From a virus: 38,026 nt of DNA. Numbering within the stretch: the stretch's first letter is position 1; each line of letters starts with the position of its first letter. Shown piece by piece: positions 1 through 38,026 of the stretch. Both the position numbers and the translations under genes were made by a program. The notes beneath the pieces are model-generated. The model worked only from the letters and a program-made list of their open reading frames with translations. It ran no database searches and was not told the DNA's origin. The stretch spans positions 1 to 38,026 of the IMG/VR virus record IMGVR_UViG_3300022931_000004; one strand, 5' to 3'.

Positions 1-81
1 GAGGGTTAGCCCTAGACTCGCATACTAGTTACGAGAAGGATTTTCCAACCCCCTTGCCTTTTTAACTTTTGAGGAGATTAA
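1..81 (+). other. Leader region with two small hairpins upstream of the first gene
   Basis: No gene is visible here. Two short inverted repeats stand at the window edge: AGGG-TTAG-CCCT (2-13), and CTCG (17-20) with CGAG (32-35). A pyrimidine-rich stretch follows. A Shine-Dalgarno-like GAGGAG precedes the ATG at 82. It may be the end of another structured intergenic region like those at 3709-3964, 14811-15129 and 19690-19993, but the upstream part is outside the window. The stems are short, so this is weak. Confidence 0.3.
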
Positions 82-621
82 ATGGCTATTGAAGAATGCA
101 GAATATATAAACCGAATAAAGACGGAATATTAACAAAGCGTAAAACAATATCTGCTAAACAGTGCCAGGAGAAGTTCTGGGAAGAAGGACCCGGGTTCGA
201 TAAGCTCATGCAGACAACAAAACAACGTGATACTTTCATAAAGCATGAGACTCAAAATTACGTATGTGAGACATGTAATCAAGAGTTTAAGGCTATTGCC
301 GAAAGAGAGTATTGCCATAATCCATGTACGGATCCTAAGGACATTACTACCCGTCCAGATCTTGAATTAAGTACCCGGAAATGCGAAGTATGTAAGAAAG
401 ACTTCGAACCTACCACCCGGCGACATATCTATTGCAACGATCCGTGTGTAAGTCAAAATAAGAAAAGAGCTTCTAATTTAGTAAAATATCCTAAATGCAA
501 GCAATGTAAAAAGACATTTAGAGCTCCAGATGGTAAGCAGAAATACTGTTGGAACCCGTGTACTCGGTATACGGCTTATAAACTTAAACGTCCAAAAGCC
601 AATGATAAATTACCAACTTGA
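82..621 (+). CDS. Triple zinc-finger protein, function unknown
   Basis: This 179-residue protein carries three copies of one cysteine module, C-x2-C-x(12-13)-C-x3-C. The cysteines are at about 62/65/78/82, 101/104/118/122 and 139/142/156/160. Each module ends in a YC-x-(N/D)-PC motif, and each could bind one Zn2+ in a treble-clef-like knuckle. The first 60 residues are charged and have no recognised motif. The tail is basic, which would fit nucleic-acid or ribosome binding, but that is inference. The start is supported by GAGGAG about 6 nt upstream. A small gene at 18780 ends in a similar CNPLC motif. The specific role is unknown. Confidence 0.85.
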   Translation: MAIEECRIYKPNKDGILTKRKTISAKQCQEKFWEEGPGFDKLMQTTKQRDTFIKHETQNYVCETCNQEFKAIAEREYCHNPCTDPKDITTRPDLELSTRKCEVCKKDFEPTTRRHIYCNDPCVSQNKKRASNLVKYPKCKQCKKTFRAPDGKQKYCWNPCTRYTAYKLKRPKANDKLPT

Positions 622-735
622 ACAAACATTATGGCAAGCCAGGGCATTTTATCTAAAAGTAATATGCTCACCAATCGATATCTGTTATAAAGATAAAGCT
701 ATGAAAATACTTGATATTATGGGAGGTTTCTAGTC

Positions 736-846
736 ATGGAAAGACAATTAAAATTAGCAGGATGGTCACTCTTATTGTTATTTACTGTGTTTCTTATGGG
801 ACATGTATTGGTAGCAGGTATTCGATATGCCCTGGTATTGCCATGA
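736..846 (+). CDS. Small single-pass membrane protein (36 aa)
   Basis: This short ORF begins with ATG at 736, preceded by GGGAGG at good spacing (721-726). The product has a short basic N-terminus (MERQLK) followed by about 20 hydrophobic residues (LLLLFTVFLMGHVLVAG). That predicts one transmembrane helix with the N-terminus in the cytoplasm. Its TGA stop overlaps the ATG of the next gene in an ATGA arrangement (843-846), which suggests translational coupling. I do not recognise a family. Possible roles, such as inner-membrane takeover or superinfection functions, would be guesses. Confidence 0.6.
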   Translation: MERQLKLAGWSLLLLFTVFLMGHVLVAGIRYALVLP

Positions 847-1028
847 AATTAGTGAAGAAACCAGCTAATACTCGTGGTGATTGCAGAGGTTGTGTCTGTT
901 ATCACCCTGAAAAGCCTAGGCATGTATTTGGTATGGGAACGAATAGACGATGGTGCAGTAATGGCAGTTTCCATGCCCCGGAAGAATGTTATGAAGAACA
1001 GATTATCTACGTAGAAACACCTTCTTAA
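843..1028 (+). CDS. Small cysteine-rich protein, unknown
   Basis: The 61-residue product starts at the ATG inside the ATGA overlap with the preceding membrane-protein gene. The frame is open further upstream (from 711), but that part overlaps the membrane-protein gene and has no start with a better ribosome site. Cysteines form the pattern C-x2-C-x-C near residue 14, with two more near 38 and 49, so a single metal site is possible. It is not recognised. A weak hairpin (CCGC-TTTCA-GCGG) follows the stop codon. Confidence 0.6.
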   Translation: MKLVKKPANTRGDCRGCVCYHPEKPRHVFGMGTNRRWCSNGSFHAPEECYEEQIIYVETPS

Positions 1029-1077
1029 ACCCGCTTTCAGCGGAATTGGTACCCCAACCCCATTCAGAAGGAGAAGT

Positions 1078-1365
1078 ATGCCTATGGCTATTCCTGCAGT
1101 TAATTTAAGCGATAATCAGCTAAATCGTATATTTGGTCAGCCTAATATTATGACTCGAGATACCTGGAAACGAGTTCAAATGGGACGACTGGTATACGAA
1201 ATATCATATGGAAAAGGATTAACTGGAAAAGGGTTATGGGGAGTTACGATCAGAGATCATGCAGGTAATGATGATCCAGATCATTCCAGCCAAGCATTTC
1301 ATTCAGAAGATGAAGCAGAGCAGTATATTAAAACAGTGCGTACAGCACTATTATTAGAACCCTAA
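1078..1365 (+). CDS. Hypothetical protein (95 aa)
   Basis: A strong Shine-Dalgarno (AGAAGGAG, about 4 nt before ATG) supports the start. The product is a soluble 95-residue protein. It has a central basic segment (TRDTWKRVQMGR), a glycine-rich turn, an acidic stretch and a C-terminal helix (SEDEAEQYIKTVRTALL). No family was recognised. It lies in an evenly spaced gene series that leads into the RNA polymerase, so it is probably co-transcribed with it. Confidence 0.75.
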   Translation: MPMAIPAVNLSDNQLNRIFGQPNIMTRDTWKRVQMGRLVYEISYGKGLTGKGLWGVTIRDHAGNDDPDHSSQAFHSEDEAEQYIKTVRTALLLEP

Positions 1366-1382
1366 TCATAAGGAATTTACCG

Positions 1383-1940
1383 ATGAATAAAATCCAAATT
1401 AAAAAGATGATAGCAAAACAGGTTAAAGTTATTGATAAAGCAGGAAAAGATATGGCAATTAGCCGTTGGGAACGTGCTAGAGCATTTGCACAGATTCATA
1501 GCATGATTATCTGGCCAAAATCTCCGTATGTAACTTTTCGAGATTTTGTTCTGGCAGAATTTCCTGATTTACTTCCAGGCAATGTATTGCTGTGGGTATC
1601 AAATTATAATCAACTATCTAAATGGTACAAATGGACTGAGATTCAAACAATAGCTAAATCTCTTAGTTATAGTCGAACAGTAATGGCCCAACAGCGTTGG
1701 GGAACTAAGAAAAAGACATCAGTTACAAACTTTATCAAGATTGCTAAGTCTATAAATACTTACAAATCTAGGCCTGTTATCGTATCCAATCCTAATAGAA
1801 TTAGTTTAATTCTACCTGCTTTGTATGTAGATAAATTTGAAACTTTGTTAGTAGCTCATGGGTATATGGTTCCCAAAGACAGAACTGCTCCAAAGCACGG
1901 CATTAGTGATGCAATGGTAAAATATTTAGATACTATTTAA
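1383..1940 (+). CDS. Hypothetical protein upstream of RNA polymerase (185 aa)
   Basis: A soluble, basic protein with many Trp, Tyr and Lys residues and no recognised domain. The first half looks helical and the second half contains a basic linker (WGTKKKTSVTN). AAGGAA about 8 nt upstream supports the start. The RNA polymerase gene follows after 28 nt, so the two are likely one transcription unit. A role as an accessory transcription factor is possible only by position. Confidence 0.75.
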   Translation: MNKIQIKKMIAKQVKVIDKAGKDMAISRWERARAFAQIHSMIIWPKSPYVTFRDFVLAEFPDLLPGNVLLWVSNYNQLSKWYKWTEIQTIAKSLSYSRTVMAQQRWGTKKKTSVTNFIKIAKSINTYKSRPVIVSNPNRISLILPALYVDKFETLLVAHGYMVPKDRTAPKHGISDAMVKYLDTI

Positions 1941-1968
1941 TCAATTTACATTAAGAAGGAGCTCCTTA

Positions 1969-3711
1969 ATGACCGAATCTATTGATCAATACGCGTTAGA
2001 AACAACCTGGTCGACCAGAATTACCGATACAATAATACTTGAAGCTATTCGGGGACATATCCCATTGGATATGGAACTGAATATTCTTCAGGGGCTTGCT
2101 GATTTGAATAGAGGCAAGATGGCTAATAAAGATCTGTTTATTAAGTTCTTTTCTCTGATTCTTAGAGATAAAATTGGTAAACCTATCCAGGCAATTGCTA
2201 CTCAGCTTGGCCGTATGGCTGGTATTCAAGACTCTGCTGAAGCATTTGAATGGGGTATTTTACTGGTAAAGAGTTGTAAAGAGTCGGGCTTATATACCCT
2301 TAAACATATTGAAAATGAATGGTATGTATGCCCGAACTTTACTCTCGATAAACAAACCCAGCAAAAGTTAGCTAAGTTACAGTATCTGCCTCCCATGAAA
2401 GTAAAACCGTTAAATTGGACAGATAATCATAACGGTGGATGGTTATGGGAAACAAAGCACCTGATATTAGGTAGCAGATTTACCAAGCATAATAAACCTT
2501 TAGCTTATGATGTTATTAATAAGCTTCAATCGATTCCTTGGGAGATAGATGCTGATACATATCTCCTGGAGAAGGAAACTAATCATAATCTCAATAAGAG
2601 AAAATTCTTACGAGTTATTAACGAGTATATTGGTCAGCCATTTCATTTTGTATGGAGATATGATTCCCGGGGAAGAAGCTATTCATCCGGGTATGATCTA
2701 AATCTTCAAACAAATGAGTATGGCAAAGCTCTTATCTCATTGCATAATAAGGAGATGATTACCAATATACCCAATCTGTATATTGCTATTGCAAACCATG
2801 CCGGCCAGGATAAGCTTACCTGGAAGGAACGTATAAATTGGACAGCAAGTCAACCGGATGTTGATAAGATTCCTTGGGAAGAGCCTATCTTAGGCAGAAA
2901 GGCTGTTAGAGCGCTCAAAGATAGCACTGAAGGCAAACCTTCAGGGTATGTAATGAGTCTCGATGCGACAGCCTCAGGCCTTCAGATTATGGCTGCTCTA
3001 TCCGGGTGTAAGAAAACAGCTAAATTGGTCAATATGACTGATCCTACCACCAGATACGATGTATATGGTGAAATAGCTAATTTAATGAATGCTAATATAA
3101 ACAAGCCTGTACCTAGGAAAATCATTAAATATGCTGGGATGACTCATTACTATAACTCCAAAGCTACGCCTAAAGCCTTGCTCACAGAGCAAGAATTACA
3201 TGTATTTTATCAAGTAATTAAAGGCTTATTGCCAGGCGCCGAAGATGTTATGGATACGATCAATGCATGTTGGAACCCTGAAGCTGATCATCATACGTGG
3301 ACAATGCCCGATGGCCATACAGTATACGTACCAGTGGTTGAAGGTCTTAACGCTGTATATAGAGATCCTGAACTAGGAGAAATACCTCTCAGGTATTACC
3401 ATCAAACCTGTTCTGATAACTTTAGATCTTTACCGGCTAATGTTATTCATTCGATCGATGGTTATATAGCCCGGGAAATGGTTCGGTTATGTAACTTTCA
3501 ATTGAGTCATGTACATGATTGCTTTGTCTTTAGCCCAGATCACTTAAATGACGTAGTTAATACGTATAAGCTGATCATGGCTGATATTGCTTCAGGGGAT
3601 CTGCTTGCTGATATCCTGGGTCAAATTAGTAATAATCCTACTCTTAAGTTAAGCAAACATAGCAATGACTTAGATCAGGATATTCTTAAAAGCAGTTATA
3701 TGCTTTCTTAA
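1969..3711 (+). CDS. Compact single-subunit DNA-directed RNA polymerase (N4 RNAPII-like, one chain)
   Basis: This enzyme should synthesise phage middle mRNA from phage promoters. The T7-family motifs are all present. DSRGR (232-236) is the DxxGR element. Motif A has SLDATASG with catalytic D332. Motif B runs from R383 through K387 to Y395, matching T7 R627-K631-Y639. Motif C is VHDCF with D517, matching T7 D812. At 580 residues it is about 300 shorter than T7 RNAP, with roughly 190 residues missing before DxxGR. Most of the T7 N-terminal promoter-binding and RNA-sensing domain is therefore absent. N4 splits this enzyme into two polypeptides (gp15 and gp16), whereas here it is one continuous chain. 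AAGGAG precedes the ATG. A structured RNA and a terminator follow directly. Confidence 0.93.
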   Translation: MTESIDQYALETTWSTRITDTIILEAIRGHIPLDMELNILQGLADLNRGKMANKDLFIKFFSLILRDKIGKPIQAIATQLGRMAGIQDSAEAFEWGILLVKSCKESGLYTLKHIENEWYVCPNFTLDKQTQQKLAKLQYLPPMKVKPLNWTDNHNGGWLWETKHLILGSRFTKHNKPLAYDVINKLQSIPWEIDADTYLLEKETNHNLNKRKFLRVINEYIGQPFHFVWRYDSRGRSYSSGYDLNLQTNEYGKALISLHNKEMITNIPNLYIAIANHAGQDKLTWKERINWTASQPDVDKIPWEEPILGRKAVRALKDSTEGKPSGYVMSLDATASGLQIMAALSGCKKTAKLVNMTDPTTRYDVYGEIANLMNANINKPVPRKIIKYAGMTHYYNSKATPKALLTEQELHVFYQVIKGLLPGAEDVMDTINACWNPEADHHTWTMPDGHTVYVPVVEGLNAVYRDPELGEIPLRYYHQTCSDNFRSLPANVIHSIDGYIAREMVRLCNFQLSHVHDCFVFSPDHLNDVVNTYKLIMADIASGDLLADILGQISNNPTLKLSKHSNDLDQDILKSSYMLS

Positions 3712-3820
3712 AGACTTGCCCTTGTTAGGACGGTACTTCATCACTACCAACTTACCACTGACAGAGCTCATAGCAGAATTGCTAGAGACGGCCTACATGT
3801 GGATTTGCAACAGGTCTTTA
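3709..3820 (+). ncRNA. Putative structured RNA after the RNA polymerase gene
   Basis: A 10-bp helix with one G-U pair closes this 112-nt stretch (TAAAGACTTG at 3709-3718 with CAGGTCTTTA at 3811-3820). Its 5' strand includes the polymerase stop codon. Inside is a perfect hairpin, TAGCA-GAAT-TGCTA (3771-3784), and other weaker pairings. There is no ORF with a ribosome site. A strong terminator begins 2 nt later, so the arrangement is that of a small RNA cut from, or stabilising, the 3' end of the polymerase mRNA. No known RNA family was recognised. Confidence 0.5.
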
Positions 3821-3821
3821 G

Positions 3822-3855
3822 AATAGACTCCCTTCGGGGAGTCTATTTTTTTTTT
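3822..3855 (+). terminator. Strong intrinsic terminator with UUCG loop
   Basis: A perfect 11-bp stem (3822-3832 with 3837-3847) carries a stable TTCG tetraloop. It is followed by an uninterrupted run of ten T (3846-3855). This is a textbook Rho-independent terminator. It ends the transcription unit containing the compact RNA polymerase and separates the RNA-like elements on either side. Confidence 0.92.
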
Positions 3856-3964
3856 GTTAAGAGCTGGCCTTAATAGTAAGGCTGTTAACAGGAGACTTAA
3901 CGTTATCTCCTCTGTGGCAGCTGAGCCAAGTAAGCATTTATTAAGGAGCGCACCAGCTCTTAAC
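3856..3964 (+). ncRNA. Putative multi-arm structured RNA closed by a 12-bp helix
   Basis: Twelve bases (GTTAAGAGCTGG, 3856-3867) are perfectly complementary to CCAGCTCTTAAC (3953-3964), closing a 109-nt element. Inside are CCTTA-ATAG-TAAGG (3868-3881), CTG-TTAA-CAG (3882-3891), GGAGA/TCTCC around a 10-nt loop (3891-3910) and TGGC-AGCTGA-GCCA (3915-3928). The result would be a multi-way junction. It starts immediately after the terminator T-run, has no ORF, and ends 65 nt before the next gene. It could be a free RNA, a 5' leader structure or a replication-related fold. No known family was recognised. Confidence 0.5.
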
Positions 3965-4029
3965 ATCTTTCATACTTAAGATTACGATATTGAAAGGACT
4001 AGAGTACACAAATACACAGGAGAATCCCA

Positions 4030-4221
4030 ATGTCGGTTTTTGCAGTTAAATCTTGCACATTAAAAGCTTGTCTTAATTGGAGAATATACGATAAATGCGT
4101 TAAAGACGGTGTCTCAATTAAGCCACAAATTAAATATATAGCTAATATGCACGATAGCTCAGTGTGTGAAGTACGGCGTCAAATTAATCAATTTAGACTC
4201 GAACGAGTATTGGAGAAATAG
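4030..4221 (+). CDS. Small putative helix-turn-helix protein
   Basis: A 63-residue basic protein whose C-terminal half (about residues 31-58: IKYIANMHDSSVCEVRRQIN...) reads like a helix-turn-helix DNA-binding unit. CAGGAG 8 nt upstream supports the start. It is the first gene after the terminator and structured RNA, so it could be a regulator of the following block. That role is inference from the fold-like pattern and position only. Confidence 0.6.
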   Translation: MSVFAVKSCTLKACLNWRIYDKCVKDGVSIKPQIKYIANMHDSSVCEVRRQINQFRLERVLEK

Positions 4222-4224
4222 CAC

Positions 4225-4839
4225 ATGGCACGATTATCCTGGTATGAATTAAAGGGAATAAAGGAAAAAATATTGGAAGATTTATACGGAGCATTAGAAG
4301 AGAAATTAATGACCAGGCGAATTGAAATAGCTAAGAAAAACAGAGAATACGTAATGGCACCTCTTCAGCAATTCATTGATCAAATACCTGAAAATTTATT
4401 TAGTGTAAATACCTGTTATCAGGTATTTATCAAATATAAGCCAGCAATTAATGATCATACTAAATACGCTTTACAAGAAATTTGGGAATATAAACAAACT
4501 AAAAATGTAATTAATCCTGATCCAATTTTTCTTGGAAATCTTAAGCATGCAAAATCCAATTTAGATCGAAGATTGCAAGATTCCGCAGCTGAATTATGTG
4601 AAGAAATTATCGCCCTAAATACAGAAAAGGGCAAAATGAAAAATTTTCTGGACACAACTACTGATACTTATTCTGGATCACTTCAATTAAAAAAGGTTTG
4701 GCCAGAGTCTTTACATAAATATTTTCCACCTGAACCTGTTAAAAGTTCTAAAAAGAAAACTAAAACTAAAATAATAAGTCCTCCGGAACCAGATTTTCTT
4801 AAAAACCGATTAACAACCAATCTACTCGAAGGAAACTAA
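4225..4839 (+). CDS. Hypothetical protein preceding the MoxR ATPase (204 aa)
   Basis: The gene follows the small gene at 4030 after 3 nt and ends 1 nt before the MoxR ATPase start, so all three are tightly coupled. The N-terminal 70 residues are strongly helical and charged. The C-terminus has a lysine-rich linker (KSSKKKTKTKI) and then a proline-containing tail. It was not recognised. By position it may be a partner or substrate adaptor of the AAA+ ATPase. Confidence 0.75.
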   Translation: MARLSWYELKGIKEKILEDLYGALEEKLMTRRIEIAKKNREYVMAPLQQFIDQIPENLFSVNTCYQVFIKYKPAINDHTKYALQEIWEYKQTKNVINPDPIFLGNLKHAKSNLDRRLQDSAAELCEEIIALNTEKGKMKNFLDTTTDTYSGSLQLKKVWPESLHKYFPPEPVKSSKKKTKTKIISPPEPDFLKNRLTTNLLEGN

Positions 4840-4840
4840 A

Positions 4841-5887
4841 ATGTATGAAGTAAATACCGTGCAATTACGTGAATGCTTAATTGAAGATCTCAAAGCAGGC
4901 CTTACCCCGATGGTAGCATCCAGTCCGGGTATGGGTAAATCAGATATTATCCGAGATGTAGCTAAACAGTTTAAACTCTTACTTATTGATATTCGTGTAT
5001 CTCAATGTGAGCCAGTGGATATGCAAGGTTATCCTGGAGTCATAGACGGAAGGATGACCTTTCATATCCCCGAATACTTTCCTATTGTGGGAGATGAATT
5101 ACCACTGACAAACAATCCAGAAGATCCTACAGAGCGATACGAAGGATGGTTAATATTTCTTGATGAACTTAATTCAGGAAATAAACAAACCGAAGCTGCA
5201 TCATATAAATTAATTTTGGATAGAGAAGTATATAAACATAAATTACATCCAAAATGTCTAATTGCTGCAGCCGGTAATTTAATCACAGATAGAGCTATCG
5301 TAAATACTCAAAGCACCGCTACTACCTCACGATTAATTAATTATAGATTGCAAATTGATCATAGAGCATGGATCGATTGGGCAAATGCCAATAACCTTGA
5401 TCATCGTATTATCTCTTTCATTAAATTTAAACCAGATATTCTGCATAAATTTGATCCAAATACCCAGGAGCTTACTTTTCCATGTCCTCGTACATGGGAA
5501 TTTGCTTCTAAAATTATTACTAATAAAACCACATTAGGGGAAATTACTAAAATCAGATTAGCCGGCACAGTTGGAGCAGGAGCTGCATCTGAACTAGCAG
5601 TCTATTCTGATATTTATAAAAGCTTACCTACGATCGAAGAAATACTTAAAGATCCTAGATCAGGATGGAAAGTTCCTACAGAACCTAGTGAGCAATATGC
5701 TGTGACTACGATGCTATCTCACAATACTACTGTAGAAAGTATAGATAAAATTATCATAGCTATTGAACGATTGCCTATCGATTTCCAGGTAATTACTTTT
5801 AAAGATATTTATAAGAGAACTCCTGAATTACAGAAACATCCTTCTATTGTTAATTGGATTTCAAGAAATGCAAGCATTATGTTCTGA
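4841..5887 (+). CDS. MoxR-type AAA+ ATPase
   Basis: This AAA+ ATPase is expected to use ATP to remodel protein partners. Walker A is SSPGMGKS (27-34, K33). Walker B is LIFLDELN (D108, E109). A sensor-1-like segment (IAAAGNL) follows, and an arginine-containing segment (STATTSRLINYRL) lies near 160. The 348-residue length fits MoxR proteins. MoxR ATPases commonly pair with VWA-domain proteins, and one lies downstream at 7354. N4-like phages carry the same pair (recalled as gp24 and gp25). The exact substrate is unknown. GAAGGA precedes the ATG. The stop overlaps the next ATG by one base. Confidence 0.88.
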   Translation: MYEVNTVQLRECLIEDLKAGLTPMVASSPGMGKSDIIRDVAKQFKLLLIDIRVSQCEPVDMQGYPGVIDGRMTFHIPEYFPIVGDELPLTNNPEDPTERYEGWLIFLDELNSGNKQTEAASYKLILDREVYKHKLHPKCLIAAAGNLITDRAIVNTQSTATTSRLINYRLQIDHRAWIDWANANNLDHRIISFIKFKPDILHKFDPNTQELTFPCPRTWEFASKIITNKTTLGEITKIRLAGTVGAGAASELAVYSDIYKSLPTIEEILKDPRSGWKVPTEPSEQYAVTTMLSHNTTVESIDKIIIAIERLPIDFQVITFKDIYKRTPELQKHPSIVNWISRNASIMF

Positions 5888-6051
5888 TGAGATATCGTAT
5901 TGAGCACTATAACCAGTATCAACGAGATCAATTTTTTCTAGATTATGAAGTTGAAAAAAATTGCTGGAAAAATATTGGAGTTTACTCAACATACGAAAAA
6001 GCTTTACAAGCTAAAGTTAAACATTTTTTAGAGGGTAATTATGCCAGTTAA
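5887..6051 (+). CDS. Small hypothetical protein (54 aa)
   Basis: The ATG at 5887 overlaps the TGA stop of the MoxR gene (TGATG), suggesting translation by re-initiation, since no good ribosome site is visible. The frame is open upstream to 5854, but that part lies inside the MoxR gene. The product is aromatic- and charge-rich (MRYRIEHYNQYQRDQFFLDYE...). It ends inside the first codons of the ligase gene. No family was recognised. Confidence 0.55.
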   Translation: MRYRIEHYNQYQRDQFFLDYEVEKNCWKNIGVYSTYEKALQAKVKHFLEGNYAS

Positions 6052-6931
6052 ACCTATGCTAGCTGCTAAAGCTACAGATATACAGATTAAAGATTTAATA
6101 GATAAATTCGGTCACATGATTGCCTCTCCTAAACTAGACGGCATCCGTTGTTTAATTCAAAATGGAATAGCTCTATCTAGGTCTCTTAAATTAATTCAAA
6201 ATCAGCACATTAAGATTCTATTAGCTAAAGAAGAATTTAATGGATTAGATGGAGAATTAATTGTGGGCAGTCCTACTGCTCATGATGTGTATAACCAAAC
6301 AGTTAGTGCTGTTATGCGATCATCCGGAATACCTAATTTCACATTCTATGTATTTGATCATTGTCTAAATGCAAATGCGTATATAGATAGATTTAATTTA
6401 TTAAAAGAATTTCCCTTACCTGAAAATATTCAAATTCTTCAATCTCAAATTATTACTAATATGAATGAGATGCAAGCGTATGAAGAATCTTGTTTACTGC
6501 AAGGATATGAAGGAATTATTCTCCGAGATCCAGGTGCTGAATATAAATACGGTAGATCCACAGCTAAGCAAGGACATCTTATTAAAGTAAAACGATTTAC
6601 TGATTCTGAAGCTACTATCGTTGGATTTGAAGAGCGTATGCACAATGCCAATGAAGCTAAAACAAATGAATTAGGCAGAACTCAACGTTCATCCCATCAA
6701 GAAAACAAAGTTCCTACAGGAACATTAGGAGCTTTAATTTGTCGAGATACAGAAACCGGTTTTGTATTTAACGTTGGTACAGGATTCTCAGATTTATTAC
6801 GTCAAGATATATGGGATGGTCGTAAGCAAGAAATGGGCAGATTAATTAAATATAAATATTTTCATATTGGGGTAAAAGAATTACCTCGACATCCCGTATT
6901 CATAGGATTTCGAGACCCATCTGATATATAG
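6041..6931 (+). CDS. ATP-dependent DNA ligase
   Basis: This enzyme seals nicks in duplex DNA via a lysyl-AMP intermediate. The nucleotidyltransferase motifs occur in order. KLDGIR has nucleophile K31. LDGELIV is the motif III region. YVFDHC and EGIILRDP (motif IV) follow, then LIKVKRF (motif V). A C-terminal OB-fold region includes VPTGTLGALICRD. The N-terminal KPMLAAK is typical of small phage ligases. At 296 residues it has the two-domain minimal form. GAGGG before the ATG supports the start inside the previous gene. It probably joins Okazaki fragments and repairs nicks during phage replication. Confidence 0.92.
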   Translation: MPVKPMLAAKATDIQIKDLIDKFGHMIASPKLDGIRCLIQNGIALSRSLKLIQNQHIKILLAKEEFNGLDGELIVGSPTAHDVYNQTVSAVMRSSGIPNFTFYVFDHCLNANAYIDRFNLLKEFPLPENIQILQSQIITNMNEMQAYEESCLLQGYEGIILRDPGAEYKYGRSTAKQGHLIKVKRFTDSEATIVGFEERMHNANEAKTNELGRTQRSSHQENKVPTGTLGALICRDTETGFVFNVGTGFSDLLRQDIWDGRKQEMGRLIKYKYFHIGVKELPRHPVFIGFRDPSDI

Positions 6932-6939
6932 GAAATGTT

Positions 6940-7350
6940 ATGAGTCTTAATATTTTTATGTATGCAGAAGAAAAAGTAAATAATGTTTGGACGTTAATAG
7001 GAGAAATGTGTTTTCCTCACGATTCTACTTTATACTGGATGTTATTTTGTTGGCATAAAGAAAATCAATTTACAGGCCCACTTCGACAAGGCATACCATC
7101 CGGTGCTAGTAAAAAAGTGCAAGTAGAACGTGATGAACGTTTTGTAAATACGCATCGTAAACCTTATAAAAAAACATATAGCTATATGTTTGTTATTGAA
7201 TTAAAAATGATAATTGCTGATTTATTATTACAGCAAGATTCTACTAAATTACAGCCATGTCAGAAACACGCTAGAAATATTTTAGAAGCATTTCCTGATA
7301 CGATAGATGAGAATCATCGTATTATTTATTATATGACTGAAGTAGGATAA
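6940..7350 (+). CDS. Hypothetical protein (136 aa)
   Basis: The product begins MSLNIFMYAEE, a beta-strand opening shared by a loosely defined set of small phage proteins of unknown role (recalled, not searched). It is a soluble mixed alpha/beta protein with two cysteines near the middle and end and no catalytic motif I can name. It sits 8 nt after the ligase gene and 3 nt before the VWA gene, so the three are co-translated. Confidence 0.7.
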   Translation: MSLNIFMYAEEKVNNVWTLIGEMCFPHDSTLYWMLFCWHKENQFTGPLRQGIPSGASKKVQVERDERFVNTHRKPYKKTYSYMFVIELKMIIADLLLQQDSTKLQPCQKHARNILEAFPDTIDENHRIIYYMTEVG

Positions 7351-7353
7351 TTT

Positions 7354-8448
7354 ATGTCTAAAGAACTGGAGAGTAAATTACTCAAGGCCAAGATAGAGCT
7401 GATGACTCGATCGGTCTTTATTTCTACTATTGCATTAAGTGTTCGTCACATAATTACTCCTGCCACTAAAACCGCTGATGTCTGCAAAACTACTATCCGC
7501 TATAATCCTGATTTTATAGAAAAACAAACAGTCTCACAATTTGCTGGATTAATAGCTCATGAATGCTGGCATCTGGCATTTCAACATGCCGGTCGTAGAG
7601 GAGATAGATGCCCGGATGTATGGAATCATGCAGGAGACTATATAATTAATCATATGCTTATTAAAGCAGGATTTGAAATACCTGTTAATGGGTTACTCAG
7701 CTCTAAATACGGAAATGGTTGGTCTACTGATGGTGTATATGATGATCTAATTAAAGAAGGTAAGCCTTGCAATAATATGATGCTGGATCTTATTTATGGT
7801 GAAGGAGCAGAGGCTCCTGATGCTCGATCTACCATCACTGATATTATTGTTCGAGCTCAGACTCAAGCACAGATATCTGGTGAGAAATCAGCTGGAGAGA
7901 TCCCAGATGAGATTGCCAGAGTTATCGATAAGCTCCTAAATCCTAAATTGCCTTGGCCAGTTATATTAAATAGATTCTTAGATCAAAGAACTCGAGAAGA
8001 ATACTCCTGGGCACGGAGAAATCGTAGATTTAGGTCTACTTATCTGCCTAGCCTGCACAGCTACGGATTAGGGCATTTAACCTTCGCAATTGATACGAGT
8101 GGCAGTGTAAGTGATGAAGAATTGAGCGCTATGCTAAGCGAAATTAAAGGCATCAGAGATGTATTTAATCCTGAACGAATGACTATTATAGATTGTGACG
8201 CCAAGATTCATAAAGTACACGATGTTAATCAGAATACTGATATAATGTCCTTGAGCTTTCATGGAGGTGGAGGCACTAGTTTTATGCCAGTACTAGACTA
8301 CGTAGCCGAAAATCCTACCCAGGCTCTTGTATATTTCACTGATTTATACGGCGAAGAGAAATTGGATGAAGTAGATTATCCTATTTTATGGATATGCAAT
8401 TCAGAGCACGAACCATGCAATATAGGAGAAACTATTTATGTCGACTGA
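7354..8448 (+). CDS. VWA-domain protein with N-terminal zincin metallopeptidase-like domain
   Basis: The protein has two parts. The N-terminal half contains HECWH (69-73), an HExxH zinc motif typical of the metallopeptidase-like domain (DUF2201-type) found with VWA domains. The C-terminal half is a VWA fold with the MIDAS signature DTSGS (247-251) and a second MIDAS threonine near 308 (GGGTSF). Such proteins pair with MoxR AAA+ ATPases like the one at 4841, and the pair probably acts as a chaperone or maturation machine. N4-like phages have the same pair, here separated by a ligase and two small genes. Whether the zincin is catalytic cannot be told from sequence. Confidence 0.88.
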   Translation: MSKELESKLLKAKIELMTRSVFISTIALSVRHIITPATKTADVCKTTIRYNPDFIEKQTVSQFAGLIAHECWHLAFQHAGRRGDRCPDVWNHAGDYIINHMLIKAGFEIPVNGLLSSKYGNGWSTDGVYDDLIKEGKPCNNMMLDLIYGEGAEAPDARSTITDIIVRAQTQAQISGEKSAGEIPDEIARVIDKLLNPKLPWPVILNRFLDQRTREEYSWARRNRRFRSTYLPSLHSYGLGHLTFAIDTSGSVSDEELSAMLSEIKGIRDVFNPERMTIIDCDAKIHKVHDVNQNTDIMSLSFHGGGGTSFMPVLDYVAENPTQALVYFTDLYGEEKLDEVDYPILWICNSEHEPCNIGETIYVD

Positions 8449-8602
8449 TAAAAAATTTCACTTTACTGCAGATATTGTATTTGAAGCAAAAGATATAGAC
8501 GATGCTATAAATAAATTAGGTGATCATTTTCATGCTTTAAATGATGATGATCCTATACAAAGTATAGAGCACACAGGAACTATGCAAATAGAACCGTATT
8601 AA
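8438..8602 (+). CDS. Small acidic hypothetical protein (54 aa)
   Basis: This ORF begins with ATG at 8438, inside the last codons of the VWA gene, with AGGAG about 9 nt upstream. The product (starting MSTDKKFHFTADIVFEAKDI) is acidic and has the strand-then-helix pattern of a small alpha/beta protein, with a patch of three Asp near residue 37. It ends 17 nt before the DNA polymerase gene. No family was recognised. The ribosome site and neat fit between genes support it. Confidence 0.6.
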   Translation: MSTDKKFHFTADIVFEAKDIDDAINKLGDHFHALNDDDPIQSIEHTGTMQIEPY

Positions 8603-8619
8603 TTTTTAAAGGAAGTAAT

Positions 8620-10326
8620 ATGCCTGATATAACTACAGTAATTTTAATTAAAGAATCTGCAATGGGTACTGCAGCAATTGATACCCACTACTTGCAGCCT
8701 TTAGCTAAAGAAGGAATCCCTACTGATGCTATATTAATAAAGCCTTTATATTATAATAATGCAGTTAAAGTTTACGCTAAAACTGCTAAAGCTTATCTAG
8801 ATAAATTACTTAGCAGGATCCCTGATACTGTTATTAATTTAATTATTGCAGATAGTAGCTATTACAAATTTATTACTGGTGCAGGAAAAGTATCTACGTA
8901 TTATGGCACTACAATAAAAGGTAAACATGATGGATATTCAGCATTTAATTGCGTATATGTTCCGAATTATAAGACACTTTTTAAGCAACCTGAAAACTCG
9001 CAATTAATTGATCTAGGACTTAAAGCTATAGCTGGTACAGGAACCTCTGTTTTAATTAAGACAGCTCAATACGGATTCGAATATGGATCCGATAGAGAAT
9101 TATTAGATTCACTACACAAGTATCCTGTACTGGCAGCAGATATTGAAACTACCGGGCTAACTCTTTATGATCAGATCGTATCGGTATCCTTCGCATGGAG
9201 TAAACATGATGGAATTGCAATTGATTTATCTATTACAGGTATGTATTACCTACGTAAATTCCTTCAAGCTTACACAGGTAAGCTAATATTCCATGGAGGA
9301 CTATATGACGGAAAGATGCTCATTCGACATTTATGGATGGAACATGGCACTGACTATGCAGGTATGCTTGAAGGTTTAAAATATTTTAAGGATATTGATG
9401 ACACGATGCTATTAGCTTTTATAGCTAAGAATGCAACTACGCATGTTGGACTGGGACTTAAAGAACTAGCTCTCGATTATGTCGGTAATTATGCTATCGA
9501 GATCGAAGATATAACCAAGTATACCAAGCAAGAAATCTTGCAATACAACTTGATTGATACTTTAGGTACTTTCTACCTATGGGAGAAGTACCAAGATGAA
9601 ATTACTTCCAGACCTTACGTAGAAATATTCCAGCCTAGTATCTACCCTATTCTTAAAATGATGCTAGTTGGTTTGCCTATGGATTCAGATAGAGTCAAAG
9701 AGGTAAATCAAATTCTGGCAGCTAAGCAAAAAATTCTTAATGAGCAAATTCAAGATAATAGCTGCGTAATGCATTTTAATATATTATTGCGAAAGAAAGC
9801 TTGTGATAAAAATAAAGCAGATCGTGCTGAAAGAATATTACAGGGAGTAAAGGTACGTACTCCTGTTAAAACAATTGATGCTTTTCAAGATATCGAATTT
9901 AATCCACGAAGCCCTCTACAGATAGGGCAATTATTTTTTGATACGTTAGGACTACCTGTATTAGAGAAAACAAAGACAGGAGCTCCTTCTACTAGCGGAG
10001 ATATATTAGAGAATTTAGCTAATCATACAACTAATCAAAATGTAATTGATTTGCTCGAATTTATACGAGAGCTAGCTGAAGCCAATAAAATTAATGGAAC
10101 TTTTATAAAAGCATTTATGCAAGAGAAGGATTTTCTACATGGTAGTCTTAAATTGGGTGGTGCTCAGTCAGGGCGTTTGTCTAGTAGCGATCCTAATCTT
10201 ACTAATCTCCCTGCGCACGGTCCAATGGGTAAACTCACAAAAAGTTGTATTGTTGCTCCTGGTAAAAAATACACAGTTGACAGTGTAAAATGGAATGCTA
10301 TACTGGCTCCAATCAATAACCCTTAA
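8620..10326 (+). CDS. DNA polymerase family A, piece 1: 3'-5' exonuclease and thumb
   Basis: This is the N-terminal part of a PolA-type replicative polymerase. The proofreading exonuclease is intact. Exo I is DIETTG (D174, E176), Exo II is GGLYDGKML (D230) and Exo III is YNLIDTLG (Y309, D313). The polymerase part reaches GAQSGRLSSSDPNLTNLP (R519 in the GRLSS motif), just before motif A. The reading frame then runs into inserted sequence after CIVAP and stops at 10326. The palm aspartates lie in the later pieces at 10808 and 11753. Removing the insert between the two CCTGGT copies rejoins it in frame with piece 2. AAGGAAG precedes the ATG. Confidence 0.92.
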   Translation: MPDITTVILIKESAMGTAAIDTHYLQPLAKEGIPTDAILIKPLYYNNAVKVYAKTAKAYLDKLLSRIPDTVINLIIADSSYYKFITGAGKVSTYYGTTIKGKHDGYSAFNCVYVPNYKTLFKQPENSQLIDLGLKAIAGTGTSVLIKTAQYGFEYGSDRELLDSLHKYPVLAADIETTGLTLYDQIVSVSFAWSKHDGIAIDLSITGMYYLRKFLQAYTGKLIFHGGLYDGKMLIRHLWMEHGTDYAGMLEGLKYFKDIDDTMLLAFIAKNATTHVGLGLKELALDYVGNYAIEIEDITKYTKQEILQYNLIDTLGTFYLWEKYQDEITSRPYVEIFQPSIYPILKMMLVGLPMDSDRVKEVNQILAAKQKILNEQIQDNSCVMHFNILLRKKACDKNKADRAERILQGVKVRTPVKTIDAFQDIEFNPRSPLQIGQLFFDTLGLPVLEKTKTGAPSTSGDILENLANHTTNQNVIDLLEFIRELAEANKINGTFIKAFMQEKDFLHGSLKLGGAQSGRLSSSDPNLTNLPAHGPMGKLTKSCIVAPGKKYTVDSVKWNAILAPINNP

Positions 10327-10966
10327 GAGGTGCTTATTATGGGACAGTACGCAAGAATACAAGACACTAGGTTATTTAGAACATGGGAATCTATAAACGG
10401 TAGATGCCATAACCCAAATTACTCAGGGTATTCCAAATACGGAGCTAAAGGTATTACTGTATGTCCCAATTGGAGAAACAACGCTAATGAATTTATGGCC
10501 TGGGCATTATTAAATGGATACACAGACAAATTAACTATTGAACGTAAAAATTTTACGTTTGGGTATACTCCTAAAAATTGCACTTGGATACCTGCAGAAT
10601 GCCAAGCAGGTAATCGAGGTATGACTGTTAAAAATACCTCAGGATATGTAGGAGTTAATTGGCATAAAAAAAAAGAAAAATGGTTTGCTAGAGTAACTAT
10701 TAAAAATAAACGAATTGAAATCGGTAAATTTGATGATGCATTAGAAGCTCATCAAGCCCGTAAACAATATTTTATTGATAATAACTTGCAGGAGCATTTG
10801 AGAATATATGAATTACAGCACCAGCACATCTAATACTCTGTTAGAGATTAATTCTTTAATTAAAAGAAATGAAATAAAAGATTGTGAACAATTTGAAACA
10901 CTAGTTAATACATTACCGTCTGAATTACAACAACAAGTTAAAGAAGCATTTGAATACCATCCTGGT
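10264..10966 (+). mobile_element. Insertion 1 in the DNA polymerase gene (HNH-AP2 cassette)
   Basis: About 703 bp separate two copies of CCTGGT (10258-10263 and 10961-10966), both encoding the Pro-Gly just before polymerase motif A. Deleting one copy with the intervening DNA gives CIVAPGWLFAGADFS in one frame, as expected of an uninterrupted PolA. The cassette carries an HNH-AP2 homing-type endonuclease gene and supplies the first 51 residues of polymerase piece 2. A group I intron core was not recognised, and the boundaries lack the usual exon-U and terminal-G arrangement, but a catalytic intron cannot be fully excluded. Confidence 0.65.
10339..10833 (+). CDS. HNH homing endonuclease with AP2 DNA-binding domain
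   Basis: The N-terminal part follows the HNH endonuclease pattern found in phage homing enzymes, with RCHNP, KYGAKGITVCPNW, a conserved acid-Arg pair (TIERK) and an NCTWIP segment. The C-terminal part (about residues 103-145) is an AP2-type DNA-binding domain (GYVGVNWHKKKEKWFARVTI). The gene sits inside the interrupted DNA polymerase gene and probably spreads that insertion by cutting empty alleles. ATG at 10339 is preferred over the in-frame GTG at 10330 because AGAGG lies 7-8 nt upstream. Its end overlaps polymerase piece 2 by 26 nt. Confidence 0.9.
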   Translation: MGQYARIQDTRLFRTWESINGRCHNPNYSGYSKYGAKGITVCPNWRNNANEFMAWALLNGYTDKLTIERKNFTFGYTPKNCTWIPAECQAGNRGMTVKNTSGYVGVNWHKKKEKWFARVTIKNKRIEIGKFDDALEAHQARKQYFIDNNLQEHLRIYELQHQHI

Positions 10967-11194
10967 TGGCTCTTTGCTGGTGCTGATTTTTCAGCTCTTG
11001 AGGAGCGTATTGGCGCTATTTTAAGTCAAGATCCTAATAGGATTAAAGTATATACAGATGGATATGATGGCCATTCTATGAGGGCTTACAAATATTTTGC
11101 TGATCAAATGCCAGATATTACTTCTGCACTAGCTAAAGCTAAAACAGCTACTAAATTCTGGATAAGTGATAAAGGAGAATATTGTTGTGAATAA
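10808..11194 (+). CDS. DNA polymerase family A, piece 2: palm motif A
   Basis: Only 128 residues long. It carries polymerase motif A in GADFSALEER, where D60 is the first metal-binding aspartate, then the fingers segment DGYDGHSMRAY. The first 51 residues come from insertion 1 and resemble no polymerase segment. The last few residues (CCE) come from insertion 2. It starts at ATG 10808, inside the end of the HNH gene, with AGGAG about 13 nt upstream. If translated separately, it must assemble with pieces 1 and 3. If the transcript is spliced, the ORF is an artefact of the insertions. Confidence 0.85.
   Translation: MNYSTSTSNTLLEINSLIKRNEIKDCEQFETLVNTLPSELQQQVKEAFEYHPGWLFAGADFSALEERIGAILSQDPNRIKVYTDGYDGHSMRAYKYFADQMPDITSALAKAKTATKFWISDKGEYCCE
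11171..11183 (+). repeat. Direct repeat, left copy, bounding insertion 2
   Basis: AAAGGAGAATATT here matches AAAGAAGAATATT at 11768-11780 in 12 of 13 positions. Both encode Lys-(Gly/Glu)-Glu-Tyr in the polymerase frame. The offset is 597 bp, a multiple of three, so collapsing the repeats gives KGEYLAGTINS in one frame. Confidence 0.75.
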
Positions 11195-11780
11195 TTTTAT
11201 ATCAGAACCTGCAGTAACTTATGAAATTAGATGTAAATTACTTGAATGGGCTAAAGAACAGTCAACTACTATTATTGCTTCAAGAATAGAAGCACAAGGA
11301 TATGATTATGTAAACCCAGCAGATACTATATTTCCAGGGGAATATGACAATATATTTATGTATGCCGATGCAGAATTAGTTTTTACTGATCCTGTTGATA
11401 TACAAACATTAAATTCTACATTTTCAAGTTTTGGAAAAATAAAAGCAAATTCTCCTGAATCTGAATTATCACAATTAATGTGTGATGTACCTGAAATAGC
11501 TGAAGTAGAAGTAACTAAACATAGTAAATCTGATGAATATTATTATGCTTATTTCACAAATTTAAATTCTTTTATTCAAATCTATCCAGCTAGATTATAT
11601 TTTGAACCTTATGGATTACCTGCAACTCTTAAAGTTAGTCAACTTTTAGAAGATAAACGTGATCTAGAAGGATTCAATTCAATAGATATCTATCGTAATT
11701 GGCTACCTCACGATAAACAAAATAGTATTTCATATCCTAAATAGAGGTATTTATGAATCTTATAACTAAAGAAGAATATT
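11184..11780 (+). mobile_element. Insertion 2 in the DNA polymerase gene
   Basis: A 597-bp segment lies between 12-of-13-matching direct repeats and splits polymerase motif A from motifs B and C. Nearly all of it (11187-11744) is one ORF that is not a recognisable endonuclease. Too little sequence lies outside the ORF for a normal group I intron core. Its base composition looks more AT-rich by eye than the polymerase sequence. It behaves like a second gene insertion that has been made tolerable by new start and stop signals around it. Confidence 0.6.
11187..11744 (+). CDS. Unknown ORF inserted in the DNA polymerase gene (185 aa)
   Basis: GTG at 11187 has AAAGGAG at good spacing, so I prefer it to the ATG at 11166, which lies inside polymerase piece 2. 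The product is acidic, soluble and rich in Tyr and Phe (MNNFISEPAVTYEIRCKLLE at the start). It has no HNH, GIY-YIG or LAGLIDADG motif that I can see. It occupies almost the whole of insertion 2. It could be a highly diverged homing endonuclease, a cargo gene or a polymerase-associated factor. The function is unknown. Confidence 0.7.
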   Translation: MNNFISEPAVTYEIRCKLLEWAKEQSTTIIASRIEAQGYDYVNPADTIFPGEYDNIFMYADAELVFTDPVDIQTLNSTFSSFGKIKANSPESELSQLMCDVPEIAEVEVTKHSKSDEYYYAYFTNLNSFIQIYPARLYFEPYGLPATLKVSQLLEDKRDLEGFNSIDIYRNWLPHDKQNSISYPK

Positions 11781-12460
11781 TAGCTGGAACAATTAATTCT
11801 ATCGCTACTAAATATTCAGAGCTTAGAACTAAATCTAAGCCTCCTACGTTTGCTCTTCAATACGACGGTACCTGGTTTACATTGCATAAACGAACAGGCT
11901 TTCCTAAAGAACAAGCTAAACAGATAGAGAAATCATTTCATGAACTCTACGCGGTCTCCGGGGAATTCAATAAGAAGAATAAAGAATTTATGGAGAAGCA
12001 TGGCTATATAGAATGTGCATTCGGACTAAAGCTAAGAACTCCGATTATTTCGCAGTGCGTAATGGGAAATTCTAAAACTCCCTATGAAGCTGAAAGCGAA
12101 GGACGTAGCGCTAATAACGCAGTAACTCAGTCATGGGGCATGTTGCTTAATCGAGCAATCATTGCTGCTAATAGACGTATTGAAGAAGCTGGGCATGGAA
12201 CTGCTATTCTTCCCTGTAACATGATTCATGATGCAGGATATTTCTTAGTAAAAGCAGAACCTCAGTATATTAAATTTTTAAATGATGTACTGATAGAGGA
12301 GATGGAATGGAACGATAATGATCTAATTAGATCTACAGATGTTCCTATGAAAGCTTCACTTGAAGTCGGTAAGTCTTGGGATAAATTAGTCCCATTACAT
12401 AACAATGCAACTCTTAAGGAAATTACAGATGTCTTTCCAATTCTCACAGGATCAGGTTGA
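11753..12460 (+). CDS. DNA polymerase family A, piece 3: fingers and palm motif C
   Basis: This is the C-terminal part of the interrupted PolA. Motif B follows R-x3-K-x7-Y (R25, K29, Y37), with PTFALQYDG in place of the usual YG ending. Motif C is MIHDAG, with catalytic D160 after H159. About 19 residues at the start, up to KEEY, correspond to the duplicated junction. AGAGG about 5-8 nt before the ATG allows separate translation. With pieces 1 and 2 it completes all the active-site elements, so the enzyme is probably functional either by assembly or by RNA splicing. It overlaps the helicase gene by 32 nt. Confidence 0.9.
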   Translation: MNLITKEEYLAGTINSIATKYSELRTKSKPPTFALQYDGTWFTLHKRTGFPKEQAKQIEKSFHELYAVSGEFNKKNKEFMEKHGYIECAFGLKLRTPIISQCVMGNSKTPYEAESEGRSANNAVTQSWGMLLNRAIIAANRRIEEAGHGTAILPCNMIHDAGYFLVKAEPQYIKFLNDVLIEEMEWNDNDLIRSTDVPMKASLEVGKSWDKLVPLHNNATLKEITDVFPILTGSG

Positions 12461-13727
12461 TGCAGTAGACGGTATTTGTCGTACGTTACTTGATCCTTCT
12501 AATAAATCTCATGCCATAGCAGTTCTTACCGGGTCAGCAGGTACTGGTAAGACTACTGTAGTTACGGAAATTCTTGATAGAATTAGTCAACATACCCAAA
12601 AAACTAATGTTGAATTGTCTGCTACTACTCATAGAGCTGCGATGGTACTTCGAGATATTTCAGGAAAGCCTGTAACGACAGCTCATTCATTATTTAAGTT
12701 ACGCCCTAGTCTTGATAAATTTGGAAAAGAAACTCTTAAAAGTACTGGGATGTGCAATATTCCTTATGGATCTGTTCTTATTATTGATGAGACATCAATG
12801 ATTGGGAACAAATTCTTACATGCTATTGTAGATATCATTAAGAAACGGTCTCTAAAAATATTATTTGTAGGAGATCCCTTTCAACTGCCGCCGCCTACAG
12901 ATACTTGCAGTATCTTTGACGGCTCGTTGCAAACTTTCACACTTACTCAAGTCCATCGACAAGCAGGAGGTAATCCTATCCTCGAGAAGGCTAATGAGTT
13001 CCGTGAATTTATAGAAGGTATTCGTAATGTTGAGCCAGTAATAGAAACATGTATTAACGCTAAAGGCGAAGGTATTCACATATTACCTCATACAGAATTT
13101 ATTACTAAATTCGTTCATAAATATGTAGACTATTCTGCTGGAGCACCAGTAGATGTGCCACTCTGTACTTACACAAATGAATCTGCTATTAATTATAATA
13201 ATATGATTCGTAAGGCAGCGTATTTCCTTGAAGACACTATCAAACCTTTCTATGTAGGCGAAAGATTAATTACTAATAGTGTTGTTATGCGGGGAGAACG
13301 TCCTCTTCTAACAAATAACGAAGCAGTACATGTTATTTCGTATGAAGAAGGAGAGTTTGCTGAAATTCCCGGGTACTTTGTAACAGTACGCGGAGATTTT
13401 AATCCTGCTAATGGTTCTGATAAGAAAAAAGTATTTGTTCCTAAAAATAAAGCAGCAGTAGATAAGGTTCTTAATGTGCATAAAGATAGGGCTATTAAAA
13501 CTAAATCTAAAGCAGCCTGGGTACATTTCTATGAACTAAAGCAATCTTTAGCTGATCTACGCCCACCATTTGCTGGTACTACTCACAAAGCTCAAGGTGG
13601 AACATTTCCTGCCGTATTCATAGATAGAACAAATATTAATAAATGTCATATCCCAGCTGTTAAAGCCAGATTACTCTATGTTGCTCTTACTCGAGCTAGT
13701 AAAAACGTATATATAAACGGTGGTTAA
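12429..13727 (+). CDS. SF1 helicase (Dda/RecD-like)
   Basis: This ATP-driven DNA helicase has the SF1B motif series. Walker A is GSAGTGKTT (35-43). Walker B is LIIDETSM (D120, E121). Motif III is FVGDPFQLPP and motif IV is QVHRQ. The C-terminal UvrD-like half has TTHKAQGGTF (motif V) and LLYVALTRAS (motif VI). The 432-residue length suits Dda-type helicases, which remodel protein-bound DNA and assist replication starts. The ATG at 12429 is chosen over one at 12405 because AAGGA stands about 8 nt upstream. It overlaps the polymerase gene, so the two are coupled. Confidence 0.9.
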   Translation: MSFQFSQDQVDAVDGICRTLLDPSNKSHAIAVLTGSAGTGKTTVVTEILDRISQHTQKTNVELSATTHRAAMVLRDISGKPVTTAHSLFKLRPSLDKFGKETLKSTGMCNIPYGSVLIIDETSMIGNKFLHAIVDIIKKRSLKILFVGDPFQLPPPTDTCSIFDGSLQTFTLTQVHRQAGGNPILEKANEFREFIEGIRNVEPVIETCINAKGEGIHILPHTEFITKFVHKYVDYSAGAPVDVPLCTYTNESAINYNNMIRKAAYFLEDTIKPFYVGERLITNSVVMRGERPLLTNNEAVHVISYEEGEFAEIPGYFVTVRGDFNPANGSDKKKVFVPKNKAAVDKVLNVHKDRAIKTKSKAAWVHFYELKQSLADLRPPFAGTTHKAQGGTFPAVFIDRTNINKCHIPAVKARLLYVALTRASKNVYINGG

Positions 13728-13741
13728 TATAAGGAATTACT

Positions 13742-14731
13742 ATGGCATTTACTTACACAAATAAACATAATATTCCATTAGCTCTAGCAGTCTTCTTAAT
13801 GTATGACGACTATGGTTATGACGAGAGATCTAATGCTATCAGCGCTACGAGTCTCATGAAACCAATGCGTCAGATAGTACTTAGTCAGCAAAACAAGCAA
13901 CTGCTTAAAACAGTAGATATTTCTGATCTAGTAGCATCTCGTATGGGCTCATCTATTCATGATGGCTGTGAAAAAGCTTGGACAGATATGGATAATATTG
14001 CCAAAGCTCTTAAGTTAGCGGGCGCATCTGATATAGCTATTGAGAGTATTCGAATTAATCCTGATAAGCCAGTTAAAGAAGATGAAATTGCTATTTATGT
14101 AGAGCAACGTACAGAAAAAGAAATCATTGGTTATGTTGTCACAGGTAAATTTGATTTAGTTATGCATGGTGTAGTTAACGATTATAAAACTGGCAGTGTC
14201 TGGGGCTATATCTATGATAGTAATGCCCAGAATCATATTAAACAAGGCAGTATTTATAAGTGGCTTAATCAAGATAAAATTACCAGTGAGTATATTAATA
14301 TTAATTATATATTCACAGATTGGTCAGCTGCTAACGCTAGACAGGATCCGAAAGGGTATCCTCAACTACGATGTATAACTAAAAAATATCCTCTTTGGGG
14401 ACCTGAAGAGACCGAACATTGGATCATGAATAGGCTCGAAGCATATCAAGAATTAGCTGATGCTACTCAAGATTTGCTCCCAAAATGCACAGATGAAGAA
14501 TTATGGGCCTCTAAGACGGTGCACAAGTACTATAAAAATCCTAACTCGATGTCTAGGTCTACCAAAAATTTTGATGATATACAGGATGCTATAACTCGTA
14601 AAGCTAATGATGGCGATGTCGGTGTCATTAAAACTGTTCCTGGCGAAGTCAAAGCATGTCAATATTGTGCAGTTGTTGGTGTCTGCGATCAAGCAGAAGA
14701 AATGCTGGCAAGTGGACGTTTAGTACTATAG
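13742..14731 (+). CDS. PD-(D/E)XK nuclease with probable Fe-S cluster (Cas4/DUF2800-like)
   Basis: The catalytic core reads GKFDLVMHGVVNDYKTGS, with D138 and the D147-x-K149 pair, a PD-(D/E)XK nuclease signature. C76 near the N-terminus and the C-terminal C306-x2-C309-x5-C315 match the four-cysteine Fe-S arrangement of Cas4 and AddB nucleases. The 329-residue length and position after polymerase and helicase match the DUF2800 gene that I recall in N4-like phages. It probably acts as an exonuclease in DNA processing or recombination. AAGGAA before the ATG supports the start. The tRNA gene begins 6 nt after its stop. Confidence 0.87.
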   Translation: MAFTYTNKHNIPLALAVFLMYDDYGYDERSNAISATSLMKPMRQIVLSQQNKQLLKTVDISDLVASRMGSSIHDGCEKAWTDMDNIAKALKLAGASDIAIESIRINPDKPVKEDEIAIYVEQRTEKEIIGYVVTGKFDLVMHGVVNDYKTGSVWGYIYDSNAQNHIKQGSIYKWLNQDKITSEYININYIFTDWSAANARQDPKGYPQLRCITKKYPLWGPEETEHWIMNRLEAYQELADATQDLLPKCTDEELWASKTVHKYYKNPNSMSRSTKNFDDIQDAITRKANDGDVGVIKTVPGEVKACQYCAVVGVCDQAEEMLASGRLVL

Positions 14732-14737
14732 TTTATT

Positions 14738-14810
14738 GCCCTTATAGCTCAGCTGGCAGAGCAAAGCTCTTGTAAAGCTTAGGTCGGTGGTTTGAACCCA
14801 TCTAAGGGCT
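14738..14810 (+). tRNA. tRNA-Thr (anticodon UGU)
   Basis: A complete cloverleaf is visible. The acceptor stem is GCCCTTA with TAAGGGC. The D-arm is GCTC/GAGC, and the anticodon stem is AAGCT/AGCTT around loop CTTGTAA. The T-arm is GGTGG/CCATC with loop TTTGAAC. The anticodon UGU reads ACA threonine codons, which are common in this AT-rich genome. CCA is not encoded and must be added by the host. The gene lies directly between the nuclease gene and a cluster of structured elements, so it may be released from a longer transcript by RNase P. Confidence 0.95.
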
Positions 14811-14821
14811 TCATATTTTAT

Positions 14822-14855
14822 CAGACCGGGTTGCGGATCGTAACCGTCCAGTCTG
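14822..14855 (+). ncRNA. Structured element a in the post-tRNA cluster
   Basis: CAGAC (14822-14826) pairs with GTCTG (14851-14855), and GGTT pairs with AACC inside. It shares TTATCAG at its left edge and a GTTGCGGA...GTCC segment with the last element of this cluster (15058-15115), so the two may be diverged copies. There is no ORF. The pairing is short, so support is modest. Confidence 0.35.
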
Positions 14856-14864
14856 TACGCGGAG

Positions 14865-14922
14865 ACTGGTCTTTATCTTATACCCGCTCCTACTAGGGAA
14901 ATCGTATTTGGTCGAGACCAGT
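14865..14922 (+). ncRNA. Structured element b in the post-tRNA cluster
   Basis: ACTGGTCT (14865-14872) is perfectly complementary to AGACCAGT (14915-14922), closing a 58-nt unit followed by TTTTG. The interior contains a CCC...GGG pairing. With the short T-run it could work as a terminator-like or processed RNA end. No coding potential with a ribosome site was seen. Confidence 0.42.
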
Positions 14923-14937
14923 TTTGCTTAATTTAAA

Positions 14938-15022
14938 GGTCTGCCAGGAGAGCGCTATCGGTCGCTCAACCTCGCCGGAGCAGTAGCTGTGAATCCTTTA
15001 TGGTGTGTTACTTTGGCAGATC
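14938..15022 (+). ncRNA. Structured element c in the post-tRNA cluster
   Basis: GGTCTGCCA (14938-14946) pairs with TGGCAGATC (15014-15022) over 9 bp with one G-U. Inside is a GAGCG...CGCTC hairpin (5 bp, 8-nt loop) and a short CAG-TAG-CTG. At 85 nt it is close to tRNA size, but no anticodon arm or T-loop could be assigned, so I do not call it a tRNA. Confidence 0.42.
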
Positions 15023-15057
15023 AGTTTTACCAGGTTGGGTAAGAGCTAGTCCTAGGC

Positions 15058-15115
15058 TTATCAGCCCATTAAAGGCACAGAGATCCAGTTGCGGAGCTCA
15101 CTGTCCGCCTGATAA
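15058..15115 (+). ncRNA. Structured element d, just upstream of the next gene
   Basis: TTATCAG (15058-15064) pairs with CTGATAA (15109-15115), enclosing a perfect GCGGA...TCCGC hairpin. The preceding GGGTAAG...CTTATCAGCCC can form an alternative pairing that uses the same TTATCAG strand. The element ends about 4 nt before the AAGGAG ribosome site of the gene at 15130. It could therefore affect translation of that gene. This is inference from position. Confidence 0.42.
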
Positions 15116-15129
15116 ATTAAGGAGTTAAT

Positions 15130-15348
15130 ATGAATTATGCAACAGCTGTATTCTTATTTGGAATTACAGAAAGACTTAGTCTAGACGCCGATGTTTATAT
15201 GAGAAGAAGTAGCGACGCTAATACAGCAGCTATACTAAGACAAGCTAGCTGGTCTATTGAAAATTCAATTCCCCCACAACATCGTACAACATATTTATTA
15301 GAAAAAATGGAAGCTAATAGGATAGGAGATTGCCCTTCATGCGGTTAA
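15130..15348 (+). CDS. Hypothetical protein with C-terminal CPSCG (72 aa)
   Basis: AAGGAG before the ATG supports this start. The product is mostly helical (MNYATAVFLFGITERLSLDA at the start) and ends in CPSCG. That could be half of a zinc site, completed by dimerisation. The last codons overlap the next gene. No family was recognised. Confidence 0.65.
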   Translation: MNYATAVFLFGITERLSLDADVYMRRSSDANTAAILRQASWSIENSIPPQHRTTYLLEKMEANRIGDCPSCG

Positions 15349-15524
15349 ACCGCAGACAATTTTTTAATGTAGAAGAAACGTATAATTTATTTAAATACTT
15401 TGATGATGTATTTCTTGAGATACAAAATTGTTATTATTTTAGATCATACCCAACTAGGCGCTGGTATGAATATTTAATGTGTTTTAAACCTTATCAAGGA
15501 GATTGGTATAGTGGAAAAGAATGA
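15339..15524 (+). CDS. Hypothetical aromatic-rich protein (61 aa)
   Basis: ATG at 15339 is preceded by AGGAG about 10 nt upstream. The frame also opens at an earlier TTG (15330) with no added support. The product is basic and very rich in Tyr, Phe and Trp, with no recognised motif. It overlaps the genes on both sides, ending inside the thyX start region, which suggests translational coupling. Confidence 0.6.
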   Translation: MRLNRRQFFNVEETYNLFKYFDDVFLEIQNCYYFRSYPTRRWYEYLMCFKPYQGDWYSGKE

Positions 15525-16200
15525 TAAAATTGATTTACTTGATCACGGCTTCGTACGTTTAGTGGATTTCATGGGAAACGATCTTTCTGTAGTTCGATCT
15601 GCCAGAGTCTCATATGATGCAGCATGGAGAGCTGGTAATGATACTGGAGGAGATACTAAATTAATTAATTATCTCTGGAAGAATAAACATTCTACTCCAT
15701 TCGAATCAGTCACTCTTACATTTGAAGTTAAGGCTCCTATCTTTGTCTATAGGCAATGGCATAGACATAGAACATGGAGCTATAACGAGCTATCAGCACG
15801 GTATAAAGAACTTCCTGAAGAATTTTATATTCCTCAAGCAGAGCAAATTACTACCCAATCTACTGACAATAAGCAAATGCGTACAGATGAACAAAATCCT
15901 AAAGCTGCTGTATTTCGAGCACATATGATGGAATCTAATAGCCAAGCATTTCATCTATATAAACAAATGCTAAAAGATGGATGTCCTCGTGAATTAGCTA
16001 GATGTGTACTTCCTCTGGCTACTTACAGTCATATGTTTGCTACAGTAAACCTTCTTAATTTTATGAAATTTCTTACATTGAGATGTCACAGTCATGCTCA
16101 ATATGAAATCAGGGTTTATGCTGAAGCTATGTTGCTATTAGCTAAATCAGTAGCTCCAGTATCTCTAGAAGCCTGGGAGAAAACACATGCGGCTACCTAA
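15511..16200 (+). CDS. thyX: Flavin-dependent thymidylate synthase ThyX
   Basis: ThyX makes dTMP from dUMP using methylene-tetrahydrofolate, NADPH and FAD. The diagnostic RHRxxSxNExSxRY signature is present at 85-98 as RHRTWSYNELSARY. An early VRSARVSYDA segment and the PFESVTLTFEVKAP segment also fit the family. The 229-residue length is normal. The start is GTG at 15511 with AAGGAG at a suitable distance. It supplies thymidylate for replication together with the dCMP deaminase at 19994. N4-like phages also carry thyX between the nuclease and primase genes, as I recall. Confidence 0.95.
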   Translation: MEKNDKIDLLDHGFVRLVDFMGNDLSVVRSARVSYDAAWRAGNDTGGDTKLINYLWKNKHSTPFESVTLTFEVKAPIFVYRQWHRHRTWSYNELSARYKELPEEFYIPQAEQITTQSTDNKQMRTDEQNPKAAVFRAHMMESNSQAFHLYKQMLKDGCPRELARCVLPLATYSHMFATVNLLNFMKFLTLRCHSHAQYEIRVYAEAMLLLAKSVAPVSLEAWEKTHAAT

Positions 16201-16612
16201 AAAGAAACATGTAAAAGAACTATTTAAAAAATTACATTCATATAAGCCTAAACCTCGTGGCAATAATCAGATGACATTAGGTAGTTTGATTAAGGCTCTT
16301 AAGAGAGAGCGTAAAGGACTATTAGTAATGACTGCATCTGGAGGGTCACCAGGTATGCCCCATATTTATGCAGGGCATCCAGAAGATTTGGCATTTAATC
16401 AAACTAATGCAGCTATTACAGTTGGTGAATTTTTAAAAATGTGCGAAAGCACATTAATGAAACCTAATATAGGACCTGACCCCAGTTTTACTATGCACCA
16501 TTCTGCCTCATTATGGATGGCTGGAATTGGAGAAGTTAGCAAACAAGCTATTATTGATGTCATTGCAAAAGACGGAGACATACAACTAGTTCTTAAAACT
16601 ATCGACGAATAG
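16187..16612 (+). CDS. Hypothetical phage protein with MTLGSLIKAL motif (141 aa)
   Basis: After a basic N-terminus, the protein has MTLGSLIKALKRERKG (about 29-44) and then a GGSPGMPHIYAGHPEDLAF segment. I recall this pattern from a widespread family of small phage proteins of unknown function, but could not check it. GGGAG before the ATG, which overlaps the thyX end, supports the start. No catalytic motif can be named. Confidence 0.7.
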   Translation: MRLPKKKHVKELFKKLHSYKPKPRGNNQMTLGSLIKALKRERKGLLVMTASGGSPGMPHIYAGHPEDLAFNQTNAAITVGEFLKMCESTLMKPNIGPDPSFTMHHSASLWMAGIGEVSKQAIIDVIAKDGDIQLVLKTIDE

Positions 16613-16619
16613 GAATAAC

Positions 16620-18779
16620 ATGAAAAAATACCATCCATTTGCTGAAAGAATAGTCGATGTCCTTACTCGTAAAACGAATAACAATAATAGGCATTATTTT
16701 CGTATTCTAGCAGGGTATTACTTATCTAAAGTAGCTTCAATGATGCGCTGTAATATTCAGACTAACGATAGGGACGTCATACCAGTAAATACCTATGTAT
16801 TAAATTTAATGCCATCTGGAGCAGGTAAAGGACATTCTACTAATATTCTCGAAAGAGAATTTGTAGCTCACTTTAAACATGAATTTCTAAATGTTGTATT
16901 CCCTCGAAAAGCCGAAGAGCATATTCAATCTTTAGCTATGGAAGCTGCTCATAGATTATTTAATGCCGGTCAAAGTACATGTGCCAATGTATTAGAAGAA
17001 GCATCTATTCAAGAAGATAAGTTTCAAAAACATTTCGATCGTTTAGGAGAGTTAGCATTCAGCTTTGATAGTGGAACCGCTCCAGCGGTCAAACAGATGC
17101 GGGAGAAACTTTTGCTAGCCTCAGCCGGCTCTATGAATTTAGAGCTGGATGAGATTGGCTCTAATATGTCTGCTAATGTAGACGTTCTTAATGCATTTCT
17201 TGAGCTCTACGACGTAGGCTTAATTAAGCAAAAGCTTATTAAGAATACAGTAGAAAATATTAGATCTGAAGAGCTTCCTGGTAATACACCCACTAATCTT
17301 ATGATGTTCGGAACCCCAACCAAGCTATTAGATGGAGGCCGAACTGAAGAAGAATTTAAGCAATTTCTTGAAACTGGATATGCTCGTAGATTGCTATTTG
17401 GGTATACGACAGAAACTCATCGCATTAAATATGCTTCTGCTAAAGACAGATATAAGCAAATGGTCGATGTTAGTTTAGTTACAGAAATGCAAGCTATTCA
17501 GACAGCATTTGCTAATTTTGCTAAGCGTCCATTTAATCCTGTATTGCTAATGTCTGAAGTCAATTCTATTTATTTAATTGAGTATCAGGAACGGTGCGAA
17601 ACCCTGGCTGATAATTTCAGAGAGCATATGGGTATCCATAAGGCTGAAATGATGCACAGGTACTATAAAGCTCTTAAATTAGCTGGAGCGTATGCATTTT
17701 CAGACAATTCCACAGAAGTCACTAAAAACCATCTGGATTGTGCTATTAGCGTAGTTGAGGACTCCGGGGAAGCTTTCCACACCCTCATGCGTAAACAAGG
17801 CTCATATGAGCGTTTAGCTCACTATTTGGCCGATTGTAACAACGAAGTGACCCAACATGAGCTATTGGAAGAATTGCCCTTCTATAAGGGCTCAGAAGCC
17901 CAGAGGAAGGACATAATGACGTTAGCTATGTCCTTTGGGTATAAGAACAATATCATCATCAGAAGGCGTACATCGGACAATATCGAGTTCTTTTCTGGAG
18001 AAACTCTCCTGGAGACAGATCTGAATCATATGACGACAGGAATTAGCAAAGATATTGCCTATGATTATGAGACTAGTCATCCTCCATTTAAGAAGCTTCA
18101 TAAATTGACCACTGCCCCGGGGTACCATTACACTGCACACGGATTCGTGAATGGCCATCGTAAGAGTGAGAATGCTATCCCGGGCTTTGATCTTATTATT
18201 TTAGACTGCGATGGAGATGTAAGCATCTCTATTGTTAAAGTCTTATTAGAAGATTATGCCTTCTTAATTTCTACTACCAAACGACATACTGCAGAGCAAA
18301 ATAGATTTAGGCTTATTCTGCCTATATCTCATCGTCTTCAATTAGGCCCTCAAGAATACGCTAAATTTATGACAAATGTATTCGAATGGTTACCATTTCC
18401 TGTAGATGAAGCTACCAAAGATATCTCCAGAAAGTGGGCAGCACATAAAGGGCATTATGAATATAACGAAGGAAACGTTATTGACGCCACTATGTTTATT
18501 CCACAGACTAAACGTTCTGATGAAACTAAAGAAACGATTTCAACTACTGGAGTAAATAACATCGAGCGTTGGTTTATGACACATACATCTAAAGGCAATA
18601 GAGCCACACATCTATATAGATATGGAATGGTGATGGTAGATGCAGGCCTGGCTTTAGGTGAAATAATCGAACGATTAGAGAACTTTAATAAAGGATTAGA
18701 ATCACCCCTACCTGAACAGCAATTCAGAAATAGTACAGTTAAATCTATTAGTAAAGAGGTTCAAAAACGAGGCAATTAA
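16620..18779 (+). CDS. Replicative primase with N-terminal P-loop ATPase domain (N4 primase-like)
   Basis: This 719-residue replication protein has two parts. The N-terminal half is a P-loop ATPase with Walker A PSGAGKGHS (65-73) and Walker B LELDEIGS (D177, E178), similar to DUF3987-type helicase-like domains. The C-terminal half looks like an archaeo-eukaryotic primase (AEP) core, with LDCDGD (D529, D531) as the metal motif, then RFRLILPISHRL and DISRKW. The domain order (ATPase before AEP) is the reverse of common PrimPol-helicase fusions. It presumably makes primers for the split PolA. N4-like phages have a primase gene at this relative position. AGGA precedes the ATG. Confidence 0.82.
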   Translation: MKKYHPFAERIVDVLTRKTNNNNRHYFRILAGYYLSKVASMMRCNIQTNDRDVIPVNTYVLNLMPSGAGKGHSTNILEREFVAHFKHEFLNVVFPRKAEEHIQSLAMEAAHRLFNAGQSTCANVLEEASIQEDKFQKHFDRLGELAFSFDSGTAPAVKQMREKLLLASAGSMNLELDEIGSNMSANVDVLNAFLELYDVGLIKQKLIKNTVENIRSEELPGNTPTNLMMFGTPTKLLDGGRTEEEFKQFLETGYARRLLFGYTTETHRIKYASAKDRYKQMVDVSLVTEMQAIQTAFANFAKRPFNPVLLMSEVNSIYLIEYQERCETLADNFREHMGIHKAEMMHRYYKALKLAGAYAFSDNSTEVTKNHLDCAISVVEDSGEAFHTLMRKQGSYERLAHYLADCNNEVTQHELLEELPFYKGSEAQRKDIMTLAMSFGYKNNIIIRRRTSDNIEFFSGETLLETDLNHMTTGISKDIAYDYETSHPPFKKLHKLTTAPGYHYTAHGFVNGHRKSENAIPGFDLIILDCDGDVSISIVKVLLEDYAFLISTTKRHTAEQNRFRLILPISHRLQLGPQEYAKFMTNVFEWLPFPVDEATKDISRKWAAHKGHYEYNEGNVIDATMFIPQTKRSDETKETISTTGVNNIERWFMTHTSKGNRATHLYRYGMVMVDAGLALGEIIERLENFNKGLESPLPEQQFRNSTVKSISKEVQKRGN

Positions 18780-18965
18780 ATGATTATTTACCGATGCCGG
18801 CAATGTAATAAGCCTTGGTATGGTCAATGGTCACAGCTAATACAAGGACGAATAGTTCCTGCCTACGTTGGTTATTGGAAAATAGGAGTATATTACTTCT
18901 GTAATCCGCTTTGCGTTTCTAACTATAAAATCATTCATAAGGAGAATACTTATTATGACAAATGA
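18780..18965 (+). CDS. Small zinc-finger protein (61 aa)
   Basis: C6-x2-C9 and C41-x3-C45 (CRQC and CNPLC) form a likely single zinc site. The closing motif resembles the YC-x-NPC modules of the protein at 82, and both may belong to one family, though here the inner loop is 31 residues. The ATG follows the primase TAA directly. The gene overlaps the next one by 11 nt. Confidence 0.65.
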   Translation: MIIYRCRQCNKPWYGQWSQLIQGRIVPAYVGYWKIGVYYFCNPLCVSNYKIIHKENTYYDK

Positions 18966-19689
18966 TCATTTGGTATTGATCAGTGGGAAATCCGCAACGG
19001 GTAAAAGTGCCAGTTTAAGAGATATACAAAATCAACCAGGAGTCGTTTACCTAAATTGCGATATGGGTAAAAAACTGCCATTTAAAAATGATTTTAAAAA
19101 TCTTGTTATTACTGATTGCGCTGTAATATACCAAGCATTTGATCAAGCAGAAGAACGAAAAGACATTCATACTATTATTATCGATACCCTAACTTACATG
19201 CTAGATTTGTATGAAACTACGCGTGTATTAACTGTAGGAGAAAAAGAAAGTAGAAAAGCATGGGGTAATTATGCTCAGTTCTTTAAAAGACTAATGTCTG
19301 ATAAAGTAGCTAAATCAACAAAGAATGTAATTTTTTTAGCTCATAGTGCAGATCTGTTTAATGAGACTGAAATGGTGACCGAGACTCTTGTTAAAGTTAA
19401 AGGCTCATTGATGAATAACGGTATTGAAAGTTATTTCACTAACGTTATTTCATCTAAGAAACTTGCTTTAGCTAAATTTACTAAAGATAATGCTGATTCG
19501 CCATTATTTCAAGTTACTCCGCAAGAAGAAGCTTTAGGATTCAAATATGTATTTCAAACCACATTGACTAAAGAAACGGTTAATGAGCGTATTAGAGCTC
19601 CTATGGGAATGTGGACTCCAAAAGAAACATATATCGATAATAACGTTCAACTCGTTATTCAACGTTTAACTGATTACTATTGTGTATAA
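18955..19689 (+). CDS. RecA-like P-loop ATPase (Sak4 / N4 gp44-like)
   Basis: A short RecA-fold ATPase of 244 residues. Walker A is SGKSATGKS (10-18). Walker B is IIIDTLTYM (D77). A later strand, VIFLAHSAD, follows the RecA core layout. Its size and its place between the primase and SSB match single-domain Sak4-type annealing or recombination ATPases of phages and the ATPase gene next to N4 SSB. It likely helps recombination or loading on ssDNA coated by the SSB at 20684. AAGGAG precedes the ATG. Confidence 0.82.
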   Translation: MTNDHLVLISGKSATGKSASLRDIQNQPGVVYLNCDMGKKLPFKNDFKNLVITDCAVIYQAFDQAEERKDIHTIIIDTLTYMLDLYETTRVLTVGEKESRKAWGNYAQFFKRLMSDKVAKSTKNVIFLAHSADLFNETEMVTETLVKVKGSLMNNGIESYFTNVISSKKLALAKFTKDNADSPLFQVTPQEEALGFKYVFQTTLTKETVNERIRAPMGMWTPKETYIDNNVQLVIQRLTDYYCV

Positions 19690-19740
19690 TTATAGGTAGA
19701 AGAATATTCCCTATTTAGGTATAATTAGCGTGGCTCGTAT

Positions 19741-19776
19741 CGCATTATAAGAGCGACGTTAAATAAATCTAATGCG
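19741..19776 (+). ncRNA. Structured element in the 19690-19993 non-coding region, hairpin a
   Basis: CGCATTA (19741-19747) pairs with TAATGCG (19770-19776). The stem extends outward to TATC/GATA through a 2-nt bulge. The element lies 50 nt after the RecA-like gene. No ORF with a ribosome site exists anywhere in the 304-nt gap from 19690 to 19993. Confidence 0.42.
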
Positions 19777-19780
19777 GGAT

Positions 19781-19864
19781 AGGACTGTATTGGCCTTTCC
19801 TTATGAAGGCAAACCTCCTTCTACGGGGCCTATCTTAACCGAAGGGTTATAAAACTCTAGTCCT
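19781..19864 (+). ncRNA. Structured element in the 19690-19993 region, unit b
   Basis: AGGACT (19781-19786) can pair with AGTCCT (19859-19864). Inside are CCTT-ATG-AAGG and a perfect TAACC-GAAG-GGTTA hairpin (19836-19849). The AGTCCT strand overlaps the next hairpin by three bases and can also pair with a second AGGACT at 19901-19906, so alternative folds compete. Confidence 0.42.
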
Positions 19865-19900
19865 CCCTGGCTCACACTCCCAGGGAGGGCGTCTTTCTTT
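19862..19900 (+). terminator. Possible intrinsic terminator or attenuator
   Basis: A perfect 9-bp GC-rich hairpin (CCTCCCTGG, 19862-19870, with CCAGGGAGG, 19880-19888) is followed by GCGTCTTTCTTT. The U-tract is interrupted and starts a few bases late, so termination may be partial. The stem's first bases overlap the closing strand of the preceding element, a layout that could switch between read-through and termination. Confidence 0.5.
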
Positions 19901-19901
19901 A

Positions 19902-19970
19902 GGACTGGGGTAACAATACACAATATAGGATATTAATCTCCCTCTGTCCTGTTTATCGTTACCTCAGTTC
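19902..19970 (+). ncRNA. Structured element in the 19690-19993 region, unit d (13-bp closing helix)
   Basis: GGACTGGGGTAAC (19902-19914) pairs with GTTACCTCAGTTC (19958-19970) over 13 bp with two G-U pairs, closing a 69-nt unit. AGGA...TCCT lies inside. It ends 23 nt before the dCMP deaminase start, so it forms part of that gene's leader. A regulatory or stabilising role is inference. Confidence 0.45.
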
Positions 19971-19993
19971 AATAACTTACCAAGGGTATCTAA

Positions 19994-20449
19994 ATGGAAA
20001 TGGCAAATAAGTGGGAATCTAGAATGTTAAAGATGGCTAAATTAATAGCTACGTTTTCTAAGGATCCCTCTACTAAAGTTGGTGCAGTAATTTTCAATCC
20101 ATTTAGGAAAACTATTATCACTACTGGCTATAATGGATTTCCCAGAAATACTTCAGATAAACCAGATCTCTATGAAGATAAAACTCGTAAATATCCCCGT
20201 GTTGTACATGCTGAAGCTAATGCTATTGTCGAAGCTGCTAACCAGGGGATCAGTACAAGTGGCAGTGCTCTAGCTATTACTCACCATCCTTGTGCTGATT
20301 GTGCCGGTATTATAATTCAAGCAGGAATTAAACATATCATCTATGAACAAACAGATGATGATATGGCACGGCATAATAGCGAAGAAGCCACACTAATGTT
20401 TAAGGAAGCCAATATATCTATAGTTGGATTAACTCTGGAGGGCACATGA
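19994..20449 (+). CDS. dCMP deaminase
   Basis: This enzyme deaminates dCMP to dUMP, the substrate of ThyX (15511). The zinc site is clear: HAE (H72, E74) and PCADC (C100, C103). GYNGFPR near residue 45 is typical of the dCMP deaminase family. The 151-residue length is normal. The start at 19994 has a weak AAGGG site, and ATG at 20000 is a possible alternative. The gene begins the SSB and resolvase block after the structured non-coding region. Its last bases overlap the next ATG (ATGA). Confidence 0.93.
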   Translation: MEMANKWESRMLKMAKLIATFSKDPSTKVGAVIFNPFRKTIITTGYNGFPRNTSDKPDLYEDKTRKYPRVVHAEANAIVEAANQGISTSGSALAITHHPCADCAGIIIQAGIKHIIYEQTDDDMARHNSEEATLMFKEANISIVGLTLEGT

Positions 20450-20649
20450 AAAAAGAATTAGAAACTACTCTTACTCAGAATCTAGTATTCGCTGGTACAG
20501 AGTTCGGCATTGCAGTAGTTCAAGAACTTGCTGCTCAAGCTATAGCACAAAAACCTGGTATGACTCTTAGAGATTTTACTCATATCTTGGATGGCTATAT
20601 AGAAAATGCCAAAAAACAAGTACCGATTGATTTAGCTAATAGAAAGTGA
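20446..20649 (+). CDS. Hypothetical helical protein (67 aa)
   Basis: The ATG overlaps the dCMP deaminase stop in an ATGA arrangement, with GGAGGG just upstream. The product is predicted to be mostly helical, with an Ala-rich helix (GIAVVQELAAQAIAQKPGM), and has no recognised motif. It is coupled to the gene before it and lies 34 nt upstream of the SSB gene. Confidence 0.65.
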   Translation: MKKELETTLTQNLVFAGTEFGIAVVQELAAQAIAQKPGMTLRDFTHILDGYIENAKKQVPIDLANRK

Positions 20650-20683
20650 TTTTAATAACCCCGTAACAGAAGGATAAAAAATT

Positions 20684-21436
20684 ATGAGTGAAGAATGGGA
20701 ATTGCCTACAGGTACTGAGAAACAATCTATCGAACGATTAGGTGGAGGTTTTGCTTGGGAATCTGGGGTCTATGATGCCAATATTACCATGGTATATCTG
20801 AATCAAGCCGACTCTAAAGCAGTAAGCTTTAATGTTGTTTTGCAAAATTCTGCAGGTAAGGAACTGAAAGAATCCTTTTGGATTAAATCTGGTACTGCAA
20901 AAGGTAACAAAACCTACTACACAAAAGATAGTAAGAATTATCCACTTCCTGGTTATTCAGTTGCTAACTCTATGTGCGTAGCTGCTACAGGACTCAGCTT
21001 ATCTAAGTGTATGGATACAGCTGAAAAGAAAATGGTCAAGATTTACGATTATGATAAGAAAGAAGAGGTTCCAACTGAACGTCCTGTATTGGCAAATTTG
21101 CTTAACAAAGCAGTTAAGGTAGCTGTTCACCAGGTTACCGAAGATAAGCAAAAGAAGAATGCAGCTGGTCAGTATGAATCGACTGGTGAATCTCGTACAA
21201 TTAACGAGTGTAAATTCTTTGGTAATATCGAAGGCAAAACTACAGAAGAAATTCTGGGGGATAAGCCTGCCGAAATGTTCACTAAATGGGCCGAGAAGAA
21301 TACCGGCAATGTTATTGACAAAACTACCAAGAATGCTGGTGCAGCTTCTGCTGCTGACATCATGGGAGGTGGACAATCAAATACTGCATCTCCTGAAAAC
21401 GTAGCCGGTAACGCTGCAAGCTCGTTATTTAACTAA
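20684..21436 (+). CDS. ssDNA-binding protein (N4 gp45-like)
   Basis: The gene's position after the RecA-like ATPase and before the resolvase, its 250-residue length, and its N-terminal beta-rich domain with SFNVVLQNSAGKELKESFW suggest the N4-type SSB. The C-terminal 50 residues are low-complexity Ala/Gly/Asn with a short hydrophobic tip (SSLFN), like flexible SSB tails. In N4 the SSB also activates late transcription by host RNA polymerase, so the same may hold for the minus-strand genes here. Assignment is by pattern and context, with no catalytic motif to confirm it. AGAAGGA precedes the ATG. Confidence 0.72.
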   Translation: MSEEWELPTGTEKQSIERLGGGFAWESGVYDANITMVYLNQADSKAVSFNVVLQNSAGKELKESFWIKSGTAKGNKTYYTKDSKNYPLPGYSVANSMCVAATGLSLSKCMDTAEKKMVKIYDYDKKEEVPTERPVLANLLNKAVKVAVHQVTEDKQKKNAAGQYESTGESRTINECKFFGNIEGKTTEEILGDKPAEMFTKWAEKNTGNVIDKTTKNAGAASAADIMGGGQSNTASPENVAGNAASSLFN

Positions 21437-21894
21437 TGCGAGTCTGTGGAATGGATCCAGGAACTCGAGGGGCAATGTGTGTGCTGGATTCTAATGATCC
21501 AGCACATATTGCCCTGTTCGATTTCCATCTAAACACTATTTATGATGCAGCTAAATGGTTGCATGATCAAAATGTAAATGTAATTTGGTTAGAGAAGATA
21601 CATGCTTTTCCTGGTATGGCTGCTAAATCTAGTTTTGGATTTGGTCGCAGCTATGGAATTGCAATGAGTATATGTGAAATTGGTACCAAGGGATTGCTAC
21701 CTAAATCAGTCGTCCCTAGAGTGTGGCAAAAACATATAGGAATCACAGCTAAAGGATCTATGATTAAGAAGCAAGTTGCTCAAGTGGCTTCAACAATATA
21801 TCCTGCAGCTAATATTCGTGGACCTAAAGGTGGCCTAATTGATGGCCGATCTGATGCATTAATGATAGCTCATTATGGGCTATCCAACATATAA
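21436..21894 (+). CDS. RuvC-like Holliday junction resolvase
   Basis: A RNase H-fold endonuclease that should cut four-way or branched DNA. Catalytic acids fit the RuvC pattern: D7 in CGMDPGT, E53 in VIWLEKIHAF, and D136/D140 in LIDGRSDALM. GRSYG and the 152-residue length are typical. Its ATG overlaps the SSB stop by one base (TAATG), so both are translated together. It probably clears recombination or replication branches before packaging. Confidence 0.88.
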   Translation: MRVCGMDPGTRGAMCVLDSNDPAHIALFDFHLNTIYDAAKWLHDQNVNVIWLEKIHAFPGMAAKSSFGFGRSYGIAMSICEIGTKGLLPKSVVPRVWQKHIGITAKGSMIKKQVAQVASTIYPAANIRGPKGGLIDGRSDALMIAHYGLSNI

Positions 21895-21904
21895 GGAATA
21901 AAAT

Positions 21905-22471
21905 ATGGAGATCACAATTAATATCGAACAAGTTCTTCGGGAAGAAATTCGTAAAATTCTTCTAGAAAAAATAGATTTTGGTACAGAGATAGAAATTGTA
22001 TCTGATCCAGAACCAAGAAAAACTATTACAGTTGCTACAACTGGTCAACAGCAACATACTCCAGCAGCATCAACTACTAAACCTGCAATCAATAAGGCAC
22101 CCAGTAATATTACATGGGAATTTGGCCCTAGACCTGGTACACGTAGAAATCCTGAACAAATAGCTCTACATGATTTAGAACTTAAATTAGGCAGGAATCT
22201 AACTCCTGAGGAGAAAGGAGAAGCTAAAGCGCATGTCGAAATAGACGAAACTGCTGAGGAAAAAGCTAAGCAAGATACCCTTAAAAAGGTACGTATTGAT
22301 GAGATGGCTAAACAGGGCATGGATGCAGCCTCTAAGGAGCTCGCAGAAGAAGCTGCAGCTGAAGAACCTGGTGGCAAAGTATTCGTAAATGGAGAAGAAC
22401 AACTTCCAGCTTCTGAAGAGCCCTCAATACCAACGACTGAGAAGCTAAATACTGACTCTCTATTCTCGTGA
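21905..22471 (+). CDS. Acidic hypothetical protein (188 aa)
   Basis: Three regions can be seen. First come a helix and strand of about 35 residues, then a Thr/Ala/Gln linker, then a charged helical section with ITWEFGPRPGTRRNPEQIAL and NLTPEEKGEAKAHVEIDETA. The tail is Glu/Ala-rich. The overall charge is acidic. AAGGAA precedes the ATG. No family was recognised. It is the last larger gene of the plus-strand block. Confidence 0.7.
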   Translation: MEITINIEQVLREEIRKILLEKIDFGTEIEIVSDPEPRKTITVATTGQQQHTPAASTTKPAINKAPSNITWEFGPRPGTRRNPEQIALHDLELKLGRNLTPEEKGEAKAHVEIDETAEEKAKQDTLKKVRIDEMAKQGMDAASKELAEEAAAEEPGGKVFVNGEEQLPASEEPSIPTTEKLNTDSLFS

Positions 22472-22502
22472 TTCGCCTGGATGGATAAACACTGGTAACT
22501 AT

Positions 22503-22673
22503 ATGTTCAAAAAATTCTGGTTAACGACTAAAAGTATTTTATGGGCAATAGGATTAATAGCGACAATTATTGCTGCTCTTATTATTATATTTTTAACTAT
22601 TCCAGTAGCAATTTTTGCCATATTAATTCTTGTTATATATTATGTGATTAAGTCATCAATAGAAGAGAATTAA
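22503..22673 (+). CDS. Small membrane protein with two hydrophobic segments (56 aa)
   Basis: The product starts MFKKFWLTTKS and is then almost entirely hydrophobic (ILWAIGLIATIIAALIIIF, then IPVAIFAILILVIYYVI), ending in a charged SSIEEN tail. Two transmembrane helices with a Thr-Ile-Pro turn are likely. Holins often look like this, but holin identity cannot be shown here. The ribosome site is weak. Its TAA (22671-22673) overlaps the stop codon of the opposing giant gene (22670-22672). Confidence 0.6.
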   Translation: MFKKFWLTTKSILWAIGLIATIIAALIIIFLTIPVAIFAILILVIYYVIKSSIEEN

Positions 22674-25600
22674 CCAAATATATCTTTTAGTGCTTCTAAT
22701 AAAGATACGTTATTGGCTTCATCAAGCAGATCATCGAACTGAAGCATATTAGGAGATATATCCCCGCTAAGCCATGCAGCATTTACATTACCTAAAGTAG
22801 GTATTCCAGTAAGACCTTGGATTGCAGCAGATAAACCTACTCCAGTAGGATTAGTTTGAGCTAACCTTCTAGCGGCTCTTTGATTACGCATGAAATAAGA
22901 AATAAATGAGGTAGCTCCGACTGCATCTATTGCTTCTAAAGCAGGTGTTAACGCCTCATCAAATAATACAAATGCATCTAATGATTCATGCATAGCTACT
23001 TCAAAGTCTTTATTTTCTACAGTAGTAAGATGTTCAATCATTACATATCTACCTAAGAAATCGGTAAGCTGTACCATTTGTCTAGCCAGTTGATATGGTG
23101 CACTGGTCTTAGTCATAAACATAATAGCAGCAGTTTCACTTACTGAATTAGGAACCCTATCAGCAAACTCTGAAAATGTTTTATCTACTTTAAGAGTACG
23201 TTTAATACGATTAAAAAATCCATCAATTTGAGCTTCGTTGACGTCTTCCACAATAAGTGAATTAAGTCCTGCTGCAGTCATTCTATGAATTTTATTATTC
23301 TCAATTCTTACTTTTAGTTGCTCAGCTTTTATAGCTTCTGGGCTATTAGCTCCTAATTGCTTAGACCCAATTCTATGTAATAGTGATGTACGTGCATCAG
23401 TATCTTTTCGGTATCTTTGGTATTCATGAAATCCTTCTAGTATTTTACGGATAGTAAAAGTTATAGGGATGTTTCGCATGCTTAATTGAGCAATGTTTGA
23501 AATCATATTACCAAAAACTACCTTAGGCATTGCTACAACAATACGGTCCTTACCGTAACCTACAATTTGCCTAAGTATATAATGAAAGATACCTACGTAT
23601 CTTTTAACTCTCCCCATTGACTCGCCTTGCAAAAACTTAAATTGACTAAAATCCCATACTTTATATCCAAATACTTTATCTACTATATCCTCCCTAACCA
23701 TAAATTTTCCATTTACAGCAAAAGACTTCATATAGTCACGTACTTCTTTTGGGAGTTTTCTAAATCGATCTACATAATTAGGATCATTTATAAAATCAAT
23801 AAATATATCTGGATGCGATTTATGCATATCGCTTTGTTCATGAACTAAAAGCTTTACTACTTCTAAATCATTATCAATTGTATTTTTACGATCAATATAC
23901 ACGGAATGCATATGAGCAAATACATTTTGTATTTCTAGATCTGGGCGTAGTAATTGTTTTTTAGTTTCATTACCCATCATTACGCGATAATCAACAATTT
24001 TATTTTGATCATCTCGAAGAGGACGAAGTTTTATTTTTTTATTTTCAATTAATACTTTACCTTCTGCTAATTGTGTTTGATGAAATGCTGCAACTTTTCT
24101 TTCTATTTTAAAAAAGTCAGGATTACCGTTGCTGTCCTGAAAACCCTTATGCTTAGCTAAGATTTCAGTTAGCGTGGTACCCATATTTCTCTGATTTGTA
24201 GTTGATACGACACCAGACGCATCAGGAACTTCAGGAGTGGTCCGGGTAATATATAAAGTATCATGAGCCTGAGGAATACCTAAAATCTCTCCCAATGAAT
24301 AAGCTTCAGTGTACCCTTCCTTACTCATTTGTTTTTCTTGTGTAGAGAAACCTGTTCTCATACTAGTAAAATTATCTACTCGTTCGATAATATATCCTTT
24401 AACCATTTGTGTAGGATTGCTCTTAAACAAATGTTCTAACGAATTGCGCTTAAATAGAAGATGGCTATCTATCATATCTACAATGCCATTATCTTTAGAA
24501 TTTGCTTCCATTTCGTTATTGGCTAAAGTTTTTACTTGTTCCAGTTTTCGAGGATCAGCATAATTTAATGCAGCTAACGAAGCATACGCATCTAATAATT
24601 GTACTTGCTCAGCAGTAGGATTATCAAGTTCACCAATAGCAAGACTATAAGCATTTTGGTATGCGCCATGTAATTTAGTATTGCCTGTGCTGATGTGATA
24701 CCCAAGTTCATCAGCGTATTTGATTGCTCTATGTGAACGTGCAATATTCAATTTAGTTAAGATAGCTGCCTGTTCTTTTAATATTGCTTGCCTACTTATT
24801 CTATCAGCGCCAATTAAACGTACAATGGCTCGAGAAGATAACCCTATAAGTTTTAAACTAGAAATATCTGCTCTAAGCAATACGTCAGTTAAAGCTTCTC
24901 TCATATCTACTGTCATACCATGCGGATCACTTGGTTTTACTGTTTTCCAAATACCATTAAACCAGTTAGTAGTAAATCTCTCTGCTTCTTGTCGAGCTTT
25001 AGAAATATTAACTTTAGCATGTAATAATCTATCAATCATTATTTTAGATAGAGAACCTCTACCTACTTCATTAGCTATAGATCTTAATGTTTTATTAAGA
25101 GTCAGAAACATATGTTGTCTTGCGTTATGAGCACTGGCAGAATCACTCATAGTGAGAGCACCTACACTGGCAAGATCGCTTACTACTTGTTTAAATATTC
25201 CCACAGACTCTAATTGAATTAATTTAAGTCCCTGTTCTTCAGCATAATTTCTAATTTTCTGATCAGTATCAGAGAGATGAGTGTATATTTTAGTAATCTC
25301 TTTTCGAAGAATGCTTTCATGTTTACTCTGAATAGCTATTAACTGTTCAGTTACTGCTATCATTTCTTCAAAAGAATTGGCTCGTCCTTGTCTCTTATGA
25401 AATTTACGATTAATAAGTGCTTTAAACTCATCAACAATAAGATCAACCAAATGCAATAATTTACCTAATAGCCCTTTATTTCGTACCGGTAATTTAATAT
25501 TAGTACCAGATAGATATTTAATAAGAGATTTATTAGTTACAGCGTAAGCTAAAAATTCATGTAATCTATTTGCTTCTTTTGTAGGATTATCGAAAAGATA

Positions 25601-28600
25601 ATTATACTGTCGCTTGGCTGCAATAACATCCTCTGCAGAAGGATTTGTAATGCCTTCCAGGAAGATTAAATGTCCTTTACTGACAGGACCTATTTCATGT
25701 AAAGTCTGGTTATATAGCTGTTCAACTCGTCTAGCAAGCAAAGGCTCGCTAGCTAATGCAGCAGCTACCATTGCATGCACCATTTCATGTGTATACACTT
25801 CCTGAGGTGACTGTCCATTAGCAGATACTGGAGGCTGCCGGCTAAGTGAGAGCCTTACAGCATCACGAGCTAAGTCGTAATTGCCCTGGGTAATTCCATC
25901 AATTTCTTCGACAGTTAAATTAATCTGGGTAGTTGCATCCATGCCTTTAGCTAGCATATTCATTATTCTATTTAATACTAGCGTATGGGCATTCATATCC
26001 TCTGTGGAGGCATAATAATTAGCAGAGAATTCAGCAAATGTATCGAATAAAGAAATAAGATTACTGCCATTAACGTCTTTATTCATAATCGTAACTTCAT
26101 TGTCTCTTTTCAGATTATCTAATGAAGCAAATTGATTTAAGCTATCTGGATCCGTAGTTGAATGTTCTTTTAGAAATTCTCTTTTTGCGGTATCAACGTC
26201 ATCTGCCATAAGAGCATTTCGGGCAAATCTCCAAATTGGAGTAACTCTATCTATATCTTTTCTAGTTTTTATGCCAGCAGTATCTATATTTGCTTCAGCT
26301 AATAGCGCTGAAAAATCATATGCCCATTCATAAGCTTTTTGTGCAGTTAAGTTTCTAACTACTACTACCCCGCTAGGTATATGAGTAACTTGAGATGTCT
26401 TTCCTTTTCCAAAAATATCTTTATTTTTACCAGAATCAGGCTGTCCTTTATGTACGGCAAAATTTCCTAAAATAATAGCAGGAACATCTTTACCGCCATG
26501 AAGAACAGAAGGAATTGTATCGGAATCTGTAGGCGTCACTATAATATCAATCGTCTCTGTCATCTTAGGACGCTTAGCTCGCTTAACGCTTATAACTACT
26601 TTCTTTTCGAGCTCTGTTTCTAAAGTAACTTTCTTCTTCTTTACTTTAGGTTTAGTATTCTTTTTAGCTTTTTTACTTTCTTTCCGAGCTAAGAATAGCT
26701 GATGATTAAATACTTTCCCGCCTGCTTTAGAAACTTCTTTCTGTCTTTCAGCTCTACCTTCGGTAACAATTGCTAGAGCTTCAGCAATATTTGCCCGAAA
26801 TGCATTAAGGTCCTGAATATCTTCAGTCTTTCTAGCAAATTGATTTTGATGTCCTTCAGTTATTAACCATGTATTCAGTGCCTGCATTAAAGCTCGATTA
26901 CCATTAGCTTTATCTTTAGCTTCAGTAATTTTAATTACTGTGTCTACTTGATCGCTAATAGTTTGCAGGATGCTATGATTTTTATGGAGCTCATTAAATA
27001 CATTTCCGTACTCATTGGACACATCTTCTAATATTGAAGGATTAGCCATAATTGCGTCATGTAGAGCTAGGGCATTTGGAAACTTGGCTAATACTTTAGT
27101 TAATATGGCTGAGTCCATATTAATGATTAATCTAATAAGTGCACTTACTCCAGGAGATACAAATACACTTTGTCGTGGAGACCCACCGACATCAGAAGGA
27201 GTACCTTTTTCATTTGTGAAAGCAAACTTACTTACTTCCTCATTACTAATAGCCTGTGATAGTGCCCGTTTAGTTAAGTCAACAAATGCTCGCTCTTCTT
27301 TTGTCATGAGCGGGCCTTTGTATTGCGGGAATACATCTAATAACTGTTCTTCAATAAGAGCGTCTATCTCTTTTTTAGATAATGAAGATCTCTTACCTAA
27401 TTTCTCTGCATAAGCTTTCTCGAAATGCACCATAAAGGCTGCATGTAGGATCTCCCCAGATTGAATTACAGCGTCTCTAGCCTGTTGGGTACCTCCAAGC
27501 ATGCCGGTTAATCCATGATGGAATCTAGGAGCCAGGACCTCTCCTACGTTAGTTATTAGAAAGCTGTCATTGAGATATTTAGTTTGGGAAGTACCTTTTA
27601 CTATACTCCGGACAAAATCATCTCTACTTTGGAATCGATCTGTTTTACCTTTATTAAATTTAAAAGCGCCAATAGTCTCTAAATGATCTGCAAGTTTTCT
27701 AATTTTTTTTATTTCAGCTACCAATAGAGGAGCCTTTTGTGCTTCAGTCAATGTCTTGTCTTCTACAAGATCCTGATACTTGATATTCAAAGCACTTAAT
27801 TGCTGGTATATCTCTCCTACTATCAGTTTGGCAACACCTTCAGAGATGCTCTTAATGCCTCCTCCGTACATGAATATGAGAAACGGATACTTGACCAAGT
27901 CCCTAGAGTTTTCATCCCTTAATTGCTTATATATAGCTTTTAGAGCAGTATCTTTATTCTTATAAGCATCTTCATTAAAAAACTGATTTCTCTTTCTAGC
28001 GTATTCTGCAGCAATATCTGCATCTTCTCCTTCGATTACTTTTTCTACGAGAGTATGATAGATATCAAGAGCATCAGTATTGTGATGAATCTCATCTCCT
28101 TCTTTGCCTTTATATATCCCTACCTGATTTTGTACCTGTTCATTGAATTCTTCGCCGTATAGATTAGGAAATTGTCCTACGTTCTGAGCAAATCCATTAG
28201 AGATGCCATCAATTTCAAGCAGAGTATCTGAGCTAAAAGACTCACTTACTTCAGTAGGAGGTTTCCCATCAGGCATATAATTAGTTAATGCCACCAGCGC
28301 AGCAAATATAGAAATATCTCCGCCAAACTTATTCTGAATTTTAGGCAGTAATGTTTTTAATTTTTTGTCTTTCTTAGGATTCTTTCCTAAGTTAGCTAAA
28401 ATAATTACTGCCCTCTGTACATGCGGGTCATTTACTATGGTATCGAATTCAGCTTCAGAGGCAGCTAAATTTTGTTTATCTATTTTAACTCCAAGATGAG
28501 AAGCGACAGATTGCTTAAATAGATGAATATTATCTTTTGTGTAAACAGTAACTTTGTCATCTGATCTAAGTAATTGTCTAGTTACTTTGCTTTGTTGCGG

Positions 28601-31600
28601 GTTAATATTACCGTCCATCAAAATACGATGCTGATTTTGTAAACGATAAGTAAAAAAGAATTTCTCTAATTTATTATTTTCTGGCTTATTAGCTTCGAGT
28701 ACTTCATCCAAAGCAATTGTCTTATTAGCATTTGATGCGGAATCAGATAATTTAACGGCTTCGTGAGCACGTTTATGTATTTTAACTACGCCGGCCAAGG
28801 TGTCAATGACAGCACGTAAACCTGGGATCTCTGCAACAAGAGACAACATGTCCATAGCTTGTGCTTTAGTCCAGGCATTATTATGCATCCCTGTAAGTGT
28901 TTCTGTAACTTCTTCCGGTACTTTACCGTTTGAATTCCTAACCTCGGTAACAATATTTTTGCTAGGTTTTTGTAAAGGAAATTTATTATGGGACTGAATA
29001 CCAAATGCCTCTTCAGTTTCCTTTAAGGCAGCTGCTTCTTTATCTGAAAATTCAAATGGAGTTTCTTTATGCTCTTTTGTTCCGTCTTCGCTTATTGTAG
29101 TGACTCTAGGTGTATGAATCTGAATGTGTTTATATTCTGTGGCGTCTCTGAGCCCTACAGTCTTTGATCGGTAATTCAGTTCAGCACGAAGTATAGCCAT
29201 GTCTGCCATTATTGCTTTAAGGGCAGTTTTATCTTTTGATAATTTATTACGTAATTGCTGCATTACTGCTTGTAGCGAAGCAACCGTGGGATACGTTGTT
29301 TGGCTATGATATTTTAAATTCTTAGGTTTTGTAACATCCTTATTTAATTCATCTGCTATTTCTTGAGTTATCTTGCTATTGAATTTACGATCTGCATTAT
29401 AAGGAACTTGTTTAAAATTCCAGATATGGGACGCTACATGATAGCGAGAATCTGGTAATTTGGATCTTTCTTCAAAAGTTAATTTATTAAGTTTAGTGCT
29501 GGGACCGTGCTCTATTTGTATAGCTGCTAGTCCTAAAGCAATCTCTAAATGATCGAAGTAACCTGAGGTCTCTACATCGACCGAAGTTATCTTCAGTAAA
29601 GCAGCAATGCTTTTACCTGTAGATTCTGCCGTGTTGTTATACCCGGAGCCTACTTCATCAAGTTGCTCACTCTCTTCTCCGGTTAAATCAGTGTATGTAT
29701 TATATAAAAATTCTGATTTAGCAAAGCCACTTCTAAACGCTATATTAGTAGGATTCCTACTAATCATCTGCATTGAGCCTATAGCCATTGCAAATATGAT
29801 TTGTGGAGGTAATCCTTCTTCTCCTCGGTGGAGTAAAGATAGTGGCTTTCTAGCAGCAGGAATTCCGGTAGAGAAGGTTTCAGTAAGTTTAATGTCCTGA
29901 TACTTTTTAGCGAACCTATTATATTCGATGGTCATCTGAACAGCTGCAGGTCTACTTAAGCCTAATGTGATTAAGGCTCTTTGTAGCATTGCGTCACTTT
30001 TAAAGACAACATCAGGAAGAGCAAATATGCCAGTAGCTTCTTTGCCTTTCTTATTTACACGCACCTGAACTAGTTCAGCGAACTTCTTACTTAAAATACC
30101 TAAGGCGCTATCTCCGCTATCTGCTTTTAGTTCTTCTAATGTTGGAGCTTTTTCGCCCTTCTTTTGAGCTGCACGTTTTCTACCCGGGAGGGCTTTAGTT
30201 TTATTCTCAGTTAATTGCTCATCGGTAATAACAATAGGCAATGTATCTTTAGTTACTTCAATAAAGTTCTTGGTATCACCGAGATCTTTAAGTGCATCTA
30301 ATAACGCTGGGAAATCTTTTTTCCTATTCTTAATTACATCCAGATCAAATAAGCTGGCCAATTGATTTAGTATTAATCCAAATTGTTTTCTCTGCGGTCC
30401 AGTTAAATTAGCCTGCTCTTTTATTTTTAGTTTCCCATTTCTGGTAATGACTTCTGGGAATACCAGATACAGAGCTTGTTTGCTTAGCTCTTCAATAGGT
30501 ATAAATCGATCGGTTACATCGGAAGGAGCTAGATCATCTATTTCTTCTATTTCCGCAGTCTGCTCCCTGTTAGCATCTGCCTCTAAAAACTCTTTAGGTG
30601 TTTGCTCTTCTGCACTCTCACCAGCAAATTCATTTTCGAAATCACCAAAGTTACCTTCGGCACCAAATATTGCATCAAGATCGACGTCTTCAAAACTTTC
30701 ATTAGAAGGAATAATTACATCAGCAATTAGTATTAGGTCAGAGCTAGCTTCTAGTATCTGAGTTAATAAAGTATGCTGATGTTCTGGGATATTGAGAACA
30801 ATACGTACGACACTAACAAACTGTGACCATAAAGATGAAGGCTTATTCTTCGGTGTTTCACCATATTCATACTGGGGAGGAAGTTTCTTTAGGATATTTT
30901 GATAAAGTTTATTCGTCAATCCATATGTAATAAATTCTTCTGGAGTTTGATTTACTAATTTTTCTAAAATATTAATTTCTTTTTTTGTTAATTTTCCGCC
31001 AAATGCCCGTTCAGGATCTCTACCGCCATGTTCTATAGCATCAAATTCAACACGCAATAAACTATTTATTTTGTGTAACTCTTTAACAGCTGCTTTTTGT
31101 GCTTTAGTTATGGGGTTTGTAAAAGTATTCCGCACAGCTACATGAATAAGTTCATGTAATAATACTTCTTCTGTAGTAAGCACTTTATTATCTAAAGCAT
31201 TAGCATAAATGACAATACCAATAAATTCTGTAACAGACGTACTTGTGCCAGTAGGTTCTATATCTCTTTGTACTTCCACTCCATCTACAGTAACTATAGT
31301 AGATCCAAGTGCACTATCAGGTCTTTTTTCGCTAAATCTAACTTCTAGTTTACCAACTGTACCTAATAGTTGTTTTGCTACCCCTTTAAATTCTGGATTA
31401 ACTGCATTATCGATTAACCACTGTAAAGCTACGTCTGTAGTTTTAAATCCTTTTAGTAGCGTTTTAGTAAGTTTATTGGTTGAAGGAGCTTGTCTAGATG
31501 CTTGTAATCGCTCTAGGGCAGCAACTATTTTAACTGTATCTCCACCATCGGCAAAATCTTCAGTAATACCAAAATCATCATTTTCTTCTCGCTCTAAATC

Positions 31601-34600
31601 TTCTGCTGCTTGTTCTTCGGCAGTTAACGGGGTAGGCTTCGCTTCAGCTAAAGCTTCTGCTGCAAATACAGGATCATCCAGTAATCGTTGAATATCTTCT
31701 GGAGAATATCCATTCTCAGGATCTGCTAAAGCAAATGATTCATCTTTAGTAAATTCAAATGTTTTAGGAATTGTCTGTTTAGTAGAATCAACAACAGTTA
31801 ATTCTGTAATTAGTGCACCCGTATTAGTTCCTTCAAGTTTTACATAAGTAAAACCGTCTGGAGTTAGCGGGTAAATCTTTAATACAGTAGTAGGTTCTTT
31901 AAATTGATCTACACCCCGTAAAGTCCATTGAACTTTATCTCCTACTTTAATTGGAGAATCTGATGGAACCTTTTTCTTTTTGGTTGGAGCTGCTTGGGGC
32001 TTTCCTCGTTCATTATTCCTGTTTTGTCCAGAACGTTTAGGAGGAACCGTAGTAGACGAAGTTTCTTTCCCAGATCCTGGAGCTTGTCCCGTAGTTCCTG
32101 TTTTTGATTTTTTAGCATTTTCTTCTTCCTTAAGATCTAATTCAGTTTCTACATCTTTATCAATTAAAGCAGTTAATGCATCATTCGCTTCTTTTAATTC
32201 AGCTGCTTTTGCAGTGTGTGCTTTTGTACCTGATTTAAGTTTAGCTAATTGTGCTTTTAATTGATCTGTCTTTACTACTATAAATCGTATACTTTCTGGA
32301 GAAGCTAACCCTTTTTCTTGACCTTCTTGTAAATACTCTAATTGTATTTTTGCTGCTTCAAGATTTAATTTAGCCTGAGCAATACGTTCAGCTGCTGTAT
32401 GTTCGCTATTAGCTTTAATTGTTTCAGGGTTAGCTAATATTTTTTCTAATCTTTTAATTTGTTCTTGAAGTTTTTCTATGTCAAATATATCAAATGCTCG
32501 TTTAACTCCAGGTGAATTGGAATGAAAGACATCAGATTTAGTTGTTTTATCGCTGCCCTGTGTCGGCTCTGGCTGCGCCGACGCCTCCACCGGGTCAGCT
32601 TTGGGAGAGGTTTTGCCTTCTGGATTCTTTAACTTATTTATATCTTTTTGAGTAGCAGGGTCAGCTACTGTTTTAATATTGCCTTCTATAGACTTTGCTT
32701 TTGCTAATTGTGCAGCAGCATTAGCTTTATCTCTTTTGAGTTGCTGAGCATTTTTATGAAAAGAAGTAGTCTTATGCCCTTTTACTACTTGGGTTGTTAA
32801 CTGTCCATAAGAGGCTTCTTTAGTAACTACAGTAATTAAGGTATTAGACTTTTTATGAATAATAGTAGTAAATGGTGCTTTCTTGTTTTTCTCAGTAACG
32901 TATTTATCATCTCCCTTAGGAATTTCATAACGTACAGCCCGTTCGCCTCGAGCCTTTTTATCACTCCGACTAACTACACGGATCGAACGTCCTTGGGGAT
33001 CTGCAAGAGCTAGCTTATGTGCTTCAGCAAATTTATCTGCTTTATTTTGTAGATTATCTGCATGCACTTTCAATCGTTGCTCAAGGACTGTAATCTTTTG
33101 CTGAGCTAATTGGTAATGCATGTCGCTATTAATAATATCTAATATCTCGTCTTGATAGCTCTTTATGCCTCTCCATCTCTGAGATGTGCCCTCTTCTACT
33201 TCGTCATGAACTTCTGCCATGGTTTTATCAACAGACTTTGTATCTAACTGCTCTTCTATTTTGAGAGCATCTAATTGAGCTTGTAGAAGTACCCTATCAT
33301 GATCATTTTTAGCAGTATCAATAGCTGTTTGAATTTCAGCAATAGTTGGGCCTATGCTGCCAAAGAAACTTACTTTATCTACAACATCTAATACTGTTCC
33401 AACTTTATCTGTTAATTTTTTAATTAGTTTATTATTGCTAATAACCAATGCTGCTTTTTGAGAAGCAGACAATACGCGTTTACTTACTTTAGTTAAACTC
33501 TCTATAGTTTTTTGAGTAGTAGATTTATTAGCGTCTTTGATAATAGTGTTGAATTCATCATCTTCAATCTCAGTATTTTCTTTACTAGGTTTAATAGTTT
33601 CTTTAGCGTCTTTTAAATCCTTTGTTATGGTCTTGTCAGAAAAGTCACCTTTCTCAAGAAGACCTTCTAAAAAAACTTTGGTATCTTCTAATTCCTTAAT
33701 ATGATCTACAGTTTCGTCACCAGAAAGAGGAGTATCTAGTTTTTCTGTTACTTCTTTTTTATGAGCTTCTAATGCAGCAATTTCTTTTCGAAGTTGTTTT
33801 CTAGTTTCAACATTAGCTTCCTCATTACTGCTTAATGGATTGGCTTCTTTATATGCCATGTACATTCCATTAAATATTGCGTTTTCAGTATCAGCCTTTT
33901 CTTTATCAAAATTTCCATCAATATCAATATTTGCTGCCGCAAGAGTTACTTCTATCTCTGCTAATTTTTTAATGTATTTGTCGCCTTCTTCTGTATTACC
34001 AAATTTTATAGTTTCTTGTCCTGCTAAAATTGCCTTAATACCTGCAATCTCTTTCTCTATTGATTCTTTAATTTTGGTTTTACTGGAAGGACTGATAGCA
34101 GCATCAGCTAATCTTTCGGTTAGTTTAATACTTGCATGTACACCGGTGAGACCAGCAACGATAGTGGCAACTCCTCCAGGAGTACCAGCAGCTTCTGCCA
34201 GAGCATCGTATGTGATAGCTGCAGTATCTGTGATCTCACCTTCAGCAGCTAATTGTTCGGTAGCAGAGGTAATACCTCCAGATAATCCTTCACCGGCAAG
34301 TCCTCTTGCTGGTCGAAGTACAGTTAAGCTAAGAATACTGGGTGGGGTGACTTCTTTGACAGTCTTCTGAACTTGCTTAATCCAAGCCAGTCGACCCGGG
34401 ATAGCTTTAACAGCTGCCATATCACCGTATTTCTCAGCAACAGTACCAACAGCTGACCATAATTTAATACGAGTAGCTTCTTTCTCAGTAGGCCTGCGAC
34501 CGTTCTTTTCGGTGAATTCTTCAATGGCCTGATTACCCTTACCAATAGCTAAAGAGGTAAGAATAGCTGTCTGGGCTACAGGTCCTCCTATGGTGAATGC

Positions 34601-35296
34601 CACCATGTAGGGAACACTGTCTATGCCCTGTGAGATAAGAGTACCTAGATCGTTAAATAAAGCATTCTTAGTAGCTTCCCAATTACCACTATTTTTAGCA
34701 ATCGTGGTGAAAGCTGTATGGGCAGCTACTTGTTCTTTACGATTAACTGGAACTTTAGTTTTAAGGTTCGCAGAGAAGTCTTTAATTGCTTTAAGATTTT
34801 CAGGATCTGTAGTAAACGCTGAGGCAGCTTGTGCTCCCAGATCGATAGTGGTCTGAACAATAGCATTTGCTTTGGTACCTAAGAAATCTGTAGGGGCTCC
34901 TGCTTTTACAGCTCTGGCATTTTCTTGATTATATCCAGCAAATTCTCGGGCATTTAATTCAGTTAACCCGGGAATGAATACACCTTCAGCAGTGGTTACT
35001 GAATAGGTGCCGTCTTCATGTAAAGATATAGGCCCTTCTTGAGATACAATTGGGGAATTGGCTTTAAGACTGGTAGCCTCTTCACCAACTTCTTTAAATA
35101 TCTCTGTACTACCAGGAGTAACTTCTCTGAATAGATCAGTATCGACATCTTGCGCAGTTTGTCTGAACAAATCTGCATCAGCAAGCTGAGAAGATGGTAA
35201 AAAGGAATTTTTAGCATCAGCAACAAGCGTAGCTGTTTCAGCTTTTTTTGATAATACTTGATCTCGAACAGCTAAAAGACGTTCATCAAAATTCAT
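22670..35296 (-). CDS. Giant virion RNA polymerase (N4 vRNAP-like) with two zincin-like domains
   Basis: A 4208-residue protein, predicted to be carried in the virion, enter the cell with the DNA and transcribe early genes. A single-subunit RNAP core is visible. QNQHR (R2224) followed by GNINPQQSK corresponds to DxxGR. Motif A is LLEIDGISNG (D2363). Motif B has R2465-x3-K2469-x7-Y2477-G. Motif C is LALHDAIM (D2747). These spacings resemble the N4 mini-vRNAP residues I recall (R424, D559, K670, Y678, D951). Zinc motifs HELIH (1381-1385, with E1454) and HEMVH (3170-3174, with E3247) flank the core. Around 228-255 and 330-385 are Ala/Gly-rich hydrophobic stretches. Charged helical linkers fill about 400-1100, and a probable SH3-like segment lies near 1115-1170. 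The C-terminus (about 4000-4180) resembles domains of phage polyvalent proteins. The ATG overlaps the previous stop. Confidence 0.87.
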   Translation of the reverse strand: MNFDERLLAVRDQVLSKKAETATLVADAKNSFLPSSQLADADLFRQTAQDVDTDLFREVTPGSTEIFKEVGEEATSLKANSPIVSQEGPISLHEDGTYSVTTAEGVFIPGLTELNAREFAGYNQENARAVKAGAPTDFLGTKANAIVQTTIDLGAQAASAFTTDPENLKAIKDFSANLKTKVPVNRKEQVAAHTAFTTIAKNSGNWEATKNALFNDLGTLISQGIDSVPYMVAFTIGGPVAQTAILTSLAIGKGNQAIEEFTEKNGRRPTEKEATRIKLWSAVGTVAEKYGDMAAVKAIPGRLAWIKQVQKTVKEVTPPSILSLTVLRPARGLAGEGLSGGITSATEQLAAEGEITDTAAITYDALAEAAGTPGGVATIVAGLTGVHASIKLTERLADAAISPSSKTKIKESIEKEIAGIKAILAGQETIKFGNTEEGDKYIKKLAEIEVTLAAANIDIDGNFDKEKADTENAIFNGMYMAYKEANPLSSNEEANVETRKQLRKEIAALEAHKKEVTEKLDTPLSGDETVDHIKELEDTKVFLEGLLEKGDFSDKTITKDLKDAKETIKPSKENTEIEDDEFNTIIKDANKSTTQKTIESLTKVSKRVLSASQKAALVISNNKLIKKLTDKVGTVLDVVDKVSFFGSIGPTIAEIQTAIDTAKNDHDRVLLQAQLDALKIEEQLDTKSVDKTMAEVHDEVEEGTSQRWRGIKSYQDEILDIINSDMHYQLAQQKITVLEQRLKVHADNLQNKADKFAEAHKLALADPQGRSIRVVSRSDKKARGERAVRYEIPKGDDKYVTEKNKKAPFTTIIHKKSNTLITVVTKEASYGQLTTQVVKGHKTTSFHKNAQQLKRDKANAAAQLAKAKSIEGNIKTVADPATQKDINKLKNPEGKTSPKADPVEASAQPEPTQGSDKTTKSDVFHSNSPGVKRAFDIFDIEKLQEQIKRLEKILANPETIKANSEHTAAERIAQAKLNLEAAKIQLEYLQEGQEKGLASPESIRFIVVKTDQLKAQLAKLKSGTKAHTAKAAELKEANDALTALIDKDVETELDLKEEENAKKSKTGTTGQAPGSGKETSSTTVPPKRSGQNRNNERGKPQAAPTKKKKVPSDSPIKVGDKVQWTLRGVDQFKEPTTVLKIYPLTPDGFTYVKLEGTNTGALITELTVVDSTKQTIPKTFEFTKDESFALADPENGYSPEDIQRLLDDPVFAAEALAEAKPTPLTAEEQAAEDLEREENDDFGITEDFADGGDTVKIVAALERLQASRQAPSTNKLTKTLLKGFKTTDVALQWLIDNAVNPEFKGVAKQLLGTVGKLEVRFSEKRPDSALGSTIVTVDGVEVQRDIEPTGTSTSVTEFIGIVIYANALDNKVLTTEEVLLHELIHVAVRNTFTNPITKAQKAAVKELHKINSLLRVEFDAIEHGGRDPERAFGGKLTKKEINILEKLVNQTPEEFITYGLTNKLYQNILKKLPPQYEYGETPKNKPSSLWSQFVSVVRIVLNIPEHQHTLLTQILEASSDLILIADVIIPSNESFEDVDLDAIFGAEGNFGDFENEFAGESAEEQTPKEFLEADANREQTAEIEEIDDLAPSDVTDRFIPIEELSKQALYLVFPEVITRNGKLKIKEQANLTGPQRKQFGLILNQLASLFDLDVIKNRKKDFPALLDALKDLGDTKNFIEVTKDTLPIVITDEQLTENKTKALPGRKRAAQKKGEKAPTLEELKADSGDSALGILSKKFAELVQVRVNKKGKEATGIFALPDVVFKSDAMLQRALITLGLSRPAAVQMTIEYNRFAKKYQDIKLTETFSTGIPAARKPLSLLHRGEEGLPPQIIFAMAIGSMQMISRNPTNIAFRSGFAKSEFLYNTYTDLTGEESEQLDEVGSGYNNTAESTGKSIAALLKITSVDVETSGYFDHLEIALGLAAIQIEHGPSTKLNKLTFEERSKLPDSRYHVASHIWNFKQVPYNADRKFNSKITQEIADELNKDVTKPKNLKYHSQTTYPTVASLQAVMQQLRNKLSKDKTALKAIMADMAILRAELNYRSKTVGLRDATEYKHIQIHTPRVTTISEDGTKEHKETPFEFSDKEAAALKETEEAFGIQSHNKFPLQKPSKNIVTEVRNSNGKVPEEVTETLTGMHNNAWTKAQAMDMLSLVAEIPGLRAVIDTLAGVVKIHKRAHEAVKLSDSASNANKTIALDEVLEANKPENNKLEKFFFTYRLQNQHRILMDGNINPQQSKVTRQLLRSDDKVTVYTKDNIHLFKQSVASHLGVKIDKQNLAASEAEFDTIVNDPHVQRAVIILANLGKNPKKDKKLKTLLPKIQNKFGGDISIFAALVALTNYMPDGKPPTEVSESFSSDTLLEIDGISNGFAQNVGQFPNLYGEEFNEQVQNQVGIYKGKEGDEIHHNTDALDIYHTLVEKVIEGEDADIAAEYARKRNQFFNEDAYKNKDTALKAIYKQLRDENSRDLVKYPFLIFMYGGGIKSISEGVAKLIVGEIYQQLSALNIKYQDLVEDKTLTEAQKAPLLVAEIKKIRKLADHLETIGAFKFNKGKTDRFQSRDDFVRSIVKGTSQTKYLNDSFLITNVGEVLAPRFHHGLTGMLGGTQQARDAVIQSGEILHAAFMVHFEKAYAEKLGKRSSLSKKEIDALIEEQLLDVFPQYKGPLMTKEERAFVDLTKRALSQAISNEEVSKFAFTNEKGTPSDVGGSPRQSVFVSPGVSALIRLIINMDSAILTKVLAKFPNALALHDAIMANPSILEDVSNEYGNVFNELHKNHSILQTISDQVDTVIKITEAKDKANGNRALMQALNTWLITEGHQNQFARKTEDIQDLNAFRANIAEALAIVTEGRAERQKEVSKAGGKVFNHQLFLARKESKKAKKNTKPKVKKKKVTLETELEKKVVISVKRAKRPKMTETIDIIVTPTDSDTIPSVLHGGKDVPAIILGNFAVHKGQPDSGKNKDIFGKGKTSQVTHIPSGVVVVRNLTAQKAYEWAYDFSALLAEANIDTAGIKTRKDIDRVTPIWRFARNALMADDVDTAKREFLKEHSTTDPDSLNQFASLDNLKRDNEVTIMNKDVNGSNLISLFDTFAEFSANYYASTEDMNAHTLVLNRIMNMLAKGMDATTQINLTVEEIDGITQGNYDLARDAVRLSLSRQPPVSANGQSPQEVYTHEMVHAMVAAALASEPLLARRVEQLYNQTLHEIGPVSKGHLIFLEGITNPSAEDVIAAKRQYNYLFDNPTKEANRLHEFLAYAVTNKSLIKYLSGTNIKLPVRNKGLLGKLLHLVDLIVDEFKALINRKFHKRQGRANSFEEMIAVTEQLIAIQSKHESILRKEITKIYTHLSDTDQKIRNYAEEQGLKLIQLESVGIFKQVVSDLASVGALTMSDSASAHNARQHMFLTLNKTLRSIANEVGRGSLSKIMIDRLLHAKVNISKARQEAERFTTNWFNGIWKTVKPSDPHGMTVDMREALTDVLLRADISSLKLIGLSSRAIVRLIGADRISRQAILKEQAAILTKLNIARSHRAIKYADELGYHISTGNTKLHGAYQNAYSLAIGELDNPTAEQVQLLDAYASLAALNYADPRKLEQVKTLANNEMEANSKDNGIVDMIDSHLLFKRNSLEHLFKSNPTQMVKGYIIERVDNFTSMRTGFSTQEKQMSKEGYTEAYSLGEILGIPQAHDTLYITRTTPEVPDASGVVSTTNQRNMGTTLTEILAKHKGFQDSNGNPDFFKIERKVAAFHQTQLAEGKVLIENKKIKLRPLRDDQNKIVDYRVMMGNETKKQLLRPDLEIQNVFAHMHSVYIDRKNTIDNDLEVVKLLVHEQSDMHKSHPDIFIDFINDPNYVDRFRKLPKEVRDYMKSFAVNGKFMVREDIVDKVFGYKVWDFSQFKFLQGESMGRVKRYVGIFHYILRQIVGYGKDRIVVAMPKVVFGNMISNIAQLSMRNIPITFTIRKILEGFHEYQRYRKDTDARTSLLHRIGSKQLGANSPEAIKAEQLKVRIENNKIHRMTAAGLNSLIVEDVNEAQIDGFFNRIKRTLKVDKTFSEFADRVPNSVSETAAIMFMTKTSAPYQLARQMVQLTDFLGRYVMIEHLTTVENKDFEVAMHESLDAFVLFDEALTPALEAIDAVGATSFISYFMRNQRAARRLAQTNPTGVGLSAAIQGLTGIPTLGNVNAAWLSGDISPNMLQFDDLLDEANNVSLLEALKDIFG
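32562..32582. repeat. GC-rich inverted repeat inside the giant gene
   Basis: GTCGGC (32562-32567) and GCCGAC (32577-32582) form a perfect 6-bp stem with a 9-nt loop. It lies within a conspicuously GC-rich patch of about 70 bp in an AT-rich gene. The patch encodes a low-complexity Pro/Ala/Glu/Ser linker. It may be a small foreign insertion or simply a linker of different codon choice. Confidence 0.45.
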
Positions 35297-37365
35297 TATT
35301 TCCCAAATCCAAAGAATTTTTTAACATCATTAACTCGGTTATATCGTTTTAATTGTATAGCGTCCTTAGGATCATTAGGATCTAGAGCAGCAATTGCTGC
35401 TTCTAATTTAGCTACTGCTTCTGGATCAGGACTTAATGCATTTTTAAGATTTTGTTCATATTTTTTTAAATTAGCTTTCTTTTTAGCTCTGTATTCTTCT
35501 TTTGTTAATCCCTTCGGAGTTACTTTTTCAGCACTTTTCTCTAGCTGACTTTTCTTCTTATTAGCTTCAGCAGTTGCAGCATCTATTGCAGCAATTGCAT
35601 CTCCTAAATCTGTCTTTTTACCAAAACTTCTTTGTATAACTTGAAATAATGCAGGAATTTCTCGATCAGAAATATCTGTTTCTTTATCGTCAGCTAATGA
35701 AAAATCATTATGATTATAAGGAATATAATCCTGATTAAAATTAGCTTTTGCATACAAATCTAATACACCTAAATTTAATTGTTCTTGTCCTTCAAGTGAT
35801 AATCCAGGTAGTGCCTTGCGTAGTTTTATAAACGTATTAGAAATGCTGTTTCGCAATGCTCGAATATTTTCTTTATCCCAATCAACATCTTTCAACCGAG
35901 TCTGTACACGATCATAAATACTGGCTTCAGGATCACGATTTAGTGTTTCAATATCTTCTTGGTTTAAATCATATTTCTTTGCAACTGTTTCTCTAGATCT
36001 GGCTTCTAATTTATTTTTAAGTTCAAGTGCTTGAGTAACTCGACGAAATTTTATTTTCGCAGGATTATTATCATTGATAGCTTTATCAGCAATTGTTTCT
36101 AATTGAGATTCAGTCATCCAATGAAATTTACTTGGTTGTCCTAAATTTCCAACAATTCCATCGCGCAATTGTTTATATAAGTCAAATGTGTATGCGTTTT
36201 CCTTAAGTGTAGAAGTAGATTCGCCAGTAAGACGCTCTAACCTAGCATCAATATCAGTAGAATATCGATCTACTAATCTATCTTCGATAGGTTTAAGTAA
36301 TGCTTTGTTTTCTTCAGACATTCTTCCGTCAATAGCGCCCTGTCTTAAGACATCATATGCGGCAATATCGTTATCTAAATTACCACTAGGCTGAAAAGCA
36401 GCTATGCTATCTTGAACAGCTATTTTATCTGTTCGATCTTTACGCACATTTTCTTCTCTTGCCTGATCGTTTGCTAATTTGAGAGCTTTATAAGCAACGT
36501 TATTATCGTATTCATCGTTTATACGTTTAGTCTCTAAATTTTTTTGAGCGTTATCAATTTTGTCCTGCTCATCTTTAGTTTGAGCTCGCTTTCTTGCATC
36601 ACTTAAAGCCTGAGATTCTTGTTCAAAGATACGTTGCTTATTTATAGCATCTTGCTTCAGAGCTTCGTGCTCTTCTCGTTTATATTTAAGGCCTCGTTTA
36701 TCTGAGATTGATTGATATTTAGCAGATTTAGTTTTGTACTGTTCTCCTTCTACTTTGAGTGGATTTATTTTTTCAGCTAAATCTATATCTTGTAATTGAC
36801 CAAACGTATCTAAACTGTTTTTGGTAATTTCTTGACCTTGTTTAATTAATGCTCCAGGACGGAGAGCTTCAAGATGTGCTGCTTCTTTTTTACTGGCATC
36901 TAATGACTGTATTGCTTGATCTAAAGAAACAGGATTGATTTCTTTGCTGTGCCGTAATGCTTCTTTAGTGGTATCGAGAGTTACTGCGTCTTGTAGGATA
37001 TCTCGTTCGTCTGCTGTTACAGCTCGACCCTCAGCTGCTACTGCACGGCCTTCGGCCGATACTCTAAAATCTTGATTTTGAGCATCAACAAATCCTTTGC
37101 TAATATCATCGAGATCTAAAAACGATTGATCGCTATTAGCTAACAGAGCTTTCCGTGCTTCATCAGTTTTTAACTGAGCGGCTTGTACTTGGAATTTATC
37201 TGTAGCGTTAGTAACATAATCTTCTAATGCCTCTTCGCCGGTATTAACCATACCGCCAAGACTGGCAATAATATCTTTATTGGTATTGCGTATGTTATTT
37301 AAAATACCTGAACTATCAGCCGCTCTTATTTGGTGAGCTCTCTGGTAATCAATCACTTTAGCCAT
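35296..37365 (-). CDS. Probable internal virion / ejection protein (T7 gp15-like position)
   Basis: A 689-residue, highly charged and almost wholly helical protein with long coiled-coil-like stretches, no signal peptide and no catalytic motif. A short tandem repeat (AEGRAVAAEGRAVTADE) lies near 105-121. It sits between a 198-aa and a 4208-aa gene. The size order 198-689-4208 parallels the T7 internal core genes 14, 15 and 16 (about 196, 747 and 1318 aa). A function as an ejection or core protein is inferred from that order and composition. AGAGG before the ATG supports the start, and its stop overlaps the giant gene's ATG. Confidence 0.7.
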   Translation of the reverse strand: MAKVIDYQRAHQIRAADSSGILNNIRNTNKDIIASLGGMVNTGEEALEDYVTNATDKFQVQAAQLKTDEARKALLANSDQSFLDLDDISKGFVDAQNQDFRVSAEGRAVAAEGRAVTADERDILQDAVTLDTTKEALRHSKEINPVSLDQAIQSLDASKKEAAHLEALRPGALIKQGQEITKNSLDTFGQLQDIDLAEKINPLKVEGEQYKTKSAKYQSISDKRGLKYKREEHEALKQDAINKQRIFEQESQALSDARKRAQTKDEQDKIDNAQKNLETKRINDEYDNNVAYKALKLANDQAREENVRKDRTDKIAVQDSIAAFQPSGNLDNDIAAYDVLRQGAIDGRMSEENKALLKPIEDRLVDRYSTDIDARLERLTGESTSTLKENAYTFDLYKQLRDGIVGNLGQPSKFHWMTESQLETIADKAINDNNPAKIKFRRVTQALELKNKLEARSRETVAKKYDLNQEDIETLNRDPEASIYDRVQTRLKDVDWDKENIRALRNSISNTFIKLRKALPGLSLEGQEQLNLGVLDLYAKANFNQDYIPYNHNDFSLADDKETDISDREIPALFQVIQRSFGKKTDLGDAIAAIDAATAEANKKKSQLEKSAEKVTPKGLTKEEYRAKKKANLKKYEQNLKNALSPDPEAVAKLEAAIAALDPNDPKDAIQLKRYNRVNDVKKFFGFGK

Positions 37366-37378
37366 GATACGCCTCTAC

Positions 37379-37975
37379 TTAAATGGTTTCATTGAGCACA
37401 TACCCACCTGCTCGCTTACCAATAGATTTAAAGTTATTATCTGCAAGAATTTGATTATTGATCAATCGTTTCTGAACTCTTTGATCTTCTGCCCGGGCTG
37501 CTATATTAGAAGTATTTACAGCTCGATTATCTTCGAGCGCTTGTTTATTAAGAGCAAGCTGATCTTTTTGCAGAGATAGCCCATAGGCATCTTTAAGAAA
37601 ATCTAACCCTTTTAGACCTAAACCAAGATTATCGAAATTAAAAAAGGAACTGTCATCACTAAGACCAGTAAAATTGCCCCTATTACTAAAATTACTATTA
37701 ACTAGTTCGCCTTGCCCTTTTGGTCCGAATTGAAAATCATCACCAAGTTTAAATGACTTAAACTGATCAGTAACACTGCTTAGTTTAGGAGTATCACCTG
37801 GCACAGAATAGCCTTTAAGTCTTCTTATCTTTTCCTGCAAATCTGGACCAGTATTTGGTGTTTGAAAGGGCAAAGCAGACTGCCCAAGATCTCTATTATG
37901 CCCATTGTATGGAGCAATTATTCCATTTCGACTATTGTTATTTGGAAATTTGCTTTCGTATCCAGTATGTGGCAT
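37379..37975 (-). CDS. Probable small internal virion protein (T7 gp14-like position)
   Basis: A 198-residue protein with a Gly/Asn/Pro-rich, poorly ordered first half. The C-terminal half is helical, with LSLQKDQLALNKQALEDN, a pattern common in podoviral internal or ejection proteins. GAGG before the ATG supports the start. It lies 13 nt upstream of the 689-aa gene and is the first of three minus-strand genes seen here. The transcript must begin to the right of the window. Identity is inferred from position and composition. Confidence 0.65.
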   Translation of the reverse strand: MPHTGYESKFPNNNSRNGIIAPYNGHNRDLGQSALPFQTPNTGPDLQEKIRRLKGYSVPGDTPKLSSVTDQFKSFKLGDDFQFGPKGQGELVNSNFSNRGNFTGLSDDSSFFNFDNLGLGLKGLDFLKDAYGLSLQKDQLALNKQALEDNRAVNTSNIAARAEDQRVQKRLINNQILADNNFKSIGKRAGGYVLNETI

Positions 37976-38026
37976 GTTCTTTCCTCAAAATTAAGTTAAC
38001 GTATCTTACTGGTATTTAACATAATT
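37976..38026 (-). other. Upstream region of the 198-aa virion gene
   Basis: The 51-bp edge of the window contains the GAGGAAAG ribosome site of the minus-strand gene at 37975. Further right, GTTAACGTATC and a related TAAATACC segment are AT-rich. No clear promoter or terminator can be assigned. Any late promoter probably lies outside the window. Confidence 0.3.

Follow-up and report, generated by a model that had tools for sequence, protein, structure and literature searches.

Two insertions of probable homing type and a probable three-chain family A DNA polymerase in a marine N4-like phage

Split enzymes in phages and the present locus

In Aeromonas phage Aeh1, an HNH homing endonuclease gene lies within a conserved enzyme gene, giving the order nrdA-a/mobE/nrdA-b, and the ribonucleotide reductase is made as separate chains. 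The interaction domains of that enzyme reportedly stem from the mobile element, a view associated with Crona et al. in 2011. The NrdA split by mobE is active, and the gp43A and gp43B chains of phage 25 co-purify and polymerise (PMC2988022). The latter belong to a split phage DNA polymerase, gene 43 of Aeromonas phages 25 and 44RR, which is accompanied by a seg endonuclease in phage 25. Among N4-like phages, the polymerase of Vibrio phages JA-1 and VchO139-I is interrupted by an HNH ORF, and such splits have been read as ones that “may be introns” (PMC3670811). The OM43 phages MEP401 and MEP402 (Zobellviridae) carry a family A polymerase split once, by a small orphan ORF of 78 aa directly ahead of motif A, with almost no extensions (PMC10580990). 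A further split, in the Gamaleyavirus phages U1G, PGN829.1, ST4, and phiG17, is known from database annotation; we found no publication that discusses it.

Here, we describe a related arrangement in a 38,026-nt stretch of viral DNA (IMG/VR record IMGVR_UViG_3300022931_000004, positions 1 to 38,026; hereafter, the window), which comes from a marine N4-like (Schitoviridae-type) phage. As in Aeh1, a conserved enzyme gene is divided into pieces by an HNH homing endonuclease, but the gene encodes a family A polymerase rather than a ribonucleotide reductase and is split twice, with different cargo ORFs, rather than once. The polymerase of phages 25 and 44RR is likewise split once and belongs to family B. 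Gamaleyavirus comes closest, sharing with the window the polymerase family, the first insertion site, an HNH cargo, and homologous extensions, although the second site is unsplit and the HNH proteins are only about 40% identical. In JA-1 and VchO139-I, the interruption lies about ten codons downstream and bears group I intron hallmarks, none of which was found in the inserts of the window.

The polymerase of the window is of the N4 gp39 type, as seen from its match to the family A profile PF00476, a 3'-5' exonuclease, and an N4-like gene order. It is encoded by three ORFs on the plus strand, each of which matches PF00476, and the profile ranges run consecutively across them. Piece 1 (8620–10326; 568 aa) covers profile positions 21–152 (E=5.8e-21) and holds the exonuclease (PF01612, E=1.5e-8) and the N-terminal part of the family A domain, up to GRLSS (518) and CIVAP. 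Piece 2 (10808–11194; 128 aa) covers positions 135–206 (E=4e-9) with motif A (D60), and piece 3 (11753–12460; 235 aa) covers positions 203–380 (E=2.3e-16) with motifs B and C (K29 and D160, respectively). Pfam profiles and motif reading together place every catalytic motif on one of the three pieces, and a ribosome-binding-like sequence precedes each piece. The division into three ORFs, the placement of the motifs, the retention of all catalytic residues, and the separate ribosome sites had all been put forward in an original prediction made from the DNA letters, and each was borne out. A second assembly has the same arrangement, with one difference over 3.84 kb, which rules out an assembly artefact. 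A near-identical, near-full-length sister contig of 74.7 kb contains three family A polymerase matches, namely the pieces themselves, and no family B polymerase; a backup polymerase of either family was thus not found in that contig.

Insertion sites, cargo, and carriers

Two insertions into a once-intact gene, as originally predicted, are confirmed at both sites by intact relatives, in which site 1 spans 6 nt and site 2 encodes a short loop (MPDI-DPNDVD-SINSI or comparable). The interval at site 1 is 706 nt in the window, a net insertion of 700 nt; at site 2, it is 672 nt, compared with 21 nt in intact relatives, a net insertion of about 651 nt. The predicted removals of 703 bp and 597 bp do not match these values. 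In the AlphaFold2 model of an intact relative (pLDDT 80.7), which has a Klenow-like fold, site 1 corresponds to the turn at residues 548–551, before the motif A strand, and site 2 to residues 599–606, between helices. On this model, both insertion sites are in loops.

The cargo at site 1 is an HNH homing endonuclease ORF (10339–10833, plus strand; phrog_374, E=1.1e-37) with a C-terminal AP2-like domain (PF00847, E=4.9e-6, below the curated cut-off). A metagenomic relative, L006, has the same site-1 split and the same extensions, with an HNH ORF 66% identical at the same place, and the four Gamaleyavirus phages, which are cultured on E. coli, are likewise split at site 1 with homologous terminal extensions. 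When ST4, U1G, and G17 are compared with the intact G7C, identity drops to 64–85% beside the insert and recovers to about 95% over the next 200–400 nt, and the diverged tracts differ in length among the three. Judged from these alignments, the tracts are a homing footprint (co-conversion), a statement confined to site 1 in Gamaleyavirus, as the window has no close intact relative. The polymerases of the Vibrio Varunavirus phages PhiImVa-1, BUCT194, and MS02 have an in-frame insert of 66 aa at site 1. As a candidate for a re-sealed split, it resembles the N-terminal extension of piece 2 weakly, ranking 10th among 2,000 shuffles, with pairwise p=0.03–0.6. A match of that extension to inbricus and JWAlpha was only apparent, produced by an unrelated insert upstream.

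At site 2, the cargo is ORF-X (11187–11744, plus strand; 185 aa), whose GTG start lies within the final codons of piece 2. It is an orphan, with no match in Pfam, PHROG, PADLOC, PDB, INPHARED, or genome_contigs and none above the cut-off in NCBIfam, and it has no recognisable endonuclease domain. Another relative, L005, carries a GIY-YIG endonuclease ORF (PF01541, E=2.5e-7) at the same joint, between the same extensions; ORF-X has no real similarity to it. A third, L012, shares the N-terminal extension of piece 3. A single clade of the site-2 carriers (window, L005, and L012) was rejected (AU p=4.6e-5), as was the window with L012 (p=2.5e-5), and the window with L005 alone was not (p=0.09). 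The non-monophyly rests mainly on L012, whose contig begins at piece 3 and so shows only the downstream half of the locus. A search of IMG/VR by DNA patterns gave no split carriers in addition to those described here.

New chain ends and short repeats

Each break has given the polymerase pieces ends that are not native to the enzyme. The C-terminal tail of piece 1 (10261–10326, plus strand; GKKYTVDSVKWNAILAPINNP, then the stop) has similar counterparts in L006, with 10 of 21 residues identical, and, more weakly, in Gamaleyavirus; its codon constraint is significant between U1G and ST4 (p=0.009) and not between the window and L006 (p=0.28). The N-terminal extension of piece 2 (10808–10960, plus strand; 51 aa) overlaps the stop of the HNH ORF and is conserved in L006 and Gamaleyavirus (p=0.0008 and 0.003 against shuffles), with protein-level constraint at p=1.5e-4. 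It is predicted to be helical at residues 5–19, 26–33, and 38–46 in the L006 model, where AlphaFold2 confidence over the extension is mostly 58–67 and 45 at its end. The C-terminal extension of piece 2 (11120–11194, plus strand; TSALAKAKTATKFWISDKGEYCCE, then the stop) is common to the window and L005, occurs in no intact relative, and is also constrained (p=1.3e-3). The N-terminal extension of piece 3 (11753–11791, plus strand; MNLITKEEYLAGT) is common to the window, L005, and L012, and constraint on the first 16 codons has p=7e-5. Codon comparison thus shows protein-level constraint at three of the four new termini, and the conserved extensions look like parts that help the three pieces reassemble.

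Short direct repeats had been proposed as duplications marking both joints. The repeats exist where they were described, but they do not serve as target-site duplications. At site 1, the two plus-strand copies of CCTGGT (10258–10263 and 10961–10966) are at chance level, given that a repeat as good (the 7-mer TCCTGGT) arises between two random 60-nt stretches with p=0.19, and the repeat is missing from the other site-1 insertions. The site-2 repeat, AAAG(G/A)AGAATATT, is unusual (p=0.005), yet neither copy is native polymerase sequence. The first copy (11171–11183, plus strand; AAAGGAGAATATT) includes a Shine-Dalgarno-like AAAGGAG before the GTG of ORF-X, and the second (11768–11780, plus strand; AAAGAAGAATATT) lies within the start region of piece 3. 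The sequence KGEYLAGTINS, which excision at these copies was expected to restore, is in no relative seen, and the view that excision at site 2 would give back an intact-enzyme sequence is not supported. The original prediction did not mention the HNH endonuclease of the first insert, the non-native terminal extensions, or the homing kind of insertion.

A probable three-chain polymerase and its alternatives

We consider it probable that two insertions of the homing-endonuclease “gene-in-pieces” kind have produced a three-chain polymerase with tags borne by the elements. The single replicative family A polymerase gene would have been entered by two mobile elements of the free-standing homing-endonuclease type, each splitting it in place. 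Ribosomes would read the pieces of this one operon as individual chains, initiating at sites that overlap or lie close together, and the chains would assemble non-covalently into one active polymerase with the two catalytic aspartates on different chains. Each cassette would bring a cargo ORF together with coding extensions, which become the new C-terminal tail of the upstream chain and the N-terminal extension of the downstream chain and probably dock the chains; ORF-X may have replaced an endonuclease cargo or may be its relic. This three-chain model, including the metal-binding aspartates on different chains, had been part of the original prediction, and it is strengthened because the termini are constrained, no other family A or B polymerase was found in the sister contig, and cultured phages have the site-1 split.

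One alternative concerns the extensions. The chains could be made and work together while their new ends are neutral read-through, the core fold alone holding the pieces. The weak constraint on the piece 1 tail fits this reading, as does MEP401, which is split at the same site nearly without extension on both sides. However, homologous extensions are kept under protein-level constraint in non-sister lineages, which makes neutral ends rather unlikely. Decay of the gene into pseudogene fragments, with replication left to the host or to an unseen polymerase, might be suspected from two interruptions within one essential gene. We regard it as very improbable: the core of piece 2 differs between the window and L006 at 8, 4, and 27 first, second, and third codon positions, respectively, a pattern of strong purifying selection after the split. 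Additionally, the motifs are all intact, no other family A or B polymerase was found in the sister contig, and lytic Gamaleyavirus isolates share the site-1 split.

Full-length polymerase could alternatively be restored after transcription or translation. If one or both inserts were self-splicing group I introns with ORFs, it would be made from spliced mRNA. Phage polymerase genes commonly carry group I introns that hold HNH ORFs (PMC11878797), an intron has been suggested for JA-1 and VchO139-I (PMC3670811), and Rfam sensitivity is incomplete, in that the JA-1 polymerase intron was itself missed at E<=1. Nevertheless, Rfam searches of the window, L005, L006, and Gamaleyavirus gave no match to group I (RF00028) or group II introns with a threshold as loose as E<=10, and the 3' S-element scored 7–9 of 12 in the inserts, the same as in shuffles, compared with 10–11 of 12 in three JA-1 introns used as a positive control. 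The JA-1 intron sits inside motif A, with ~260 nt of non-coding sequence and no conserved extension, whereas the present inserts are coding almost throughout, with protein-level constraint on the sequences beside their cargo. Splicing at the site-2 repeats would also retain a segment of 20-odd residues absent from all intact relatives. On these grounds, an intron is disfavoured at each of the two sites, and we hold this explanation to be improbable. A split intein joining the chains by protein trans-splicing has a precedent in fractured polymerases with HNH ORFs, such as the MIJ3 PolB (PMC6892783). Here, the N-terminal half of the MIJ3 intein greatly exceeds in length both the tail of piece 1 (21 aa) and the C-terminal extension of piece 2 (24 aa), neither of which shows intein blocks, the extensions of pieces 2 and 3 lack a terminal His-Asn before Cys, Ser, or Thr, and no Pfam intein domain was found, making this explanation scarcely credible.

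Beyond the three-chain polymerase itself, a broader reading is possible, and we offer it tentatively. Self-contained splitting cassettes, with exchangeable cargo and paired docking tags, may enter loops around catalytic motifs and leave the polymerase split yet working; two different cassettes in succession would then have yielded a three-chain replicative polymerase. Split phage polymerases are already known from phage 25, JA-1, and the OM43 phages, and consequently what is new here is a gene split twice, with cargo that can be swapped and tags that travel. If the three chains form an active enzyme, the metal-binding aspartates of a replicative polymerase would be shared out between two polypeptides, and the joints would mark positions that tolerate fission within the most conserved region of family A. 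With extensions that are conserved and have spread horizontally, one can test directly how parasites of essential genes spare their host.

A three-piece polymerase gene in an N4-like genome

The replication region of the window is N4-like, with, judging by gene order and general background, an RNA polymerase subunit at 1969-3711, an AAA ATPase, a metallopeptidase/VWA protein, a helicase, a primase-like protein and a single-stranded-DNA-binding-like protein. On the same grounds, the giant 4208-aa minus-strand protein (22670-35296) is presumably the vRNAP. It is well above the roughly 3500 aa of the N4 vRNAP and carries two HExxH motifs (HELIH and HEMVH) that resemble metallopeptidase-type insertions. 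An ATP-dependent DNA-ligase-like gene (6041-6931, plus strand) lies within the replication block; to our knowledge, a DNA ligase is unusual among N4-like phages.

As originally predicted, the DNA polymerase occupies three plus-strand ORFs (pieces 1 to 3; 8620-10326, 10808-11194 and 11753-12460), which match consecutive stretches of a single PF00476 profile and carry the motifs that had been named on them. The nearest annotated polymerases come from N4-like phages, at less than 60% identity. The arrangement is shared by IMGVR_UViG_3300024327_000003, a 74,681-bp near-identical contig with one difference across 3.84 kb. No polymerase match besides the three pieces was found in this 74.7-kb sister contig, whose record carries no completeness estimate. 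The polymerase core is under strong purifying selection. An AlphaFold2 model of an intact relative, L007 (mean pLDDT 80.7), shows structural matches to Klenow, Bst and phage G20c polymerase I, and both break points map to loops in it, one in the turn immediately preceding the motif A strand and the other ahead of the motif B region. Split phage enzymes of this kind are functional in independent precedents (PMC2988022).

Split and intact relatives

At site 1, between pieces 1 and 2, the window's 706 nt correspond to 6 nt in intact polymerases (L004, L007, L010 and others); at site 2, between pieces 2 and 3, its 672 nt usually correspond to 18 or 21 nt. The site-1 ORF is an HNH endonuclease (phrog_374, E=1.1e-37), and the site-2 ORF, ORF-X, is a 185-aa orphan. 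The direct repeats said to mark both joints do exist, but the first is at chance level and the second consists of non-polymerase sequence. Nor does excision restore an expected KGEYLAGTINS, as had been proposed: the MPDI-to-SINSI loop in the intact relatives fetched is short, almost always 6 or 7 codons long (e.g., DPNDVD) and never longer than 14.

The window combines two splits found separately elsewhere, since comparison sequence L006 is split only at site 1 (its HNH ORF is 66% identical to the window's) and L005 only at site 2, with a GIY-YIG ORF as cargo (PF01541, E=2.5e-7). A further sequence, L012, starts at piece 3 and has the same N-extension, MKKVITKKEYIVG. The site-1 split is also present in the cultured Gamaleyavirus phages U1G, PGN829.1, ST4 and phiG17, annotated as an HNH gene flanked by two "DNA polymerase I" genes. 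In OM43 phage MEP401, the insert at the corresponding place is instead a 78-aa ORF (PMC10580990).

In Escherichia phage PGN829.1, the downstream polymerase gene start is annotated 276 nt too late (4989-5265), leaving out a homologous N-extension. Escherichia phage Bp4 has two annotated polymerase genes without an insert between them and a site-2 loop of 17 rather than 18 nt; this 1-nt difference in length points to a frameshift or an error in sequencing, which sets Bp4 apart from the genuine splits. In Vibrio phages PhiImVa-1, MS02 and BUCT194, the polymerase is intact but has 66 residues inserted in frame exactly at site 1. This insert may be a split that was sealed again or a domain acquired independently, and it resembles the split extensions weakly.

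Introns, inteins or homing inserts

Each break adds one new C-tail and one new N-extension that intact enzymes lack. The N-extension of piece 2 can be recognised as shared sequence in the window, L006 and Gamaleyavirus (shuffle p=0.0008 and 0.003). Three extensions show a depletion of nonsynonymous changes: the N-extension (p=1.5e-4) and C-extension (p=1.3e-3) of piece 2, and the N-extension of piece 3 (p=7e-5). The piece 1 tail showed no depletion between the window and L006 (p=0.28); between U1G and ST4 it did (p=0.009). In an AlphaFold2 model of the L006 C-terminal chain, the N-extension forms three helices, predicted with moderate to low confidence. Judged from these substitution patterns, the extensions are translated and kept under selection as protein ends, which argues against introns. 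Rfam found no group I or II introns in the window region or the other carriers. Because Rfam also missed the polymerase interruption of Vibrio phage JA-1, the introns of that phage were taken as a control. JA-1 has group I-like introns with HNH ORFs (591-835, 2182-2539, 8700-9520 and 12859-13929) within or close to its gp24, polymerase and gp43 genes; the polymerase intron carries GATATAGTCC, yet Rfam misses it at E<=1. The three JA-1 introns of the control each have 10-11 of 12 S-element positions, against 7-9 of 12 in the window-type inserts, which is the shuffle level. The JA-1 polymerase interruption, about ten codons downstream of site 1 and with long non-coding flanks, is a different event from the site-1 split. 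As for inteins, Pfam detected no intein domain, and the chain ends are without intein blocks.

Diverged tracts adjoin the site-1 insert in ST4, U1G and phiG17 when compared with intact G7C. Their length and side vary by phage, and identity returns to about 95% within 200-400 nt of the insert, a sequence pattern that homing with co-conversion would be expected to leave. In these phages, the insert lies exactly at the boundary of a Pro and a Gly codon, and the target is not duplicated. On a tree built from the shared C-terminal core, three changes are required to explain the three site-2 carriers, whose grouping as a single clade was rejected (AU p=4.6e-5). Therefore, the extensions either travelled with the insert or were lost on many occasions.

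A probable three-chain enzyme

The gene most likely encodes a family-A DNA polymerase of three chains, the outcome of two homing-type insertions, each bringing its own terminal tags; the chains would assemble, dock and be active together. This kind of split is already known. What is new is that a single gene is split twice, that the site-2 cargo has apparently been exchanged, and that non-sister phages share the tags.

Follow-up and report, generated by a model that had tools for sequence, protein, structure and literature searches.

The vRNAP locus

The window, that is the whole stretch of DNA that was analysed, is a linear viral record of 38,026 bp. On its minus strand it carries a very long gene for a predicted virion RNA polymerase (vRNAP), which lies after the genes of two candidate ejection proteins:

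22670..35296, minus strand: vRNAP gene, 4208 aa, equivalent of N4 gp50 (phrog_2206 'virion RNA polymerase', E 5.4e-176)
35296..37365, minus strand: candidate ejection protein at the gp51 position, 689 aa (placed by position and size)
37379..37975, minus strand: candidate ejection protein at the gp52 position, 198 aa (placed by position and weak similarity)

The vRNAP open reading frame starts with ATG and is without an internal stop. It is also present, with a single residue changed, on a longer IMG/VR contig of 74,681 bp (IMGVR_UViG_3300024327_000003) that contains the window at 99.98% identity. The preliminary description had seen here a 4208-residue protein with a complete single-subunit RNA polymerase core, some 700 residues longer than the N4 enzyme. 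The reading frame, profile matches, predicted structure and gene order bear this out, the N4 protein having 3500 aa. The C-terminal half of the ORF is matched by 403 phage records, the best among the matches listed being N4-like. A Pfam search of the 4208-aa ORF gave no match above the cut-off, RNA_pol included, a blastn search of phage records with the gene part 22670-24900 gave no match, and a scan of genome contigs for hosts and prophages revealed no relative.

An N4-type polymerase core

The polymerase core lies in the middle of the chain, and its five key residues were placed by comparison with N4 and by an alignment of 24 lineage members:

26582..29959, minus strand: RNA polymerase core, residues 1780-2905, equivalent of the N4 mini-vRNAP (PDB profile match, hhalign, AF2 and Foldseek)
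28625..28627, minus strand: R2224 (N4 R424)
28208..28210, minus strand: D2363, catalytic Asp of motif A (N4 D559)
27890..27892, minus strand: K2469, Lys of motif B (N4 K670)
27866..27868, minus strand: Y2477, Tyr of motif B (N4 Y678)
27056..27058, minus strand: D2747, catalytic Asp of motif C (N4 D951)

R2224, D2363, Y2477 and D2747 stand where the preliminary description had put them, with spacings of 139, 114 and 270 residues, and each matches a catalytic residue of N4. The N4 spacings that it had given were correct as well: in N4 gp50 (EF056009), R424, D559, Y678 and D951 (mini-vRNAP numbering) are 135, 119 and 273 residues apart. A permissive pattern that combines the four elements with their spacing, composed with the window and N4 sequences already known, has one match in the window protein (at 2224) and one in N4 (at the equivalent residue); none of 20,000 shuffled versions of the window protein matches it. 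Across the 24 aligned lineage members, a diverse set at about 26-37% identity, R2224, D2363, K2469 and D2747 show no variation, and Y2477 almost none.

Searched against the PDB, the 24-member core profile matched the N4 mini-vRNAP (2PO4, E 1.3e-17) and no other polymerase, and a profile-profile comparison of the core with nine isolate vRNAPs in hhalign gave a probability of 100 (E 5.9e-51). The preliminary description had made its reading depend on a palm-fingers-thumb fold; the AF2 model of residues 1780-2905 (pLDDT 80.6, pTM 0.77) is closest to the N4 mini-vRNAP, with 3C3L as the best PDB match in Foldseek (E 8.9e-21, TM about 0.64). Lower in the same search come significant matches to mitochondrial RNAP (E 1.3e-11) and T7 RNAP (E 3.3e-10), as the same palm-fingers fold would give if a T7-type or mitochondrial-type RNAP from outside the N4 lineage had been fused to ejection domains. 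Such an origin is highly improbable: the match to the N4 mini-vRNAP is better by about nine to ten orders of magnitude, N4 is the sole polymerase in the PDB profile search, Pfam RNA_pol does not match the giant ORF, and residue spacing and gene order are both N4-like. The protein thus contains an N4-type single-subunit RNAP core with intact catalytic residues.

Gene order and identity of the protein

On the 74,681-bp contig the genes are ordered as terminase, tail fibre, portal, tape measure, major head protein, genes at the gp55-gp53 positions, gp52, gp51 and vRNAP. This ejection/vRNAP series converges on genes for a resolvase, SSB, a Sak4-like protein, primase, exonuclease and DNA polymerase, as it does in N4. 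The hallmarks of Schitoviridae are present: vRNAP, portal, major head protein, terminase, N4-type DNA polymerase and primase. The series had been likened in the preliminary description to T7 core genes 14-15-16, and by position and size it corresponds to N4 gp52-gp51-gp50. At the level of sequence the support is weak for the gp52-position protein (phrog_2646, E 0.005; phmmer to N4 gp52) and absent for the gp51-position protein, in which no likeness to N4 gp51 can be detected. T7 gp16, the largest of three ejection proteins with gp14 and gp15 (PMC12633501), is a functional analogue; it is no polymerase, and we claim no sequence relation between it and the window vRNAP.

Since an N4-type core is found in a gene at the gp50 position, after genes at the gp52 and gp51 positions, the 4208-residue protein is almost certainly the vRNAP of an uncultured phage of Schitoviridae type, equivalent to gp50 of N4. 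With N4 gp50 (EF056009, AAO24831; PDB 2PO4, 3C3L, 9PNQ/R/T, 11FW) it shares the RNAP core, the catalytic residues at near-identical spacing and the gene's place, whereas sequence identity is only about 20%. The preliminary description had further suggested that polymerase and ejection roles are combined in one chain. This is likely, though not as a new combination, because the dual role is already established for N4 and for phage DEV (PMC12633501). The enzyme type is therefore known, and what is unusual is the size of the protein and its modular extras.

N4-type vRNAPs initiate at short promoter hairpins near the left end of the genome. Unlike N4, the lineage yielded no N4-type promoter hairpin in the early region of the near-complete 74.7-kb contig, whose terminus is not necessarily that of the genome. 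The same scan run on N4 as a control returned hairpins at 90, 557 and 4546, which we take to be its known early promoters. Either the contig may be incomplete at this end or the promoters may be of a different type; direct repeats in the early region were uninformative. The negative hairpin scan and a second single-subunit RNAP encoded at 1969-3711 would both suit a protein that serves ejection only, in the manner of T7 gp16, and whose RNAP domain is a degenerate remnant. We consider this very unlikely, as N4, too, has a second phage RNAP, and as 24 such diverse members all retain the catalytic Arg and Lys and the two Asp, which implies selection for catalysis. Against the identification as a vRNAP stand the negative hairpin scan, the low identity to N4 and the dissimilarity of the gp51-position protein, and packaging in the virion is presumed from the analogy with N4; the vRNAP of a Schitoviridae-type phage is nevertheless the reading that we follow below.

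Terminal regions and insert sites

Outside the core, the chain can be divided as follows:

32672..35296, minus strand: N-terminal region, residues 1-875, kept across the uncultured clade, without a known domain (phmmer)
31499..32671, minus strand: variable insert site 1, residues 876-1266 (comparison with relatives)
30731..31498, minus strand: N-terminal HExxH metallopeptidase-like domain, residues 1267-1522 (motif conservation)
31142-31156, minus strand: N-terminal HExxH motif, HELIH, residues 1381-1385
26132..26680, minus strand: variable insert site 2, residues 2873-3055 (comparison with relatives)
22673..26131, minus strand: C-terminal domain, residues 3056-4208, metallopeptidase-like C1 and C2 (PDB profile match)
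25775-25789, minus strand: C-terminal HExxH motif, HEMVH, residues 3170-3174, in C1

With residues 1-875 as the query, phmmer matched 25 ORF entries of relatives (E 3e-17 to 2e-183), a number that includes overlapping copies of single contigs. The two insert sites were mapped by alignment to a 4808-aa relative, L089 (G004), in which conserved blocks are separated by two variable sites. The window's own inserts at these sites have no Pfam match above the cut-off and no likeness to the inserts of relatives. The HELIH domain comes after site 1 and the HEMVH domain after site 2. The C-terminal third matches N4 vRNAP in the PDB (11fw, E 3.7e-17), and N4 gp50 shares both the HExxH of C1 and the helical C2; among relatives the C-terminal domain is 48% identical.

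The N-terminal HExxH domain has no counterpart in N4. Its HExxH and a downstream E, the third-ligand candidate in 'EEFITYGLT', are invariant in seven lineage members. A profile comparison of the two HExxH regions gave E 4.6e-4 at a probability of only 33%. Because the AF2 model of residues 1130-1600 is poor (pLDDT 57) and gave no useful Foldseek match, the assignment is based on motif conservation. The domain was seen neither in the nine isolates compared nor in many clade members, and so is not universal. It does occur in the same place in six other contigs (L042, L044, L046, L084, L089 and L094), at 32-37% identity. The window being a metagenomic contig, one might suspect a chimeric assembly behind the extra length and the second HExxH; with the same ORF on a second, 99.98% identical contig and with these six more distant occurrences, the chance of this is negligible. 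Most of the extra length relative to N4 is N-terminal and includes a second metallopeptidase-like domain; inserts occur at the two sites.

As a separate observation, a solved internal virion protein (PDB 9sfn_G) is weakly similar to window residues 1366-1521 (E 0.047), a hint that this type of domain may occur in other podovirus ejection proteins.

An uncultured clade with enzymes in the chain

A search of viral contigs returned 53 loci. Forty of these sequences, the window among them, were long enough to be placed in a tree with the nine isolates and form one clade apart from these (SH-aLRT 100), in a tree made by a quick method and with long branches. The marine Schitoviridae isolates, namely Vibrio phages JA-1, pVa5, 1.238.A and D456 and Alteromonas phage PT15-A5, share family, synteny and the C-terminal domain with the window, but their vRNAPs have 3022-3646 aa, lack the N-terminal HExxH domain and lie outside the clade. 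The twenty ORFs regarded as complete are 3448-5963 aa long, with a median of 4463, where for eight the value is an open-frame length, possibly slightly above the length from the start codon; reference vRNAPs have 2842 to 3820 aa (PMC10654107).

Several relatives carry recognisable enzymes at the insert sites. At site 2, a full SF1 helicase (AAA_30/AAA_19 and UvrD_C_2) shares a single ORF with the RNAP upstream of it in L043, L050, L053 and L070; L066/G012 has one as well, on a contig that begins within the helicase, so that any link to an RNAP would lie outside the contig. At site 1, L084 (75.5-kb contig) carries an SF1 helicase. Most of the fused helicases have kept Walker A (GRGGTGKT), Walker B and the motifs that follow intact, and the helicase-bearing ORFs of L043, L050, L053, L070 and L084 are open frames of 4255-5963 aa. 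In L089, site 1 holds a DUF7831 (residues 1337-1445) and an AlkB-like 2OG-Fe(II) oxygenase (residues 1768-1906, E 5.7e-13), and L043 has a DUF7831 at site 2 besides its helicase. The 4366-aa vRNAP of L040 has a match to an SLT transglycosylase near its N-terminus (residues 148-198).

The idea that the fused helicase is a recent copy of the phage's own Dda-like helicase was rejected: fused and stand-alone helicases fall into separate groups, with roughly 20-30% identity over most pairs, and G021 and G012 each have both. Among isolates, no record covered more than 61% of a query made of the helicase and the C-terminal domain.

Polyvalent proteins with zincin-like MPTase domains carry ART, lysozyme and PBECR cargo in the passages that we consulted of Iyer et al. 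2017 (PMC5512222), and those passages name neither an SF1 helicase nor an AlkB-like enzyme as cargo of a vRNAP; nor did we find such cargo in the open-licence literature, which is a partial sample. The clade appears to be undescribed, with unusually large vRNAPs, some of which have a helicase or an AlkB-like enzyme in the chain. These variable fused enzymes and the additional HExxH domain on the N-terminal side, neither of which the preliminary description mentions, are what sets the lineage apart from the ordinary.

Possible roles of a modular injected polymerase

As in N4 (PMC4496689), a few vRNAP copies would be carried in the virion and leave it through the tail along with the DNA and the gp51- and gp52-like proteins; inside the newly infected cell they would then transcribe the early genes. 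From the sequence comparisons we infer a polyvalent injected protein, in which the N-terminal region, RNAP, HExxH domain and C2 would form the constant backbone and be combined with two variable sites. Each site precedes an HExxH domain in the window and in several relatives. This layout fits the hypothesis that the HExxH domains beside the inserts may release the cargo by autoproteolysis, or may act as a structural hinge.

N4 needs supercoiling by gyrase and the host SSB to expose its promoter hairpins (PMC4496689). We tentatively speculate, while thinking it rather doubtful, that the vRNAP of this clade could be an injected chain of up to about 6000 residues that unites several enzymes in modular fashion, with an exchangeable SF1 helicase, AlkB-like enzyme or DUF7831 at two sites next to metallopeptidase-like domains, and that the helicase could serve the polymerase by opening the DNA as it enters, or by drawing it in, and could thereby stand in for part of the hairpin extrusion that N4 achieves with gyrase and SSB. 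Helicase-assisted transcription start would concern the helicase-bearing relatives only; the window would share the two-site layout, with inserts that hold no recognised domain.

The channel through which vRNAPs are believed to pass is about 35 angstroms in width (PMC12633501), and chains of 4200-6000 residues make this a larger problem. A helicase physically joined to an injected polymerase suggests that transcription of the entering DNA could be started differently, and a second metallopeptidase-like domain by a variable site makes the question of chain cutting directly testable.

Other features of the window

The second single-subunit RNAP is a 580-aa ORF at 1969-3711 (plus strand). Its residues 124-264 align to N4 RNAPII gp15 and residues 270-580 to gp16, so two N4 RNAPII subunits appear to be fused here; relatives of the fused protein occur at 64-72% identity in 11 other contigs. 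The DNA polymerase gene (8620-12460, plus strand) is in three pieces, 8620-10326, 10808-11194 and 11753-12460, interrupted by two ORFs, one for an HNH endonuclease and the other of unknown type with 192 aa, and no group I intron was found above the Rfam threshold in the split gene. The sole Rfam match in the whole window is a tRNA-Thr (TGT) gene at 14738-14810 (plus strand), in the replication region.
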